Shown piece by piece: positions 1 through 64,000 of a stretch of DNA of 64,000 bases. Origin of the DNA: Amycolatopsis solani (GTDB lineage: Bacteria; Actinomycetota; Actinomycetes; Mycobacteriales; Pseudonocardiaceae); contig NZ_JAWQJT010000001.1 of NCBI RefSeq assembly GCF_033441515.1, forward strand, positions 3,844,001-3,908,000, in the 5' to 3' direction. Numbering within the stretch: position 1 is the first letter of the stretch; each line of letters opens with the position of its first letter. A model generated the notes under the pieces. It was given only the letters and a program-made list of their open reading frames with translations, had not been told where the DNA came from and did no database searches. Both the position numbers and the translations under genes were made by a program.

Positions 1-633
1 GCGGCCACGCCGGAGAACTTCCGGCTGTTCATGGAGGAGCAGCGCGGCCCGCTGACCGGCAACGGCCCGGAGGCCGGCGGCTACTTCCGCACCCTGCCGG
101 ACCTGCCCGCCCCGGACGCGGCGATCTTCGCGGCGCCGGTGATGTTCGTGGAGAGCGGTCTCGCGTTCCCCTACGAGCACGCGATTTCCCTCGGCCCGGT
201 GCTCATCACGCCGGAGAGCCGCGGCAACATCACCCTGCAGTCGACCAACCCGACGGCGAAACCGCGCATCCTCAACAACTTCTTCGCCGAGGAGTCCGAC
301 CTGGAGACGGGCGTGCGGGCGCTGCGGGTCTCGATGGAGATCGCCAAGCAGGAAGCGCTGCGGCCGTTCCACGAGTCGTTCTACCAGTTCCCGGCGTCCG
401 ATTCGGACGACGACCTCAAGGCGTACCTGCGCCGGTACACCCACTCCATCTTCCACCCGGCGGGCACCTGCGCGATCGGCGAGGTCGTCGACGCCGAGCT
501 GCGCGTCCAGGGCGTCGACGGCCTGCGCGTGGCCGACTGCTCGGTGATGCCGGTCGTCGGCCGGGGCAACCCGAACGCGTCCGCCATCATGATCGGCGAG
601 AAGGCCGCCGACCTCATCAAGGAGGCCAGCTGA
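1..633 (+). CDS. GMC-family FAD-dependent oxidoreductase, C-terminal part (5' end outside window)
   Basis: The frame is open from base 1, so this is the last 210 codons of a longer gene. It aligns along its whole length with the C-terminal part of the next gene (shared GPL-T/S-NGPEAGGY, SDSDDDL, RRYT-S-IFH and VDGLRVAD-SVMP segments). GMC enzymes oxidise alcohols or aldehydes with FAD. The C-terminal catalytic pair is visible: the His of IFHPAGTC and the Asn of NPNASAIM. It ends in TGATG, overlapping the next start by one base, so the two are probably co-translated. Substrate unknown; choline/alcohol dehydrogenase-like. Confidence 0.9.
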   Translation, partial: AATPENFRLFMEEQRGPLTGNGPEAGGYFRTLPDLPAPDAAIFAAPVMFVESGLAFPYEHAISLGPVLITPESRGNITLQSTNPTAKPRILNNFFAEESDLETGVRALRVSMEIAKQEALRPFHESFYQFPASDSDDDLKAYLRRYTHSIFHPAGTCAIGEVVDAELRVQGVDGLRVADCSVMPVVGRGNPNASAIMIGEKAADLIKEAS

Positions 634-2201
634 TGTACGACTACATCGTGGTCGGCGCCGGCTCCGCGGGCTGCGTGCTCGCGGCCCGGCTGTCCGAAGA
701 CCCCGACGTCAAGGTCGCCCTGGTCGAGGCGGGCGGCAACGACGACGTCGAGAACATCCACATCCCGGCCGTCTTCGGCGACCTGTTCCGCACCCGGGTC
801 GACTGGGACTACGACTCCCACGAAGAAGAGCAGCTGAACCGGCGGCGGATCTTCCACCCGCGCGGCAAGGTGCTCGGCGGCACCAGCTCGATCAACGCGA
901 TGCTGTACCTGCGCAACAACCGCATCGACTACGACGGCTGGAACCAGCCCGGCTGGAGCTACGACGACCTGCTGCCGCTGTTCAAGCGGTCGGAGGACAA
1001 CGAGCGCGGCGCGTCGGAATACCACGGCGCGGGCGGCCCGCTGTCCGTTTCGGACGGTCGTTCGCTCAACCCGTCGACGACGGCGCTCGTCGAAGCGGCG
1101 CTGCAGGCCGGGCACCCGGCCAACGACGACTTCAACGGCCCCACCCAGGACGGCTTCGGCCGGTTCCAGGTGACCCAGCGCAACGGGCGCCGGTGGAGCA
1201 CCGCGCAGGCGTTCCTGCACCCCGCGCTCGAGCGGCCGAACCTGACGCTGATCAAGAACTACCAGGTCTACCGCGTGCTGATCGAGAACGGCCGCGCGAT
1301 CGGCGTCACCGGCCGTCAGGTCGACGACGAGCTGACGATCCACGCCGAGCGCGAGGTGATCCTTTCGGCGGGGGCGTACAACTCGCCGCAGCTGCTGCTG
1401 CTCTCCGGCGTCGGCCCGGCCGACCAGCTGCGCGGGCTGGGCATGGAGGTCGTGCTCGACCACGCCGAGGTCGGCAAGAACCTGCAGGACCACCCGCTGG
1501 TTCCGCTGATCTACGAACACTCGCAGCCGAACAGCCTGCTGAGCGCGTTCGAGCCGGAGAGCATCCGGGCGTTCCAGGAAGAGGGCCGCGGCCCTCTGAC
1601 GTCGAACGGCCCCGAGGCGGGCGGTTACGTGCGGACGCAGCCGGGCCTGCCGGGCCCGGACGTCGTGTACTTCGCGGGCCCGATGGAGTTCGTCGACAGC
1701 GGCCTGACGGTGCCGACCCGGCACGCGATCACCTTCGGCCCGGTGCTGCTGACGCAGCGCAGCCGCGGGCAGATCACGCTGGTGGCGGAGGACCCGACGG
1801 CCAAGCCGAAGATCGAGCACCGCTACTTCACCGCGGAGGGCGACCTCGACGTCGCGGTGGCCGGCGTCCGGATCGGGATGGACATCGCCCGCCAGCCGGC
1901 GTTCGCGAAGTTCAACGAGCGCCTGCTCAACGCCCCGGCGTCCGATTCGGACGACGACCTGCGCGAGTACGTGCGGCGCTACACGAACTCGATCTTCCAC
2001 GGCAGCGGCGCCTGCGGGATGGGCCGGGTCGTCGACCACGAGCTCAAGGTGTACGGCGTCGACGGCCTCCGGGTCGCCGACGTCTCGGTGATGCCGACCG
2101 TCGGCCGCGGCGCGCCGAACGCGACGGCGATCGTCATCGGGGAGAAGGCCGCGGACCTGGTCCGCGGCGCGCAGTCGACGCGACTGGCCAAGGCGTCCTG
2201 A
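633..2201 (+). CDS. GMC-family FAD-dependent oxidoreductase (choline/alcohol dehydrogenase-like)
   Basis: 522 residues, full length for the family. The N-terminal FAD-binding Rossmann motif is GAGSAG at residues 8-13, followed by an acidic residue (VEAG) and the GMC signature around HPRGKVLGGTSSIN. Active-site candidates are His456 (SIFHGSGAC) and Asn496 (GAPNATA), matching the His/Asn pair of choline-oxidase-type enzymes. It is a tandem paralogue of the truncated upstream gene and overlaps it by one base. Probably a cytosolic flavin dehydrogenase acting on an alcohol; substrate not readable from sequence. A strong hairpin follows the stop. Confidence 0.92.
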   Translation: MYDYIVVGAGSAGCVLAARLSEDPDVKVALVEAGGNDDVENIHIPAVFGDLFRTRVDWDYDSHEEEQLNRRRIFHPRGKVLGGTSSINAMLYLRNNRIDYDGWNQPGWSYDDLLPLFKRSEDNERGASEYHGAGGPLSVSDGRSLNPSTTALVEAALQAGHPANDDFNGPTQDGFGRFQVTQRNGRRWSTAQAFLHPALERPNLTLIKNYQVYRVLIENGRAIGVTGRQVDDELTIHAEREVILSAGAYNSPQLLLLSGVGPADQLRGLGMEVVLDHAEVGKNLQDHPLVPLIYEHSQPNSLLSAFEPESIRAFQEEGRGPLTSNGPEAGGYVRTQPGLPGPDVVYFAGPMEFVDSGLTVPTRHAITFGPVLLTQRSRGQITLVAEDPTAKPKIEHRYFTAEGDLDVAVAGVRIGMDIARQPAFAKFNERLLNAPASDSDDDLREYVRRYTNSIFHGSGACGMGRVVDHELKVYGVDGLRVADVSVMPTVGRGAPNATAIVIGEKAADLVRGAQSTRLAKAS

Positions 2202-2222
2202 CGCACCTCCCGTGCGGAAGAG

Positions 2223-2254
2223 AAGGGGCGGCCGGCACTCGCCGGCCGCCCCTT
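2223..2254 (+). terminator. intrinsic terminator after the GMC pair
   Basis: A 14-bp perfect GC-rich stem (AAGGGGCGGCCGGC and its complement) with an ACTC loop, followed by a short T run, 21 bases after the GMC stop codon. Confidence 0.8.
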
Positions 2255-2279
2255 TTCGCATCCGCTCCGCTTCCGCCCA

Positions 2280-2366
2280 AGCGCCCCAATGTGGCGTTCG
2301 GTGCGTCCAGCGCACCCAATGTGGCGTTCGGTGCGTCTGACGCAACCAACGCCACATTGGGGCGCT
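2280..2366. repeat. Family A intergenic palindromic repeat, copy 1
   Basis: Contains two direct copies of a unit with core CCAATGTGGCGTTCGGTGCG and one inverted copy (ACCAACGCCACATTGGGGCGC), so the ends pair as GCGCCCCAATGTGGC with GCCACATTGGGGCGC. The same architecture recurs at 5439-5525, 42264-42349 and 61171-61228. Here it lies between the terminator of the GMC genes and the permease gene. Confidence 0.9.
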
Positions 2367-2456
2367 CGAGTCCGCAGCGGGGGAGACGAGGGCGGGCCGC
2401 TCGCAGGCGAAAACTTGGTCGCGAACACATCGCGAGCGAGTGAGAGGAAGAACCCC

Positions 2457-3965
2457 GTGAGCGCAGCATCCGACCGCGGTTCCGGGGACGCGCGACCGGC
2501 GTCCCTCCGCCGCACCCTCGGCACCCCCAAGATCGTGTTCCTGGTCGTGGCCGCCGCGGCTCCGCTCGCCGCGATGGTCGGGACCGTCCCGCTGGCGTTC
2601 GCCATCGGCAACGGCGCCGCGGTGCCCGCGATGTTCGTCTTCGCCGGGCTCACCCTCCTCTGCTTCTCCGTCGGGTACGCCGCGATGAGCCGCCGGATCG
2701 TGACGTCCGGGGGGTTCTACGGCTACCTGTCCGCCGGGCTCGGCCGGCCGGCCGCGGTCGGGGGCGGGTGGGCCGCCGTGCTCGCCTACAACACCGCCAC
2801 CGTCGGGATGACCGGTGCCTTCGCCTACTTCGCGCAGCTCGTCGCGTCCTCCTACGGCCTCGACTGGCCGTGGCCGGTGTGGGCCGCGATCGGGCTGGCG
2901 CTGATGGGTGTCCTGGGCTACCGCAAGATCGACTTCAGTGCCCGGGTCCTCGCCGTCCTGATGATCGCCGAGGTCGCGATCCTGGTACTGCTCGACGTCG
3001 CGGTGCTGATCCGGCACGGCGGCGGTGCGCTGCCCGCGGCCTCGTTCGACCCGGCGACGATCGTCGGCGCGGGGCTCGGCGTCTCCCTGATGTTCGCGCT
3101 GATCTCCTTCATCGGCTTCGAATCCGCCGCGCTGTACGGCGAAGAGTCGCGCAACCCGCGCCGCAGCGTGCCGCTCGCCACCTACTGGTCGGTGATCCTC
3201 ATCGCCGTCTTCTACGCGCTGACGAGCTGGGTCGCGGTCGGCGCGGTCGGGCCGGGGCAGCTGCGGGACGTCGCCGGGCAGCAGCTCGGCAACCTCTTCG
3301 GCAGCCTCACCGACGACTACCTGGGCTCGACGGTCACCACCGGGATGCAGATCCTGTTGTGCACCAGCCTGTTCGCCGGGATGCTCGCGATGCACGGCGC
3401 GGCCAACCGCTACCTGTTCGCCCTCGGCCGCGACCGCGTGCTGCCCGCCGGGCTCGGCGCGGTGCACCGCAAGCACGGGTCGCCCCACCGCGCGAGCCTG
3501 ACGCAGACGATCTTCACCGTCGCCGTGACCGCGATCTTCGCGATCGCCGGCGCGGACCCGTACGTCAACCTGGCCACCACCATGACGGGGCTGGGTACGC
3601 TCGGCATCGTCGGGCTGCAGGCCGCGGCGTCCCTTTCGGTCATCGCGTTCTTCCGCCGCCGCCCGGACCGGCACTGGTGGCGCACCGGGGTCGCGCCCGT
3701 GCTCGGACTGCTCGGGCTGGTGGCGTCCGCGGTGCTGGTGATCCAGAACTTCGACCTGCTCACCGGCACCACCAGCACGCTGGTGAACTCGCTGCCGTGG
3801 GCGTTCGTGGTCGTCGTCGCGGCCGGCGCGGGCTTCTCGGTGTGGCTGCGCGCCCGGCGTCCCGAGCGTTATGCGGCGCTTTCCCGGATCGCGTCGGAAC
3901 GCGGCGGGCTGACGGCGGTCCCGGACCCGGAAGAACACGGTGACCGGCGGGCCGAAGCCGCCTGA
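2457..3965 (+). CDS. APC-superfamily amino acid/amine permease
   Basis: 502 residues from a GTG start preceded by GAGAGGAAG. The N-terminus (GTPKIVFLVVAAAAPLAAMVG) opens the first of about 12 hydrophobic segments typical of APC permeases; a conserved GGFYGYLSAGLG stretch lies at the TM2/3 region and FIGFESAALYGEESRNPRRSVP matches the family signature near TM6. It probably imports an amino acid or amine across the cytoplasmic membrane. Position after the GMC oxidoreductases suggests uptake of an amino-alcohol-like substrate, but this is inference. A longer in-frame extension exists upstream but runs through the repeat and lacks a ribosome site. Confidence 0.88.
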   Translation: MSAASDRGSGDARPASLRRTLGTPKIVFLVVAAAAPLAAMVGTVPLAFAIGNGAAVPAMFVFAGLTLLCFSVGYAAMSRRIVTSGGFYGYLSAGLGRPAAVGGGWAAVLAYNTATVGMTGAFAYFAQLVASSYGLDWPWPVWAAIGLALMGVLGYRKIDFSARVLAVLMIAEVAILVLLDVAVLIRHGGGALPAASFDPATIVGAGLGVSLMFALISFIGFESAALYGEESRNPRRSVPLATYWSVILIAVFYALTSWVAVGAVGPGQLRDVAGQQLGNLFGSLTDDYLGSTVTTGMQILLCTSLFAGMLAMHGAANRYLFALGRDRVLPAGLGAVHRKHGSPHRASLTQTIFTVAVTAIFAIAGADPYVNLATTMTGLGTLGIVGLQAAASLSVIAFFRRRPDRHWWRTGVAPVLGLLGLVASAVLVIQNFDLLTGTTSTLVNSLPWAFVVVVAAGAGFSVWLRARRPERYAALSRIASERGGLTAVPDPEEHGDRRAEAA

Positions 3966-4066
3966 GCGGCACTCGGGGAGATGTCCGCACTGCTCAGCGC
4001 CCCTACGATTTTCCTTTGGCGGCTGAAGAAAGTCTCCCGCCGACACGTCCTGGAGGAGCCGAAACA

Positions 4067-5422
4067 ATGCGTGTGCAATTCGCCATCTGGCCGGCCCCGG
4101 CGCACACCTTCCCGCTGGCGCCGCTGGCCTGGGCGCTGAAGTCCGCGGGGCACGAAGTCGTGATCGCCACGCACCCGGGCGGGGTGGAGACGATCGCGTC
4201 GATGGGCATCACCCCGGTCGCGGTCTGCGACATCGACAGCATGCCGATCCCGATGGGCCCCGGCCGGGCCTACGAGAAGGAACGCGCGGACCTCGCCGAG
4301 ATCACCGCGGCCCTCGAAGCCCTCGGCTTCGACGCCGACGACCCGGACCGCGAACACTGGGACGTCTACAGCCAGTACTACCTGCCCGCGCAGTGGGACT
4401 TCGCGCCGTGGAAGGGCGACCCGAACGAGCCGCTCCCGTTCCTCGACGGCCTCGTCGAGTTCACCAAGGCGTGGAAGCCGGACCTGGTGATCTGGGACGC
4501 CTGCCTGCCCGCGGCCGCGGTGGCGGCGAAGGTCGCCGGCGCGGCGCACGCCCGCTGGTGGACCGCGCCCGACGTCTTCTGCCGCAGCATCGACAAGTTC
4601 AAGGAGCTCACCGGCAAGCCGGGCGCCCCGGAGCTGCCGAACCCGGCGGTCGAGACGGTCCGCGCGGCGGCGGAGCGCTACGGCGTCGAGATCGACGACG
4701 AGCTGCTGTGGGGCCAGTGGACGATCAACTCGCAGCCGACGGAGATCGGCCCCGAGGTGTCCGCGAACGTCGTCCCGATGCGGTGGGTGTCGTACTCGAG
4801 CCAGCAGCCGATGCCGGGCTGGCTGTACCCGGTGCCGGAGCGCCCCCGCGTCGCGGTGTCGCTGGGCCTGTCCGAGCGCGCGTTCATGGAGGGCGGCTGG
4901 GACCACATCCCGGTGCTGCTGAACGCACTGTCCGAACTGGACGTCGAGGTCGTCGCGACGCTCGACGACCAGCAGCTGGCGAAGGTCGAGCAGATCCCGG
5001 AGAACGTCCGCGTGCTCCCCTTCGTCCCGCTGGACCAGCTGGTCCCGACGTGCTCGCTGCTGATCCACCACGGCGGCGTCGGCACGGTCATGCCGGCGAT
5101 CCTGAACAGCGTCCCGCAGCTGCTGGTGGACTTCGTCGGCCACAGCATCCGCGCGAACCCCTCCGGCGCGGCCCGCCTGGCCCGTTCGCGCTACAGCCTC
5201 GGCCCGGCGCTGGCCCGCTTCACCCTGGCGAAGGGCGCGGGCCTGGTGCTGAACGTGGCCGAGCCGGACGCCGCGGTGATGCGCGAGCAGATCCGCCGGG
5301 TCCTGGAGGAGAAATCCTTCAAGGAGAACGCCCAGCGGCTGCAGAAGGAGATCAACTCGGTCCCCGGCCCGGCCGAGTACGTGAAGATCCTGGAGCAGCT
5401 CACGCTCGACCACCAGAGCTGA
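4067..5422 (+). CDS. GT1 glycosyltransferase (activator-dependent/DUF1205-like)
   Basis: 451 residues; ATG lies 8 bases after GGAGGAG. The N-terminal acceptor domain begins RVQFAIWPAPAHTFPLAPLAWAL, as in macrolide and aromatic-polyketide glycosyltransferases. The C-terminal donor domain has the HHGGVGTVMPAILNSVPQLL nucleotide-sugar motif. It would transfer a deoxyhexose from an NDP-sugar to a small-molecule acceptor. It converges on a second glycosyltransferase across a shared terminator, and dTDP-sugar genes lie 8-10 kb away, consistent with glycosylation of a secondary metabolite. Donor and acceptor cannot be assigned. Confidence 0.9.
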   Translation: MRVQFAIWPAPAHTFPLAPLAWALKSAGHEVVIATHPGGVETIASMGITPVAVCDIDSMPIPMGPGRAYEKERADLAEITAALEALGFDADDPDREHWDVYSQYYLPAQWDFAPWKGDPNEPLPFLDGLVEFTKAWKPDLVIWDACLPAAAVAAKVAGAAHARWWTAPDVFCRSIDKFKELTGKPGAPELPNPAVETVRAAAERYGVEIDDELLWGQWTINSQPTEIGPEVSANVVPMRWVSYSSQQPMPGWLYPVPERPRVAVSLGLSERAFMEGGWDHIPVLLNALSELDVEVVATLDDQQLAKVEQIPENVRVLPFVPLDQLVPTCSLLIHHGGVGTVMPAILNSVPQLLVDFVGHSIRANPSGAARLARSRYSLGPALARFTLAKGAGLVLNVAEPDAAVMREQIRRVLEEKSFKENAQRLQKEINSVPGPAEYVKILEQLTLDHQS

Positions 5423-5438
5423 GCCCGGGTCTGGCCGA

Positions 5439-5525
5439 TGCGCCCCAATGTGGCGTTCGGTGCGTCAGACGCATCGAACGCCACATTGGGTGCGCTGGAC
5501 GCAACCAACGCCACATTGGGGCGCT
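5439..5525. repeat. Family A intergenic palindromic repeat, copy 2
   Basis: One forward unit (CGCCCCAATGTGGCGTTCGG) followed by two inverted units (CGAACGCCACATTGGG, CCAACGCCACATTGGGGCGC), between two convergent glycosyltransferase genes. Confidence 0.9.
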
Positions 5526-5552
5526 TGGGGCGGGACGCGCGCGACCGGACGA

Positions 5553-5595
5553 AAAGGCCGCGGGCCGGGTGGCAGTCACCCGGCCCGCGGCCTTT
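5553..5595. terminator. bidirectional terminator between convergent glycosyltransferases
   Basis: A 19-bp perfect stem (AAAGGCCGCGGGCCGGGTG and its complement) with a five-base loop, flanked by A and T tracts, so it can serve both convergent genes. Confidence 0.85.
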
Positions 5596-5612
5596 GTCGT
5601 GGAGTGGGGGAC

Positions 5613-6749
5613 TCAGCCCGCGCGGCGCAGTTCCGGCCGCAGCGCCAGGGGAGTCAGCGTGCGAACGACCTCAGCGGGCGACGGCAGGCCGGCGTTCTCC
5701 GCCGCCACCGCGGCCGCCACCTCGGCGAACCGGGGGTCGTCCAGCAACTGAGCGCACCCCGCTGCCACGGCCTCCGGCGTGATCTCCCCGGGTGACAGCC
5801 GCAGCCCGGCGCCCGAGCGCACCACGGCTTCGGCGTTGCCGATCTGGTCGTCGAAGTGCGGCAGGACCAGCTGCGGGACGCCCGCTTCGAGCGCCGCCAG
5901 CGATGTGCCGTTGCCGCCGTGGTGGACCACCGCGTCGCACGTCCTCAGCACCTGCGCCAGCGGGAGCCGTCCCGCGTGGAGCACCGACGGCGGCAGCGTG
6001 CCCCACTCCGCCGCCGTCTCGTCGGCCACCGCCACCACCAGCTCGATGTCCAATGTGGACAACTCCTCGAGCAGGGCCAGGAACAGCCCGGCCGTGCCGA
6101 GTCCGGGCAGGACGGTGCCGAGCGTCAGGCACACCCGCGGCCGCCGGGGCGGGACCGCCAGCCAGTCCGGCAGCCGGGCGTCGCCGTTGTAGGGCACGTG
6201 CCGCAGGCTCGACTGCTCCGCCGCGTGCAGGTGGCGCAGGCTCGGCGGCCAGGTGCCGACGACGTGGTCCGCGCGCGGCAGCCCGGGCAGGCCCAGCGCG
6301 GCCAGCTCGCCGGCGAGCACCTCCTCCGCCGCGGCCCGGTACTCGCGCAGCGCCGGGACGCCCCACTGCAGCTCGACGCCGGGGACGCCGTGCACCGCCG
6401 CCGTGATCGCGCCCGCCGCGGCCGCGCGTTCGAACACCACGAGGTCCGGCCGCCAGCTTTCGGCGAGCCGGAGGGTGCCGACGAGGTTGCGGGCGGAGAT
6501 GCCCGCGAACACCCGGCCGTGGGCGAGCAGGTGCTCGCCGGCGTCTTCGTAGCCGTCGCCGGCGAGGCCGGTGAAGTCCGCCGCGGGCCCGGCCGGCGTC
6601 GCGGGGAGCCCCGCGCGCAGCACCGTCGGGAGGTAGTCCTCCGACGTGGTCACCACGACCTCGGCGCCGGCGGCCCGGTAGGCCCACGCGAGCGGCACGA
6701 GGGGGAAGAAGTGTCCCGACAGGGGCACCGTGGCGAAGAGGATCCGCAT
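5613..6749 (-). CDS. GT1 glycosyltransferase (UGT/EryCIII-like)
   Basis: 378 residues, ATG start with GGGAG 9-10 bases upstream. N-terminus RILFATVPLSGHFFPLVPLAWAYRAAGAEV is typical of the GT1 acceptor domain; the C-terminal donor site is HHGGNGTSLAALEAGVPQLVLP followed by DQIGNAEAV. It would glycosylate a hydrophobic natural product in the cytosol. Divergent from the DHA2 exporter, with which it shares a 226-bp intergenic region. It is shorter than and clearly different from the glycosyltransferase at 4067-5422, so they probably add different sugars or use different positions. Substrates are not predictable. Confidence 0.9.
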   Translation of the reverse strand: MRILFATVPLSGHFFPLVPLAWAYRAAGAEVVVTTSEDYLPTVLRAGLPATPAGPAADFTGLAGDGYEDAGEHLLAHGRVFAGISARNLVGTLRLAESWRPDLVVFERAAAAGAITAAVHGVPGVELQWGVPALREYRAAAEEVLAGELAALGLPGLPRADHVVGTWPPSLRHLHAAEQSSLRHVPYNGDARLPDWLAVPPRRPRVCLTLGTVLPGLGTAGLFLALLEELSTLDIELVVAVADETAAEWGTLPPSVLHAGRLPLAQVLRTCDAVVHHGGNGTSLAALEAGVPQLVLPHFDDQIGNAEAVVRSGAGLRLSPGEITPEAVAAGCAQLLDDPRFAEVAAAVAAENAGLPSPAEVVRTLTPLALRPELRRAG

Positions 6750-6921
6750 GATCGTGTGCTCCCAGCGTCGGCGAACGCCCAGGTGGGCGACGGTCCTTGC
6801 CTTCGAGGTTCCCAGCCGCCGACTCCCGCCTGCGTCTCGTCGATTGCTTGCGGACTTCGTGACGCAGAGCAATCAGAAAGATGCGGCCGTGATCGAGAGT
6901 GACCGACGATCAGTGTTGGAC

Positions 6922-6940
6922 GAGTCACGCCACGTGACTC
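6922..6940. promoter_or_regulatory. candidate operator palindrome upstream of the exporter gene
   Basis: Perfect inverted repeat GAGTCACG-CCA-CGTGACTC, 36 bases before the exporter ATG, in the divergent intergenic region with the glycosyltransferase. The size and position suit a dimeric repressor of TetR or MarR type; no regulator gene is adjacent. Confidence 0.5.
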
Positions 6941-6975
6941 TTGAAACGATTCAGACAAAAGACCCAAAGGGGATC

Positions 6976-8559
6976 ATGACCACCAACAGCTCGACGCCCC
7001 CCGGCGAGCTGGCGGGCAAGAAGGAGTGGATCGGCCTCGCCGTCCTCATCCTCCCGACCCTGCTGCTTTCGCTGGACCTGAGCGTTCTCATCCTGGCGAT
7101 TCCCCACGTCACCGCGGACCTGCACCCCAGCAGCGCGCAGATGCTGTGGATCGTCGACATCTACGGCTTCACCATCGCCGGTCTCCTCGTCACCATGGGC
7201 AACCTCGGTGACCGCATCGGACACCGGAAACTGCTGATGATCGGCGCCGCGCTGTTCAGCGTCGCTTCGGCGGTGGCGGCTTGGTCGTCCAGCGCGGAGA
7301 TGCTGATCGCCGCCCGCGCGGGGCTCGGCATCGCCGGCTCCACGCTGATGCCCACGATGCTGGGCCTGATCTCCACCATGTTCCGGAACGCGAAGCAGCG
7401 AGCGGTCGCGATCAGCGTCCAGACGAGCTTCTTCATGGTCGGCATGGCGATCGGCCCGCTGGTCGGAGGCGTGATGCTGTCGGCCTTCTGGTGGGGCTCG
7501 GTGTTCCTGCTCGGCCTGCCGGTGATGGGGCTGCTGCTGGTCGTGGCCCCGATCCTGCTGCCGGAGCACAAGGCCGCCGGGGCCGGCGGCTTCAAGCTCG
7601 ACCTGGTCAGCATCGTGCTGTCGCTGGCCACCATCCTGCCGGTCATCTACGGCCTCAAGGAACTGGCGCGGGGCAGCTCGGTCGTGGTGTCGCTGGCGGT
7701 CCTCGCGGCGGGCCTGCTCTTCGGGGTGGCGTTCGTCCGGCGGCAGCGCCGGCTCGCCGACCCGCTGCTGGACGTGCGGCTGCTCGGCCGCCCGGCCTTC
7801 AGCGGCGCGCTGGGCATGATGCTGCTCGGCGGGTCCACGATCAGCGGGATCATCCTGCTGTTCAACCAGTACCTGCAGCTGGTGCTCGGCCTCTCGCCGC
7901 TGAACTCCGGCCTGTGGCTGATCCCGTACACCGTCGGCATGGTGGCCGGGTACATGGTGTCGCCGGGCCTGGCGCAGAAGTTCCGGCCCGCGGTGGTCAT
8001 CGCCGCCGGGATGATGGTCTCGCTGGTCGGTTTCGTGCTGCTCACGCAGGTGCCGGCGAGCGGCGGCCTGGTCATCACGGTGCTCGGCACGGTCCTCGCG
8101 ACCGCCGGTCTCTCACCGATGCTGGTGCTCGGCATCGGCCTGGTGATGGGCTCGGCGCCGCCGGAGAAGGCCGGGGCGGCGGGTGCGATCTCGCAGACGA
8201 GCAACGAGCTCGGGGTCGCGTTCGGGATCGCCGTGTTCGGGTCGATCGCCACGGCCGTCTACCGCGGCGTGGCCGAGGTCCCGGCCGGGGTGCCGTCCGA
8301 CGTCGCCGCGGCCGCCCGCGAGGGCATCGCCGAGGGCACGGCCGCGGCCGGCAGCCTGCCCGGTGACCTCGCCGGTTCGCTGCTGACCGCCATCCGCGAG
8401 GCCTTCACCAGCGGGTTCGCCGGTGCGGCGATCGTCTGCGCGGTCCTCATGGTGGTGCTGGCGGCGGTGGCGCTGCTGCTGTTCCGGCACGTGCCGAAGA
8501 GCGGCCAGGAGCCGGCGCCGGCCGCGGAGTCCATTCCGGACGAAGTGCCGGCCGCGTAG
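6976..8559 (+). CDS. MFS multidrug exporter, DHA2 (14-TM) family
   Basis: 527 residues; ATG preceded by AAAGGGG. About 14 hydrophobic segments, with the EmrB/QacA-type motifs LDLSVLILAIPHVTADLHPS in TM1, GNLGDRIGHRKLL (motif A) after TM2 and GIAGSTLMPTMLGLI later. Drug/proton antiporter in the cytoplasmic membrane, probably exporting the glycosylated product of this region or giving self-resistance. It diverges from a glycosyltransferase and converges with a methyltransferase whose stop lies one base away. Confidence 0.92.
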   Translation: MTTNSSTPPGELAGKKEWIGLAVLILPTLLLSLDLSVLILAIPHVTADLHPSSAQMLWIVDIYGFTIAGLLVTMGNLGDRIGHRKLLMIGAALFSVASAVAAWSSSAEMLIAARAGLGIAGSTLMPTMLGLISTMFRNAKQRAVAISVQTSFFMVGMAIGPLVGGVMLSAFWWGSVFLLGLPVMGLLLVVAPILLPEHKAAGAGGFKLDLVSIVLSLATILPVIYGLKELARGSSVVVSLAVLAAGLLFGVAFVRRQRRLADPLLDVRLLGRPAFSGALGMMLLGGSTISGIILLFNQYLQLVLGLSPLNSGLWLIPYTVGMVAGYMVSPGLAQKFRPAVVIAAGMMVSLVGFVLLTQVPASGGLVITVLGTVLATAGLSPMLVLGIGLVMGSAPPEKAGAAGAISQTSNELGVAFGIAVFGSIATAVYRGVAEVPAGVPSDVAAAAREGIAEGTAAAGSLPGDLAGSLLTAIREAFTSGFAGAAIVCAVLMVVLAAVALLLFRHVPKSGQEPAPAAESIPDEVPAA

Positions 8560-8560
8560 C

Positions 8561-9736
8561 TCAGACGACGACGGGTTCCGGGAGCGGGACGATGAACCGC
8601 CCCCGGAACCCGTCGGCGCGCAGCAGGGACATCAGCTCATCGGCGATGTGCCACGACAGCAGCAGCGCGTACTCCGGCTGGTCCGGCCCGCACAGCCGCT
8701 CCTGGGCGACCACCGGGAGGTGCGCGCCCGGTGAGAACCGGCCGATCTTGCGCGGGTTGACCTCCGAGACGAACTCGAGCTCGGCGGGGCCCAGCCCGCA
8801 GTAGGTCAGCAACGTCGTCGCCCGAGCCGGTGACGTCGCGGCCGCGACGCGCGAGCCGTCCCGCGTCACCTCGGCGAGCAGGCCGCGCAGGCGGTCGCGG
8901 TGATCGGCCACGCGCGCGGCGAACTTCCGGTAGGTCACCTCACTGGTCAGCGCCAGGGTTTTCTCGAATTCCCGCACCGCGGCGACGGACTCGTCCACTT
9001 CGGACTCGCCGGGGGAGCCCGCGTGGACGCGCATCGATCCGCCGCGCGTGGGGATCCGCTCGACGCGGAACACCTCCAGCCCGTGCGGGGCGAACGCCGC
9101 TTCGAGCGCCGTCAGCGAGTAGTACCGCGGGTGCTCGTGGTAGAAGAAGTCGTACTGCAGTGTCTCGAGCAGATCCGGCAGGTAGTGCGATTCGGAGACG
9201 AACACCCCGCCGTCACGCAGGATCGCGCGCACCCCGGTGAGGAAGCCGCCCGGGTCCTCGACGTAGGCCAGTGTGTTGACCGCGGCGACGATGTCCACAG
9301 GGGACAGTCGCCGGGCGAGTTCCGCGCCGAAGAACTCCCGCACGACCGGCGCCGCGCCGAAGCCGTTCGGGTCGACGCCGAGCACGTCGAGCCCGCGAGC
9401 GGCCAGTTCGGCGAGCAGGACCCCGTGGTTGCTGCCGATCTCGACGACCGAGGCGCGCGGGTACGCGGTGGCGAGGTCCGCCGCCAGGCCGCGCAGGTGC
9501 CGCCGGTAGCTGCCGGTCACCCCGTCGAGGTGGTGGTAGTCGCCGTCGAACAGCACGCGTTCACCCACCGGCGCCACGATCTGGACCAGGCCGCAGCGCG
9601 GGCAGAACGCGAGGTCGAGCGGCCACGCCGGCTCGGCCGCCGGGTCCGCCGGGAACAGGCAGGCTGGTTGCCGCCCGAGCGAGAGGAACTCACGGACCTC
9701 GACGCCCGGGCACGTCCGGCAGGAGCTGGTGGTTAC
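8561..9736 (-). CDS. sugar C-methyltransferase (NovU/TylCIII-like) with a missing start codon
   Basis: The open frame encodes about 391 residues: an N-terminal zinc-binding part (CRTC ... FCPRCGLVQ), a SAM-binding core (VVEIGSNHGVLLAELAARGLDVLGVDP) and the C-terminal domain of sugar C-methyltransferases (GLGPAELEFVSEVNPRKIGRFSPG). It is a clear paralogue of the intact protein at 12554-13774. No ATG, GTG or TTG precedes the zinc domain in this frame. The codon where a start is expected is GTA at 9736-9734, overlapping the P450 stop as GTAA; a GTGA overlap would restore both. The first ordinary start is GTG at 9577, which would remove the zinc domain. Either a weak non-canonical start, a recent inactivation, or a sequencing error. 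Confidence 0.75.
   Translation of the reverse strand, partial: VTTSSCRTCPGVEVREFLSLGRQPACLFPADPAAEPAWPLDLAFCPRCGLVQIVAPVGERVLFDGDYHHLDGVTGSYRRHLRGLAADLATAYPRASVVEIGSNHGVLLAELAARGLDVLGVDPNGFGAAPVVREFFGAELARRLSPVDIVAAVNTLAYVEDPGGFLTGVRAILRDGGVFVSESHYLPDLLETLQYDFFYHEHPRYYSLTALEAAFAPHGLEVFRVERIPTRGGSMRVHAGSPGESEVDESVAAVREFEKTLALTSEVTYRKFAARVADHRDRLRGLLAEVTRDGSRVAAATSPARATTLLTYCGLGPAELEFVSEVNPRKIGRFSPGAHLPVVAQERLCGPDQPEYALLLSWHIADELMSLLRADGFRGRFIVPLPEPVVV
8569..8615. terminator. hairpin inside the 3' end of the methyltransferase gene, between convergent genes
   Basis: 14-bp perfect inverted repeat (CGACGGGTTCCGGG with its complement), 19-base loop. The convergent exporter gene stops at 8559, so there is no intergenic space and the terminator sits in the methyltransferase coding end. 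Confidence 0.5.
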
Positions 9737-10986
9737 CGCGCACCGCCGGGGGTGAAGGCCACCGGCAGGCGCTTGATGCCGTTGATCATCGGCGACGTCA
9801 GCCGCGCCGGCTCCGCCGTCGAGCGCAGGTCCGGGATCCGCGTCAGCAGCTCTCGGAACATCACGCCGATCTCCAGTCGCGCCAGGTGCGCGCCGAGGCA
9901 GAAGTGCGGGCCGGGGCCGCCGTACCCGATCTGCGGGTTCGGGTCGCGGCGCACGTCGAAGCCCGCGGGGTCGGTGAAGTACTTCGGGTCCCGGTTCGCG
10001 GCCCAGTAGTACATCATCACCTTGTCGCCGGGGACGAGCAGCTGGCCGGAGAGCTCGACCGGTTCGGCGTCCTCGGCGATCGTGCGCCGCTGCGCGATGA
10101 CCGGGGTCGTCCAGCGGACGATCTCCTCCACCGCGGTCGGCGTGACGCCGTCGAGGTCGGCCAGCCAGGCCTCACGCTGCTCGGGGTGCTTCGTGAGCAG
10201 GTGGATGCCCCAGGCGATCGCGTTGCGCGTGGTCTCGGTGCCGGCGCCGGTGAGCAGGATGAAGAACTGCGCCAGCTCGTTCGGCGTGAGCGACTCGCCG
10301 TTGACCTCGGCGGTCATCAGCTGCGAGATCATGTCGTCGGTGGGGTTTTCGGCGCGCTTGGCGGCCAGCTCGTGCAGCAGGTTGGTCAGCTCCTGCACGG
10401 CCTTGAACAGCGCCTCGAACGCGTCTTCGCCCTCGGGGACGTACTCCGGGTCCTGGACACCCATCATCTTGTTCGTCTGGTCGAAGACGAACTGCTGGTT
10501 GGCTTCCGGGACGCCCATCATGTCGCAGATGATGCGCAGCGGCAGCTTCGCGGCGATGTCCTCGACCGCGTCGACCTCGCCGCGGTCGATCACCTCGTCG
10601 ACGATCTCCTTGGCCACCTGGGCCACGTTGTCGTGCAGCGACCTGATCTTCTTGTTGGTGAAGCCGCGCGAAACGATGCGCCGCAGCCGGGCGTGGCGGG
10701 GGTCGTCCATCGAGATCATCGACTGGTCGAGGAACTCGGCGGGCATGTCGACCGGGGTGGCGTTGCCCTTGCCGGAGATGAACGTGCCCGGGTTGCGGCT
10801 GGCGAAGAGGACGTCGTCCATCTTGGTCACCGCGTAGTAGCCGCGGCCGCGCGGCAGCGAGCCGAATTCCGGCTCCTCGAAGAACGGCAGCCCCGGCCGG
10901 GCGCGCAGCTCGTCGAAGGCGGCGTGCCGGTAGTCCAGGGGCTTGGCCCAGAAGCCTTCGAAATCGGAAAGGTCGATCGTGGTCAT
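9733..10986 (-). CDS. cytochrome P450 (CYP124/125/142-like)
   Basis: 417 residues; ATG with GGAGG about 9 bases upstream (the longer frame start at 11007 has no better site). The I-helix oxygen-activation motif is GAGTETTR, the K-helix ExxR is EEIVR, and the heme-binding loop GGPGPHFCLGAHLAR places the Cys ligand at 363, so this is a catalytically competent P450 and not a DesVIII-type helper. The overall sequence resembles actinobacterial steroid/fatty-acid hydroxylases. It probably hydroxylates the metabolite made in this region, with ferredoxin partners encoded elsewhere. Its TAA stop lies where the downstream methyltransferase should start. Confidence 0.9.
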   Translation of the reverse strand: MTTIDLSDFEGFWAKPLDYRHAAFDELRARPGLPFFEEPEFGSLPRGRGYYAVTKMDDVLFASRNPGTFISGKGNATPVDMPAEFLDQSMISMDDPRHARLRRIVSRGFTNKKIRSLHDNVAQVAKEIVDEVIDRGEVDAVEDIAAKLPLRIICDMMGVPEANQQFVFDQTNKMMGVQDPEYVPEGEDAFEALFKAVQELTNLLHELAAKRAENPTDDMISQLMTAEVNGESLTPNELAQFFILLTGAGTETTRNAIAWGIHLLTKHPEQREAWLADLDGVTPTAVEEIVRWTTPVIAQRRTIAEDAEPVELSGQLLVPGDKVMMYYWAANRDPKYFTDPAGFDVRRDPNPQIGYGGPGPHFCLGAHLARLEIGVMFRELLTRIPDLRSTAEPARLTSPMINGIKRLPVAFTPGGAR

Positions 10987-11164
10987 TTTTCCGGCCTCCA
11001 CGCCCAAAGTACGGTGTACCGCCGACTATCGCAGAGGACGGCGGGTCCGCGCGCCTTCGAGGTTGCGCGCGAGGGCGGCACGCGGGAAGACGCCGCCACC
11101 GCACGGCGCGGGGAGGGTGAAACCGGAACATCAGCTTCGGCTGTCATCACGACTTGGAGCCGGC

Positions 11165-12340
11165 ATGGCGCAAACTGTGGAAGTCCCCCTCGAGCCCCAC
11201 CACCTGGGGGCACCGAGGAAACTCGATTCGTTGACCGGGTTGCGGTTCTACGCCGCGTTCGTCGTTTTCCTCTTCCACACGGGGATCATGATGAACCCGG
11301 CCCTGCCGACCGGGCCGATCAACCCGTTCGCCGACGTGGACGTCGCGAAGTGGTACGGCGCGATCTTCGGGACCGGCGGCTTCGTCGGCGTCTCCTTCTT
11401 CTTCGTGCTCAGCGGGTTCGTCCTGTCCTGGTCGGTGAAACCCGGCGAGCGCGCGCGGGCGTTCATCCGCCGCCGCCTCGTCAAGGTGTTCCCCAACCAC
11501 CTGGCGATGTGGGTCGCGGCGATGGTGCTGTTCGCGGCGGCCTACACCAGCTGGAAGGCGTGGCTGCCCAACCTGTTCCTCATCCACCCGTGGTTCCCGG
11601 ACTTCAGCATCGCGATGAGCGTCGACACCCCGTCGTGGTCGCTCGGCGGCGAGCTGCTGTTCTACGTGCTGTTCCCGCTGATCATCCGCCCGATCCTGAA
11701 GATGGACGTCCGCCGCCTCTGGCTGTGGGCCGGGATCATGGTGGCCGGGCTGTTCGCCTACCAGCTCGTCGCGACGTTCGTCGTGCCGAGCGACGGCGCC
11801 AACCCGAACATCCCGATTTCACCGCTGCAGTACTGGTTCGGCTACTTCCTGCCGGTCGGCAGGCTGTTCGAGTTCGTGCTGGGCGCGGTGCTGGCCCGGA
11901 TCGTGCTGGCCGGCAAGTGGATCGGCATCAAGCCGGCCGTGTCGGTCGTGTTCATGGTCGTCGGGTACGTCGCTTCGATGTTCGTGCCGTTCCAGTTCTC
12001 GCTGAACTTCGCCACGCTGATCCCGATCGCGGTGATGGTGGCGTCGTTCGCCAACGCGGACCTGCACGGCACGCGCACGCGGCTGCGCGGCCGGGTCGCC
12101 GTCTGGCTCGGCAACGTGTCCTTCGGGTTCTACCTGTCCCAGGGCGTGACGATCTTCTACCTGCGGTCGTTGATGGGCAACGCGGTGCTGAGCACCCCGC
12201 TCGCGATCCTGGTGCTGATCGGGCTGTTCGTGGTCACCCTGTTCGTCGGGTGGCTGCTGTACCGGTTCGTCGAGACGCCGATGATGCGCCGGTTCAGCCG
12301 GGCCCGGCCCCCGCGGATCCCCGCGCCCCGGGCGAGCTAG
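11165..12340 (+). CDS. membrane acyltransferase, acyltransferase-3 (OafA/YrhL) family
   Basis: 391 residues; ATG preceded by GGAG at the expected spacing. Starts with the family signature LDSLTGLRFYAAFVVFLFHTG, has about 10 membrane segments, a GVSFFFVLSGFVLSWS segment and SLGGELLFYVLFPL. These enzymes O-acylate sugars or secondary metabolites at the membrane. Divergent from the P450 gene and within the glycosylation locus, so acylation of an attached sugar is plausible. Acyl donor and acceptor unknown. Confidence 0.88.
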   Translation: MAQTVEVPLEPHHLGAPRKLDSLTGLRFYAAFVVFLFHTGIMMNPALPTGPINPFADVDVAKWYGAIFGTGGFVGVSFFFVLSGFVLSWSVKPGERARAFIRRRLVKVFPNHLAMWVAAMVLFAAAYTSWKAWLPNLFLIHPWFPDFSIAMSVDTPSWSLGGELLFYVLFPLIIRPILKMDVRRLWLWAGIMVAGLFAYQLVATFVVPSDGANPNIPISPLQYWFGYFLPVGRLFEFVLGAVLARIVLAGKWIGIKPAVSVVFMVVGYVASMFVPFQFSLNFATLIPIAVMVASFANADLHGTRTRLRGRVAVWLGNVSFGFYLSQGVTIFYLRSLMGNAVLSTPLAILVLIGLFVVTLFVGWLLYRFVETPMMRRFSRARPPRIPAPRAS

Positions 12341-12352
12341 CGCTTACCGCCG

Positions 12353-12385
12353 GCGACCCCGTCACCCTCGTGGTGGCGGGGTCGC
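12353..12385 (+). terminator. terminator after the acyltransferase gene
   Basis: Stem GCGACCCCG pairing with CGGGGTCGC around a loop that itself can partly pair, 13 bases after the stop. Confidence 0.6.
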
Positions 12386-12403
12386 TGCATGCCCGCCGGG
12401 ACC

Positions 12404-12462
12404 GATGTAGTGAATGACTCATTCCTGTCGTCCGACGACAGGAATGAGTCATTCACTACATC
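12404..12462. repeat. Family B palindromic repeat, copy 1
   Basis: Perfect palindrome with 29-base arms around a single central C, containing TGAATGACTCATTCCTGTCG and its complement. A 53-bp core is identical, except for the central base, to the copy at 21606-21660. It lies between two convergent genes and may act as a terminator or cruciform. Confidence 0.92.
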
Positions 12463-12495
12463 TCAAGCCGGGCCGCCGTGCGCCGGAACGCCGGA

Positions 12496-12525
12496 GGCCC
12501 CGCCCCTCCGGAGAGGGACGGGGCC
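12496..12525 (-). terminator. terminator of the downstream methyltransferase gene
   Basis: GGCCCCG / CGGGGCC stem with additional internal pairing (CCCTCC / GGAGAGGG), about 29 bases beyond the minus-strand stop. Confidence 0.6.
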
Positions 12526-12553
12526 ACCGGGCTCCCGTACGGCGGGCGGCGCG

Positions 12554-13774
12554 TCAGCGCTCGAGGATCCGCGGCTCCGGCAGCGGCTCGATGAGCGTGC
12601 CGCGGAAGCCTTCGTTGCGGAGGTTGGTGATGACCTCGTCGGCGATGTGCCAGGACATCAGCAGCGCGTACTCCGGCTGGTTGTCCCCGGCCAGCTCCTG
12701 CTGGCTGATGATGGGGATGTGCGTGCCGGGGAACAGCTTGCCGATCTTGCGCGGGCTGATCTCCGAGACCACGTCGATGTCGTCCGGGCCGAGGCCGCAG
12801 TAGTTGAGCATCGTCACCGCGCGCCCGGGTGCGGACGCCGCCGCGACGCGCGCGCCGGTGTTCTTGAGGAACCGGACCAGCTCGTTGAGCTTCTCGCGGT
12901 GCTGTTCGACGCGCTCGGCGAACTGCGTGTAGATCATCGAGTCGCGCAGCTTGAGGGAGTCCTCGAGCTCACGCAGTTCGATGACCGACTGGTCGACCTC
13001 GTGCTCGCCCACGAAGCCGGCGTAGACCCGGATCGACCCGCCGTGGGTCGGGATCCGCTCGATCTTGACCGTCTCCAGGCCGTGCCGCCGGAACGCCTCG
13101 TCCAGCGCCGTCACCGAGTAGTACCGCGAGTGCTCGTGGTAGGCGAAGTCGTACTGGAGGGTCTCCAGCAGGTCCACGAGGTAGTGCGACTCGGTGACGA
13201 ACAGGCCGTCGTCCTTGAGGAGCGAGGTCACGCCGTCCAGCACGTCGTGCAGGTTGGTGACGTGCGCGAACACGTTGAGCGCGACGACGAGGTCGGTCTT
13301 GCCGCGGGTGGCGGCGAGGCCGGCCCCGACGGTCGAGCTGAAGTAGTCCTTGACGACCTGGGAGCCGGCCGCGGTGACCTGGCCGACCGGGTCGACGCCG
13401 AGGACGTCGAACGAGCGCGCGGCCAGCTTGTCCAGCAGGCTGCCGTCGTTGCTGCCGAACTCGACGACGGACCGGCCGTCGGTCGAGTCGAACAGACCCG
13501 CGAGCGTGTCGGCGAGTCCTTGCAGGTGCTCGTGGTAACCGGCGGTCAGGCCGGCCAGGTGGTGGTAGTCGCCCGAGAACAGGATGCGCTCGCTGACCGA
13601 CTCCAAGACCTGCACCAGGCTGCACTGTTCGCAGAAACCCAGTTCGAGCGGCCAGAGGCGTTCGTTCTCCGCTTCTTCCCGATTCGCCGGGAAATGGAAC
13701 GAAGGCTGCTGGCCGAGTGAGAGGAACTTGCGGACCTCCACGTCCCCACACGTCTGGCAGAGCGTTTTACTCAC
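12554..13774 (-). CDS. sugar C-methyltransferase (NovU/TylCIII-like)
   Basis: 406 residues; GTG start with AAGGAG upstream. N-terminal zinc-binding domain (LCQTCGDVEVRKFLSLGQQP ... GFCEQCSLVQV), central SAM-binding fold (VVEFGSNDGSLLDKLAARSF) and C-terminal sugar C-methyltransferase domain. The family methylates C3 or C5 of dTDP-4-keto-6-deoxyhexoses. It follows the dTDP-glucose 4,6-dehydratase on the same strand by 87 bases, as expected of a branched deoxysugar pathway. It is the intact paralogue of the gene at 8561-9736. The exact sugar carbon is not decidable; the other deoxysugar enzymes are not in this window. Confidence 0.92.
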   Translation of the reverse strand: MSKTLCQTCGDVEVRKFLSLGQQPSFHFPANREEAENERLWPLELGFCEQCSLVQVLESVSERILFSGDYHHLAGLTAGYHEHLQGLADTLAGLFDSTDGRSVVEFGSNDGSLLDKLAARSFDVLGVDPVGQVTAAGSQVVKDYFSSTVGAGLAATRGKTDLVVALNVFAHVTNLHDVLDGVTSLLKDDGLFVTESHYLVDLLETLQYDFAYHEHSRYYSVTALDEAFRRHGLETVKIERIPTHGGSIRVYAGFVGEHEVDQSVIELRELEDSLKLRDSMIYTQFAERVEQHREKLNELVRFLKNTGARVAAASAPGRAVTMLNYCGLGPDDIDVVSEISPRKIGKLFPGTHIPIISQQELAGDNQPEYALLMSWHIADEVITNLRNEGFRGTLIEPLPEPRILER

Positions 13775-13861
13775 GACCTACTCCTTCGGGCTAGCCGTAC
13801 GGTGCTCCGGTGGACAAACGTACGGCGCCCGGTTCCGCGGACGCGTCTTCGCGATTGCGAG

Positions 13862-14911
<1,050 letters not shown>

Positions 14912-15562
14912 TCAGGCCGCCGGCCGGTCCTGGTCGAGCAGTTCCGCCACGACGTCCACTTCGGACCGGTCGAGCGCGCTCATGTACCGGCGGAGCAGCA
15001 CCCGTTCCGCGCCGGGCGGCCGCGTCCGTTCGCTGCGTGCGCCGGGGAGGTGCCGCTTCATCGTCGAACGCGCCCGCTGCAGCGCGCTGTTGGCCGAAGC
15101 GACGCTGATCTCGAGCACGTCCGCGCACTCCTTGGCCGACCAGCCGAGCACGTCACGCAGGACGAGCACCGCGCGCTGCTTGGGCGGCAGGTGCTGCAGG
15201 GCGGTGAGGAACGCCAGCTCGAGCACCTCCCGGGCGAGGACGGCGGCGTCCGCGCCCGGCGTGCTGGGCTCCGGGCCCCCGTCGAGCTCGTCCGTCTCCG
15301 GCTGCCGCGCGAGGTGGTCGAGGCAGCAGTTGGTGGCGATCCGGTACAGCCACGCGCGGAAGGTCGAGCGGCCCGCGTACTGCGCCCGCTTGCGCCAGGC
15401 GCGGAGGAAGGTCTCCTGCACCATGTCTTCGGCCTCGTCGTACGAGCCGAGCAGCCGGTGGCAGTGGACGCGCAGTTCGTGGCGGTGCCGTTCGAGCAGC
15501 CTGCCGAACGCCCGCTCGTCACCCGCGGGGACGGCACTCGCCCGATCAGGTCTGTCGTCCAC
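14912..15562 (-). CDS. ECF-type RNA polymerase sigma factor with clipped C-terminal extension
   Basis: 216 residues; GTG start with AGGGGAG at good spacing. Sigma region 2 (ERHRHELRVHCHRLLGSYDEAEDMVQETFLRAW) and region 4 (ALQHLPPKQRAVLVLRDVLGWSAKECADVLEISVASANSALQRAR) are complete. The sequence after region 4 (RRYMSALDRSEVDVVAELL) resembles the first helix of a SnoaL-like domain found at the C-terminus of larger ECF factors of about 320 residues, but stops there. No anti-sigma gene is adjacent. It heads a minus-strand run with rmlB and the methyltransferase and may drive them. Confidence 0.85.
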   Translation of the reverse strand: MDDRPDRASAVPAGDERAFGRLLERHRHELRVHCHRLLGSYDEAEDMVQETFLRAWRKRAQYAGRSTFRAWLYRIATNCCLDHLARQPETDELDGGPEPSTPGADAAVLAREVLELAFLTALQHLPPKQRAVLVLRDVLGWSAKECADVLEISVASANSALQRARSTMKRHLPGARSERTRPPGAERVLLRRYMSALDRSEVDVVAELLDQDRPAA

Positions 15563-15874
15563 TCGTCGTACTCCCCTCGCATCCCCGGTCCAGGCTCGCA
15601 GCGCACCGGACGGCGCCCTACTCCTCGCTTGCGGTCCCCTTCACCGCACGGCGACTTCTCCCACGTTGCGGTCCACCGCCCCGGGCGGTCGCGCGCAGTC
15701 CCCACCCGGGCACGTGCCGTGAAGGGCCCGACGGCCCGTTGATCAGCGGTGAGTGCCCCGCACCCCGGCTCCGCTACTCCCACGGTGCGGTCCGCCGCTC
15801 GGCAAGGCGGGAGATGAGCCGGTCGCGGTGCTCCCGCACGATGAGGTGGTTGACGCCGATGCCGGGAGGAAGTC
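15563..15874. other. 312-bp divergent intergenic region with a spaced direct repeat
   Basis: No gene seen. It holds two similar 24-base elements in direct orientation, 119 bases apart (15656-15679 and 15775-15798; shared words CTCCCACG-TGCGGTCC). They could bind a regulator of the divergent sigma-factor and MFS genes. No confident core promoter can be named. Confidence 0.4.
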
Positions 15875-17173
15875 GTGTCACCAGGATTGGGAGCCGCCGG
15901 AGTACCGCCGGCCGACACGGCGACCCGGGCCGAGCTGTCCGCGCGCCGTCGCGGGATGCTGGCGCTGTTCACCACCGCCACGCTGATGAACGCCGCGATG
16001 GCGGCCGTCGCGCCGACCAGCACCATCTGGGCCGAACCGTACGTCGGTGTCATGTGGAGCGCGTTCCCGCAGACGCTGACCATCCTCGGCACCGGCCTCG
16101 GGGCGCTGCTGCTCGTGCGCGCCACCTCGTGGCTGGGCTGGCGGGCGAGCCTGATGGTCGCCTTCGCCGTCGGGACGCTCGGCGGCCTGATCTGCTTCAC
16201 CGCGACGCTGATCGAGAACATCCCCCTGCTGGACGCCGGGATGTTCGTGCTCGGCCTCGGCGTCGGCGGTTCGATCGTCTCGCGGTACGCCGCCGCCGAG
16301 CTCTACCCGCGGCATCGCAGCGGGTACGCGCTCGGGCTGGTCGTCGCCGCCGGCGCCGTCGGCTCGGTCGGCGGGCCGCTGCTGCTGTACCCCATGAGCT
16401 CGCTGATGGGCAGCTTCGGCCTGCCCGAGCTGTCCGGGCCGTTCCTGCTCGCGGCGGTGGTCAGCGCGGTCGCCGGGCTCGGCGGGATCACGCTGCCCCG
16501 GCACAAGGCCCCGCGCCCGGAAGGCTCGCAGCTGGCCGTGCTGAGCTCGGTGTTCCGCTCCGGCTCGGCGCGGATGCTGCTGCTGGTCATGATCGTCAGC
16601 CAGCTCATCATGGTCGCGATCATGACCGCGGCCCCGATGGACATCACCCTGAAGGACGGCAGCCTCGTCTTCGTGGGCACCGCGCTGGCCGCGCACGCGG
16701 GCGGCATGTTCCTCTTCGCCCCGCTCACCGGCTGGATGATCGACCGGATCGGCGCGCGGAAGGTGATGTTCGCCGGCCTCGCGGTGCTGGTGGTCGCCGC
16801 CGCGATCGGCGCGAGCTCCACGATGTCCCACGCGCACATGGGCTCCTTCTCGCTGTTCCTGCTCGGCTACGGCTGGAACCTCGGGTTCATGGCGGGCAGC
16901 CGCACGCTCGCGACGACGCTGTCCTCGAACGGGCAGGGCCAGGTCGTCGGCGCGGTCGACGCCGTGGTCTGGTGCGTCTCGGCGACCGGCACCATCGGCG
17001 GTACCGCCTTGCTCGGCTCCGGCGGGTACTCGATCATGGCGGAGATCATGGGGATCCTGCCGATCGTCACCTTCCTGCTGCTGCTCCGCAGCCGGCCGGT
17101 CGCGGCGGTCTCGCCGGCCGCCGCCCCCGCGGACACGGCCGGCGCCCCCGAACGCACGGACGAAGCTGCCTGA
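15875..17173 (+). CDS. MFS transporter
   Basis: 432 residues; GTG start four bases after GGAGGA. About 12 hydrophobic segments; a degenerate motif A region (GWMIDRIGARKVMFAG) follows the central loop. N-terminal segment ARRRGMLALFTTATLMNAAMAAVAPTSTIWAEP suggests a drug- or metabolite-type transporter. It is 21 bases upstream of a flavoenzyme gene and probably co-transcribed with it and the Nudix-like gene, so may export or import the flavoenzyme's substrate. Specificity unknown. Confidence 0.88.
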   Translation: MSPGLGAAGVPPADTATRAELSARRRGMLALFTTATLMNAAMAAVAPTSTIWAEPYVGVMWSAFPQTLTILGTGLGALLLVRATSWLGWRASLMVAFAVGTLGGLICFTATLIENIPLLDAGMFVLGLGVGGSIVSRYAAAELYPRHRSGYALGLVVAAGAVGSVGGPLLLYPMSSLMGSFGLPELSGPFLLAAVVSAVAGLGGITLPRHKAPRPEGSQLAVLSSVFRSGSARMLLLVMIVSQLIMVAIMTAAPMDITLKDGSLVFVGTALAAHAGGMFLFAPLTGWMIDRIGARKVMFAGLAVLVVAAAIGASSTMSHAHMGSFSLFLLGYGWNLGFMAGSRTLATTLSSNGQGQVVGAVDAVVWCVSATGTIGGTALLGSGGYSIMAEIMGILPIVTFLLLLRSRPVAAVSPAAAPADTAGAPERTDEAA

Positions 17174-17194
17174 CCGCGAGGAAGGACGACGCTG

Positions 17195-18547
17195 GTGCGC
17201 TGGAACGCGCTGGAGCGGCGGCTGGCGGGTGAGCTCCTCACGCCGGCTTCGGCCGGCTACGACGAGGCCCGCCGCCCCGAAATGGCCCGGTACGACACCG
17301 TCCGCCCGGCCGCGGTGGTTCGCTGCACCACCGACGCCGACGTCGCGGTGACGCTGGCCGCGGCCCGCGAAACCGGGCTGCCGCTGGCCGTGCGCGGCGG
17401 CGGCCACGACTTCGCCGGGCATTCGTCCACCACGGGGATCCTGCTGGACACCCGCCCGATGGCGACGGCGTCGGTCGAAGACGGGCGGCTCGTCGTCGGC
17501 GCGGGCGCCCGGCTCGCCGACGCCTACGACGCGCTGGCGCCGCACGGCCGGACGATCCCGGCCGGCTGCGGCCCGACGGTCGGCCTGGCCGGGCACGCCC
17601 TCGGCGGCGGCATGGGCATCCTCGGCCGCCGGTACGGCTTCGCGCTGGACCGGTTGCGCGCGGCCACGGTCGTCCTCGCGGACGGCCGGGTCGTGGCCTG
17701 CTCCGAGCAGCGGGACCCGGACCTGTTCTGGGCGCTGCGCGGGGCCGGCACCGGCAACTTCGGTGTGGTGACGCGGCTGGTCTTCGACCCGGTGCCCGCG
17801 CCGGACGCGACCAGCTTCCACCTCACCTGGGGCCGCGAGCACGCCTCCGCGCTGGTGCTCGCCTGGCAGGAGTGGCTCGACGGCGCGCCGCGCGAAGTGG
17901 CCCCGAGCCTGATGGTGACGGCGTCGGCGAACCCGGCCGAAGAGCCCGTCACGCACCTGTTCGGCACGCTGACCGGCGGCGCCGAGTCGGTGGCGGAGTT
18001 CGTGCGCTCGCTGCCCGAGCCGGTCACCGACACCCGCGTCACCCTGCCCTACCGCGAAACCAAGGCGTTCCTCGCGGAGAACGGGCCGGGCGACGACCAC
18101 CCGGGGGCGCACCTGTACAGCCGGTCGGAGTTCATCGGCAGTCCGCTGCCCGCCGACGTCGTCGAGGCGCTGCTGGCCGAGTTCGACGACGGGCGCAAGC
18201 CGGGGGAGGGCCGCTCCCTGGAGCTGCTGCCCTCGGGCGGCGCGTACAACGACGTCGACGCGGCCGCGACGGCCTTCCCGCACCGGGACGCGCGGTACCT
18301 GCTCAAGCACGCCGCCGATCTCGACGCCGACCTCGAACCCGCCGACTCGCGCAAGTGGCTGCACCGCTCGTGGGACCTGACGCGCCCGTGGGGCACCGGC
18401 GGCGCCTACCCGGGGTTCCCCGATCCCGACCTCGAGGACGCCCCTTCGGCCTACTACGGCGCCAACCTCGCCCGGCTGCGCGAGGTCAAGGCGCACTACG
18501 ACCCGGGCGGGCTGTTCCGGTTCGCCCAGTCCGTGCCGCTCGCGTAG
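17195..18547 (+). CDS. FAD-linked oxidoreductase, berberine-bridge-enzyme type
   Basis: 450 residues, no signal peptide; GTG start after GAGGAAGGA. PCMH-type FAD domain with GLPLAVRGGGHDFAGHS, whose His is the usual 8-alpha flavin attachment site, and AGCGPTVGLAGHALGGGMG. The Cys there is one position off the usual second attachment site, so bicovalent flavinylation is uncertain. The C-terminal YYGANLARLREVKAHYDPGGLFRFAQSVP is the BBE domain. It oxidises an alcohol or forms a ring in a small molecule using O2. Second gene of a likely operon with the MFS transporter. Confidence 0.88.
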   Translation: MRWNALERRLAGELLTPASAGYDEARRPEMARYDTVRPAAVVRCTTDADVAVTLAAARETGLPLAVRGGGHDFAGHSSTTGILLDTRPMATASVEDGRLVVGAGARLADAYDALAPHGRTIPAGCGPTVGLAGHALGGGMGILGRRYGFALDRLRAATVVLADGRVVACSEQRDPDLFWALRGAGTGNFGVVTRLVFDPVPAPDATSFHLTWGREHASALVLAWQEWLDGAPREVAPSLMVTASANPAEEPVTHLFGTLTGGAESVAEFVRSLPEPVTDTRVTLPYRETKAFLAENGPGDDHPGAHLYSRSEFIGSPLPADVVEALLAEFDDGRKPGEGRSLELLPSGGAYNDVDAAATAFPHRDARYLLKHAADLDADLEPADSRKWLHRSWDLTRPWGTGGAYPGFPDPDLEDAPSAYYGANLARLREVKAHYDPGGLFRFAQSVPLA

Positions 18548-18573
18548 CGGCGCGGCCAGGAAGGAGAGGATCC

Positions 18574-19023
18574 ATGACCGAGCCCACGCCCGCGCCGCGG
18601 GTCTGCGCGGGGACGCTGTTCACCCGCGGTGACACGGTGCTGCTGCTCCACCGCTCGATCTACGAGAACGGCTGGGACATCCCGGGCGCGCTGGTGGGGC
18701 ACGGCGAGTCGCCGGCCGCGGCCGCGCGGCGCCAGCTCGGCGAGGACCTCGGCCTGGACCGGGAGCCGGCCGGGCTGGTCGTCGTCGACTGGGTCCCCGG
18801 CGACGACGGCGACGAGTTCCTCTACGTCTTCGACGGCGGCGAGCTCGCCGACGACGACATCCGGCTCACCCTCGGCCGCAACGGGCTGGACCGCTCGGAG
18901 TGGGTCCCGGTGGACCGGCTCGCCGAATACCTGCCGCCGGAGCTGGCGGCGCGGTTCACCGTCGCGCACGCCGCGCCCGAAACGCTCAACCTGGAGCGCG
19001 GGAAGCCGGCCGGCAACGGCTGA
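18574..19023 (+). CDS. Nudix-fold protein with degenerate catalytic box
   Basis: 149 residues; ATG with AAGGAGAGG upstream, 26 bases after the flavoenzyme. The fold is recognisable (VCAGTLFTRGDTVLLLHRSIYENGWDIPGALVGHGES), but the Nudix box reads GALVGHGESPAAAARRQLGEDLGL: the first Gly is Ala, the catalytic RE is RQ and the EE pair is ED. Hydrolase activity may be altered or lost. Third gene of the transporter/flavoenzyme run. A terminator follows. Confidence 0.75.
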   Translation: MTEPTPAPRVCAGTLFTRGDTVLLLHRSIYENGWDIPGALVGHGESPAAAARRQLGEDLGLDREPAGLVVVDWVPGDDGDEFLYVFDGGELADDDIRLTLGRNGLDRSEWVPVDRLAEYLPPELAARFTVAHAAPETLNLERGKPAGNG

Positions 19024-19040
19024 AACTCCGCTCCCGAAAA

Positions 19041-19068
19041 GAAGAGCCCGGCCGCGGCCGGGCTCTTC
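19041..19068 (+). terminator. terminator after the transporter-flavoenzyme-Nudix run
   Basis: 28-base perfect palindrome GAAGAGCCCGGCCG-CGGCCGGGCTCTTC immediately after the stop. Confidence 0.75.
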
Positions 19069-19196
19069 CCATGCCCTGACCAGGAAAAACGTCGCGGGCA
19101 GGGGATTTTTCGCCCGGTACCGATGAGTTCTGCACGCCCGAGCCGTCATACGAGCAGGCAACACTCACTGGGTGGAAACGAAAACGAGGTACGGTC

Positions 19197-20417
19197 ATGA
19201 CGATCGAGCAGGCGAGCGCGACGCTGTTGCCGGCGGCGCGATCGCGGCTGCACCAGCAGTTCTCGGCGCTGACGGAACCCGAGCTGCGGTCCCGTCCCGG
19301 GGCCAAGTGGCAGGTCGTGCGCCCGGACGTGGTACCCGCGTGGGTGGCGGACATGGACTTCCCGGTCGCCGAGCCGATCCGGGACTCCCTCCACGACCTC
19401 ATCTCGAGCGGTGACTTCGGCTACCCCGACTGGCCGACGGGCGCGCGGACCGTGCGCGAAGCCTTCGTCGACCGGATGGCCGACCGCTACGGCTGGTTCG
19501 TGAACCCGGGTGACGTGCGCGAGTTCACGAACGTCGCGCAAGCCGTGCGCGTGGTGCTGGAAGCGGCGACGCGGCCGGGCGACGGGATCGCCATCCACAC
19601 CCCGGCGTTCGGCCCGCTCACCAAGATGATCACCAGCCTGGGCCGCCGGGTCGTGCCGATCCCCATGGAGGACACCGAAGAGGGCTGGCGGTTCGACGCC
19701 GGGCAGCTGGACTCGGCGCTGGCCGGGGCGAAGCTGCTCCTGCTGGTGAGCCCGCACAACCCGACCGGGCGCGTGTTCACCCGCGGGGAACTGACCGCGC
19801 TCGCCGCCGCGGTGGAGCGCAACGACATGCTGGTCGTCTCCGACGAGCTGCACGCCGACCTCACGTTCGCGCCGCACCGGCACATCCCGTTCGCTTCGCT
19901 GAGCACGGAAATGGGCGCGCGCACGATCACCGTGTACGGCGCCAGCAAGGCGTTCAACCTGGCCGGGCTGCGCTGCGCAGTGGCGCACCTCGGTCCGAAG
20001 TGGATGCACGCGGTGATCGACGTCCAGGCGGGCCTGCTCGGTTCGGTCAACATCTTCGGCGCGGCCGCGACGGTGGCCGCGTGGACCCAAGGCGACGAGT
20101 GGCTCGACGCGACGGTCTCCTACCTCGACCGCAGCCGCTACATGGTCGCCGAGACGATGCGGACCGAGCTGCCGATGGTGCGCTACCACCTGCCCGAGGC
20201 CACTTACCTGGCGTGGCTGGACTTCCGGGCGTTCGGCTGGTCGGACCCGACGTCGGTGGTGCGCGAGAACGCCGGGATCGAGCTGAGCCCCGGCGAGTCG
20301 TTCGGGCGCGGCGGGCAGGGGTTCGCGCGGCTGAACTTCGCGACTTCTTGGCCGTTGCTCTGCGACCTGAAAGGCCGGGTGGCGCGCAGCGTTCCGTTGC
20401 TATCGTCCGTGGCATGA
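19197..20417 (+). CDS. MalY/PatB-type PLP-dependent C-S lyase or aminotransferase
   Basis: 406 residues; GAGG lies 7 bases before the ATG. Fold-type I PLP enzyme: VPAWVADMDFPVAEPI near the N-terminus is the MalY/PatB signature, LLVSPHNPTGR and SDELHADL line the cofactor, and Lys251 in YGASKAFNLAGL is the Schiff-base lysine. These enzymes cleave cystathionine-like C-S bonds or transaminate. It overlaps the next gene by ATGA, giving a two-gene operon with an amidohydrolase, so both may degrade a sulfur- or amide-containing compound. Given the mycothiol-type genes nearby, action on cysteine conjugates is possible but unproven. Confidence 0.9.
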   Translation: MTIEQASATLLPAARSRLHQQFSALTEPELRSRPGAKWQVVRPDVVPAWVADMDFPVAEPIRDSLHDLISSGDFGYPDWPTGARTVREAFVDRMADRYGWFVNPGDVREFTNVAQAVRVVLEAATRPGDGIAIHTPAFGPLTKMITSLGRRVVPIPMEDTEEGWRFDAGQLDSALAGAKLLLLVSPHNPTGRVFTRGELTALAAAVERNDMLVVSDELHADLTFAPHRHIPFASLSTEMGARTITVYGASKAFNLAGLRCAVAHLGPKWMHAVIDVQAGLLGSVNIFGAAATVAAWTQGDEWLDATVSYLDRSRYMVAETMRTELPMVRYHLPEATYLAWLDFRAFGWSDPTSVVRENAGIELSPGESFGRGGQGFARLNFATSWPLLCDLKGRVARSVPLLSSVA

Positions 20418-21610
20418 GTGCTCCGGGGCCGCTGCTGATCGAGGTGAGCAGGCTCCTGCGCGGCCCGCTCGGTGACTGCGTCCCGGACGCCGCCGTCCTG
20501 GTGGTGAACGGGAAGATCGCCGCGGCGGGCCCGCGCGAGTCCGTGGTGGCCCCGGAATCCGCGCGGCGCCTGGCTTTTCCCGGCGCCACGCTGGTGCCCG
20601 GCCTGATCGACGGGCACGTGCACCTGGCCATGGACGGCGGCCACGACCCGGTCGGGGCGCTGCTCGCCGCCGGTCCGGGGGAAGTCGAAGCCGGGATGGC
20701 GGAGCGGGCCGCGCGGCTCGTCGCTTCCGGCGTGACGACGGTCCGCGACCTCGGCGACCGGCCCCCGCGGGTGGCCGGCCTGCGCCGCGAGATCGACGCC
20801 GGCACCCGGCCGGGCCCGCGCATCCTGGCGGCGCTGGCCCCGCTGACCCCGCCGGGCGGCCACTGCTGGTTCTTCGGCGGCGAGGTGTCCGGCGAAGCGG
20901 CGATGCGGGAGCTGGTGCGGGCCAACGCGGAAGCGGGCGCCGACGTCATCAAGGTGATGGCCAGCGGCGGCAGCCTCACCCCGGGCGGCGCGGCGATGTG
21001 GGAGTCCCAGTTCACGCCGGCCGAGGTGAAGGCGGTCGTGGCGGAGGCGCACGCGCTGGGCCTGCCGGTGGCGGCGCACGCGCACGGCACGGAGTCGATC
21101 GAGTTCGCGGTCGACGCGGGCGCGGACACGATCGAGCACTGCTACTGGCTGGCCGGCGACGGGCAGTGGCAGCGCCGCGAAGACATCGCGCGCCGGATGG
21201 CCGCGGCCGGGATCGCCGCGTGCTGCACGGCCGGGCCGCGCGACTGGCTGGTGCAGCGTGCGACGCTCGGCGAAGCGGCGGCGCGGCCGCTGTTCGACCG
21301 GATCGCCTGGCTCGACGCGCTCGGCGTCCCGATCCTGCCGGGATCCGACGGCGGGGTGCGCAACGCCGTGTTCGGCGAATACGCGGGCCTGCTGGGGATG
21401 TACGAGTGGCTGGGCTTCAGCCCGGAGCGCGTCCTGGAGCTGGCGACGTCGGGCGCGGCGGACATCCTGGGGCTGTCGTCGGTGACGGGCCGGGTCCTGC
21501 CGGGCTTGAGCGCGGACCTGCTCGTGGTGGACGGCGATCCGCGCACCTCGACGTCGGTGCTGGCCGACGTGCGGCTGGTCGTCGCCCGCGGCCGCCTGGT
21601 GCAGACGTAG
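20414..21610 (+). CDS. metal-dependent amidohydrolase (imidazolonepropionase-like)
   Basis: 398 residues. Metal ligands of the amidohydrolase barrel are all visible: His68 and His70 (GLIDGHVHL), Lys180 (ADVIKVMASGG), His222 (AAHAHG), His242 (IEHCYW) and Asp312 (PGSDGG). A binuclear cytosolic hydrolase of amides, peptidic or cyclic imide bonds. Coupled by ATGA to the MalY-type lyase. The stop codon TAG lies inside a Family B palindromic repeat, so the repeat supplies the gene's end. Confidence 0.9.
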   Translation: MSAPGPLLIEVSRLLRGPLGDCVPDAAVLVVNGKIAAAGPRESVVAPESARRLAFPGATLVPGLIDGHVHLAMDGGHDPVGALLAAGPGEVEAGMAERAARLVASGVTTVRDLGDRPPRVAGLRREIDAGTRPGPRILAALAPLTPPGGHCWFFGGEVSGEAAMRELVRANAEAGADVIKVMASGGSLTPGGAAMWESQFTPAEVKAVVAEAHALGLPVAAHAHGTESIEFAVDAGADTIEHCYWLAGDGQWQRREDIARRMAAAGIAACCTAGPRDWLVQRATLGEAAARPLFDRIAWLDALGVPILPGSDGGVRNAVFGEYAGLLGMYEWLGFSPERVLELATSGAADILGLSSVTGRVLPGLSADLLVVDGDPRTSTSVLADVRLVVARGRLVQT

Positions 21611-21660
21611 TGAATGACTCATTCCTGTCGTCAGACGACAGGAATGAGTCATTCACTACG
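21606..21660. repeat. Family B palindromic repeat, copy 2
   Basis: 27-base perfect arms around a central A, starting inside the amidohydrolase stop region. The inner 53 bases match the copy at 12404-12462 except for the central base. It sits between two convergent transcription units and is probably also their terminator. Confidence 0.92.
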
Positions 21661-21673
21661 TTCGGACCGGCCC

Positions 21674-22294
21674 TCAGGAGAAGTCGGGCTCCGAAATGCG
21701 GGCCCGCTTGATCTCCGAAACGTGCTCGAAGCCCGCCAGCGTCGCCAGCGCGTCGAACAGCCGTCCCGCGTCCTCGCCGCGCGCGATCTTCGAGACCACC
21801 GGGCCGAAGAACGCCGCGCCGTCGATGCGGATGATCGGCGTGCCGATCTCGATGCCGACCGCGTCCATCGCCTCGCGGGTGCTCGCGCGGACCTGGTCGT
21901 CGGCCGAATCCGTGGCCGCGACGTCGTTCAGCTCGGGCGGCAGGCCCAGCTCGTCCAGCGCCGCCGAGATCACCGCCGGGAAGTCCTTGTTGCCCTCTTC
22001 GTGGATCCGCTTGCCCAGCGCGGTGTACAGGTCGCGCAGCACCTTCGGGCCGAGCTGGTCGGCGGCCGCCGTCGCCACGCGGACCGGGCCCCAGGCCGCC
22101 TGCATCCGCTTGAGGTAGGCCTCCGGGTCGTCGAGGTACTGCTCGGGGATCTCGCGGTCGGCGTTGACCACCGACACGCTCATCACCCGGAACCGCAGGT
22201 CGATCTCCCGGACCTGCTCGACCTCCAGCAGCCACCGCGACACGACCCAGGACCACGGGTCCATCGGGTCGAACCACTGTTCCACGGTGTTCAT
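21674..22294 (-). CDS. DsbA/GST-kappa-fold protein, Rv2466c-like, lacking CxxC
   Basis: 206 residues; ATG after GGAAGGGG. Whole-length likeness to mycobacterial mycothiol-dependent Rv2466c: WFDPxxPWSWVVSRWLLEV, RVMSVSVVNADRE, AWGPVRVATAAA, GTPIIRIDG-AFFGPVVSKIARGE-AG. In Rv2466c the motif is CPWC; here it is Asp12-Pro-Trp-Ser15, so thiol redox chemistry is impossible at that site. GST-kappa enzymes share this fold and use a Ser near this position, so a mycothiol S-transferase or isomerase role is possible. Last gene of the nine-gene operon, two bases after the Mca-like gene. Confidence 0.85.
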   Translation of the reverse strand: MNTVEQWFDPMDPWSWVVSRWLLEVEQVREIDLRFRVMSVSVVNADREIPEQYLDDPEAYLKRMQAAWGPVRVATAAADQLGPKVLRDLYTALGKRIHEEGNKDFPAVISAALDELGLPPELNDVAATDSADDQVRASTREAMDAVGIEIGTPIIRIDGAAFFGPVVSKIARGEDAGRLFDALATLAGFEHVSEIKRARISEPDFS

Positions 22295-22296
22295 CG

Positions 22297-23130
22297 TTAC
22301 CCCTTCCGCACTTCGATGCCGGCGAACAGGTCGTCCTCCGGCCCAGAGCCGCCCACCCGGGAACGGGCGAGCTCGAAATCTTCGGTCGGCCACAGCTGCC
22401 GCTGGAGCTCAAGCGGGACGGCGAACCAGTGGCTGTCCGGGTCGATCTGGGTGGCGTGGGCGAGCAGCGCCGCGTCACGCCGCGGGAAGTGGTCCGCGCA
22501 CGGCACCCGGGTGGTGATCCGGGCGTAGACGTCCGGCTTGGTGTCCCACTCCTTCAGCCACTCGTGGTACGGCGATTCCAAGCCCGCTTCGAGCAGCGCC
22601 TCGTGGAACATCGCCATCTTCTTGCCGCACCACTCGTGGACGTAGTAGAGCTTCAGCGGCTGCCAGTCCGGGTCGTCGCCGGCCGCTTCGAACGCCGCGA
22701 CCGCCACCTCGTGCGCCCGGATGTGGTCCGGGTGCGGGTAGCCGCCGTTCTCGTCGTAGGTGATCACCACGTGCGGCCGGAACTCGCGCATTTCCACCAG
22801 CAGCCGCTCGGTGCACGTCGAAAGCGGCAGGCTCGCGAACCGGCCCGGCGGCACCGGGGTGCCGTCCGGCCAGCCGGAGTCGGCGAACCCGAGCCACCGC
22901 TGCTCCACGCCGAGCACCTCGATCGCGCGGGCGATCTCGTCCCGGCGGACCGCGGTCAGGTCGGCGCGCACCTCCGGGGTGTCCATGGCCGGGTTGAGGA
23001 TGCTGCCCTCTTCACCGCCCGTGCAGGTGACGACCAGGACCTCGTGCCCCTCGTCGACGTACCGCGCGAGCGTCGCCGCGGCCTTGCTCGATTCGTCGTC
23101 CGGGTGCGCGTGCACCGCCATCAGCCTCAT
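22297..23130 (-). CDS. mycothiol S-conjugate amidase-like PIG-L/LmbE protein
   Basis: 277 residues. Zinc site AHPDDE (His9, Asp11, Asp12) and the second His in PHPDH; flanking segments [67 protein letters not shown] and [12 protein letters not shown] match Mca closely, more so than MshB. Mca cleaves mycothiol S-conjugates to a mercapturic acid and GlcN-inositol. Because actinomycetes normally encode Mca elsewhere, this copy inside a sugar-tailoring operon may be pathway-specific, as LmbE is in lincomycin synthesis. Its ATG overlaps the SDR stop (ATGA). Confidence 0.88.
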
Positions 23131-23852
23131 CGTGCCCTCCGCACCAGGGTCGCCCCGCCGTCGACGTCCAGGCCCTGCCCGGTGATGTGCTTCGCCGCGG
23201 GGGAGCAGAGGAACGCCACGACGTCGGCGACGTCGCCGGCGGTCTGCTCCCGGCCGAGCGGGACGCGGTCGGCGACGACCTCGTCGAACTCGGCGCGGCT
23301 GACGTCCTGCCACTGCTTGCTCCAGACGAACCCGGGCCGGACGGTGTTCACCCGCACCCCGGCCGGCGCCAGCGCGACGGCGAGCGAGGTGCTCCAGTGC
23401 TCGAGCGCGGCCTTCGCGGCGCCGTACGCGGGCGAGACGACCCACGGCATGTTCGCCGCGATCGAGCTGACGTTGCAGATCGCCGAGCCGCGGCCGAAGC
23501 GTTCGCGCAGGGCCTTCGTCACGCGGTAGGCCGTGGTGAGGTTGAGCGCGAAGATGTCGTCGAACACCGCTTCCGGCGGCCAGGTCGCGTCGTCGACCGG
23601 TTCGAGGTGCGGCCGCCGCTCGCCGCCCAGCACGTTGACGAGCACGGTGAGCTCGCCGGGCAGCGCGGCCGCCAGTTTGTCCACTTCGGACGCTTCACGC
23701 AGGTCGCAGACGAAACCCTTGGCACCGGCGGGAACCGCCGGCTCGACCACGTCGACCGCCACGACTTCGTCGACCACGCCGGCGTCGAGCAGCCGCCCGG
23801 CCACCGCCGAGCCGATCCGCCCGCCCGCCGCGGTGACCACTCCGGTCCTCAT
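23127..23852 (-). CDS. SDR-family NAD(P)-dependent oxidoreductase
   Basis: 241 residues. Cofactor motif TAAGGRIG at the N-terminus, NVLGG in place of NNAG, catalytic Ser in NVSSIAA and YGAAK. A classical short-chain dehydrogenase, probably reducing or oxidising a hydroxyl on the cyclitol or sugar. Overlaps both neighbours by ATGA, so it is tightly coupled to the GT4 gene before it and the amidase after it. Substrate is inferred only from operon context. Confidence 0.9.
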
Positions 23853-25120
23853 CGTGCCGCCCCTTCCGGGATCCGGGCCGCCACCGCGCGGTAGTCCGCG
23901 ACCAGGCGGTCCATCGGGTAGGTGGCCGCCGCCGCTTCGGCCGCGGCCGCGCCGATGCGCTCGCGTTCCCGCAAGCACGAAAGCAGTCCGTTCACGGCGT
24001 CGGCGACGGCCGCGGTGTCCGCCGGATCGACCAGCAGCCCGGTCCGGCCGTGCTCGATCTGCGCGCACAGCCCGCCGACGCGTCCCGCGACGACCGGCCG
24101 TCCCTTCGCCATCGCTTCGGTGACGGTGAGCCCGAACCCCTCGGCGAGGCTCTTCTGCACGACGACGTCGGCGCGCCGCTGCAGGGCGTTGATCAGCAGC
24201 GCGGCGCGCTCCGGGTCGCGCTGCGAAGTGCGCACGAGGTGCACCCGCCGCCGGAGGGACGCGGGCAGTTCGGCCCGCAGCCGCCGGACCTCGGCGAGCA
24301 CGGCGAGGCCTTCGGGGTCGTCCGGGATCTCTTCGGGGTCGTTGCCCGCCAGCACGAGGTGGACGTCGCCGGGCAGGCCGGGCAGCAGCCGCAGCACCCC
24401 GGGCATGTCCTTGAGCGGGTCCCACCGCGAAACCTGCAGCACCATCCGCGCGCCGGCGGGCATCGGCCCGTCCTGCTCGGCGACGGCGAGTTCGCTCGCA
24501 CCCTCCGCCGTCAGCCCGGCTTCGGCCAGCAGCCCGTTCGCCTCCGCGGCGCTCATCGGCCGGTTCTTCGCCGCCTTCGGGTCGAACGCGGGCGCGCACA
24601 CCGCGACCGGGCGTCCCGGCGGCGCGTACGCCGCCAGCGCCGTCACGACGACGTCCACTGTGGACAACTCGGCCGCGAACGCCCGCCACACCACCTCGGG
24701 TCCCGCCGCGCCCGGCGCGTCCGTCCCGATGTGGCAGTGCCACACCACCCGGGCACCGGCCGCCGACAGAGCCGGGGCCAAGCCGAGGACCTGCGGGTCG
24801 TGCAGCACCACGGTGTCGCCCGGGCCCACCCGCGCGGCCAGCCACGCCGCCTGCGGCGCCAGCACCGCCCGGTAGTGGTCCAGGTCGGCGGCGGAGATCC
24901 GCGGCGCACCCCGGTCGTGCAGCAGGTGGTGCAGGGACTTGGTGAACGCGAAGAACGAGTCGTCCCCGGCGATCACCGCCCAGCCGGCGTCGACCCCGCT
25001 CGCCAGCTGCGCCGGGACCAGCCCGTGCAGCAGCTCGGCGACGCCGCCGCCGGTCGCGGTCGCGTTGACGTGCACCAGCCGCGGGCCCGGACCCGGCTCA
25101 CGCACCCACGCGGGCCTCAC
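23849..25120 (-). CDS. GT4 glycosyltransferase, trehalose synthase (TreT)-like
   Basis: 423 residues from GTG overlapping the previous stop as GTGA. N-terminal LVHVNATATGGGVAELLHGLVP, GWAVIAGDDSFFAFTKSLHHLLHD and VVLHDPQVLGLAP are characteristic of TreT-like GT4 enzymes; the donor site shows KSLAEGFGLTVTEAMAKGRPVVA with the E-x7-E motif. TreT joins NDP-glucose and glucose into trehalose. In an operon with a cyclase, a cyclitol acceptor giving a pseudo-trehalose is a reasonable inference. Closer to TreT than to MshA by the N-terminal signature. Confidence 0.88.
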   Translation of the reverse strand: MRPAWVREPGPGPRLVHVNATATGGGVAELLHGLVPAQLASGVDAGWAVIAGDDSFFAFTKSLHHLLHDRGAPRISAADLDHYRAVLAPQAAWLAARVGPGDTVVLHDPQVLGLAPALSAAGARVVWHCHIGTDAPGAAGPEVVWRAFAAELSTVDVVVTALAAYAPPGRPVAVCAPAFDPKAAKNRPMSAAEANGLLAEAGLTAEGASELAVAEQDGPMPAGARMVLQVSRWDPLKDMPGVLRLLPGLPGDVHLVLAGNDPEEIPDDPEGLAVLAEVRRLRAELPASLRRRVHLVRTSQRDPERAALLINALQRRADVVVQKSLAEGFGLTVTEAMAKGRPVVAGRVGGLCAQIEHGRTGLLVDPADTAAVADAVNGLLSCLRERERIGAAAAEAAAATYPMDRLVADYRAVAARIPEGAAR

Positions 25121-26073
25121 CACGTCCGCCCTTCGGCCACGGCGTCCGGCACCATCGACCGGAGCACGCCCAGACCGCGGTCGATGCTGCGGTCGCGGGG
25201 GAGCAGGGTGTCCTCGTGCTCGAGGTAGAGCACGCCGTCGAAGCTTTCGTCCTGCAGCGTCGCGACGATCTCCGCCCACGGCAGCTCGCCGAGGCCGAGC
25301 GCGCGGAACCGGATCGGCGGCTGCGGGCCGTAGCGGCCCCAGCCGGGGCCGGACGGCAGGCCGCGCCCGCTCCAGCGCTGCAGGTCCTTCGCGTGCACCG
25401 CGCCCATGCGCGTTTCCCAGCCGCGCACGCCGTCGACCGGGTCGTGGCCGGTCGCCGCGAGGTTCGCCGGGTCGACGCACAACCCGAGCACGTCGGCCCA
25501 GTCCCCGGTCATGGCGAACAGCAGGTCCGCGCTCGCCCGGTCGTAGACGACCTGCTTCGGGTGCGGCTCCACCAGCAGCCGGACGCCGGCCTCGCGCGCG
25601 GCGTGCACCAGCGGCTCGGCGGCGGTCCGGAACGCGGCGATGTTGTCCGCCCAGCTCACGTCGCTGTGCCACCAAGAGAGCCAGCGGCCGAAGTCGGGGC
25701 AGCCGGGCAGCAGCCGGACGTCCGGCGCGCCGAGCCGCTCGGCGAGCCGGATCGCGCCGAGGGAGCAGGTGAGCGCGTGGGCGCGCTTGGCGGCCGCGTC
25801 GCCGCGGTGCACCGGGTCGGTGTGCCGGTCATGGGGTCCGAGCAGCAGCTGTGCGTCGCGGCTGTTGCTGACGCAGCCGACCTGCTGCCCGCGCAGCACC
25901 TCCGCCACTTCGTCGCGGTAGGCGGCGTCGTCGGCGCACCGGACCGCGTCGATCAGCCCGAACGTCGTGTCCGTCGGCACGTCCAGCCACAGCGGGCCGA
26001 ACTTCTCCGCGTGCCGCAGCGCGGTGGCCAGGTCGAGGTCACCGAACGCCGCCAAGCAGAGTCCCAGCTTCAT
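25117..26073 (-). CDS. TIM-barrel sugar phosphate isomerase/epimerase
   Basis: 318 residues; ATG with GAGGAGG upstream. AP-endonuclease-2/xylose-isomerase-like barrel with metal-site segments LLVEPHPKQ, LCVDPANLAATGHDP, VHAKDLQRW and LYLEHEDTLL. Relatives isomerise or epimerise keto-sugars and inososes (IolE/IolI, hydroxypyruvate isomerase). In the operon it may epimerise the cyclase product or a keto-intermediate. The upstream kinase gene overlaps its start by 35 bases. Confidence 0.85.
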   Translation of the reverse strand: MKLGLCLAAFGDLDLATALRHAEKFGPLWLDVPTDTTFGLIDAVRCADDAAYRDEVAEVLRGQQVGCVSNSRDAQLLLGPHDRHTDPVHRGDAAAKRAHALTCSLGAIRLAERLGAPDVRLLPGCPDFGRWLSWWHSDVSWADNIAAFRTAAEPLVHAAREAGVRLLVEPHPKQVVYDRASADLLFAMTGDWADVLGLCVDPANLAATGHDPVDGVRGWETRMGAVHAKDLQRWSGRGLPSGPGWGRYGPQPPIRFRALGLGELPWAEIVATLQDESFDGVLYLEHEDTLLPRDRSIDRGLGVLRSMVPDAVAEGRTW

Positions 26074-27046
26074 GTCGCCTCCTCGGGGGCAGCGCCGCGG
26101 CGTAGGCGTCGAGCCCGCCGGGCAGCGCGGGTTCACCGGAGCCGGCGAACCGGTCGAGCGCGGTCAGGACGACCGAGGCCGTGTCGGTCACCAGGTCGGC
26201 GCTGCCGGCGCCGACCGGCCCGGTCAGGTGGTGGGCGAACTGCTCGTACAGCTCGGGGCACCCGGTGAACACCCCGCCCGCCGCGGCGACGGCGAACCCG
26301 TCCGGCAGGCCGAGCGCGTCGCGGACCGCGTACACGCCTTCAGCCAGATCGCCGACGGCCTGGTCGATCACCCCGAGGGCGACGTCGTCGCCGGCCAGCC
26401 AGGTCGCGCAGACCACCGGCGCGAGCGCGGCCAGGCCCTGCTTGGGGAACGGCTGCGCGGCCAGCCGGCGCGCGAGGCCGGCGACGGTCGTCCCGGCGTA
26501 CTCGCCGAGCGCGTCGACGAGCGCGGTCTCGGGGCCGCGGCCGTCGGTGGCCCGGACGGCCGCCCGCAGCCCGCGCAGGCCGATGTCGACGGCACCGCCC
26601 TCGTCGCTGCCGAGGTATTCGCAGCCGCCCGCGTTGGCCACGCGCTTGCCGTCGGTCCCGAAGAAGCCGGAGCCGGTGCCGCACACGGCGACCACGCCGA
26701 CGCCGGAAAGCGCGGGCACGCCCCACAGCAGCGGCAGCACGTCGTTGGAGACGACCAGCCCGGCGTCGAGCCCGGCGTCGTCGGCGGCGGCACGGGCCCG
26801 CTCGAGCTCCGGGCCGATCCCGCCGGGCCCGGCCGCGGCGCTGGCCAGCCAGCCGACCGCGGGCCCGGTCCCGAGCACGGCGCCGATCTCGGCGAACGCC
26901 TCCCGCAGGGTGCGGCCGGCGGCGTCGCCGGTGGCGTGCGGGTTGATCGACGGCAGCTCGAACGTCCGCCGCGGGCCGCCGTCCCCGGGCACCACCAGAG
27001 CCCGGGTGCGGCTGCCGCCGGCGTCGATCGCGAACCGGCCGACCAT
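26039..27046 (-). CDS. BadF/BadG/N-acetylglucosamine-kinase-type sugar kinase
   Basis: 335 residues. ASKHA-fold ATPase: phosphate-1 motif FAIDAGGSRTRALVV, adenosine/phosphate-2 motif VVAVCGTGSGFFG followed by EYLGSDEGGAVDIG. Relatives phosphorylate GlcNAc or glucosamine. Here it may phosphorylate an amino sugar or the cyclitol, the role that AcbM and RifN kinases play in acarbose and ansamycin pathways. Its start overlaps the preceding stop as TGATG. Substrate not determined. Confidence 0.88.
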   Translation of the reverse strand: MVGRFAIDAGGSRTRALVVPGDGGPRRTFELPSINPHATGDAAGRTLREAFAEIGAVLGTGPAVGWLASAAAGPGGIGPELERARAAADDAGLDAGLVVSNDVLPLLWGVPALSGVGVVAVCGTGSGFFGTDGKRVANAGGCEYLGSDEGGAVDIGLRGLRAAVRATDGRGPETALVDALGEYAGTTVAGLARRLAAQPFPKQGLAALAPVVCATWLAGDDVALGVIDQAVGDLAEGVYAVRDALGLPDGFAVAAAGGVFTGCPELYEQFAHHLTGPVGAGSADLVTDTASVVLTALDRFAGSGEPALPGGLDAYAAALPPRRRHEAGTLLGGVR

Positions 27047-27945
27047 CAGACCGCGACCACAGGGCCGGTCCGCAGCATCTGCCGCAGCCCGTCCGCCGGC
27101 GTCATCGGCGTCCAGCCGGCGAGCCCGGGCAGGTGCCCGAAGTCGTCGCAGGCCAGCGAGGAGTGCCGGGGGCGCGAGGCCCACAGGGTGTCGCGGCGCA
27201 GGACCGGCCGGACCAGCGCCGGGTCGGCACCGGTGAGGCGGTAGGCCACCGTCGCGAAGTCGAACCGGCTCAGCTCGGCCGGCCCGGCCAGGTGCGCGAT
27301 GCCGGTCGGCAGCTCCGGCACGCGGCACAGCGCGGCCAGCACCGCCGAGACGTCGTCGATGTGCACCGGCGTGAACGACTGGTCGGTCGGCGCCTCCAGC
27401 TCCTCGCCGGCCGCGGCCGCCTGCAGGCAGCGCTGCCCGTAGGTGGCGCGGTGCGCCGGGCCGGTCCAGCCGTAGACGAGGCTGACGCGCAGCGCGAGGT
27501 TCGGCCCGGTCAGCAGTTCCTGCTCCGCCAGCGCCTTGACCCGCCCGTAGACGTTGTGCGGGCTGATCGGGTCCGCGGGGCGGTGACCGCCGCGCGAACC
27601 GTCGAAGACGTTGTCGGTGGAGACCAGCACGGTCGGCACCCCGGAGCCGGCGAGCAGCTTGGCCACGCCGTGGTGGACGGCCTCCGCGCGCTGCTCGTTC
27701 GCCTCGATCCACGTGACGTCACTGGGCCCGTGGGTCAGGATGACCCGCGCCGGGCGCAGCGCGTCGACGTGGCCGCGCAGGCGTTCGCGGCCCGCCGGGT
27801 CGTCGAGGTCGACGGACAGGTGCCCGGCGTGCGCGAGCGGCGTGGTCGACACCGTCGCCACGTCGTGGCCGTCGGCGCGCAGCCGGTCGGCCACCGAAGC
27901 GCCGATCAGCCCGCGGCCGACGACCAGAACCGTGTGGTCAGACAT
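27046..27945 (-). CDS. RmlD-like NAD(P)-dependent sugar reductase/epimerase
   Basis: 299 residues from the ATG that follows GAGGAGG at suitable spacing (a GTG nine bases earlier is too close to it). Extended-SDR fold: VLVVGRGLIGASVADRL, LVSTDNVFDGSRGG and YGRVKALAE (YxxxK), as in dTDP-4-dehydrorhamnose reductase. It probably reduces a 4-keto sugar or cyclitol ketone. It overlaps the HAD gene by eight bases and the kinase gene by one. Confidence 0.88.
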   Translation of the reverse strand: MSDHTVLVVGRGLIGASVADRLRADGHDVATVSTTPLAHAGHLSVDLDDPAGRERLRGHVDALRPARVILTHGPSDVTWIEANEQRAEAVHHGVAKLLAGSGVPTVLVSTDNVFDGSRGGHRPADPISPHNVYGRVKALAEQELLTGPNLALRVSLVYGWTGPAHRATYGQRCLQAAAAGEELEAPTDQSFTPVHIDDVSAVLAALCRVPELPTGIAHLAGPAELSRFDFATVAYRLTGADPALVRPVLRRDTLWASRPRHSSLACDDFGHLPGLAGWTPMTPADGLRQMLRTGPVVAV

Positions 27946-28609
27946 GGGTTTCACTCCTCCTCGTCAGCGCGATCGAGCCGGTGCCGACCGAGGCCGCCAC
28001 CGCGGCGAGGTCCGGCACCAGGATGTCCACATCGGACGGATCGCCGAGCGTCGGACCGGCGATGCCGATGACGCGGCAGCCGGCCGCCCGCGCGGCGAGC
28101 ACACCGGGCCGGGCGTCCTCGACGACGACGCACGACTCCGGCGCGAAGCCGAGCCGGGCGGCCGCGGCGAGGTAGCCGTCGGGGGCCGGCTTGCCGCGCG
28201 GGACCTCGCCGGCGGCGATCAGGACGGCCGGGACCGGCAGCCCCACGCTGGTCAGCCGCGCGGTCGCGAGGGGCCGCGTCCCGGACGTCACCACGGCCCG
28301 CCGCGTCGACGGCAGCGCGGCGAGGATCTCCGCCGCCCCGGGGCAGGCCACGAGCTCGCTGGTGTCCGCCGCCTGGAGCAGTTCCAGCGCGGCGGCTTCA
28401 CCGGCGGCGTCGAGGTGCGGCGCGACGGCCGCGATCGTCTCGGCCGACGGGCGTCCGTGGCAGGCGGCGACCACGGCGTCCGCGTCCAGCCCGTGGTCCA
28501 CCGCCCAGGCGCGCCACGACCGCTCCACGGTGCTGCCGGATTCCACCAGCACGCCGTCGAGGTCGAACAGCACCGCCGCGCACGACAGCGCATCGGCCGG
28601 GGTGCTCAT
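27938..28609 (-). CDS. HAD-superfamily phosphatase (beta-phosphoglucomutase/phosphoglycolate type)
   Basis: 223 residues. Nucleophile motif FDLDGVLVES, motif II TSGT, motif III KPAPDGY and motif IV VVVEDARPGVLAARAAG are all present, with a helical cap between. It would remove or move a phosphate on a sugar or cyclitol intermediate; HAD phosphatases have this role in acarbose (AcbJ) and AHBA (RifM) pathways. Start overlaps the cyclase stop as ATGA. Confidence 0.9.
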   Translation of the reverse strand: MSTPADALSCAAVLFDLDGVLVESGSTVERSWRAWAVDHGLDADAVVAACHGRPSAETIAAVAPHLDAAGEAAALELLQAADTSELVACPGAAEILAALPSTRRAVVTSGTRPLATARLTSVGLPVPAVLIAAGEVPRGKPAPDGYLAAAARLGFAPESCVVVEDARPGVLAARAAGCRVIGIAGPTLGDPSDVDILVPDLAAVAASVGTGSIALTRRSETHV

Positions 28610-29796
28610 GCCGCCCTCGCCCCCTGGCTCGCTTCGGCCAGCGCGGTGGCGCGGGTGGCGGCCATCGCCATGGCGACCTCGTCGTCGGTGACGTCGTCGG
28701 CGATGACCGTGCAGCCGTACTCGACGGGCAGCACGAACCGGATCTTCGAGTCGCGGATCTTCCGGATCTGGCCGAGCGCCGCCGTGACGGCACCCGCCTG
28801 CACCGAGCTCGGCAGGTCCAAAGTGGACGTCGGCAGCCCGCAGCGGTTCAGCAGGCCGACCAGCCGCGCGCGGTCCTTCTCGGCCAGCATCCCGCGCCGC
28901 ACCGCGATTTCGGCGGCGATCGTCATGCCGTAGGCGACGGCCTCGCCGTGCAGCACCGGGCCGTAGCCGGTCACCGTCTCCACCGCGTGGCCGACGGTGT
29001 GCCCGAAGTTCAGCGGCCGCCGCAGGTCCACTTCGTACGGGTCGAGCTGGATCAGCTCGGACTTCACGACGCTCGCCGCGCGCACGATCTGCTCCAGCGC
29101 GGGCAGGTCGCGGTCCAGCGCCAGATCGGCGTTGTCCTCGATGAGGTCGAACAGCGGGGGCGAGCCGATCACGCCCTTCTTGATCGCCTCGGCCAGCCCG
29201 GCCGCGATCTGCCGTCGGTCCAGAGTGGACAGGTAGGCGACGTTCGAGACGACCGCCTTCGGCTGGTAGAACGCGCCGATGAGGTTCTTCGCGCTCGGGT
29301 GGTCGACGGCGACCTTGCCGCCGAGCGCCGCGTCCACCTGGCCCAGCAGTGTGGTGGGGACGTTGATGTAGGGGACACCGCGCATGTACGCGCTGGCGAC
29401 CCAGCCGATGGTGTCGATGACCACGCCGCCGCCGACCGACAGGATGATGTCGCGCCGGGCGATGGACGTGCCGGCCAGCCAGTCGAGCATGCGGACCGCG
29501 GTGTCGATCGACTTGTTGGCTTCACCGGGCGGGAAGGACGTCATGGCGACGTCGATCCCCTTGTCCCGCAACGAGGTCGCGAGGCGCTCGGCGTGCAGCG
29601 CGGAGACCGTGTCGTCGGTGATCAGGGCGACCCGGCGCCCGTCGATCTGGTTGAGCAGGAACTTTTCGGCGCAGGGTTCGGCCTTGCAGACGAACACCGA
29701 GTAGATGTCGTCGCGGCTGGCGGAGGCGGTGAACGGCTCGGTATCGTCCGCGGCGGGAATCGGTACCAGATGCGGACAACGCACGTGCTCGAGCAT
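28606..29796 (-). CDS. sugar phosphate cyclase (3-dehydroquinate synthase superfamily)
   Basis: 396 residues from ATG preceded by AAGGGGAG. NAD-binding GGGVVID at 122-128, VPTTLLGQVDAALGGKVAVD, KNLIGAFYQP at 170-179, and zinc ligands Glu203, His266 and His283. The segment RPLNFGHTVGHAVE (260-273) keeps the Arg/Asn/His/His set of DHQ synthase; EEVS proteins differ here (AYGHTWSP-like). So the substrate may be DAHP-like, amino-DAHP, a hexose 6-phosphate or a heptulose phosphate. A housekeeping aroB is unlikely because the gene leads a sugar-tailoring operon with no other shikimate gene. First gene of the nine-gene operon. Confidence 0.85.
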   Translation of the reverse strand: MLEHVRCPHLVPIPAADDTEPFTASASRDDIYSVFVCKAEPCAEKFLLNQIDGRRVALITDDTVSALHAERLATSLRDKGIDVAMTSFPPGEANKSIDTAVRMLDWLAGTSIARRDIILSVGGGVVIDTIGWVASAYMRGVPYINVPTTLLGQVDAALGGKVAVDHPSAKNLIGAFYQPKAVVSNVAYLSTLDRRQIAAGLAEAIKKGVIGSPPLFDLIEDNADLALDRDLPALEQIVRAASVVKSELIQLDPYEVDLRRPLNFGHTVGHAVETVTGYGPVLHGEAVAYGMTIAAEIAVRRGMLAEKDRARLVGLLNRCGLPTSTLDLPSSVQAGAVTAALGQIRKIRDSKIRFVLPVEYGCTVIADDVTDDEVAMAMAATRATALAEASQGARAA

Positions 29797-29998
29797 GGTT
29801 TGACTCCCCTTGAAGTCCTCTTTCGCGCAACCGCACCTTGCGGACCCGCTCGGTGTCCAAATCGTGGAACGCCTCGCTCCGGCTGGTACTTTGTAGTCAC
29901 CGGGACTGGCCGGTTCGCGAGGTCCGCGGGCTGCGCCGTCGCTCATCGAACTCTCGCACCGGTCCTTGTCGTGCTCATCTCCGAGCGTGCCGCCTCGC

Positions 29999-30027
29999 TT
30001 AGCTTGCCCGCCTTACCGGGATAGGCT
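29999..30027 (+). promoter_or_regulatory. candidate promoter for a leaderless LLM oxidoreductase transcript
   Basis: TAGGCT at 30022-30027 lies 7 bases before the ATG, with TTAGCT 17 bases upstream as a weak -35. No ribosome-binding site precedes the ATG, so transcription may start at or next to the start codon. Confidence 0.45.
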
Positions 30028-30034
30028 TTTCGGC

Positions 30035-30967
30035 ATGGAGCTGAGGATCTTCACCGAACCGCAGGAAGGGGCCGGCCACGGCGATCTGCTGCGCGTGGCC
30101 CGGCACGCCGAAGCGACCGGGTTCCCCGCGTTCTTCCGGTCCGACCACTACATGCGCACCGGAACCGCGGCGGCGCACCCCGGTCCGTCGGACGCGTGGG
30201 TCACGTTGGGTGCGCTGGCACGGGAAACCAGCCGCATCCGGCTCGGCGTGCTGCTGAGCCCGGTGACGTTCCGGTACCCCGGCGCGCTGGCCGTCACGAT
30301 CGCGCAAGTGGACGAAATGTCCGGCGGGCGCGTGGAATTCGGCATCGGCTCCGGCTGGTTCGAAGGCGAGCACCACGCGATCGGCGCGCCGTTCCCGACC
30401 AAGGGCGAGCGTGTGGACCGGCTGGGGGAGCAGCTCGAGATCCTCACCGGACTGTGGGGAACTCCGGTCGGAGAAACGTATTCCTTCGAGGGCAAGCAGT
30501 ACCGCATCGTCGACTCGCCTGCCCTGCCGAAGCCGGTGCAGCGGCCGCACCCGCCGATCATCATGGGCGGCAAGGGTCCGAAGCGCCTGCCCCGGCTGGT
30601 CGCGCGCTACGCGAACGAGTTCAACAACTCGCTGTGGGACGAGGAAAACACGGCCGCGCAGTTCGACCGCGTCCGCGCGGCGTGCGCGGAGATCGGCCGC
30701 GACCCGGCGGAGATCACTTTCTCGGTGGCCCAGACCATCTGCGTCGGCGACGGCGAGGCCGCGCTGGCCGCCCGCGCGGACAAGATCGGCCGCCCAGTGG
30801 CGGAACTGCGTGAGAAAGCGCTCGCCGGCTCGCCCGCCGAAGTCGTCGACAAGATCGGCCGGTGGCGCGAGCGCACCGGGATCTCGCGGGTGTACCTCCA
30901 GGTCCTCGACCTCTCCGATCTGGACCACCTGGACCTGATCGCCGCGGAAGTCGTCCCGCAGGTCTAG
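30035..30967 (+). CDS. LLM-class F420/flavin-dependent oxidoreductase
   Basis: 310 residues. Luciferase-like barrel: LRIFTEPQEGAGHGDLLRVARHAEATGF, RIRLGVLLSPVTFRYPGALA, GRVEFGIGSGWFEGEHHAIG and PPIIMGGKGPKRLPRLVARYANEFN are typical of the F420-dependent actinobacterial group. It would use F420 or FMN to oxidise or reduce a small molecule in the cytosol. Divergent from the cyclase operon across 238 bases, so co-regulation is possible. Start chosen at the ATG with a -10 box directly upstream. Confidence 0.88.
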   Translation: MELRIFTEPQEGAGHGDLLRVARHAEATGFPAFFRSDHYMRTGTAAAHPGPSDAWVTLGALARETSRIRLGVLLSPVTFRYPGALAVTIAQVDEMSGGRVEFGIGSGWFEGEHHAIGAPFPTKGERVDRLGEQLEILTGLWGTPVGETYSFEGKQYRIVDSPALPKPVQRPHPPIIMGGKGPKRLPRLVARYANEFNNSLWDEENTAAQFDRVRAACAEIGRDPAEITFSVAQTICVGDGEAALAARADKIGRPVAELREKALAGSPAEVVDKIGRWRERTGISRVYLQVLDLSDLDHLDLIAAEVVPQV

Positions 30968-30977
30968 CCGTCCACCG

Positions 30978-31010
30978 AAGGGGGCTTCCTCGACCGAGGG
31001 AAGCCCCCTT
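30978..31010 (+). terminator. terminator after the LLM oxidoreductase gene
   Basis: AAGGGGGCTTCCTCG pairs with CGAGGGAAGCCCCCTT (one bulged G), followed by TTGTTTG. Confidence 0.8.
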
Positions 31011-31155
31011 TGTTTGTGCGCTCACGGGGAGTGGCGAAGCGAATCTTTTTCGCTAACCGCACGACGCAAGATGCTGGTCAATCACCTGATCGGTTAATTT
31101 TTTCCTCTCAATTCTTGACTCGGCACTCAGTCGCGATCGCAGAGGAACGGCAGAA

Positions 31156-32796
31156 ATGCTCAATGAGCGGCAGGTCACTGGTCGGAGAAAATTCCTCACT
31201 GGCGCAGTTCTCGGAGTGGGCGGGACGGCGCTGCTCGACAACGGGCTCCTCACCGGGGTGGCGGGAGCCGCCGAATCCACCGCGGCGGGCGCCGATTGCC
31301 CCGCCTCGATCGTCAACCCCGCGGACCAGCAGTACCCGGACCTGGTGCGCGCCCTCAACGCCCGGTTCGTGGCGCACCCGGAGCGGGTCGCCGTCATCGA
31401 CTCGCCGTCGCAGGTCGCGCCGCTGGTGACCGCGGCCGTCAGCGCCGGCAAGCGGATCAGCGTCCGCGGCGGCGGCCACTGCTACGAAGACTTCGTCTAC
31501 AGCGACGAAACCCAGGTCATCCTCGACCTGAGCCACATGAACCGCGTCTACTACGACCAGCAGCGCAACGCGATCGCGATCGAAGCCGGGGCGACCCTGC
31601 TGGACGTCTACGAGAAGACGTACAAGACCTGGGGCGTCGTCATCCCCGGCGGGGTCTGCTACTCCGTCGGCGTCGGCGGGCACGTCGCCGGCGGCGGCTG
31701 GGGCTGGCTGGTGCGCCGCAACGGGCTGGTCGTGGACCACCTGTACGCCGTCGAGGTAGTCACCGTGAACGCCGCGGGCCGGGCCCAGACGGTCGTCGCC
31801 ACCCGCGAGCCGGGCGACCCGCACCGCGAGCTCTGGTGGGCGCACACCGGCGGCGGTGGCGGCAACTTCGGCGTCGTGACGCGGTACTTCTTCCGCTCGC
31901 CGGGCGCGACCGGCACCGACCCGCGCAAGCTGCTGCCGAAGCCGCCCGCGCGGGTGAACTTCACGGTCGCCGGCTGGAACCTGAACAACCTGTCGGAGGC
32001 GCAGTTCTCCCGCCTGGTGCGCAACTACTCGCAATGGCACATCGACAACAAGTCGCCGAACGGCCCGGCCCGCGACCTCACCGGCGCCCTGTCGGTGAAC
32101 CACAAGTCGAGCGGTTCGGTCACCGCGCTGGCGCAGCTGGACGTGTCGGTGCCGAACGCGCAGGCCATCATGGACGGCTTCATCGCCTACCTCGCCGACG
32201 GCGTGGCGACGCCCGACTTCGTCGCGCCGCAGACGTTGCCGTGGCTGCAGTTCGTCGAGCTGACCGGGACCACCAACTCGGTCGCGAACGACCCGACGTC
32301 ACGCGCGAAGTACAAGGCCGCGTTCATGAAGGGGCTGTTCACCCCGGCGCAGACCGCGGCGATGTACAAGCACCTGACCCGGTCCGACATCAGCAACCCG
32401 AACATCAACATCATCTTCCAGCCCTACGGCGGCCAGGTTTCCGCGGTGCCGCAGGCGAACTCGGCCATCCAGCACCGGGACGCCGCCTACCAGGTCCAGT
32501 GGTCGTCGGTGTGGAACGGCGCCGCCGGCGACGCCGCGAACATCGCGTGGGCGCGCGAGGTCTACTCCGAGGTCTACGCGGCCACCGGGGGCGTCCCGGT
32601 GCCCAACGGCGTCTCGGACGGCTCCTACGTCAACCACTGCGACGCCGACCTGAGCGACCCGGCGTTCAACAAGTCGGCTTCGCCGTGGCACGACCTGTAC
32701 TACAAGGGCGCCTACCCGCGCCTGCAGGCCGTGAAGAAGAAGTACGACCCCCGCAACGTGTTCCGGCACCGCCAGTCGGTCGAGCTCCCGTCCTGA
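31156..32796 (+). CDS. Tat-exported FAD-linked oxidase (berberine-bridge/hexose-oxidase type)
   Basis: 546 residues; AGGAACGG precedes the ATG. Twin-arginine signal GRRKFLTGAVLGVGGTAL at the N-terminus, ending near AGAAES. FAD domain carries the His of SVRGGGHCYED and the Cys of PGGVCYSVGVGGHVAGGGWG in the C-x-x-V-G spacing, so bicovalent flavin is expected. C-terminal BBE domain ends YYKGAYPRLQAVKKKYDPRNVFRHRQSVELP. Folded with FAD in the cytosol, it would act outside the membrane, as aclacinomycin oxidoreductase does, oxidising a sugar hydroxyl or other alcohol with O2. It could finish a glycosylated metabolite. Confidence 0.9.
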   Translation: MLNERQVTGRRKFLTGAVLGVGGTALLDNGLLTGVAGAAESTAAGADCPASIVNPADQQYPDLVRALNARFVAHPERVAVIDSPSQVAPLVTAAVSAGKRISVRGGGHCYEDFVYSDETQVILDLSHMNRVYYDQQRNAIAIEAGATLLDVYEKTYKTWGVVIPGGVCYSVGVGGHVAGGGWGWLVRRNGLVVDHLYAVEVVTVNAAGRAQTVVATREPGDPHRELWWAHTGGGGGNFGVVTRYFFRSPGATGTDPRKLLPKPPARVNFTVAGWNLNNLSEAQFSRLVRNYSQWHIDNKSPNGPARDLTGALSVNHKSSGSVTALAQLDVSVPNAQAIMDGFIAYLADGVATPDFVAPQTLPWLQFVELTGTTNSVANDPTSRAKYKAAFMKGLFTPAQTAAMYKHLTRSDISNPNINIIFQPYGGQVSAVPQANSAIQHRDAAYQVQWSSVWNGAAGDAANIAWAREVYSEVYAATGGVPVPNGVSDGSYVNHCDADLSDPAFNKSASPWHDLYYKGAYPRLQAVKKKYDPRNVFRHRQSVELPS

Positions 32797-32810
32797 CCCA
32801 GGGGACGGAA

Positions 32811-32845
32811 AAAGGCCCCGGATCGCTCAGCGGTCCGGGGCCTTT
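32811..32845. terminator. terminator between convergent oxidase and acetyltransferase genes
   Basis: AAAGGCCCCGGA and TCCGGGGCCTTT form a 12-bp stem around an 11-base loop; A and T tracts on both sides allow bidirectional use. Confidence 0.8.
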
Positions 32846-32859
32846 CCGGTTGTCAGCGG

Positions 32860-33462
32860 TCAGCTCGCGATGTCGATGGGCCGGTCTTCGCCCGGCTCGA
32901 TGGTCCGGATGACGCGCGCCGGCGCGCCCACGGCGACGACGTTGGCCGGGATGTCCTTCATCACCACGGAATTCGCGCCGATGACGGCGTTCTCGCCGAT
33001 GGTGACGCCGGGCCCGACGATGCTGCCCGCGCCGAGCCAGACGTTGTCCCCGATGGTGATGGGCTTGCCGTAGCCCCACTTCGCGCGGCGCGATTCGGGT
33101 TCGATCGTGTGCCCGGCGGCCAGGAGCTGCGAGTACGACCCGAGCAGGACGTCCTCGCCGATGGTGATCTGCCCGACGTCGAGGAAGATGACGCCGAAGT
33201 TCGCGAAGCTGCGGGCGCCGATCTTGGTCTGGTAGCCGTAGTTGCAGTAGAACGGCGGGCGCAGGTAGGCGCCTTCGCCGAACTCGCCGAAGAGTTCCTC
33301 GCAGATTTCGCGGCGCCGCTGCCCTTCCAACACGGAACTGCGGTTGTACTCCTCGAGCAGCACCTGCGCGCGCCGGACCTCCTCGCTCAGGAGTTCGCCG
33401 TTGGCGAGGTGGTACTCGCCGGCCAGCATCAATTCCTTCATCGCGTGGTCATCAAGCTGCAT
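32860..33462 (-). CDS. left-handed beta-helix O-acetyltransferase (maltose/galactoside acetyltransferase family)
   Basis: 200 residues. N-terminal Mac domain ([33 protein letters not shown]) followed by hexapeptide repeats; active-site His in [12 protein letters not shown], and the trimer-forming [32 protein letters not shown]. Transfers acetyl from acetyl-CoA to a sugar 6-hydroxyl. Divergent from an epimerase gene; may acetylate the sugar product of this region or act in general sugar detoxification. Confidence 0.9.
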
Positions 33463-33639
33463 GGCGACGCTCCTCGGGGTTCCGGTTCACCGTTCCACGG
33501 TGCCCGTGCGGCCGTGATCAGGACATCTCCCAGCGTGCCGATTCCCTTTCGCTCCGCCCGGAAATGCGGTGAGGTAAGGCAGGATGACTGTCGGCGAAGA
33601 CGAGCTCGATCATCGTCGGAAAAGCGCGAAAGGATGACA

Positions 33640-34593
33640 ATGATACTCGTTACCGGCGGCCTGGGTTCGATCGGGTCGCACACCGCACGGGCGCTGCTCG
33701 ACCTGGGTGAATCCGTCGTGCTCACCGCGCACCGGTCCACCGGGCTGCCGGAGTACCTGGCGAACGAGGCGGAAGGCCGCGTCGTCGTCGAGCCGCTGGA
33801 CACCACGGACGAGCAGGCCTTCCTCGACATCGGCAAGCGCCACGAGATCACGGGCATCGTGCACCTCGCGGCGAGCTACTTCGCCACGCCCGACCCGGTC
33901 GAGTACCTCCGCGTCGAGACCCTCGGCCTCCTGAACGCCCTCAAGGCGGCGTCGGTCTGGGGCGTGCGCCGGTTCTCGGTCGCCAGCTCGATCGGCGTGT
34001 ACGTCGGCGTGGACGACTCGGCCCCGTGGCGCGAGGACGCGGCCCTCCCGGTGCTGCCGCTGCCCCAGATCCTCCAGTTCAAGAAGACCGCGGAGCTGTT
34101 CTCGATCGCGGCCGCGGCCGCCGGCGGCTTCGAGCTGGTCAACCTGCGGATCGGCACGATCTGGGGGCCGCTGAGCCTGCCGGACTCGCCGTTCTTCGCC
34201 TTGCCGCGGCTGCTGAGCTCGGCGGTGCTGGGCGAGGACGCGGACCTGACCCCGCCCCGCCCGGACGCCTTCGCCGAGGACGCCACGGACCTCTGCTACG
34301 TCAAGGACTGCGGCCGCGCGATCGCCCTCCTCATGACGGCGAAGCACCTGAACCACAACACGTACAACGTCTCCAGCGGCCGCCTGGTGCCCTACGCCGA
34401 GGTCGTCGACGAGATCAACAAGGCCGTGCCGGGAGCGAACATCACGCTCCCGCCGGGCCGCAGCCCGGAGCGCCCGTCGCCGAACTACCTGGACATCACC
34501 CGCCTGCGCGAGGACACCGGCTTCGAGCCGGAGTACGACTCCGCGCGCACGGTCCAGGACTACGTGGCTTGGCTGAAGACGCACGAGCGTTAG
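33640..34593 (+). CDS. NAD-dependent epimerase/dehydratase (extended SDR)
   Basis: 317 residues from the second of two close ATGs, which has AAAGG at suitable spacing. Rossmann motif [25 protein letters not shown]. The usual catalytic Tyr is absent from a standard YxxxK: the equivalent region reads [11 protein letters not shown] and [13 protein letters not shown], with Phe-Lys-Lys in place of Tyr-x-x-x-Lys. It may therefore be an atypical or inactive sugar epimerase. C-terminal [34 protein letters not shown] is typical of nucleotide-sugar epimerases. Divergent from the acetyltransferase. Confidence 0.85.
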
Positions 34594-34609
34594 GTAGAGG
34601 ATGGTCTGG

Positions 34610-34645
34610 AAGGAGCCCCGGGCAGCACGCCGCCCGGGGCTCCTT
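34610..34645. terminator. terminator between convergent epimerase and MarR genes
   Basis: 14-bp perfect stem AAGGAGCCCCGGGC / GCCCGGGGCTCCTT with an eight-base loop. Confidence 0.8.
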
Positions 34646-34652
34646 CGCGTTG

Positions 34653-35102
34653 CTACGCGCCCTCGCGCAGGGAACGGACCATGCTGCGCAGGACCCGGAA
34701 CGCGCTCGCCCGCTCGGCCTCGCTCAGGCCGCCCAGCATCCTGACTTCCACGGACCGCACCGCGGCGGTAGCCTTCTCGAGCTTCCGCCGGCCGCGAGGC
34801 GTGAGCCGCGTGGGAAGCACCTTCCCGACGGGTGCTTCCGCCGGCCGGGTGACGTCCCCCTCGCGTTCGAGGGTCTGGAGCAGCACGTTCATCGTCTGCC
34901 GCGTCACGAACGCGCCCCGGGCGAGCTCGGAGTTCGACAACCCCGGCCGCTGGGCCAGCAGTTCGAGGCAGGAGTAGTGCGTCACGCTCATCCCGAGTGG
35001 TCGCAGCACTTCTTCCATGGCCGCGCGCAGCGCGCTCGAGGCCTCTTTCAGCAGGTAGCCCAGTGACGTCTCCAGGTCGACGCCGGCCCCGTCTTGACTC
35101 AT
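34653..35102 (-). CDS. MarR-family transcriptional regulator
   Basis: 149 residues. Winged-helix core: LRPLGMSVTHYSCLELLAQRPGLSNSELARGAFVTRQTMNVLLQTLEREGDVTRP, followed by the wing LPTRLTPRGRRKLEKA. Divergent from a VOC-domain gene; two 6-4-6 palindromes (TGTCAG-N4-CTGACA) lie between them, one covering this gene's own start codon. It very probably represses itself and the VOC gene, released by a small ligand. Confidence 0.92.
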   Translation of the reverse strand: MSQDGAGVDLETSLGYLLKEASSALRAAMEEVLRPLGMSVTHYSCLELLAQRPGLSNSELARGAFVTRQTMNVLLQTLEREGDVTRPAEAPVGKVLPTRLTPRGRRKLEKATAAVRSVEVRMLGGLSEAERASAFRVLRSMVRSLREGA

Positions 35103-35117
35103 GTCAGCATTCTGACA
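35102..35117. promoter_or_regulatory. MarR operator O1
   Basis: TGTCAG-CATT-CTGACA, overlapping the first base of the MarR start codon. Same arms and spacing as O2, 28 bp away centre to centre. Confidence 0.75.
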
Positions 35118-35129
35118 TAGGTTGGTGCG

Positions 35130-35145
35130 TGTCAGAAGGCTGACA
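35130..35145. promoter_or_regulatory. MarR operator O2
   Basis: TGTCAG-AAGG-CTGACA, 20 bases before the VOC gene ATG. Probably blocks its promoter when bound. Confidence 0.75.
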
Positions 35146-35165
35146 CGGAAAGAAGGAGTACTGCC

Positions 35166-35534
35166 ATGCCCGCCACCGGCCCCGACTTCCTCTCGCTCCA
35201 GGCACGCGACCTCGACGTTTCGCAGGCGTTCTACGAGAAGTACCTCGGCCTGGTCCGCTCACCGGCCGGACCCCCGCACGCCGTCGTCTTCGAGACGAAG
35301 CCGATCGCGTTCGCCCTCCGCGACGTCCTGCCGGACACCGACCTCGACGCGGTCACCCAGCCCGGCATCGGCGCGGCGATCTGGCTTCACGCGACGGACG
35401 TCCAGGCCATCCACGACGCGCTCGTCGCCGACGGCCATCGCATCGTGTCAGCCCCGATCGACGGCCCGTTCGGCCGCACGTTCACCTTCGCCGACCCGGA
35501 CGGCTACCAGATCACGCTCCACGACCGCACCTGA
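35166..35534 (+). CDS. VOC (glyoxalase/bleomycin-resistance-fold) protein
   Basis: 122 residues; GAAGGAG upstream. Two beta-alpha-beta-beta-beta modules: DFLSLQARDLDVSQAFYEKYLGL and AAIWLHATDVQAIHDALVADGHRI ... TFTFADPDGYQITLHD. Could bind or modify a small toxic molecule; control by the divergent MarR regulator supports a resistance or detoxification role. Substrate unknown. Confidence 0.88.
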   Translation: MPATGPDFLSLQARDLDVSQAFYEKYLGLVRSPAGPPHAVVFETKPIAFALRDVLPDTDLDAVTQPGIGAAIWLHATDVQAIHDALVADGHRIVSAPIDGPFGRTFTFADPDGYQITLHDRT

Positions 35535-35580
35535 CCGCCACGGCCCCGGCTGTCTCGTGCGGCCCGCCCGTCCGGCAGGC

Positions 35581-35784
35581 TTGCCTGGCCCGCCGCCCGG
35601 CCGGCTTGCCCGCCTTGCCTGGCCCGCCGCCCGGCCGGCTTGCCCGCCTTGCCTGGCCCGCCGCCCGGCCGGCTTGCCCGCCTTGCCTGGCCCGTCGCCC
35701 GGCCGGCTTGCGCGGCTTGCCTGGCCCGTCGCCCGGCCGGCTTGCCCCGTTTGTCTGGCCCGCCGCTCGGCTGGCTCGGCTGGC
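35581..35784. repeat. 34-bp tandem repeat array (about 6 units plus a degenerate tail to about 35860)
   Basis: Unit begins TTGCCTGGCCCGCCGCCCGG and is 34 bases long. Units at 35581, 35615 and 35649 are identical; those at 35683 and 35717 have a few changes; that at 35751 is more diverged, and related GGCTGG/GGCCCGCC words continue to the GH13 stop. It fills almost the whole intergenic space between the VOC and GH13 genes. The unit length is not a multiple of three, arguing against coding. Confidence 0.92.
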
Positions 35785-35862
35785 CCGCTGTCTGCCCGAC
35801 GTGCCTGACCCACCGTCCCGCTGGCTTGGCTGGCCCGCCGTCCGGCTGGCTCGCTTGGTCCG

Positions 35863-37401
35863 TCAGTCCTGTGTGGCCCGGTAGATGCCGTAGCCGAAGC
35901 CCGCGACGTGCAGGCCGGCGGCGTCGTAGCTCGTGCCCTGCCCGAGGATCAGCTCACCCGGCGCCGTCACGTTCACCGTCGCCGCCCGCAGTGCTGGGTT
36001 GACCACCACGGTGAACTCGCCGCGGCGGTAGACGAACGGGTACCCGGCCCGGACGATCGAGACGTCCCCGCGGGTGCCCAGCGCCGGGTGGGCCTTGCGC
36101 AGGGCGATCAGCTCGCGGACGAGGTTCAGGTTCGAGGCCGGGTCGGCGCGCTGGGAAGCCACGTCCGGCCGGGTCGGCGATGGGTTCGCGGGCAGGTAGG
36201 TCACGTCCGGATCGGCCGCGTCCCACTGCATCGGCGTGCGCGAGCCGGCCCGGTTGAAGCCGTCTTCGAAGACCTGCAGCAGGCTGCCTTCGTGGTCGGG
36301 GAGGCCGGGCTGGTACTGCGTGCCGATCTCGTCGCCGTAGTAGATCGCCGGCAGCGTCGGCCAGGTCAGCAGGAACACCAGCGCGCTGCGCGCGTGCCGG
36401 GCCGTGCGCGAACCCGCCACCAGCCGCGGCCAGTCGTGGTTCGCCGTGGGCAGGATGACGTGGCCGCGGTCGCCGATCTCCGCCGTCGTCGTCGCCCATT
36501 CGGCGAGGAACACGTCGATCGACCCCTGGCCGGCCGCGTCGAAGTAGGCCGGCTTCGGGTCGTCCCACGTCATGTCATGCACGGCCCGGTTGTGGAACAG
36601 CGAACGGAACGCGCGGCTTTCCCCGTAGTGCATGAAGAAATCCGCGTCGAACCCGGCCGGGACGGCGAGCTTCGGGTCGTTCCACTCCGAAAGCAGCACG
36701 GTGCCGGGGTGCGCGCGGTCGATCCACGAACGGACATCGCGCCACAGCTTCGACGTCTCCACCAGCCCGGGATCGTCCTTGATCAGGAACGGCGCCATGT
36801 CGACCCGGAACCCCGCGATGCCGAAGCCCATCCAGAAGTCCATGATGTCGCGCAGGGCCTGGCGGTTTTCCCGCGGCCCTTCGGCGTCCACCGGCTGGCG
36901 CCACGGCTCGGCCTCGTTCGGCCGCCCGTACCCGAAGTTCAGCGCGGGTTGCACGGGGAAGTAGTTCGGCAGGTAGAAACCCTCCCGGCTGCCGGGCGAC
37001 GGCTGGAAGTTCGGCCCCTGCTCGGCCGCCCAGATGTACCGGTGGTCGTCGGGGTCGTTCGCCGACCGCACGAACCACGGGTGCTCGTTGGAGGTGTGCC
37101 CCGGAACGAGGTCGAGCAGCACCCGGATCCCGTGCCTGCCCGCCGAGTCGACCAGCTTGAGCAGGTCGTCGTTGCTGCCGTACCGCGGGTCGACGCGGCA
37201 GTAGTCGGCGACGTCGTACCCCGCGTCGAACATGGGGGAGGCGAAGCACGGGTTCAGCCAGACCGTGTTGACACCCAGCCACTCGAGGTAGTCCAATTTG
37301 GACTCGACACCCCCGAGATCGCCGATCCCGTCCCCGTTCGAGTCCGCGAAGCTCTGCGGATAGATCTGGTATAGGACCGCATCCGCCAACCAGTCAGCCA
37401 T
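35863..37401 (-). CDS. GH13 alpha-amylase-family enzyme (oligo-glucosidase/trehalose-synthase-like)
   Basis: 512 residues, no signal peptide. Starts DWLADAVLYQIYPQSFADSNGDGIGDLGGVESKLDYLEWLGV; conserved GH13 regions are DLVPGHTSNEHPWF, GFRVDMAPF (nucleophile Asp), LLSEWND (acid/base Glu) and PTANHDWPR. The family hydrolyses or rearranges alpha-glucosides in the cytosol. ATG chosen because it precedes the conserved domain and the upstream TTG has no support; a TAGCTT box lies just upstream, suggesting a leaderless message. It resembles, but is not a duplicate of, the enzyme at 61806-63359. Confidence 0.9.
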   Translation of the reverse strand: MADWLADAVLYQIYPQSFADSNGDGIGDLGGVESKLDYLEWLGVNTVWLNPCFASPMFDAGYDVADYCRVDPRYGSNDDLLKLVDSAGRHGIRVLLDLVPGHTSNEHPWFVRSANDPDDHRYIWAAEQGPNFQPSPGSREGFYLPNYFPVQPALNFGYGRPNEAEPWRQPVDAEGPRENRQALRDIMDFWMGFGIAGFRVDMAPFLIKDDPGLVETSKLWRDVRSWIDRAHPGTVLLSEWNDPKLAVPAGFDADFFMHYGESRAFRSLFHNRAVHDMTWDDPKPAYFDAAGQGSIDVFLAEWATTTAEIGDRGHVILPTANHDWPRLVAGSRTARHARSALVFLLTWPTLPAIYYGDEIGTQYQPGLPDHEGSLLQVFEDGFNRAGSRTPMQWDAADPDVTYLPANPSPTRPDVASQRADPASNLNLVRELIALRKAHPALGTRGDVSIVRAGYPFVYRRGEFTVVVNPALRAATVNVTAPGELILGQGTSYDAAGLHVAGFGYGIYRATQD

Positions 37402-37508
37402 GCTTGCCAAGCTACAAGAACCGCCGGTCGGCAGGCGTATTCAAACGTGCGGCACGCAGATCGCCGAGAGCGGTGGTGCTCCCGGCGATCTGGTGAAGGT
37501 TTTCCCGT

Positions 37509-38102
37509 TCAGCGCTTGACGTTGTAGTGCAGGTGCAGCACGCGGTCACCCTGGATGACGACGTCCGGGTCCTCCAGCTGAACGGTGCCGGAGTGGCTGC
37601 CGAAGTACCGCTTGCCTTCACCGAAGACGACCGGCGCGACGTCCAGCGCGACCTCGTCGACGAGCCCGGCCGAGAACGCCTGCCCGGCCACGTCCCCCGC
37701 GGCCACGCAGACCAGCCCGTCACCGGCGAGCTTCTTGGCCAGGTTGATGCCGTTTTCGATCGAGTCGGCCGTGTGGAACGGCGCGTCGGGGAACCGGGCC
37801 AGCCACTCCTCCGGCAGCGGCCGGTGCGTGATGACGACGAGCTCGTCCGCGGACGCGGGCTTGCCGCCCCAGCCGTCGAAGGTGTCGAAGAGGTGCCGGC
37901 CGATCACCGTGACCTTGATGGCGTCCCAGAAGGGCTGCACGTAGTCCGCGGAAGCCTGGCTGACGTTGAACGACCACTCGTCGTTGGCGCGGACCGTCAC
38001 GTCGCCGTTCCCGTACCAGTCGAACAGCGGCCCGACCGTGTCATCCGGGTAGGCGATGTAGCCGTCCAGAGATACCACAGCGTGTACGACAACTCGGGCC
38101 AT
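37509..38102 (-). CDS. RibD C-terminal/dihydrofolate-reductase-like protein
   Basis: 197 residues. VVVHAVVSLDGYIAYPDD at the N-terminus, TVIGRHLFDTFDGWGG, LVVITHRP, LVCVAAGDVAGQAFSAGLVDEVALDVAPVVFGEGKRYFG at the end: the standard RibD-C reductase fold binding NADPH. Function is usually unassigned for this paralogous group. Stands alone between GH13 and VOC genes on the same strand. Confidence 0.88.
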   Translation of the reverse strand: MARVVVHAVVSLDGYIAYPDDTVGPLFDWYGNGDVTVRANDEWSFNVSQASADYVQPFWDAIKVTVIGRHLFDTFDGWGGKPASADELVVITHRPLPEEWLARFPDAPFHTADSIENGINLAKKLAGDGLVCVAAGDVAGQAFSAGLVDEVALDVAPVVFGEGKRYFGSHSGTVQLEDPDVVIQGDRVLHLHYNVKR

Positions 38103-38189
38103 TGCATCCGCTCCTTGGATTCATCGGCGGCGCAGGGCATTCCTGCGCCCGTTGGCGATGCTATCGACCGGACGGCACCCCGCATCTTC

Positions 38190-38633
38190 CTAGTTGCTCT
38201 CCTCGGCGAGTTCGACGATGAGCCCTTCGGGCCCGCGGACGTAGCACATCCGGAAGATGTTTTCGTAGTTCACGATTTCGCCGACGGTGTCCAGACCTTT
38301 TGCCCGAATTCGCTCGATCGTGCGGTCGAGGTCGTCGACGATGTACGCGATGTGCCGGAATCCCAACCGGTTCACCGCCGAAGCCCCGGCGGGCGCCGGG
38401 TCGACCGGGTGGTGGAACTTGGTCAGCTCGAGCTTCCCGCTGCCGTCCGGTGCGTTCACCATCACCATTTCCGCGTGCACACCCTCGAGCCCGAGGATCC
38501 GGTCGACCCACTCGTCTTCGATCCGCATCGGCGCGGCGACTTCGAAGCCGAGATCGGCGAAGAAGGCCGTCACCGCTTCGAGGTCGTCGACGATCACCCC
38601 GACGTGCTCGAAACGCCGCACCCCACCGCTCAT
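38190..38633 (-). CDS. VOC-family protein
   Basis: 147 residues; AGGAG upstream of the ATG. Opens RRFEHVGVIVDDLEAVTAFFADLGFEV, with a second module NRLGFRHIAYIVDDLDRTIERIRAKGL and YVRGPEGLIVELAEE. Glyoxalase-fold metal protein; may be a dioxygenase, epimerase or binding protein. Twenty-eight bases after the DinB-like gene on the same strand, so probably co-transcribed. Confidence 0.88.
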   Translation of the reverse strand: MSGGVRRFEHVGVIVDDLEAVTAFFADLGFEVAAPMRIEDEWVDRILGLEGVHAEMVMVNAPDGSGKLELTKFHHPVDPAPAGASAVNRLGFRHIAYIVDDLDRTIERIRAKGLDTVGEIVNYENIFRMCYVRGPEGLIVELAEESN

Positions 38634-38661
38634 CGCGAATTCTCCTTGTCCCTCGGCCGGT

Positions 38662-39267
38662 TCAGGCACGCGCCCACGGCGCCCGGCGCCCCACGTGACC
38701 CAGGTGCGCGGTCAGCAGATCGGCCTCCGGGCCGACCTCCACGGGCGGCCCGAACATCCCGAGCGCCCGCGCTTCGGGCCCGACGAGCACGGCGGCGAAC
38801 TTCTGCGCCGCCGCCACGACCTCGACGTCGGGCGCGTAGTCCACCCCGCCGCCGCTCGCCAGGTCCCAGCCGTGGGTGAGCACCTCGTTGAGGCACATCA
38901 AGGCGTGCACCGAACCGGGCGTGTCCGCGCCACCCTTGCCCGGGGTGACCCGGTCGAGGATCCCGGGCTCGGAAAAGGCGGTGACGCACCGGTCCCCGAG
39001 CGCGCGAACGGCGGCCGCGGGGTCCGCGCCGAGCCGCTCGGTGTGCGCGAGGTGTTCGAGCCGGTCCGGCTGCGAGTCGGCGGGGTCCAGCGCCGGCCCG
39101 GTCGCGGCCTGCGTCGCCAGGCCGACCATGCCCAGCATGTGGTTGCCGACCTGGCGCACCGACCACCGTTGGCACGGGCTCCGCCCGTCCCAGGCCGCCG
39201 GTTCGATGGCGGCCACGACACCCGCCGTCGTCCGGAAAGCGCGCTCGAGCAGTGTGGGCAGATCCAT
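38662..39267 (-). CDS. TIGR03086/DinB-like (mycothiol-dependent maleylpyruvate isomerase N-domain) protein
   Basis: 201 residues; GAGAGGACGG before the ATG. Four-helix DinB-like fold: LLERAFRTTAGVVAAIEPAAWDGRSPCQRWSVRQVGNHMLGMVG, with metal-site His in VGNHM and in LTHGWDLA. Actinobacterial relatives bind a divalent metal and some use mycothiol. Specific substrate unknown. Paired with the VOC gene downstream. Confidence 0.82.
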   Translation of the reverse strand: MDLPTLLERAFRTTAGVVAAIEPAAWDGRSPCQRWSVRQVGNHMLGMVGLATQAATGPALDPADSQPDRLEHLAHTERLGADPAAAVRALGDRCVTAFSEPGILDRVTPGKGGADTPGSVHALMCLNEVLTHGWDLASGGGVDYAPDVEVVAAAQKFAAVLVGPEARALGMFGPPVEVGPEADLLTAHLGHVGRRAPWARA

Positions 39268-39400
39268 GTCCGTCCTCTCGTCGCCTGCTTTCCTCCAATC
39301 TGGGACAAGATCACGCAAGAGATCATCTTGTGGCGTGCGAAGTTGCTCTTTGCGGTGGTCAGCGGCTCGGCGCGCGCGGTTGAGTGTCCGCAAGTGACTG

Positions 39401-39736
39401 TCAAGCGGCCTCCGCGGTGGGCTGCGCCGCCGCGGGATCGGACGCCGCCCGCCCGGTGTTCGGCGCCGGATCCGAACTGGACAGTGCGGCGCCGCCGGTC
39501 GGCGCCGACGGTGGTGCGGTGCCGGAATGCTCCGCGTCCGCGCGGAAGGCCAAGTGGTGCAGCTTCCTCAGGTGCCGCTGCACCAGACCGGCCCGGCGCG
39601 CTTCCGCGAAGATGGCGCGCGCGGCGCCGTTCTCACGGCGACGGCGGTGACGTGGGGTGGATCCGTGGTCCGCCACGATGGTGTCCTCCACAGGGGTGTG
39701 CCGGATCGAGCCGGCGTGTCGGGTTGACGCGTTCAT
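39401..39736 (-). CDS. hypothetical small protein
   Basis: 111 residues from an ATG with no strong ribosome site. Basic N-terminal half (STPRHRRRRENGAARAIFAEARRAGLVQRHLRKLHHLAF) and an Ala/Pro/Ser-rich tail. Third-position G+C is high, which favours a real gene, but the length and composition give no family. It lies in a stretch otherwise without genes, before the tRNA. Confidence 0.35.
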   Translation of the reverse strand: MNASTRHAGSIRHTPVEDTIVADHGSTPRHRRRRENGAARAIFAEARRAGLVQRHLRKLHHLAFRADAEHSGTAPPSAPTGGAALSSSDPAPNTGRAASDPAAAQPTAEAA

Positions 39737-40004
39737 CGCTCGGTGTGACCGTTCGGTCGCGCGGGAGCACGACGGACGGTTCGCCGTCTGGGTAACAAGG
39801 TTGTCTCGACTGGAACTCGACCGGCTGGATTGGGCCACCTGGCCGCTCGCGCGGTGCGTCGTCCGGACCTTTGCGCGCTGCGGGGGAATGCGCGCCGCCA
39901 CCGTCCATTGTGGGAGCACACCGGGTGCGGGAAGGTGTTCCGGTGTGGGGCCGATCACGTGGCCAGGGCACGTCGTGCGCAGCCGCGCACGACGTCTTCC
40001 CTGG

Positions 40005-40081
40005 TGGCGCCCCCGGCAGGACTCGAACCTGCGACCTAGAGATTAGAAGGCTCTTGCTCTATCCAGCTGAGCTACGAGGGC
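40005..40081 (-). tRNA. tRNA-Arg (anticodon UCU), CCA encoded
   Basis: Reads GCCCTCGTAGCTCAGCTGGA at the 5' end; D-arm GCTC/GAGC, anticodon loop CTTCTAA giving UCU, T-arm GCAGG-TTCGAGT-CCTGC, acceptor GCCCTCG/CGGGGGC with one G-U, discriminator G and encoded CCA. The closing pair of the anticodon stem is C-U and cannot pair normally. It reads the rare AGA (and AGG) codons. Confidence 0.93.
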
Positions 40082-40314
40082 CCGCGCCGACGGCCTGCTG
40101 CCGATCGTGCCGGTCGCCCGGCACGGGCAGCTTAGTCGTCGCCATCCTCTCGATCGTTCGACACCGGCGAATCGTTTCAGGTCTCGTTCGACGTAATTCG
40201 GGAGTCCGGTAGCGACATCGTCACCACCGGCGATCTGACCCGCTCGGGGGAGGTGTCCGGACCTGTCCGGCCCGGCCCCGTTCGGGGTGCGGTGGCAGAC
40301 CGCCGCCGGGGAAG

Positions 40315-40354
40315 CCCCGTGGGCGCGCCACGCCGCAGAGGCGCGCCCACGGGG
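40315..40354. terminator. 15-bp hairpin downstream of the I36-type gene
   Basis: CCCCGTGGGCGCGCC pairs perfectly with GGCGCGCCCACGGGG around a 10-base loop. Probable terminator of the minus-strand gene at 40457-40840. Confidence 0.65.
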
Positions 40355-40356
40355 GT

Positions 40357-40382
40357 GGGGCCGCTGTCGGGGGAGCGGCCCC
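40357..40382. terminator. second hairpin in tandem
   Basis: GGGGCCGCT / AGCGGCCCC stem, directly beside the previous hairpin on the side facing the I36-type gene. Confidence 0.5.
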
Positions 40383-40456
40383 GGACGGGCCCGGCCGTCG
40401 CCGCGAGCCGGCTCCCCCCTTGGAGCGGGCGACGGGCACGGGCCCAGCTCAAGGGG

Positions 40457-40840
40457 TCATTCCCAGATCTGGACCGCGCGGACCAGGAAGGGCGCGTTCG
40501 GGACGTACGTGCCACCACCCGGGTAGGTGATGAAATCGCCCTCGGTCGAGCATTCCTCGTCCTGGTACACCGTGACGTCGCGGCTCATCAGATTCGCGAA
40601 CGACGATCCCGCGAATCCTTCGGGCAGCGGAATGCATTCCCCGGGATTCGCGGTGCGCAGATCGAGCCGTTCGGACTCGCCGCCGTAGGCATCCGCCGAC
40701 CACAGGCAGAATTCACCCTTCTGACAAGCCGGATCCGGCGGCGGCGAAGCGGCCTGAGCCACTCCGGCACTGGTCAGCAGTCCGACGACGGCCAGGACGA
40801 GCAACTGCGGCAGCCGGGAACGGAGACGGCCTGAAGACAT
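40457..40840 (-). CDS. secreted peptidase-inhibitor family I36-like protein
   Basis: 127 residues; GAGGGG before ATG. Sec signal RLRSRLPQLLVLAVVGLLTSAGVAQA. Mature part contains CQKGEFCLWSADAYGGESERLDL, a beta/gamma-crystallin-like (I36) motif, and ECSTEGDFITYPGGGTYVPNAP; four cysteines can form disulfides. Exported protein that may inhibit proteases or bind metal. Divergent from an MFS gene across an intergenic region with interleaved inverted repeats. Confidence 0.82.
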   Translation of the reverse strand: MSSGRLRSRLPQLLVLAVVGLLTSAGVAQAASPPPDPACQKGEFCLWSADAYGGESERLDLRTANPGECIPLPEGFAGSSFANLMSRDVTVYQDEECSTEGDFITYPGGGTYVPNAPFLVRAVQIWE

Positions 40841-40938
40841 GGTGGATTCCCCTCGGGAGTCGCGGCCCGGTGGCCGCGGTGGATGTGTGATTCCAGGTTG
40901 GCTCGCCGGGGAACGGTTGTCAGCCCGCAATTTCGATT

Positions 40939-40990
40939 CTGTGGACAACTCCGGGAAGCGGGCGCAGTTGTCCACAGGGCCGCTTCCGGG
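40939..40990. promoter_or_regulatory. interleaved inverted repeats with two DnaA-box-like words
   Basis: CTGTGGACAACT (40939-40950) and its perfect complement at 40966-40977 each contain TTGTCCACA. A second inverted pair, GGAAGCGG and CCGCTTCC, straddles the right arm, giving an A-B-A'-B' order. In RNA this could be a pseudoknot; in DNA it could be an operator. It lies 68-119 bases before the MFS start. Confidence 0.5.
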
Positions 40991-41057
40991 GCTTGCGACC
41001 GGGGCGGTTCCGGTGTTATGCGCGCCGTGTCAAGCTGGGGCCGCGGAAGGGGGAACC

Positions 41058-42239
41058 ATGCGGGATCGGGTCGCGGTGTTCACCGTGTTCGCCCTCAACG
41101 GGCTGGCGATCGGCTCGTGGGCGACGCGGACGCCCGCGCTGGCCGCCCAGGTGCACGCCACCCCCGGCGTCTTCGGGCTCGCGCTGCTCGGCGCCAGCGT
41201 CGGCATGCTCTCGGCCGCTTCGGTGGCCGGCCGGGTCGTCGAGCGCTTCGGCGCGCGGGTGGTCGTGGCGGGGACCACCGTCCTGGCCGCCGTCGCGCTG
41301 GTGCTGATCGGGTTCGCGCCGGGCATTCCGCTCCTGGCCGGGGCGCTGTTCGCGGTCGGCGCGAGCGTCGGGATGCTCGACGTCGCGATGAACGTCGCCG
41401 CGGTGGCCGTCGAACGACGCACCCGGCGGCCGCTCATGCCGGTCTTCCACGCGGGGTTCAGCGTGGGCGCCCTCGCCGGTTCGCTGGCCGCGGGGCTCGC
41501 CGCGGGCCACGGCTGGTCCCCGGCGCGCCACCTCACCACCGCGGCCGTCGTCGCGGTCGCGGTGCTGCTGCTGGTGGTCCGGGCGGTGCCGGGCAGCCGT
41601 CCCGAGCACGCCACCGGGCCGGTGGTCACCGGCCACCGGGCGCCGATCCGCCGCCCGGTGCTGTGGCTGCTCGCCGCGGTCGCGCTGTGCTCGGCCGTCG
41701 CCGAGGGCGCGGCGGCCGACTGGTCCGCGCTGCTGATGACCGCCGAACGCGGCGTCGGCCAGGGTGCGGCGGCGCTGGCGTTCGCCGGGTTCCAGCTGGT
41801 CATGGCGCTGGCCCGGCTGACCGGCCCGTGGGTGCAACGGCGGTTCGGGCCGACCCGCTGCCTGGTCGCGGGTGCGGCGCTGGCCACGGCCGGGTTCCTC
41901 GCGACGGCCACGATCCCGGCCGCGGCGGTCGCGTACGTCGGCTTCGCGCTGGCCGGCGCGGGTCTCGCGGCGTCGTTCCCGCTCGCGTTGAGCCTCGCCG
42001 GCGACGCCGGGAAGCGCGGTGACGGCACCGGTGGCGAGCGCGAGATCGGGTTCGTGTCGGCCATCGCGTACACCGGGTTCCTGGCCGGGCCGCCGGTCAT
42101 CGGGGGCATCGCGCAGGGGATCGGGTACGGCGCCGCGTTCGTGTTCGTCGCGCTGGTCGCGGCGCTGATCCTGCCCGCGGCGGTCGCGGCCCGGTCGTCG
42201 CGGCGGCGGGAGGAAGCGCGGCAGGCCGCAGTGGGGTGA
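41058..42239 (+). CDS. MFS transporter
   Basis: 393 residues; GGAAGGGGGAA precedes the ATG. About 12 hydrophobic segments; FALNGLAIGSWATRTPALAAQVHATPGVFGLALLGASVGML at the start and GRVVERFGARVVVAG (motif A-like) are typical of the sugar-/drug-transporter MFS group related to YbjJ. Convergent with the YcaO gene across a Family A repeat, so not obviously part of the RiPP operon. Substrate unknown. Confidence 0.88.
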   Translation: MRDRVAVFTVFALNGLAIGSWATRTPALAAQVHATPGVFGLALLGASVGMLSAASVAGRVVERFGARVVVAGTTVLAAVALVLIGFAPGIPLLAGALFAVGASVGMLDVAMNVAAVAVERRTRRPLMPVFHAGFSVGALAGSLAAGLAAGHGWSPARHLTTAAVVAVAVLLLVVRAVPGSRPEHATGPVVTGHRAPIRRPVLWLLAAVALCSAVAEGAAADWSALLMTAERGVGQGAAALAFAGFQLVMALARLTGPWVQRRFGPTRCLVAGAALATAGFLATATIPAAAVAYVGFALAGAGLAASFPLALSLAGDAGKRGDGTGGEREIGFVSAIAYTGFLAGPPVIGGIAQGIGYGAAFVFVALVAALILPAAVAARSSRRREEARQAAVG

Positions 42240-42263
42240 GTTCGGGCCGGTCCGGCTGGGCAT

Positions 42264-42349
42264 GCGCCCCAATGTGGCATTGGGTGCGTCTGACGCACCG
42301 AACGCCACATTGGGTGCGCTGGACGCACCGAACGCCACATTGGGGCGCT
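42264..42349. repeat. Family A intergenic palindromic repeat, copy 3
   Basis: One forward unit (GCGCCCCAATGTGGCATTGG) and two inverted units (CGAACGCCACATTGGG), between the convergent MFS and YcaO genes. Confidence 0.9.
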
Positions 42350-42383
42350 CGTCCCGAGCGGAGCCGCGCCCGCGCGCCGAGCC

Positions 42384-43724
42384 TCAGCCGTGTGGCATCG
42401 GGGCGCGGTTGAGTTCCTCCTCGGCCAGCGGCTCCGGGTGCCACCCCAGCCTCGCCCCGAGGTCCTGGACCCGTCTCAGGCCCAGCGGGGGATACGCGGC
42501 CGGTGCCGTGCCGACCGTGCCCGGGACCAGGACCCGCACCACCCGCACGCCGTCCGCCGCCGCTTCCGGCGTTGTCAGGTCGACGTACAGGACCTCGTGC
42601 CCCGCCGCGGTCACGCACGCGTGCAGGGCGTCCAGCGAGTCGTCCGCCGGCCGCGGGATCGCTGCCCAGGCGACTTCGGGACCGCCCGTGGCCCAGGCCA
42701 GCGCTGCCGAGCCGGCTCGGGGGTCGAGGTGGAACTGCTGGTGGCACAGCAGCTCCACCAGGTCCGCCGGACCGTACTGGTCGGCGTAGTCCCGCGCCGC
42801 CCGCCACGGCTTCAGCGGGCTCGGGCGGTTGGCGATGATCGCCGACACCGCGTCGCGGTCGTCGAGCGTGCGGCACGTGATCTGCAGCGTGTACGCCTCC
42901 GCCAGTGCCTTCAGCGCCGCCTGCTCGGGGTCGGGCCGCATCGCCGTGCCCACCGTCAGCCACCCTTCCGGCGAGCGGACCGCGGCGGCGATCACCGGCA
43001 CGCCGAACGCGTTCTCGATCGACCAGAAGCGGGCGTCGCCGCCGAGGGCAGCCAGGCGCGGGGTCGGGGCCAGGGTGGGCTGGGGCGCGCCGTTGAGCCA
43101 CCAGACCGCCGCGGCGTCGTGTTCGACGATCTCCTGCAATCCCGACCGGATCGCGGCTTCGAGGGTTTCGCCCGCGGCCGTGCCGCCGATCGCCGGGAAC
43201 GCGTGCAGCGGTTCCGCGACCTGTTTCGGCACGTGGGGCCAACCGGTGTGGACCAGGAACGCCGGCACGTGGACGTCACCACCGCCGAGGGAGGTGGCAC
43301 GCACCCAGTGGACCGGTGACGAGCCGAGGAACGGCGTGAAGGGGAACCCGGGCGTGGCGTACTGGCGGGGCGAATACAGGGCGACGCGCGCGGGGGACAG
43401 CGCCGTCAGCCCGCGGGCGACGAGGTCGTCGTGGCTGCCGTGGACGAGGTCCTCGGGCGGCCAGGTCGCGCAGTATCGCTCCACCGCCTCGCCCCGGGCG
43501 GCCACGCGCGCGTGCACCGGGTCGTCCCACGACGTGCCGAAGCCCTGCGGGTCGGCCTGCCACGGGAGGTCGACCCGGCGGATGTCGGCGACCGCCAGGT
43601 GCAGGGCCGCCGGAACGCCTTCCAGGCCGGCGAAGGACCGCAGCCGCGTGACGATGGGGCCGGGGCCCGGCGCGGAGCGGCGCTCGCCGCTCCGGCCGGG
43701 CATCCCTTCGTGCACAGCGGTCAT
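42384..43724 (-). CDS. stand-alone YcaO-domain protein (RiPP cyclodehydratase candidate)
   Basis: 446 residues. YcaO ATP-binding segments are visible: GFGTSWDDPVHARVAARGEAVERYC (Glu79, Glu82), IGGTAAGETLEAAIRSGLQEIVEHDAA (Glu198, Glu201) and QAALKALAEAYTLQ. It ends ...NRAPMPHG, only partly like the proline-rich tail of azoline-forming YcaOs. YcaO enzymes phosphorylate a peptide amide and let Cys, Thr/Ser or another nucleophile attack. The start ATGA overlaps the precursor stop, so precursor and enzyme are translated together. No E1/ThiF leader-binding protein, TfuA or dehydrogenase is adjacent. Bottromycin-type stand-alone YcaO is the nearest functional precedent, by inference. Confidence 0.88.
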   Translation of the reverse strand: MTAVHEGMPGRSGERRSAPGPGPIVTRLRSFAGLEGVPAALHLAVADIRRVDLPWQADPQGFGTSWDDPVHARVAARGEAVERYCATWPPEDLVHGSHDDLVARGLTALSPARVALYSPRQYATPGFPFTPFLGSSPVHWVRATSLGGGDVHVPAFLVHTGWPHVPKQVAEPLHAFPAIGGTAAGETLEAAIRSGLQEIVEHDAAAVWWLNGAPQPTLAPTPRLAALGGDARFWSIENAFGVPVIAAAVRSPEGWLTVGTAMRPDPEQAALKALAEAYTLQITCRTLDDRDAVSAIIANRPSPLKPWRAARDYADQYGPADLVELLCHQQFHLDPRAGSAALAWATGGPEVAWAAIPRPADDSLDALHACVTAAGHEVLYVDLTTPEAAADGVRVVRVLVPGTVGTAPAAYPPLGLRRVQDLGARLGWHPEPLAEEELNRAPMPHG

Positions 43725-43870
43725 CGGCGTTCCGGCAGGTAGGCCGCGACGCACGTGTTGACCGTGAGGCTCGCGGCCACGCACGTGTTCACGACGAGGC
43801 TCGCCGCGACGCACGTGTTGACGACCAGTGCTTCCGGGGCGGTCTCGACGGAGAACTGCTCCTGCTTCAT
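43721..43870 (-). CDS. RiPP precursor peptide with three decapeptide core repeats
   Basis: 49 residues: leader MKQEQFSVETAPEAL, then VVNTCVAASL (16-25), VVNTCVAASL (26-35), TVNTCVAAYL (36-45) and tail PERR. Every repeat keeps Val-Asn-Thr-Cys-Val-Ala-Ala, with Cys20, Cys30 and Cys40 as candidate azoline or other modification sites. Both ends are four-base ATGA overlaps: with the exporter stop upstream and the YcaO start downstream. Size, repeats and neighbours fit a multi-core RiPP precursor. No protease gene is adjacent. The same frame is open far upstream, but that is an antisense-like extension through the exporter gene. Confidence 0.85.
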   Translation of the reverse strand: MKQEQFSVETAPEALVVNTCVAASLVVNTCVAASLTVNTCVAAYLPERR

Positions 43871-45120
43871 GGCGCTACCCTTTCCATCGACGGCCCGCCA
43901 CCGGGTGCGGTGGCGGGATCGTTCCGCGCGTCCGAGGCGCCCACCTCGCGCGGAAGCTTGGTACCGAACGCGAACCCCGCGGCGGCCAGCGCGCCGAGCC
44001 CGGCGCAGGCCAGCCAGACGGCCGCGGGGCCGCCGCGGTCGAGCAGCCAGCCGCCGCCGGCGGGCCCGAGCAGGGCCGCGGCCGACCACGCGCCGGTGTA
44101 CAGGGCCGCGTACCGGCCGCGTTGCGTGCCGGGGGCCCGGTCGGCCGCCACGGAGCTGCCGACGGGCATCTGCAGGATTTCCCCGACGGTCCAGACCAGG
44201 GCGATGACGGCGTACCCGAGCAGCCCTTCGGCGAACAGGTTGAGCCCGAAGCCCCACCCGATCAACAGGGCGCTCGCCACCAGGACCGGTCGTCGCTGGT
44301 GCCGCCGCGCCCACCGGGTCAGCGGGAGCTGCAGGAACGCGATGAGCAGCCCGTTCAAGGCCTGCACGAGGCCGAACGCCCCGGCGGTGAGCCCGGCGCC
44401 GACCATGACGACCGGCAGCGTCGTCGCGCTCTGTTCGTAGACGCAGCCGATCGCGAGGGTGGCGAGCAGGAAGACGGTGAACCGCCGGTCGAACCGCAGC
44501 GGCGGCCGGGCCACGCGGGTCCGCGGCGTCCACGGCGGCCGCGTTTCCGGCACCTTCAGCAGCACGACGAGCGCGCACAACGCGGTCGCGGCGGCGTCGG
44601 CGACGAAGACGACCGGGTAACCGAAGCCCACCATGACGCCGGTGAGCGCGGCGGACACGGCGACCCCGACGTTGACCGCCCAGTAGTTCAGCGAAAAGGC
44701 CTTCGGCCGGTCGGCGGGCGGCACGACGTCGGCGAGCGCGGCGTTCATCGCCGGCCGGGCCGCCACCGAGCCCACGCCGACGGCGAAGGCGGCCGCTTCG
44801 AGCTGCCAGCGGCCGCTCGCGGTGCCGAGCGCGACCATGGCCACCGCGGTGACGACGTGCGCCAGCACGAGGGTCGGCCGACGGCCCAGCCGGTCGGCGA
44901 GCACGCCGCCGGCCACGGTGCCGAGCACGCCACCCAGCCCGATCAGGGCGATGACGAACCCGGCGTAGGACACCGGGTACCCGTGCCCGGCCGTCAGCGA
45001 CAGCGCGAGCACCGGCCGGGTGAAGGCGCCGGCCCAGTTGACCAGGAGGCTGATCCAGATCCACCAGAACACCGGCGGCAAGCTGCCGGAGTGCCGGCGG
45101 GACGTCATCGTGTGCGTCAC
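43867..45120 (-). CDS. MFS exporter of the YcaO/RiPP operon
   Basis: 417 residues from GTG with GGAGG 8 bases upstream; an ATG four codons later is poorly spaced. About 12 hydrophobic segments; motif A GGVLADRLGRRPTLVLAH after TM2 and PPADRPKAFSLNYWAVNVGVAVSAALTG later. First gene of the operon; its stop overlaps the precursor start. It probably exports the mature peptide and gives self-immunity, a role that would explain why it precedes the precursor. Confidence 0.9.
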   Translation of the reverse strand: MTHTMTSRRHSGSLPPVFWWIWISLLVNWAGAFTRPVLALSLTAGHGYPVSYAGFVIALIGLGGVLGTVAGGVLADRLGRRPTLVLAHVVTAVAMVALGTASGRWQLEAAAFAVGVGSVAARPAMNAALADVVPPADRPKAFSLNYWAVNVGVAVSAALTGVMVGFGYPVVFVADAAATALCALVVLLKVPETRPPWTPRTRVARPPLRFDRRFTVFLLATLAIGCVYEQSATTLPVVMVGAGLTAGAFGLVQALNGLLIAFLQLPLTRWARRHQRRPVLVASALLIGWGFGLNLFAEGLLGYAVIALVWTVGEILQMPVGSSVAADRAPGTQRGRYAALYTGAWSAAALLGPAGGGWLLDRGGPAAVWLACAGLGALAAAGFAFGTKLPREVGASDARNDPATAPGGGPSMERVAP

Positions 45121-45480
45121 CGCCGGCCTCCGTTCCCCTGGTTTCTCGTCCCGAGCCGGGTTGCCGTTCCGTCTGGATCGCAGCGGGGATGGCGTTCCCG
45201 GGGCTCCTGCGGGAGAACCTCGGGTGTGGTTCTCCCATCGAGCCGGGTGCCTTCCGCTGGGTCTCAGCTGGGAGGCGCACCCCCGAACTCATGGATAAAT
45301 CATGGCTTCGGGCATGGAGATCGCTCATCTCCTCGATTGCCGGCCGCTCGGCGGCACCCGTTGACAGTGCCGAACCGGTGGGGGCAAGCTGACCCTGTCG
45401 GTAAACTGAAATGAATGCAGCGACGCTTCGATTTCAGGTCGGCTGATCAGGGCGGGGGCCCTTGATCCGGGGAGGACGTC
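45121..45480. other. 360-bp divergent intergenic region, RiPP operon and histidine kinase
   Basis: No gene supported. It must hold the RiPP operon promoter (not recognisable with confidence) and the kinase promoter. For the kinase, TTGACA at 45361-45366 is followed after 18 bases by CAAGCT. Confidence 0.5.
45361..45390 (+). promoter_or_regulatory. candidate vegetative promoter of the histidine kinase gene
   Basis: Consensus -35 TTGACA, 18-base spacer, weak -10 CAAGCT; 90 bases before the GTG start. Confidence 0.4.
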
Positions 45481-46653
45481 GTGAGGGTTGTGCTGCTCGG
45501 CGGAGCGGGGGCGCTCGCCGGCGGGAGCGGTCGGTGGGGTGCGCTGTCGCTGGTCCAGGGCGCGGTGCCACGGCTCGTGCTGGTGCCGGTCGTGTTCCGG
45601 CTGGTGCTCTTCCTCCAGGCGCTGTGGGCCGCGGGCGGGCCCACCGCGCCGGTGCTCTGGCTCGCCGTGGCGTTCTTCCTGGTGCCGAACCTCCTCGAGG
45701 TGGCCTGGGTCTTCCGCCGCGCCACCGGGATCCGGCCGGTGCTGGTCGCCGACACCGCGTACACGCTGGTCAGCAGCCTGGCCGCGGCCGCGTTCGCTCC
45801 CGGCCTGCTGGCGCTGACCTGGCCGAACGTGATGGGCACGGTCATGGTCTGGACGCTGCTGCGCGGCGCGCCCGCCGGTGCGGCGGCGATCGCCGGTGCC
45901 GTGCTCCTGCGCTACGGCACGGCCGCGGTTTCGGGCACGTCCGCGCCGGCGACGTGGATCCTGTTCGCCCTGTTCGCGGCCCTCGTGACGGGGCTGGCGA
46001 TCGTGCTGCTGGTCGCCGGGTCGATGCGGTTCGCGCACCGGCTGGGCGAGCAGCGCGGCCGGGCGGCCGAGCGCGAGCGGCACCGCCGGGACGTCCACGA
46101 CACCGTGCTGCAGGTGATGGAATCACTCGCCCTGCCCGTCCCCGGCGACGCCCTCGATCCCGTCGGCAGCCTCGACCAGGTCCGGCGCACCGCCCGCGCG
46201 CACGCGCTGCGCCTGCGGCTGAGCCTCGACGGCGACGCGCCCGCCGAGCCGGGTGGGCTCGAACACCGCCTCGGCGCGCTGGCGGTCGAGATGACGGCGG
46301 ACGGCCTGCGCGTCGACCTCGTCGTGCTCGCGAAGCCCGCCGAAGTGCCCGAAGCCGTCGTCAACGCGCTGCACGACGCAGCCCGCGAAGCACTGCGAAA
46401 CACCCTGAAGCACGCGAAAACCACCAAGGCCGTCGTCTGCCTCGAAGAGCGTGAAGCCGTCGTCACCGTGTCCGTGCGCGACCACGGGACGGGCTTCGAC
46501 CCGGCCGCGCGCCGCGCGGGGTTCGGCATCGACAACTCCATCCACGCGCGCCTGGCCGAGATCGGCGGCACCGCGCGCGTCGATTCGGCGCCGGGGCAGG
46601 GCACCCGCGTCGTGCTGACCGCGCCGCTAGAGCTGCGTTTCCCCGTCGGGTGA
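45481..46653 (+). CDS. orphan NarL-type sensor histidine kinase
   Basis: 390 residues; GTG with GGGGAGGA upstream. Five or so N-terminal membrane segments form a sensor, then a HisKA_3 dimerisation helix ERERHRRDVHDTVLQVMESL with His206, and an HATPase domain (N-box ALHDAAREALRNTLKHAKT, G-box VRDHGTGFDPAARRAGFGIDNSI, GQGTRVVLTAPL). It autophosphorylates and normally signals to a LuxR/NarL response regulator, but none lies adjacent. Divergent from the RiPP operon, so it could sense conditions or product relevant to it; that is speculation. Confidence 0.88.
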   Translation: MRVVLLGGAGALAGGSGRWGALSLVQGAVPRLVLVPVVFRLVLFLQALWAAGGPTAPVLWLAVAFFLVPNLLEVAWVFRRATGIRPVLVADTAYTLVSSLAAAAFAPGLLALTWPNVMGTVMVWTLLRGAPAGAAAIAGAVLLRYGTAAVSGTSAPATWILFALFAALVTGLAIVLLVAGSMRFAHRLGEQRGRAAERERHRRDVHDTVLQVMESLALPVPGDALDPVGSLDQVRRTARAHALRLRLSLDGDAPAEPGGLEHRLGALAVEMTADGLRVDLVVLAKPAEVPEAVVNALHDAAREALRNTLKHAKTTKAVVCLEEREAVVTVSVRDHGTGFDPAARRAGFGIDNSIHARLAEIGGTARVDSAPGQGTRVVLTAPLELRFPVG

Positions 46654-47259
46654 GTCCCGCCACTGGGCGAAGGGGCGGTCCATCGACCACTTGCCGTCCT
46701 GCTCTTCGAGGACGCGGTATTCGCAGGTCCCCGGGTTGGACAGGGACTCGAACAGCTCGATGCTCCAGCCGAACAGACGGCGGCACAGCAGCCGCAGCGT
46801 GAGCCCGTGGGAGACGATCAGGACCGTCTCCGGGTGACGTTCGTCGCGCAGTCGCAGGTCCGAAAGGAACGCCGCGACGCGGTCGTCGACGTCCGCGCCC
46901 GATTCGCCGAACGGCAGCCGGTAGAAGAAGTGCCCGAACTCGTTGCGCCGCGCTTTCTGGATCTCCTGGTCGGCCGGGTCCTGCAGGTTGCCCCAGTCCT
47001 GCTCGCGCAGCCTCGGCTCCTGCAGCAGCCGCTCGCACGAGGCCTCGATGTCCAGCAGCCGCAACGTTTCCCGCGTCCGCAGGTACGGGCTGACGTACAC
47101 CGCGGGCCGCTCGCCGTCGAGCAGCCGGGCGATCTCCGGACCGGCCGCAAGCGCTTCCCGCTCGCCCTTCGCCGTCAGCGGCAGGGCGTGGTCGGGGATC
47201 CGCGTGTAGGCGAGCTCGTCGACGTTGCCGAGCGACTCGGCGTGCCGCAGCAGGATCAT
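46627..47259 (-). CDS. histidine phosphatase (phosphoglycerate-mutase-like)
   Basis: 210 residues from ATG with GGGAG 7 bases upstream (a GTG two codons earlier is too close). Catalytic RHAESLGN at the N-terminus, second His in VLIVSHGLTLRLLCRR, acid Glu in PFGESGADVDDRV. Cytosolic phosphomonoesterase of unknown substrate. Its 3' end overlaps the convergent kinase gene by 27 bases. Confidence 0.88.
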   Translation of the reverse strand: MILLRHAESLGNVDELAYTRIPDHALPLTAKGEREALAAGPEIARLLDGERPAVYVSPYLRTRETLRLLDIEASCERLLQEPRLREQDWGNLQDPADQEIQKARRNEFGHFFYRLPFGESGADVDDRVAAFLSDLRLRDERHPETVLIVSHGLTLRLLCRRLFGWSIELFESLSNPGTCEYRVLEEQDGKWSMDRPFAQWRDSPDGETQL

Positions 47260-47321
47260 CTTCACGCTCCCATCCTGCCCGTCACACGGGCCTGACCGGG
47301 GCTGGGCATACCCTCAGGGGC

Positions 47322-49349
47322 GTGTCCGAGCAGTCCGTGAAGGAACCCGACGTCCCCACGCAGCGCCGGGCGAGTGTGCTGCCCCTGCTCTCGGTCGGCG
47401 TGCTGCTGGCCGCCGTGGTCGCGGTCGGGCTGATCGCCCTCACCGGCGGGGCCGGCTACGTCATCGCCGGCCTGCCCGATCCGGGCCTGGTCACGCAGTA
47501 CGGCGTCACCGTCGTGCGCGTGCTGTCCGAGGCCGCGTCGGTGATCTGCGTCGGTTCACTGCTGCTGGCCGCGTTCCTGGTGCCGCCGCAGAAGTCGGGC
47601 ACGCTCGGCCCCGAGGGCTACGGCGCCCTGCGCGCGGCCGGCATCGCCGCGTGGGTGTGGTTCGCCGCCGCGCTGCTGTCGGTCGCCTTCACCGCCGCCG
47701 ACACCGCGGGCAAGCCGTTCGGCGACATCCTGGACCCGCAGACGCTGCTCGACCTCGTCGGCGCCATCGAGCAGCCGAAGGCTTGGCTGTGGACGGCGCT
47801 CATCGCGGTCCTGATCGCGCTCGGCTGCCGGCTCGCGCTCACTTGGGGCTGGACGGCGGTGCTGTTCGTGCTCGCCGTCGTCGGCCTGGTCCCGGTCGCC
47901 GTCACCGGGCACTCCGCCAGCGGCGGCTCGCACGACGTCGCCACCAACAGCCTGCTGTTCCACCTGGTGGCCGCGGCGTTGTGGGTCGGCGGGCTGATCG
48001 CGCTGCTCGCGCTCGGCTACCGGCGCGGGAACCACCTGAGCCTGGCCGCGCGGCGGTTCTCCCGGCTGGCGCTGGTCTGCTGGATCGTGATGCTGCTCTC
48101 CGGCGTGGTCAACGCGCTGGTCCGGATCAACCTGAACGACCTCTTCACCACCGACTACGGCCTGCTGGTCGTCGCCAAGACGGTCGCGCTGCTGCTGCTC
48201 GGGGTGTTCGGCCACCAGCAGCGCGAAAAGGGCGTCGCGAACCTCGTGGACGGCAAGGGCGGTGCGCAGCTGCTGCGCCTCGCGTCCGTCGAGATCCTGA
48301 TCATGTTCGTGACGATCGGGATCGCGTCCGGGCTCGCGCGGACGCCGCCACCGGCGGACGCGGTCACCCAGCCGTCCACCACCGAGCTGCTGATCGGCTA
48401 CGACCTCGACGGCTCGCCGACGCTGTGGCGGCTCCTCTTCGACACTCGCTTCGACCTGGTCTACGGCGTTTTCGCGCTGGTCGCGGGCGTGCTGTACCTG
48501 GCGGGCGTGCGGCGGCTGCTGCGCCGCGGCGACACGTGGCCGGTCGGCCGCACGGTCGCCTGGATCAGCGGCTGCGTGGTGCTGCTCATCGCGACGTCGT
48601 CCGGCATCGGCCGGTACGCGCCCGCGATGTTCAGCGTCCACATGGGCAACCACATGCTGCTGTCGATGGTGACGCCGGTGCTGTTCGTGCTGGGCGGGCC
48701 GGTGACGCTCGCCCTGCGCGCGCTGCCCGCGGCCGGCAAGGAGAACCCGCCGGGGCCGCGCGAGTGGCTCGTCGCCTTCGTGCACTCCCCGGTGTCGCGC
48801 TTCCTGACCCACCCGGTGGTCGCGCTGCTGCTGTTCGTCGGCTCGTTCTACGCGCTGTACTTCTCCGGCCTGTTCGACAACGCGCTGAACTACCACTGGG
48901 CGCACCTGGTGATGAACGGGCACTTCCTGCTCGCCGGGTACGTCTTCTACTGGCCGGTGATCGGCGTCGACCCGGCGCCGCGGCGGATCCCGTACCTCGG
49001 GCGGCTCGGCATGATGTTCGCCGCGATGCCGTTCCACGCCTTTTTCGGCGTGATCCTGATGAGCAAGCAGACCGTCATCGGGCAGGCGTTCTACAGCCAG
49101 CTGCACCTGCCGTGGGTCAGTGACCTGCTGACCGACCAGCGGCTCGGCGGCGGCATCGCCTGGGCCGCCGGCGAGATCCCGGTGCTGCTCGTGCTGATCG
49201 CGCTGCTGGTGCAGTGGTCGCGCCAGGACGAGCGCGAGGCGAAGCGGCGTGACCGGCGCGAAGCGGTCACCGGCGACGAAGAGCTGAACGCCTACAACGC
49301 GATGCTCAAGAACCTCGCCGAGGGCAAGCGACCCTCGGGTTCCAGTTGA
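47322..49349 (+). CDS. CopD/CtaG fusion membrane protein
   Basis: 675 residues with about 15 membrane segments. The N-terminal half is a copper-resistance CopD-type domain (SFHLVAAALWVGGLIALLAL-like HLVAAALWVGG); the C-terminal half is a caa3-type CtaG domain (MFSVHMGNHMLLSMVTPVLFVLGGPVTL, HLVMNGHFLLAGYVFYWPVIGVDP, GMMFAAMPFHAFFGVILM). Histidines and Met-His pairs there may bind copper. It probably helps supply copper to cytochrome oxidase or handle copper. GTG start with TACCCT 7 bases upstream and no good ribosome site: a likely leaderless message. Confidence 0.9.
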   Translation: MSEQSVKEPDVPTQRRASVLPLLSVGVLLAAVVAVGLIALTGGAGYVIAGLPDPGLVTQYGVTVVRVLSEAASVICVGSLLLAAFLVPPQKSGTLGPEGYGALRAAGIAAWVWFAAALLSVAFTAADTAGKPFGDILDPQTLLDLVGAIEQPKAWLWTALIAVLIALGCRLALTWGWTAVLFVLAVVGLVPVAVTGHSASGGSHDVATNSLLFHLVAAALWVGGLIALLALGYRRGNHLSLAARRFSRLALVCWIVMLLSGVVNALVRINLNDLFTTDYGLLVVAKTVALLLLGVFGHQQREKGVANLVDGKGGAQLLRLASVEILIMFVTIGIASGLARTPPPADAVTQPSTTELLIGYDLDGSPTLWRLLFDTRFDLVYGVFALVAGVLYLAGVRRLLRRGDTWPVGRTVAWISGCVVLLIATSSGIGRYAPAMFSVHMGNHMLLSMVTPVLFVLGGPVTLALRALPAAGKENPPGPREWLVAFVHSPVSRFLTHPVVALLLFVGSFYALYFSGLFDNALNYHWAHLVMNGHFLLAGYVFYWPVIGVDPAPRRIPYLGRLGMMFAAMPFHAFFGVILMSKQTVIGQAFYSQLHLPWVSDLLTDQRLGGGIAWAAGEIPVLLVLIALLVQWSRQDEREAKRRDRREAVTGDEELNAYNAMLKNLAEGKRPSGSS

Positions 49350-49454
49350 GGTTGAGGGCACGTCCGGCGGCCGGAAAACAGCGCTTCCGGTGATCCCGGC
49401 CTGACTTTCGGTAGTCCGGTGGTGACCGGCGTCGAGACGCGATCAGGCGCGCTC

Positions 49455-49460
49455 TACGAT
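49455..49460 (+). promoter_or_regulatory. -10 box for a leaderless ettA transcript
   Basis: TACGAT seven bases before the ATG, no ribosome site between; transcription is expected to start at the start codon. Confidence 0.5.
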
Positions 49461-49467
49461 CGTGGGT

Positions 49468-51144
<1,677 letters not shown>

Positions 51145-51160
51145 GGGGGCGGGTTTCCCC

Positions 51161-53827
51161 GTGGAGGCCAGCAAAGCGCACCGGACGGGCCCGCTCTCGC
51201 ACGAGAGCGGGCGCTCCGCCAATGCCGGGGGAACCCTCTCCGCAGTCGGCAGGCTGATCGAACGCGCGGACGCGCTGCACCTGCGCGCGCCCGAGCTCGC
51301 GCTGGTCCTCGGCGAGCGCGCGGCCGCCCTTTCGGAAGCCGCGGGCGCCGACGAGCAGTGGATCCGGGCCGAGAGCCTGGTCGTGTCCTCGCGCGTCCGG
51401 CTCGGGATGCGGCCGGGCACGGTCGGGCGGGCCGTCGCGGCCCTGCGCGCGGCCGAGCACGCCGGCTACGGCGACATCGCCGCGCGGCTGCGCATCGACC
51501 TCGCCGTGTGCGCCCGGAGCCTGGGCGTGCCGCTGACCGGCCTCGCGGCGCTGCGGCCGGTGCTGACCGATCCCGTGGTCTCGCCGGTGCACCGCGCCGC
51601 CGCGTTGTGCCACCTAGTCGGCTGCCTGGGCCTGCTGGGCCGGAAGGCCGAGCTGGACCGCGTGCTCGTCGAGGCGGACAAGCTCGTCCTCGGCGACGAG
51701 TCCTCGGGCGCCGACACCCAGCTGCTGGTCCGCGCGCTGCTGCGCGTCGGCACGGCGGCCCACCGGCGTCGCCACGGCGACCTGACGGCGGCGGCCGACG
51801 CGGCCCGGACCGGGCTGGGCTTCCTGGAGAAGCTCGACAACCCGGCCGACGACGGCGGCCTCGTCCGCATCCGGCTGGTGCTGCTGCTGGTCAGCACGCT
51901 CCTCGACCGCGGCGACACGGAAATGGCGTACGAGATCGCCGAGCCGATCCTGGCCGAGCCGGTGCGCGCGGCGGGCGTCGCCCCGATGGGCTGGCTGCGG
52001 CTGGCCGTGGCGACCCGCATCCACCTGCCCGCCGGCTCCGGCGAGGCGGCGATCGAGCTGGTCCGCGAAGCGGTGGCGAGCACGGACCGCCACGGCCTCC
52101 CGGCGGTCACCGCGCGGCTGTGGCTCGAGCTGGCGCAGCTGGAGGAGCGGTTCGGCCGGGCCGAGGAGGCCATCGCGTGCCTGTACCGCTCGCGGGCGGC
52201 AGAGCAGTTGCACGCGCGGGCCCGGCGTCAGGCGTGCAGCGTGCTGGCCGGCGAGTTCGGGACGGGCGAGCCGGCTTCGGTCGACTTGGACGAGGTGCTG
52301 AAGGCGGTGCCGTCACGCCCGGTCGCGCCCGAACCGGCCCCTTCGCCCGCGGCGCCCGCTTGGTCGTTCGGGCGCGAGGAGAAGGCGGCGCCGGGGTGGT
52401 CGTTCGAGCGGCCCCGGGTGACGGCGGACGCGGCCGAGACGACGGTGATGCCGGCGATCCGCGACGAGCCGGCCCCGGAGCCGGTCGTGGTGGCGCGGCG
52501 CCCGGAGCCGCCGGGACGTCCTGAGCCGATCGAGGTGCGTTCGGCTGGCGAGGCCCGGCCAGGTGCGGCGCGGGCGGTGCCTAAGCGCGGTCGCGAGGCG
52601 GCTGCGGAGGTGCGGGAGCCGGAGTTCCGGGCGGAGCGCGGTCGTGAGGTGGCTGAGGTTCGGGTCGCGGAGGTGCGGGAGCCGGAGTTTCGGGCGGAGC
52701 GCCATCGCGAAGCGGAGGTTCAGGGAGAGCGCGGTCGGGAGCCCGAGTTTCGGGCGGAGCGCGGCCGGGAGCCTGAGTTCCGGGCAGAGCGCGGTCGGGA
52801 GCCGGAGTTGCGGGCCGAGCGTGGTCGGGAGCCGGAGTTTCGGGCCGAGCGTGGTCGCGAGGCGGCCGAGGTGCGGTCCCCGAGGGAGCGTGGGCGGGAG
52901 CCGGAGTTCCGGCCTGAGCCGGTGCTCGGGGCGGAGCCCGTGGAGGTTCGGCTCCAGCCCATCGAGGTGCACTCGGTGCGGGAGCCGGAGTTCCGGGCGG
53001 AGCCTGTCGAGCGGCGGCCCGAGCCTGGTCGAGCCGAGCACGGCCGCGAGGCCGAGCCGGTGGAGGTGCGGTCCGAGTCGTCCGAGCGGGAGCCGCAGCG
53101 GGTGGTCGAGAGCGCCGAGCCTGAGCCCGCGGCGGGCGGGAAGACCAAGTTCTCCTGGGCCGCGCTGGCTGAAGCCCGGTTGAAGGAAACCGCCGCCGAG
53201 CGGGAGTCGGCGCCAACGCGGATCACTCCCGCGTTGCCGCTCGCGCCTGAGCCCGCCGCCGAGCGGGAACCCGAGCCGCGGTCACGACGGGAGCCGCAGC
53301 CCTCGACCCGGCACGACGCCGAACACGGGTCCGTCGCCGCGCGGTCGGTGCTGGATCGCCTGGGCATCTCTTCTCCCGCCGGTGGCGCCGGGGGCCGTCG
53401 CCGGGCGGAGGACTCCGACACGGGCCGGGCCGAGGACCGCCCCGAGCCGGAACTCGCGCCGCCGCCGCGGCCGGAAGACCAGCCGCCGTCCGCGCCGGAC
53501 TACCGTGACGAAGCCGAGCCCTGGCTCCCGCGGCTGCGGATGCCACCGTCGCTGGAGCCGATGGAGGACTTCGGCCACTGGACCCCGGCCACGGCGCCGT
53601 TCCCGGAGAGCTACGCCCGCGCCATCGCGGAGGACGAGCCACCCCCGGACGCGGGCCTCGCCGACCTCCTCGCCCGCGCACTGGCCGAACACCAGGCGGG
53701 CACAGCCAGCGCGGCCGCGCTGGTCAAGCAGCTGGGCTCCCAGGATACGGGCCGCCGCAACGGCCACGGCCGCAACGGCCACGGCGCCGAGGTCCCGGAC
53801 TCCCGCCGCCACGGCTCAGCCGACTGA
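51161..53827 (+). CDS. TPR-like protein with long disordered region and REPEFRAERG repeats
   Basis: 888 residues; GTG 16 bases after ettA. Residues 20-360 are helical repeats resembling TPRs (LIERADALHLRAPELALVLGERAAALSEAAG, LWLELAQLEERFGRAEEAIACLYRSRAAEQ). From about 370 it is Pro/Glu/Arg-rich and probably disordered, with about eight copies of a decapeptide like REPEFRAERG between residues 483 and 620. The tail ends DAGLADLLARALAEHQAGTASAAALVKQL, a short helix that may be conserved, then a Gly/His-Arg-Asn stretch. Function unknown; a scaffold or regulator co-transcribed with ettA. Confidence 0.8.
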   Translation: MEASKAHRTGPLSHESGRSANAGGTLSAVGRLIERADALHLRAPELALVLGERAAALSEAAGADEQWIRAESLVVSSRVRLGMRPGTVGRAVAALRAAEHAGYGDIAARLRIDLAVCARSLGVPLTGLAALRPVLTDPVVSPVHRAAALCHLVGCLGLLGRKAELDRVLVEADKLVLGDESSGADTQLLVRALLRVGTAAHRRRHGDLTAAADAARTGLGFLEKLDNPADDGGLVRIRLVLLLVSTLLDRGDTEMAYEIAEPILAEPVRAAGVAPMGWLRLAVATRIHLPAGSGEAAIELVREAVASTDRHGLPAVTARLWLELAQLEERFGRAEEAIACLYRSRAAEQLHARARRQACSVLAGEFGTGEPASVDLDEVLKAVPSRPVAPEPAPSPAAPAWSFGREEKAAPGWSFERPRVTADAAETTVMPAIRDEPAPEPVVVARRPEPPGRPEPIEVRSAGEARPGAARAVPKRGREAAAEVREPEFRAERGREVAEVRVAEVREPEFRAERHREAEVQGERGREPEFRAERGREPEFRAERGREPELRAERGREPEFRAERGREAAEVRSPRERGREPEFRPEPVLGAEPVEVRLQPIEVHSVREPEFRAEPVERRPEPGRAEHGREAEPVEVRSESSEREPQRVVESAEPEPAAGGKTKFSWAALAEARLKETAAERESAPTRITPALPLAPEPAAEREPEPRSRREPQPSTRHDAEHGSVAARSVLDRLGISSPAGGAGGRRRAEDSDTGRAEDRPEPELAPPPRPEDQPPSAPDYRDEAEPWLPRLRMPPSLEPMEDFGHWTPATAPFPESYARAIAEDEPPPDAGLADLLARALAEHQAGTASAAALVKQLGSQDTGRRNGHGRNGHGAEVPDSRRHGSAD

Positions 53828-53922
53828 CCGCGGCTGACTGGCCCGGCCGCTGGGGCTGGTGGGTTGGTACGGCCACGGTGCCGAGGTCCCGGACTCCCAC
53901 CGCCACGGCTCAGCCGACTGAC
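53775..53922. repeat. 54-bp direct duplication of the preceding gene's 3' end
   Basis: 53775-53828 (last codons, stop and next two bases of the TPR-like gene) is repeated at 53869-53922 with two mismatches, 94 bases apart. The second copy is out of any gene. Confidence 0.9.
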
Positions 53923-54805
53923 TCGTCCGGTCGCTGTGGGCTGGCCTACCGGCTCGACCGCTGCGGCTCACCACACCGGCTTCGCTGAGCTGGCCCGGCG
54001 GCGCGGCTGGGCGGACTGGCTTCGCTTCGCCACGGTGGTCGGTCGGCTGTCCCGCGATCCGGCCGGAGTGTCATGAATGACCCATTCACCACGTCTGGCG
54101 ACAGGGCTCAGGCAAAGTCGCCGGCCCCGGCTCGCTTCACCGGTGGCAGGCGGCTGAGCAGTTCGAGTGAGGTCGCGAATGAGTCATTGGCGGCTTCGGA
54201 GGTCCCGAATGAGTCATTCGCGACCTCGCCTTCGGCAAGCCGCTCGGTGCGCGGGAGCGGTGTCCGGGGATCGGTGGCCCGGGCGTGGTGAACGGGTCGT
54301 TCATGACATCGCGGCTGATCCGGCCGACCGCGCACACGCGACTTTGCCGGGACCATGTCGTCCGACGACGTGAATGACTCATTCCTGTCATCCCCGCGTG
54401 CCCGGCCCCGACGAGAGATCGCCGCCCGGTCGGTGAGACCCCCCGTTTCGTCGCCGACCTGTCGCGACCCCGCCGTCGTGACTTCCCTCGCGTTCCCACG
54501 TCGCCGACCGGCCGACAACCTTCGCCGAGCGGCTCCCAGCTTCCACAGCTGAACCGATCACGTTCCCCTCCACCCGCGTGAGCGCCCTCCAGTGTGGCTG
54601 GTCAGGGCCTCCTGACCGCCTCGGACACAACCCGTCGGTAGCTTTACCGATCCCGCGAATCCGCTGGCCCGAAAGGGTTTTTCCGCTCGAACCAACCTCT
54701 GGGTCTTCGTGTGGCCGCGCGGCCCGGCGCATTAGTGTGGGGTGAGTCCGGCTCAACGACGAGCCGGCGCGGTGCCACCTCACGCAAACTGGAGAGTTGT
54801 CTCAA
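53828..54805. other. 978-bp gene-free region with palindromic AATGASTCATT words
   Basis: No convincing gene on either strand. Besides the 54-bp duplicate it holds several Family B-like elements: TGAATGACCCATTCACCACG at about 54074, an imperfect inverted pair GAGGTCGCGAATGAGTCATT / AATGAGTCATTCGCGACCTC at about 54168-54228, and GTGAATGACTCATTCCTGTC at about 54370. CCGGCT-N8-AGCCGG and a GGAGAG ribosome site precede the GDH gene. Confidence 0.7.
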
Positions 54806-57800
54806 ATGAGCTCGACCGGAGTCTCGTCCCCATCCGGAACCGGCGCGGAAACCGAACCCGAGTTCGGCCGCCGCGCCCCGGCCAGTCCGGAGCAGATCAG
54901 GGACGACCTGATCGACGCGGCCGCGGGGCTGGCGCCGGAGATCGGTGAGCTCATCCGGCTGTACTACCGGCACATCCCGGCCGAAGAAATCGTCGGCGAC
55001 GAGGCCGTGAACCTCGTCGGTGCGGTGCGGTCGCACCTGCAGCTCGCGAAGCACCGGATGCCCGGCCGCCCGGCTGTGCGGCTGCTGAACCCGACCGTCG
55101 CCGAGGACGGGTGGGCTCGCGAGGCCACCGTCGTGCAGGTCGTCACCGATGACATGCCGTACCTGGTCGACTCGATCGCCGCGGAGTTCGCGCGGGACGG
55201 CGTGCAGGTGCAGCGGATCGTCCACCCGATCGTCGTCGTCACCCGCGATCTCACCGGTGAGCTGCAGGAAGTCCACCCCGACGCCGACCCGGGGGAGCCG
55301 CCCGCGAACTCCGCCGCCGAGTCGTGGATGTACATCGAGATCGACTTCGTCACCGATCGCAACCGCGCGCGTGAGCTCGACAACCGGCTCTCCAGCGTTC
55401 TCGGTGACGTCCGCGAGGTCGTCGAAGACGCCGAGAAGATGGCCCAGACCGCCTGCCAGCTGGCGAGCGAGCTGGAAACCGACCCGCCCAAGCTGCCCCA
55501 GGCCGAAGTGGCCGAGGGCGCCCGGCTGCTGCGGTGGCTGGCCGACGGCCACTTCACCTTCCTCGGCTACCGCCGCTACGAGCTGGTCGAAAACCCCCAC
55601 CCCGAATCCGATGACCCCGCCCTGCGTGCGGTCCTGGCCTCCGGCCTCGGCGTGCTGCGCCAGGACAGCCTCGCCGCCCGTGGCCTGACCGCCGGGCCGG
55701 ACACCGCCGCCACCGCGCTCGCGCCGTCGCTGCTGGTGCTGACCCAGGCGAGCGCGCCCTCGACCGTGCACCGGCCGGTGTACCCGTACTACGTCGGCGT
55801 GAAGACGTTCGACGCCGACGGCACCGTCACCGGCGAGCACCGCTTCCTCGGCATGTTCACCACCACCGCGCTGCACGAGAACGTCCTCGACATCCCGGTC
55901 GTGTGCAAGCGGGTCCGCGAGGTCATCCACCGCGCCGGCTTCCCGATGGAGTCCTTCTCCGGCCAGCGGATGCTGGAGGTGCTGCAGAACTGGCCGCGCG
56001 CCGACCTGTTCTCCGCCGACACCGACTCGCTCTACGCGACGACCACGGGCGCGATCACGCTGTCCGACCGCCGCCGGCTGCGGCTGTTCCTGCGCCGCGA
56101 CCCCTACGGCCGCTTCTACTCCTGCCTCGTCTACCTCCCGCAGGACCGCTACACGACCCGGTCGCGGCTGGCCATGCAGGAAGTCCTGCTGGAAGAGCTC
56201 GAAGGCACCCAGCTCGAGTACAGCGCGCGGATCGGCGAGACCGTGCTGGCGCAGGTGCACTTCATGGTGCACACCGACCCGGCGCGCCGCCTGGAACCCG
56301 ACACGCAGCGCATCCAGGAGCGGCTCAACACCGCGGTCCGCAGCTGGGACGACCGGATGGTCGAGGCGGTCCTCGACGAGCGTCGCGAGCGCTCGGACGG
56401 CGGCGTCGCGGTCGGGATCGTCGGCGAGGAGTCGGCGACCGAGCAGGGCCAGCGCTTCGCGGGCGTGTTCCCCGAGGGCTACAAGGAGGACTTCACCGCC
56501 GAAGAGGCGCTGGGCGACCTCCGCGCCCTCGACTCGCTCACCGACGAGGGCGACCTCGCGCTGTCGTTCTACCTGCCCGCCGGCGCCGAGCCCGGCGAGC
56601 GGCGCTTCAAGCTGTATCTGCGCGGCGAGGGCGTGACGCTGTCCAAGGTGCTGCCGGTGCTGCAGGCGATGGGCGTCGAGGTCGTCGACGAGCGGCCGTA
56701 CGAGCTGCACCGCGAGGACGGCGGCGCCTGCTGGATCTACGACTTCGGCCTGCGCATCGACCAGAAGGTCATCGCCAAGACCGACGCCGAGGCCGTCACC
56801 GAGCTGCGTGACCGCTTCCAGGACGCCTTCGAGGCCGCGTGGCGGGGTGACGCCGAGGTCGACGGCCTCAACGGGCTCGTCCTGCGGGCGGGGCTCAGCT
56901 GGCGGCAGGTCGCCGTGCTGCGCGCGTACTCGCGGTACCTGCGCCAGGCCGGCAGCGCGTTCTCCCAGGACTACATCCAGAACACGCTGCTGAACCACAC
57001 GCAGGTCGCCACCAAGCTGCTGCGGCTGTTCGAGGCCCGCTTCGACCCGCAGCTGGGCGAGACCGACCGCGAAGCGGCCACCGAAGCTCTGGCGAGCGAG
57101 CTCGGGTCGATGATCGACGAGGTCACCAGCCTCGACGAGGACCGGATCCTGCGCCGCCTGATGGCCGTCATCCGGGCCACCCTGCGGACGAACTACCACG
57201 TCACCGACGCCGACGGGAAGCCGCGGCCGTACCTGGCGATCAAGCTCGACCCGGCCGGCGTGCCCGAACTGCCCGAGCCGCGGCCGAAGTTCGAGATCTT
57301 CGTGTACTCGCCGCGCGTCGAGGGCGTGCACCTGCGCTTCGGCGAGGTCGCGCGCGGTGGCCTGCGCTGGTCGGACCGGCGCGAGGACTTCCGCACCGAG
57401 ATCCTCGGCCTGGTCAAGGCGCAGGCGGTGAAGAACGCGGTGATCGTGCCGGTCGGCGCGAAGGGCGGCTTCGTCGTCAAGCGCCCGCCGGTCGCGACCG
57501 GGGACGCGAGCATCGACCGCGACGCCCAGCTCACCGAGGGCATCGCCTGCTACCGCATGTTCATCTCCGGCTTGCTCGACCTGACCGACAACCGGATCGA
57601 GGGCAAGACCGTGCCCGCGCCGGGCGTCGTGCGGCACGACCCCGACGACTCCTACCTGGTCGTCGCGGCGGACAAGGGCACCGCGAAGTTCTCCGACATC
57701 GCCAACGAGGTCTCCGGCCAGTACGGCTTCTGGCTCGGCGACGCGTTCGCCTCCGGCGGCTCGGTCGGCTACGACCACAAGGCCATGGGCATCACGGCGA

Positions 57801-59791
57801 AGGGCGCCTGGGAGAGCGTCAAGCGGCACTTCCGCGAGCTGGGCAAGGACACCCAGACCGAGGACTTCACCGTGGTCGGCATCGGCGACATGATGGGCGA
57901 CGTCTTCGGCAACGGCATGCTGCTGTCCGAGCACATCCGGCTGGTCGCGGCGTTCAACCACATGCACGTCTTCCTCGACCCGAACCCGGACGCCGCCGCG
58001 ACGTTCGCCGAGCGGCGCCGGCTGTTCGACCTCCCGCGCAGCTCGTGGGACGACTACGACCGCTCGCTGATCAGCGAGGGTGGCGGGATCTACTCGCGCT
58101 CGGCGAAGTCGATCCCGATCAGCCCGCAGGTCCACGCGGCCCTCGGGCTCGAAGAAGGCGTCACCGCGCTGGCGCCGATGGACCTGATCCAGGCGATCCT
58201 GCTGGCGCCGGTCGAGCTGCTGTGGAACGGCGGCATCGGCACCTACGTCAAGGCGGAGAACGAAACCCACGCCGCGGCCGGGGACAAGGCCAACGACGCC
58301 ATCCGCGTCGACGGAAAGCAGCTGCGCGTCAAGGTGTTCGGCGAAGGCGGCAACCTGGGCCTCACCCAGCTGGGCCGGATCGAGTTCGCCCGCAACGGCG
58401 GCAAGATCAACACCGATGCGCTGGACAACTCGGCCGGCGTCGACTGCTCCGACCACGAGGTCAACATCAAGATCCTGCTCGACCACCTGGTGCAGACCGG
58501 GAAGCTCGAGGAGGCCCAGCGCAACGAGCTGCTGGCGGAGATGACCGACGAGGTCGGCGCGCTGGTGCTGGCGGACAACTACCGGCAGAACGCCGTCCTC
58601 GGCGTCAGCCGGGCGCACGCCGCGCCGATGGTTTCGGTGCACCAGCGGCAGGTTCAGGCGCTGGTGGCCGCGGGCGCGTTCGACCGGAAGCTGGAAGCGC
58701 TGCCGAGCAACTCGGAGTTCCGCGAGCTGGAGAAGGCCGGCAAGGGCCTCACGTCGCCGGAGCTGGCGACGCTGCTGGCCCACGTCAAGCTGGAGCTGAA
58801 GGGCGAGCTGCTGGCCAGCGACCTGCCCGACTCGCAGGTGTTCGCGGCCCGGTTGCCCGAGTACTTCCCGCGGCCGCTGCGCGAGCGGTTCCCGGACGCG
58901 ATCGGCGAGCACCCGCTGCGCCGCCAGATCATCACCACGCTGATCGCGAACGAAGTGGTCGACGGCGGCGGCATCTCCTTCGTCTACCGGCTGATGGAGG
59001 AGATGAACGCGACCGCGACCGACGCGGTGCGCGCGTACGCGGTCGTCACGCGGGTGTTCGACCTGCCCGCGCTGTGGCAGGAGATCGACGCGCTCGACAA
59101 CGTCGTGCACACCGACGTCGCGGACACCATGGTGCTGGAGACGCGGCGGCTGCTCGACCGGGCCGCGCGCTGGTTCCTCACCAACCGGCCGCAGCCCCTC
59201 GCGCCGCTGGCGGAGATCAACCGCTTCGGCCGGGTGCTCGGCGACCTCGTCCCGAAGATCGGCGACCTGCTGCGCGGGCGCGAGGCGGAGTCGGTGCAGC
59301 GGAAGGCCGACGAGCTGATCGCCGCGAAGGTGCCCGAGGGGCTGGCCCGCCGGGTGTCGCTGCTGCTGCACACCTTCGGCCTGCTCGACGTCACCGAGGT
59401 GGCCGAGCTCGCCGAGCAGCAGGTCGGCATGGACGCCGCGCACAGCCCGGCCGAGACGGCGGAGCTGTACTACGCGCTGTCGGACCACCTCGACGTCGAC
59501 AAGATGCTCACCGAGATCAGCGCGCTCGAACGCGGCAACCGCTGGCACGCCCTCGCCCGGCTTTCGCTGCGCGACGACGTCTACGGCTCGCTGCGGGCGA
59601 TCACGCTGGACGCGTTGCGGCACAGCGATCCCGGCTCGTCCGGCGACGCCAAGATCGCCCAGTGGGAGAAGACGAACTCCTCGCGGCTGCAGCGGGCGCG
59701 GGTCGCGCTGGAAGAGATCCACAACTCCGGCCGGCTCGACCTCGCGACGCTTTCGGTGGCGGCCCGGCAGATCCGGAGCACGGTCCGGTGA
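54806..59791 (+). CDS. gdh2: NAD-specific glutamate dehydrogenase, large (180-kDa) type
   Basis: 1661 residues; ATG nine bases after GGAGAG (a TTG three codons earlier is less likely). N-terminal ACT-like regulatory part (DDMPYLVDSIAAEFARDGVQVQRIVHPI), middle linker, then the catalytic domain: VARGGLRWSDRREDFRTEILGLVKAQAVKNAVIVPVGAKGGFVVKRPP at about residues 846-896, and VGIGDMMGDVFGNGMLLSEHIRLVAAFNHMHVFLDPNPD for NAD binding. Converts glutamate to 2-oxoglutarate and ammonia, mainly catabolic. In actinobacteria it is regulated by kinase/FHA proteins (GarA), which is known for the family but not visible here. Overlaps the next gene by GTGA. Confidence 0.95.
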   Translation: MSSTGVSSPSGTGAETEPEFGRRAPASPEQIRDDLIDAAAGLAPEIGELIRLYYRHIPAEEIVGDEAVNLVGAVRSHLQLAKHRMPGRPAVRLLNPTVAEDGWAREATVVQVVTDDMPYLVDSIAAEFARDGVQVQRIVHPIVVVTRDLTGELQEVHPDADPGEPPANSAAESWMYIEIDFVTDRNRARELDNRLSSVLGDVREVVEDAEKMAQTACQLASELETDPPKLPQAEVAEGARLLRWLADGHFTFLGYRRYELVENPHPESDDPALRAVLASGLGVLRQDSLAARGLTAGPDTAATALAPSLLVLTQASAPSTVHRPVYPYYVGVKTFDADGTVTGEHRFLGMFTTTALHENVLDIPVVCKRVREVIHRAGFPMESFSGQRMLEVLQNWPRADLFSADTDSLYATTTGAITLSDRRRLRLFLRRDPYGRFYSCLVYLPQDRYTTRSRLAMQEVLLEELEGTQLEYSARIGETVLAQVHFMVHTDPARRLEPDTQRIQERLNTAVRSWDDRMVEAVLDERRERSDGGVAVGIVGEESATEQGQRFAGVFPEGYKEDFTAEEALGDLRALDSLTDEGDLALSFYLPAGAEPGERRFKLYLRGEGVTLSKVLPVLQAMGVEVVDERPYELHREDGGACWIYDFGLRIDQKVIAKTDAEAVTELRDRFQDAFEAAWRGDAEVDGLNGLVLRAGLSWRQVAVLRAYSRYLRQAGSAFSQDYIQNTLLNHTQVATKLLRLFEARFDPQLGETDREAATEALASELGSMIDEVTSLDEDRILRRLMAVIRATLRTNYHVTDADGKPRPYLAIKLDPAGVPELPEPRPKFEIFVYSPRVEGVHLRFGEVARGGLRWSDRREDFRTEILGLVKAQAVKNAVIVPVGAKGGFVVKRPPVATGDASIDRDAQLTEGIACYRMFISGLLDLTDNRIEGKTVPAPGVVRHDPDDSYLVVAADKGTAKFSDIANEVSGQYGFWLGDAFASGGSVGYDHKAMGITAKGAWESVKRHFRELGKDTQTEDFTVVGIGDMMGDVFGNGMLLSEHIRLVAAFNHMHVFLDPNPDAAATFAERRRLFDLPRSSWDDYDRSLISEGGGIYSRSAKSIPISPQVHAALGLEEGVTALAPMDLIQAILLAPVELLWNGGIGTYVKAENETHAAAGDKANDAIRVDGKQLRVKVFGEGGNLGLTQLGRIEFARNGGKINTDALDNSAGVDCSDHEVNIKILLDHLVQTGKLEEAQRNELLAEMTDEVGALVLADNYRQNAVLGVSRAHAAPMVSVHQRQVQALVAAGAFDRKLEALPSNSEFRELEKAGKGLTSPELATLLAHVKLELKGELLASDLPDSQVFAARLPEYFPRPLRERFPDAIGEHPLRRQIITTLIANEVVDGGGISFVYRLMEEMNATATDAVRAYAVVTRVFDLPALWQEIDALDNVVHTDVADTMVLETRRLLDRAARWFLTNRPQPLAPLAEINRFGRVLGDLVPKIGDLLRGREAESVQRKADELIAAKVPEGLARRVSLLLHTFGLLDVTEVAELAEQQVGMDAAHSPAETAELYYALSDHLDVDKMLTEISALERGNRWHALARLSLRDDVYGSLRAITLDALRHSDPGSSGDAKIAQWEKTNSSRLQRARVALEEIHNSGRLDLATLSVAARQIRSTVR

Positions 59792-60207
59792 CCTACGTTG
59801 CGCACGTCCGCCCGCGGTGGACGGACATGGACGTCTACGGCCACATCAACCACGCGAAGATGGTGACGCTGCTCGAAGAGGCGCGGATCCCGCTGCTGTT
59901 CAAGGGCGCCGTCGAGGCGGGGCTCGACGAGCTGCCGAAGGGCATCGTCGTGGTCAAGCTGGCGGTGGCCTACAAAGCGCCGATCGTGGTGTCCGGGCAG
60001 GAACTGCGGGTCGGCATCGACCTGACGGAGCTGCGCGCGGCGAGCTTCACGCTGGCCTACCGCGTGCACACCGGGCCCGCCGACGACGACCCGGTCGCGG
60101 TCACCGCGGAGACGGTGCTGGCGCCGTACGACACGGTCAAGTTGCGGCCGCGTAGGCTCAGCCCGCCCGAGTCGGAGTTTCTGAAGCAGGGGTTCGCGGA
60201 TGCCTGA
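59788..60207 (+). CDS. hot-dog fold acyl-CoA thioesterase
   Basis: 139 residues; GTG overlapping the GDH stop. VRPRWTDMDVYGHINHAKMVTLLEEARI carries the catalytic Asp of the 4-hydroxybenzoyl-CoA thioesterase family. Hydrolyses an acyl-CoA, substrate unknown. Overlaps the following gene by eight bases; the three genes after GDH are translationally coupled in order. Confidence 0.9.
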   Translation: MTYVAHVRPRWTDMDVYGHINHAKMVTLLEEARIPLLFKGAVEAGLDELPKGIVVVKLAVAYKAPIVVSGQELRVGIDLTELRAASFTLAYRVHTGPADDDPVAVTAETVLAPYDTVKLRPRRLSPPESEFLKQGFADA

Positions 60208-60835
60208 GTTGTTCGTGCCGGACGCGGCGGACCGGGAGACCCTCGGTGCGTTCGTCGCCCGCGCGGTCCGGCTGGACGGTCAGACGGCCGTCCGGCTGCG
60301 CCAGCGTGGAGACGGCGTGGTCGAGGCGTGGACGGCGACGCCGTTCGAGTGCTTCGCGACGCGCGCGGTGGCCGGGGACGTCACCCCCGGCGACGTCACG
60401 GTGTCCGGCAACGAGCTGCTGGCGGCGCTCACGGTGGCGGGCGGCCCGCGGATGGACCCGGGCCCGGCCCGCGACCTGCTCTGGCACGGCGAACTGCCGC
60501 CGTCCGGCCGCTGGCCGCTGGTCGACGAGCTCCCGGCGCGGGTCGTCGCGGAGCTGGCCGACCGGGGCGTGACCCTGGCCAGGGACAACGCCGGCCCGCA
60601 CGGCAACCCGCCGTCGTCGCTGATGGACCAGGCCGTGCTCACCGTGTCCGGCGACGCGCGGGAGGTCAAGGTCCAGATGCGCTGCCTGTTCGCGATGTCG
60701 GGCATGGGTTTCGTGGACGCGGACCTGGCGGAGGACGTCGTCCGCGTGTCGGCGACCGATTCGTGGCTGCGCCTGGACGCGCGCTACGGCGCCATCGTGC
60801 GGCGCCGCCACGCGCTGCTGCCGCTGCTGTTCTGA
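60200..60835 (+). CDS. conserved hypothetical protein (actinobacterial)
   Basis: 211 residues. Not a family I can name. It starts PELFVPDAADRETLGAFVARAVRLDGQTAVRLRQRGDGVVEAW, no membrane segment or signal, and ends IVRRRHALLPLLF. Eight-base overlap with the thioesterase gene suggests shared expression with GDH and thioesterase. A hairpin follows the stop. Confidence 0.75.
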   Translation: MPELFVPDAADRETLGAFVARAVRLDGQTAVRLRQRGDGVVEAWTATPFECFATRAVAGDVTPGDVTVSGNELLAALTVAGGPRMDPGPARDLLWHGELPPSGRWPLVDELPARVVAELADRGVTLARDNAGPHGNPPSSLMDQAVLTVSGDAREVKVQMRCLFAMSGMGFVDADLAEDVVRVSATDSWLRLDARYGAIVRRRHALLPLLF

Positions 60836-60847
60836 CGGATTCCTTAC

Positions 60848-60880
60848 GACTGCCACCGTTCTCGCCGAGGGGTGGCAGTC
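60848..60880 (+). terminator. hairpin after the GDH-thioesterase-hypothetical run
   Basis: GACTGCCACC and GGTGGCAGTC form a 10-bp perfect stem with a 13-base loop, ending eight bases before the next start; terminator or leader structure. Confidence 0.55.
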
Positions 60881-60887
60881 TGGAGTC

Positions 60888-61133
60888 GTGAAGCCGGACG
60901 ACCCCACCGCGGACTTCCTCGACGCCGTGCGCGCCGAAGAGACCCCGTGGCGGCAGGACCGTCCGGCGGGTGAGCGGGCGCCGGAGCGCGCCGAACGACC
61001 TGAGAGGTGGGGCCGCACGCGTGCGGCGGGCCGGGCGGCTGCCCAGGCGGCGCCCTACCTCCAGGCCGCGGCGCTGGCGGTGTGGCTGGCGAGCGGCGCC
61101 TTCGACGACGGCTCGGGCGACCAGAGCGGCTAG
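60888..61133 (+). CDS. small hypothetical protein
   Basis: 81 residues from GTG with GGAG close upstream. Charged N-terminus (DDPTADFLDAVRAEETPWRQD), Arg/Glu-rich middle, and a C-terminal hydrophobic stretch AAPYLQAAALAVWLASGAF that may be one membrane helix. Function unknown. Precedes a Family A repeat. Confidence 0.5.
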   Translation: MKPDDPTADFLDAVRAEETPWRQDRPAGERAPERAERPERWGRTRAAGRAAAQAAPYLQAAALAVWLASGAFDDGSGDQSG

Positions 61134-61170
61134 CCCGCTCAGCGCCGCTCGCTCGGTTCGGGCCGGGGCA

Positions 61171-61228
61171 AGCGCCCCAATGTGGCATTGGGTGCGCTGG
61201 ACGCACCGAACGCCACATTGGGGCGCTT
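61171..61228. repeat. Family A intergenic palindromic repeat, copy 4 (short form)
   Basis: One forward and one inverted unit (AGCGCCCCAATGTGGCATTG ... CGAACGCCACATTGGGGCGCT), at a convergent junction two bases before the RibD-like stop. Confidence 0.9.
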
Positions 61229-61230
61229 GA

Positions 61231-61794
61231 TCAGCGCCGCTCGTACCGGGTCAGGACCACCCCGCCGGGGAACGTCCGCGTCTCCACCAGGGTCAGGTTC
61301 ACCCAGCTGTCGAGCGTGGTGAAGAACGGCGCGCCGCCACCCAGGATGACCGGGTGGGTGACGATCTCGTACTCGTCGACCAGCCCGGCCCGCACGGCCG
61401 GCGCGGCCAGCGTCGGACCGCCGACCCGCATCGGCCCGCCGTCGCCGGCCTTGAGCCGGGTGATCTCGGCGAGCGCGTCGCCGGTCACCACGCGGGTGTT
61501 CCAGCCGGGCTCGTCGATCTCCGCCGAGGTGAACAGCACCTTCGGCGTGTCCCGCCAGTTCCGCGCGAACGCGATCTCCGCCGGGGTGGCGCCCGGCAGC
61601 TCGTCGGCGGTCGGCCAGTGCGAGCCCATCGTCTCCCACAGCTTGCGCCCGTACAGGAACAGGTCGATCGCCTGCTCCCGCTCGAGCCACCACTCGAACA
61701 GCTCGTCACTCGGCTCGCTCCAGCCGAGGTCGCCGCCGGTCGCGGTGGTGCGGCCGTCCAAGCTCAGGTTCATGCCGTAGATCAGTTTCCGCAC
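61231..61794 (-). CDS. RibD C-terminal/dihydrofolate-reductase-like protein
   Basis: 187 residues; GTG with GAGGGGTGG upstream. KLIYGMNLSLDGRTTATGGDLGW, LFLYGRKLWETMG, MRVGGPTLAAPAVRAGLVDEYEIVTHPVILGGGAPFF: the standard RibD-C fold, NADPH-dependent reductase of unknown substrate. Eleven bases after the alpha-glucosidase stop on the same strand, so probably the last gene of the trHbO-glucosidase-RibD run. Confidence 0.88.
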   Translation of the reverse strand: MRKLIYGMNLSLDGRTTATGGDLGWSEPSDELFEWWLEREQAIDLFLYGRKLWETMGSHWPTADELPGATPAEIAFARNWRDTPKVLFTSAEIDEPGWNTRVVTGDALAEITRLKAGDGGPMRVGGPTLAAPAVRAGLVDEYEIVTHPVILGGGAPFFTTLDSWVNLTLVETRTFPGGVVLTRYERR

Positions 61795-61805
61795 GGGTCC
61801 ACCCC

Positions 61806-63359
61806 TCAGATCAGCCAGGCGGCCGAATCCGCCGGCAGTTTCCCGTCCACCAGGGGGCTGCTCGACAGCAGCACCTCACCCGGCGGCAGCGCGATCGGGC
61901 TCGCGGACGTGTTCAGCGCGCACACCAGGCCGCCGCCGCGGCGCCGGAACGCGAAGCACCCCGCGGGCGCGCCGTACCACTCCAGTTCCTCGCCGCCGAA
62001 CGCCGGATGGGTCTTCCGGAGCTCGATCGCCTGGCGGTACAGGGAAAGCGTCGAGTCTTCGTCCTCTATCTGCTTCTCGACCGTCAGCCCGGCCCACTCG
62101 GCGGGCATCGGCAGCCACGTGCGCGGGTTGCGCGAGAACCCGAACGGCGGCAGGTCGCCCTCCCACGGCAGCGGGACGCGGGAGACGTCCCGGCCGAACT
62201 CGGCGCCGCTCGTCTTCGCGCGCGGGTCGGCCATCTCCGACGCCGGGATCTCGACGTTGGCCAGGCCCAGCTCTTCGCCGTTGTACAGGTAGACCGTGCC
62301 GGGCAGCGCCAGCTCCACCAGGGCCATCGCCCGGGCCCGCCGGACCCCGGTCGCGCCGCCGCCGTAGCGGCTGACCTGGCGCCAGACGTCGTGGTTGCCC
62401 AGCGTCCAGGTCGCGGGCGCGCCGACCTTGGCCGGGACGGTCAGGGAGCGCTCGATGGACGTCCGCATCGCGTCGGCGTCGAAGTGGGTCAGCACCAGCC
62501 GGAAGTTGAACGCCAGGTGCAGTTCGTCGGGCCGCAGGTAGCGCGAAAGGCGCTCCTCGTCGGTCACCCAGATCTCGCCGACCGCCATCGCGTCCGGGAA
62601 CTCGTCGAGCACCTTGCGGATCATCTGGTGGATCTCGTGGACGCCGTCGTGGTCCCAGCGCGGGTCGTAGTAGTGGCTCGGGCCCAGCGCGTCCGCCCGC
62701 GGGTCCATGTCCGGCAGGCCGGGCGGCTTGGCCATGCCGTGCGCGACGTCGATGCGGAAGCCGTCGACACCGCGTTCGAGCCAGAACCGCAGGGTGCGTT
62801 CGAGGTCGGCGGCGACCTCGGGGTTGGTCCAGTTGAGGTCCGGCTGCTGCGGCGCGAACAGGTGCAGGTACCACTGGCCGTCCGGCACCCGGGTCCAGGC
62901 CGGGCCGCCGAACGCGCTGACCCAGTTGTTCGGCGGGTCCTCGCCCTTCGGCCCGACGCCGTCGCGGAAGATGTACCGGTCGCGCTCCGGGCTGCCCGGC
63001 TTGGCGGCCATCGCGGACTTGAACCAGGCGTGCTGGTTGCTGGTGTGGTTCGGGACCACGTCCACGGTGACCTTGATGTTCCGCTTGTGCGCCTCGGTCA
63101 GCAGGACGTCGAAGTCGCCGAGGGTGCCGAACATCGGGTCGACGTCGCGCGGGTCGGCGATGTCGTAGCCGTGGTCGGCCATCGGGGAGCGGTAGAACGG
63201 GGTCAGCCACAGCGCGTCGACCCCCAGCAGCTCCAGGTAACCGAGCCGGGAGTGGATGCCCTCCAGGTCCCCGACGCCGTCACCGTCAGAGTCGGCGAAC
63301 GAGCGTACGTAGACCTGGTAGAAGACGGCATCCCGCCACCAGTCCGGCCCGGGTCTCAT
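61806..63359 (-). CDS. GH13 alpha-glucosidase/oligo-1,6-glucosidase
   Basis: 517 residues, no signal. [65 protein letters not shown] is the GH13_30/31-type start. Regions: [29 protein letters not shown] (nucleophile Asp), MAVGEIWV (acid/base Glu), TLGNHDVWR. Releases glucose from the non-reducing end of alpha-glucosides in the cytosol. Start ATG overlaps the trHbO stop (ATGA), a pairing found in actinobacteria. Confidence 0.93.
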
Positions 63360-63757
63360 ACGAAGCTGTTCATCATGCTGTGCGCGGCCATCTCCAGGTA
63401 CGCCCAGAGCTGACCGCGGTACGGCTCGTCCAGGTTCTCCTCGTCGACGGCGATCCGGATGCAGCGCAGCCACGCGTCGCGCTCGATGGGCCCGATCTTG
63501 AACGGCGCGTGCCGCATCCGCAGCCGCGGGTGCCCGCGCTGGTCGGAGTAGGTGTGCGGGCCGCCCCAGTACTGCATGAGGAACAGCCGGAAGCGCTCCT
63601 CGGCCGGGCCGAGGTCCTCCTCGGGGTAGAGCGGGCGGAGGATCTCGTCGCGCGCGACCTCTTCGTAGAACCGCCCGACGATGCGGCGGAACGTCGGTTC
63701 GCCGCCGACCGCTTCGTAGAGGTTCGCCGGTTCGCTCACTGCAGACACGCCTTCCAT
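63356..63757 (-). CDS. glbO: truncated hemoglobin, group II (trHbO)
   Basis: 133 residues; ATG after [85 protein letters not shown]10 Tyr region, proximal F8 His in RMRHAPF, and G8 Trp in RDAWL, all as in trHbO. Binds O2, NO or peroxide; role in respiration or NO protection. Coupled to the alpha-glucosidase gene. Confidence 0.94.
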
Positions 63758-63839
63758 TTTGCCCTCCTGGGTGCGGGTTCCCGACGCCGGTCCCGCTCGC
63801 TTCCGGATGGTCGCGAACCCGCTTCCCAGCGTAACGGCG

Positions 63840-64000
63840 CTACTTTTCGACGGCCGGGGTCACGGCCGGGAACAGCCGGCCGAGCGGCGGGTCGAACCCG
63901 GCCTCTTCCAGCGCCCCGAGCAGCTGCGCGCGCAGGGCGCGCTGGACGGCCCACTGCTTGCCCGGGCGCACCTTCACGGTCAGGCGCAGCTGGAGACCCT
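63840..64000 (-). CDS. MscS-family mechanosensitive channel, C-terminal fragment
   Basis: Only the last 53 codons are inside the window; the frame is open to the edge. Residues [43 protein letters not shown] followed by a short tail match the cytoplasmic C-terminal domain of actinobacterial MscS-like channels. The call rests on this short stretch. Confidence 0.6.

Follow-up and report, generated by a model that had tools for sequence, protein, structure and literature searches.

A three-gene unit of an MFS exporter, a repeat peptide and a stand-alone YcaO-domain protein in Amycolatopsis solani and its relatives

Organization of the locus

The window analysed here is a stretch of 64,000 nucleotides from Amycolatopsis solani (contig NZ_JAWQJT010000001.1, positions 3,844,001 to 3,908,000). 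Three genes are read on its minus strand in the order exporter, precursor, YcaO, and the following features were considered:

43867..45120, minus strand: MFS exporter gene, 417 aa (MFS_1, PF07690, 156.4 bits, cut-off 33.4)
43721..43870, minus strand: precursor peptide gene, 49 aa, no family match
43796..43825, minus strand: repeat unit 1, VVNTCVAASL (sequence)
43766..43795, minus strand: repeat unit 2, VVNTCVAASL (sequence)
43736..43765, minus strand: repeat unit 3, TVNTCVAAYL (sequence)
42384..43724, minus strand: stand-alone YcaO-domain protein gene, 446 aa, SagD-like, PF02624, C-terminus ...APMPHG
42240..45480, no strand: stretch with the trio between two flanking genes, used for the empty-site comparison

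An earlier note on this DNA had described three genes on one strand with an ATGA at each junction; the coordinates, the strand and both overlaps were confirmed. In the window sequence, the ATGA at 43870-43867 is the exporter stop overlapping the precursor start, and that at 43724-43721 the precursor stop overlapping the YcaO start. No protease gene was found in the three-gene unit. The 49-residue precursor (MKQEQFSVETAPEALVVNTCVAASLVVNTCVAASLTVNTCVAAYLPERR) is built of three 10-residue repeats, with one 7-residue word present three times. A repeated 7-mer arose in none of 20,000 residue shuffles of the precursor. In Pfam and NCBIfam the peptide had no match, and a phage-family search with three precursors gave no match below E 0.018.

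Distribution and conservation of the trio

An orthologous YcaO was present in 6 of 80 Amycolatopsis genomes (this one and five others at 81-90 % identity), and a repeat peptide adjoins it in all six. Exporter, precursor and YcaO followed each other in that order in 12/12 distinct relatives (5 Amycolatopsis and 7 from other genera), so that the arrangement is not a matter of chance; in all 12 the precursor thus adjoins its YcaO, which had been named beforehand as one point on which the proposal could fail. Both the ATGA overlap and the exporter-precursor order recurred in all 13 loci compared, i.e. the window, L041, L042, L048, L049, L050, L062-L066, L068 and L070. The exporter next to the precursor was 77-94 % identical in the five same-genus loci and 50-55 % in the seven other-genus loci. 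Directly upstream of the exporter, a JmjC_2-type gene was observed in four of these seven (by Pfam in L063, L064 and L066, by similarity in L068).

Homologous triplets were sought in Pseudonocardiales and were found there and elsewhere, the full triplet occurring in records named Streptomyces, Streptosporangium and Microtetraspora. The family therefore extends beyond Pseudonocardiales. For Kitasatospora, the databases list YcaO and precursor in separate entries; for Micromonospora, YcaO alone was seen.

At 30 same-genus loci, the trio was present in 6 and absent in 24, where the flanking genes are neighbours lying about 70-380 bp apart; the trio was consequently gained or lost as one unit. Its narrow distribution (6/80 genus genomes) was counted against a functional pathway and would suit a remnant or neutral operon without a product, but precursor codon changes are almost all synonymous, and across genera the three genes have stayed intact, their proteins sharing about 50-55 % identity, which makes such a remnant extremely improbable. 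Over the first 47 codons, the window precursor differed from those of G042, G025 and G069 by 6, 6 and 7 synonymous and no non-synonymous codons, and from that of G017 by 6 synonymous and one non-synonymous codon; this comparison left out G039, whose precursor has four repeats.

The yield of the searches varied with the query. With the window YcaO as sole query, a contig scan brought up no relative, and an alignment of 15 relatives as query found at least 10 loci, including L069 and L071 (streptamidine-like) and L067 (A. eburnea). No close YcaO orthologue outside the genus was found among 390 genomes of the family, the best matches (41-44 % identity, in five genomes) being of fused-type similarity. 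A Streptomyces relative used as query against 394 genomes of the class found no further stand-alone member; its matches in four other genomes lie in open frames of 737-817 aa and share 41-45 % identity. When a core DNA pattern was run against 397 genomes of the order, none of the five other trio genomes among them, it matched this genome and, in G120, a lone site. The latter was taken for a chance match because a reversed control pattern matched three genomes.

Conserved cysteine contexts in the repeat units

In precursors across relatives, a unit containing [N/T]-C-[V/A]-x-A is present 2, 3, 4 or 10 times, and nearly every unit has a single Cys. Twenty precursors hold 64 cysteines, representing 50 distinct contexts that are centred on Cys by construction. 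N or T precedes Cys in 49 of the 50 contexts, V stands at +1 in 44 of them, and A at +3 in 47 of the 49 that extend that far. Cys occurs in the units of 20/20 precursors, as would be expected of the ring donor of an azol(in)e RiPP, with exceptions in P0126 (one middle unit without Cys) and P0131 (one extra Cys outside the pattern). In several Streptomyces-type precursors, only about four residues (MNEQ-, MNQH-) stand before the first unit, and these starts resemble the inter-unit spacers (D/E-E/Q-F/L).

Search for a partner protein

The lack of a usual partner, which the earlier note had also proposed, was upheld by several searches. An E1-like or AmiB-type domain had no match in the 13 loci, window included, with 11 queries (Ocin-ThiF queries not among them); control loci were matched, with the caveat that the query from the genome's other cyclodehydratase matched only itself among the controls. 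Using three partner-domain queries, an E1-like partner domain was found in 0/45 stand-alone YcaO relatives and, fused, in 10/10 sister-group proteins; the presence of this domain in the sister enzymes speaks against a partner-free mechanism. AmiC-type hydrolases were likewise not found in the 13 loci with three AmiC-like queries, which, as the three AmiB-like ones, were labelled so from gene order. An AmiE candidate in L071 proved to be a second YcaO.

A search of the genome brought up a single free E1-like protein (C3:2448208-2449260); since it occurs in 80/80 genomes of the genus, it was ruled out as a dedicated partner. The same genome encodes another YcaO with a fused E1-like domain, and a partner acting in trans, such as this domain, may help. 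TfuA had no match in the genome; in the control search it was present in 1 of 14 genomes.

This last result bears on backbone thioamidation of each unit. Thiovarsolins share with the trio a repeating precursor, a YcaO and an MFS gene in a cluster without a specific protease (PMC6511847), but they need TfuA, whose deletion abolishes production. TfuA-type thioamidation was rejected since TfuA was not found in this genome. Moreover, the window YcaO scores as SagD and reaches only 43.2 bits against the thioamidation model TIGR03266 (cut-off 365), and we hold thioamidation of the units to be highly unlikely.

Family, structure and phylogeny of the YcaO enzyme

The window YcaO scored 168.1 bits against PF02624 (cut-off 25.7) and 216.6 bits against the SagD-type model TIGR03604, i.e. 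2.65 under the curated cut-off of 219.25, a shortfall that counts against thiazoline formation. TIGR03604 matched 15/15 clade members scanned at E<=0.001, in line with SagD-type cyclodehydratases. The best PDB sequence match was MusD (5.1e-14), with TruD and LynD nearly equal (1.3e-13 and 1.4e-13), and the best solved structures retrieved by Foldseek were the heterocyclases LynD and TruD and the YcaO MusD. In a modelled clade member, pLDDT was under 50 over the first 31 residues, hence no folded recognition domain was seen there. The 45 YcaO clusters listed at >=51 % identity had lengths of 438-482 aa.

In the phylogenetic tree, the stand-alone clade formed one group (SH-aLRT 99), its sister group consisted of ten fused proteins (94), and both were joined (100). 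The stand-alone clade stood apart from the streptamidine-like branch (SH-aLRT 100 and 98), represented by relatives from L039, L040, L069 and L071 that were labelled AmiD-like by gene order, AmiD itself being left out.

This separation argues against amidine formation as in streptamidine, by which the peptide would be cut before Asn (LVV / N-N-C or N-T-C), Cys3 would form a transient ring and the amine of the freed N-terminus would attack the residue-2 carbonyl to give a six-membered amidine. Many units can be read as [LF]-V-V-N-[NT]-C, position 3 again being taken by a heteroatom residue, in the sister family the repeat reads A-V-V-H-N-R, and ALV appears to lie directly ahead of the core in AmiA, a register that we infer. 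However, AmiB, AmiC and AmiE are essential for streptamidine, searches of the 13 loci gave no AmiB- or AmiC-type gene, and a Ser3 to Cys change abolished the pathway products (PMC8442711). We therefore consider an amidine product unlikely.

The sister enzymes adjoin precursors whose repeats (AVVHNR) hold no Cys, Ser or Thr, and so the stand-alone lineage may catalyse a reaction other than azoline formation. Another, so far undescribed YcaO reaction could act on the Asn/Thr-Cys segment, with a JmjC oxygenase as an optional further step in some relatives; this would accord with the sister repeats without heterocyclisable residues, with Asn or Thr ahead of Cys in 49/50 distinct contexts and with the JmjC_2-type gene at 4/7 other-genus loci. 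Against it, nothing observed points directly to such a reaction and Cys is the best conserved residue, and we judge it, too, unlikely, slightly more so than an amidine.

Proposed pathway

The minimal-cluster architecture put forward in the earlier note is supported. We propose, with a probability of roughly one half, that the trio is a self-contained RiPP pathway in which YcaO closes a thiazoline at each Cys without a partner and small peptides are exported. With ATP, the enzyme would activate the backbone carbonyl before each Cys (Asn-Cys or Thr-Cys), and ring closure would most likely turn each Cys into a thiazoline, at -18 Da per unit; the family evidence favours such a loss at Cys over a gain of 16 Da. 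As the unit holds no dehydrogenase, the ring would stay at the thiazoline stage. YcaO probably recognises the segment ahead of each core directly, instead of one leader through a partner, a suggestion drawn from the spacer-like starts of about four residues in several Streptomyces-type precursors. Host peptidases or YcaO itself would then separate the units, and the small thiazoline peptides would leave via the MFS exporter.

The cutting step admits a variant in which YcaO makes the ring and in addition severs the repeats, hydrolysing the backbone with ATP in the manner of MusD, which acts at a C-terminal recognition sequence; two proteins would then suffice for a free product. Unit release is needed, yet the trio is without a protease; MusD is the best PDB sequence match and among the best structures, and its ATP-dependent hydrolysis is described in the review PMC10885120. 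On the other hand, TruD and LynD match about equally, with no peptidase role described for them in the literature consulted, and for thiovarsolins the release of the cores is attributed to host peptidases (PMC6511847). Such cutting seems improbable to us. We would also give rather little credence to the more far-reaching version of the thiazoline pathway, partner-free and essentially leaderless, in which one SagD-like YcaO would read the segment repeated before every core, cyclise the Cys of 2-10 units and sever the units with ATP, giving free thiazoline (or amidine) peptides.

Significance

The trio looks like a small natural-product pathway, seemingly uncharacterised. The earlier note had placed the precursor in no described family; no published description of the trio was found in the literature searched, and the supplementary data of the RiPPER study may list the peptides unnamed. 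How a YcaO acts without a leader-binding partner is little understood: the function of most stand-alone actinobacterial YcaOs is given as unknown (PMC8442711), as are, in PMC4603692, the substrates of stand-alone YcaOs without a C protein. The family offers a natural contrast between 45 stand-alone enzymes and a sister group with the partner domain in 10/10, with repeat precursors on both sides in the loci examined, and its natural precursors of 2 to 10 units form a ready-made series. Should YcaO act alone, it would serve as a minimal tool for installing rings in repeat peptides.

Comparison with known systems

Thiovarsolins (YcaO-TfuA) resemble the trio in combining a YcaO and an MFS gene with a repeating precursor whose copy number varies, in a cluster without a specific protease; they differ in needing TfuA, in their APR/GPR cores without Cys and in their thioamide product (PMC6511847). 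The streptamidine family likewise has a YcaO protein unfused to any other domain, and can be likened to the trio in its precursors, where an ALV-containing motif occurs once to three times, and in the heteroatom residue that streptamidine has at core position 3 (PMC8442711). It differs in its need for AmiB (E1-like), the AmiC hydrolase, AmiE and iron-type transporters, in having no Ser/Thr/Cys-rich precursors (PMC8442711), and in its YcaO, which falls in a different clade.

The fused E1-YcaO proteins with AVVHNR-repeat precursors belong to the closest related YcaO group and also have a repeat precursor, with an MFS gene adjoining in L034 and L036. They differ by the fused partner domain, by repeats without Cys, Ser or Thr and by a transporter of 29 % identity. 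The VVHNR motif had no match in the literature search.

The bottromycin type, invoked in the earlier note, holds in one respect only, the apparent action without a partner, and this as a likeness of description and not of compared sequences: bottromycin YcaOs act without a partner and one forms a thiazoline from Cys (PMC8442711, PMC4603692). The comparison fails for methyltransferases (PMC4603692), for two YcaOs and for an N-terminal core with a follower (PMC7136475); the three-gene unit has one YcaO only, and repeats fill its peptide. Among solved proteins, the best sequence and structure matches are LynD, TruD and MusD. These have 775-784 aa against the 446 aa of the window YcaO, and carry extra N-terminal domains.

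Gene organization of the trio

Within the window (G000:C1:3844001-3908000, from a genome of 10.28 Mb), the earlier note had described an exporter, a 49-residue peptide and a YcaO protein encoded on one strand with ATGA junctions, and gene coordinates and Pfam assignments bore this out, two ATGA overlaps linking the three genes:

45120-43867, minus strand, MFS exporter (Pfam MFS_1)
43870-43721, minus strand, precursor peptide of 49 residues (no match in a Pfam search)
43724-42384, minus strand, YcaO protein (Pfam YcaO)

A gene for a peptidase inhibitor I36 domain protein (Pfam) lies nearby at 40457-40975, and an I36-like gene was recognized by eye at the same position in the five other Amycolatopsis loci carrying the trio (L041, L042, L048, L049 and L050). 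Copies of an inverted repeat, recognizable by GACGCACCGAACGCCACATTGG or the complementary sequence, are scattered over intergenic-looking positions of the window (2286-2360, 5445-5519, 42269-42343 and 61177-61221), one set of copies standing directly 3' of the YcaO gene.

Precursor family

The window peptide contains the tandem units VVNTCVAASL, VVNTCVAASL and TVNTCVAAYL, and none of 20,000 residue shuffles yielded a repeated 7-mer of any kind. A precursor profile search of the protein database (2,402 candidates) retrieved 12 proteins at E<=1. Ten of these had new identifiers, but three of the ten duplicate the precursors of L065, L066 and L068; the remaining ones include P0123 from Kitasatospora, in which VVNNCV occurs three times. 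P0132 (137 aa, E 0.19, on a 522-base contig) was left out of the precursor count; it ends in PNTC-type units preceded by a stretch judged by eye to resemble a flavin-dependent halogenase, and its contig may be chimeric or frameshifted.

Four units are present in the precursor of Amycolatopsis genome G039, two in that of L066, three in those of L063 (VNNCVAAYV) and L070 (ENCVPAH), and ten, of about 9 residues each and with PNTC, in that of L062 (Streptomyces cylindrosporus). The 64 Cys of 20 precursors fall into 50 distinct Cys-centred contexts, in which the preceding residue is N or T (49 of 50), the following one V (44 of 50) and that at +3 A (47 of the 49 having that residue). The middle unit of P0126 is devoid of Cys, and P0131 has an additional Cys outside the pattern. 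As only about four residues, similar to the inter-unit spacers (D/E, E/Q, then F/L), precede the first unit in several Streptomyces-type precursors, we infer that the recognition segment would be part of each unit.

Distribution of the trio

For the YcaO protein search, the 7,997 candidates with the most words in common with the query were scored and the best 120 of 133 matches considered. At least 45 clusters (P0003-P0047) showed 51 % identity or more to the window YcaO, all of 438-482 aa, their named members belonging to Amycolatopsis, Streptomyces, Kitasatospora and Micromonospora; the nearest named relatives among the matches listed were from Amycolatopsis. A scan of genome contigs gave at least ten loci, of which at least eight belong to this YcaO clade (L062-L066, L067, L068 and L070), including L067 from A. 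eburnea, which is not counted among the seven other-genus loci. The earlier note had called for a search for homologous precursor-YcaO-MFS triplets in Pseudonocardiales, and such triplets were found there and beyond: the order exporter, precursor, YcaO is kept in all eight clade loci scanned, and the peptide gene stands between the MFS and YcaO genes in all six genus genomes with a close orthologue.

Exporter and precursor genes share an ATGA overlap in 13/13 loci (window, five Amycolatopsis, seven other-genus). Precursor and YcaO genes overlap or lie at most 4 bases apart in the 11 loci with an assigned YcaO start (11/11); in the DNA of L062 and L068 these two genes join as TAATG. Exporters of the seven other-genus loci share 50-55 % identity with that of the window. 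Directly upstream of the exporter, four of these seven loci carry a JmjC_2-type oxygenase gene (L063, L064 and L066 by Pfam, L068 by similarity), which suggests an optional extra modification there; the same query found no match in the six Amycolatopsis loci. In L062, NDP-hexose 2,3-dehydratase and GFO/IDH/MocA oxidoreductase genes (5347-6318 and 3956-5347) near the ten-unit precursor are perhaps the edge of another cluster.

Among 80 Amycolatopsis genomes, 32 had YcaO matches at E<=1e-20 and six a close orthologue (G000 plus G042, G017, G025, G069 and G039; 81-90 % identity), the next matches reaching 46 % at best. A search of 390 family genomes detected close orthologues in no other genus, the best matches there reaching 41-44 % identity (5 genomes). 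Over the first 47 codons, the window precursor differed from those of G042, G025, G069 and G017, the four genomes compared (G039 being left out), by 6, 6, 7 and 6 synonymous and 0, 0, 0 and 1 non-synonymous changes, respectively.

The empty site was assessed with two flanking genes:

45481-46653, sensor kinase beside the exporter, used as probe
40839-42239, second MFS gene on the other flank of the trio

The kinase was sought in the 80 genomes; 47 of them gave matches at E<=1e-100, and the comparison covered 30 loci. The exporter adjoins the kinase in all six genomes with the trio; in the other 24 loci, a homologue of the second MFS gene comes after the kinase, reduced to a remnant in L091. 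The gap between these flanks, 3,241 bp long in the window, was estimated at 70-382 bp in 23 of the 24 trio-less loci; gene calls between the flanks were inspected in four of the 24. Since kinase and second MFS gene are neighbours in trio-less loci, the trio comes and goes as one unit, to which, by the same comparison, no further window gene belongs.

Partner proteins

Partners were sought by tblastn (E<=0.01); the queries were three AmiB-like proteins, seven N-terminal domains taken from fused YcaOs and, lastly, the corresponding domain in the genome's other cyclodehydratase. The earlier note's view of a YcaO devoid of its usual partner held: no query matched in 13 clade loci (14-64 kb each), and no TfuA was found in the window genome. 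The queries matched control loci, several of them across loci, the last one matching its own source only; AmiB-like proteins and fused N-domains detected each other in this small control set (P0060 N-domain against L040, 1.3e-9). Three N-domain queries matched 10/10 sister-group fused proteins and 0/45 clade members. A partner could still help in trans. TIGR03882 scored 143.9 bits against the fused domain of the other cyclodehydratase, 20.5 bits (weak, below cut-off) against the genome's second fused YcaO and 38.5 bits (above cut-off) against a free E1-like protein (G000:C3:2448208-2449260, L079:814-1869) common to 80/80 genus genomes, which adjoins M48-like and UbiB/ABC1-like genes (named by eye). 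The only SagB-type dehydrogenase of the genome is at the other cyclodehydratase cluster (L035:8235-12038, G000:C1), where it follows a fused TIGR03882-YcaO about 98 kb from the trio.

Phylogeny and putative chemistry

A quick IQ-TREE phylogeny was inferred from 101 YcaO domains (440 columns, SH-aLRT supports only), P0009, P0048, P0086, P0089 and P0110 having been dropped and the clade reduced to 20 rows (18 of 45 clusters plus two loci). The trio YcaOs form a single group (99), sister to ten fused E1-YcaO proteins (94; both together 100) that include the Amycolatopsis enzymes beside AVVHNR precursors; stand-alone enzymes of the streptamidine-like kind make up another group (98). Length-based labels are imperfect, P0059 and P0074, called stand-alone, being placed among fused proteins and three long rows in the other stand-alone group. 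The clade may have lost a fused partner, a polarity that depends on a midpoint root on a long branch.

TIGR03604 matched 15/15 clade members scanned, and the C-terminus is PxPH plus one residue in 18/18 clade members and 3/4 sister proteins printed. The AlphaFold model of the relative P0021 (mean pLDDT 78, pTM 0.82) is of low confidence over its first 31 residues, as in disordered stretches. Enzyme family and conserved Cys favour thiazoline formation, in which the lone YcaO would convert precursor Cys to thiazoline, with thioamidation, as for thiovarsolins (PMC6511847), as a rival. MusD-like self-cleavage (PMC10885120) is another; the best solved structures by Foldseek were LynD, MusD and TruD. 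A third is amidine formation as for streptamidine. Thiazoline formation remains the favoured reading.

Comparison with known systems

Other YcaO systems were also observed. In L034 (G000:C2, the same genome as the window), a 724-aa fused E1-YcaO (8565-10739) lies behind an AVVHNR-repeat peptide (8357-8491), and an MFS gene follows the fused enzyme in L034 and L036; the repeats hold no Cys, Ser or Thr, and VVHNR-repeat peptides (3 to 6 copies) occurred in 11 loci from 11 genomes. The clusters at L039:6475-11626 and L040:6285-11312 each encode two YcaOs, an AmiB-like protein and a precursor of two NALVHNPFA units, and are apparently related to the streptamidine motif B group. In L043, a 33-residue peptide with a central NNN (11715-11816) adjoins a 725-aa fused YcaO (9352-11529), with an MFS-like and two peptidase-looking genes (by eye).

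Text searches for VNTCVA and VVHNR returned no paper, most subscription papers lying outside their scope, and the trio family was not found in titles and abstract openings from literature searches; that it is unpublished is uncertain, and members may be present in the supplementary data of a survey of 1,514 stand-alone actinobacterial YcaOs (PMC8442711). The family differs from the one described in that survey, because the Network 1 peptides are reported there to lack Ser/Thr/Cys-rich regions.
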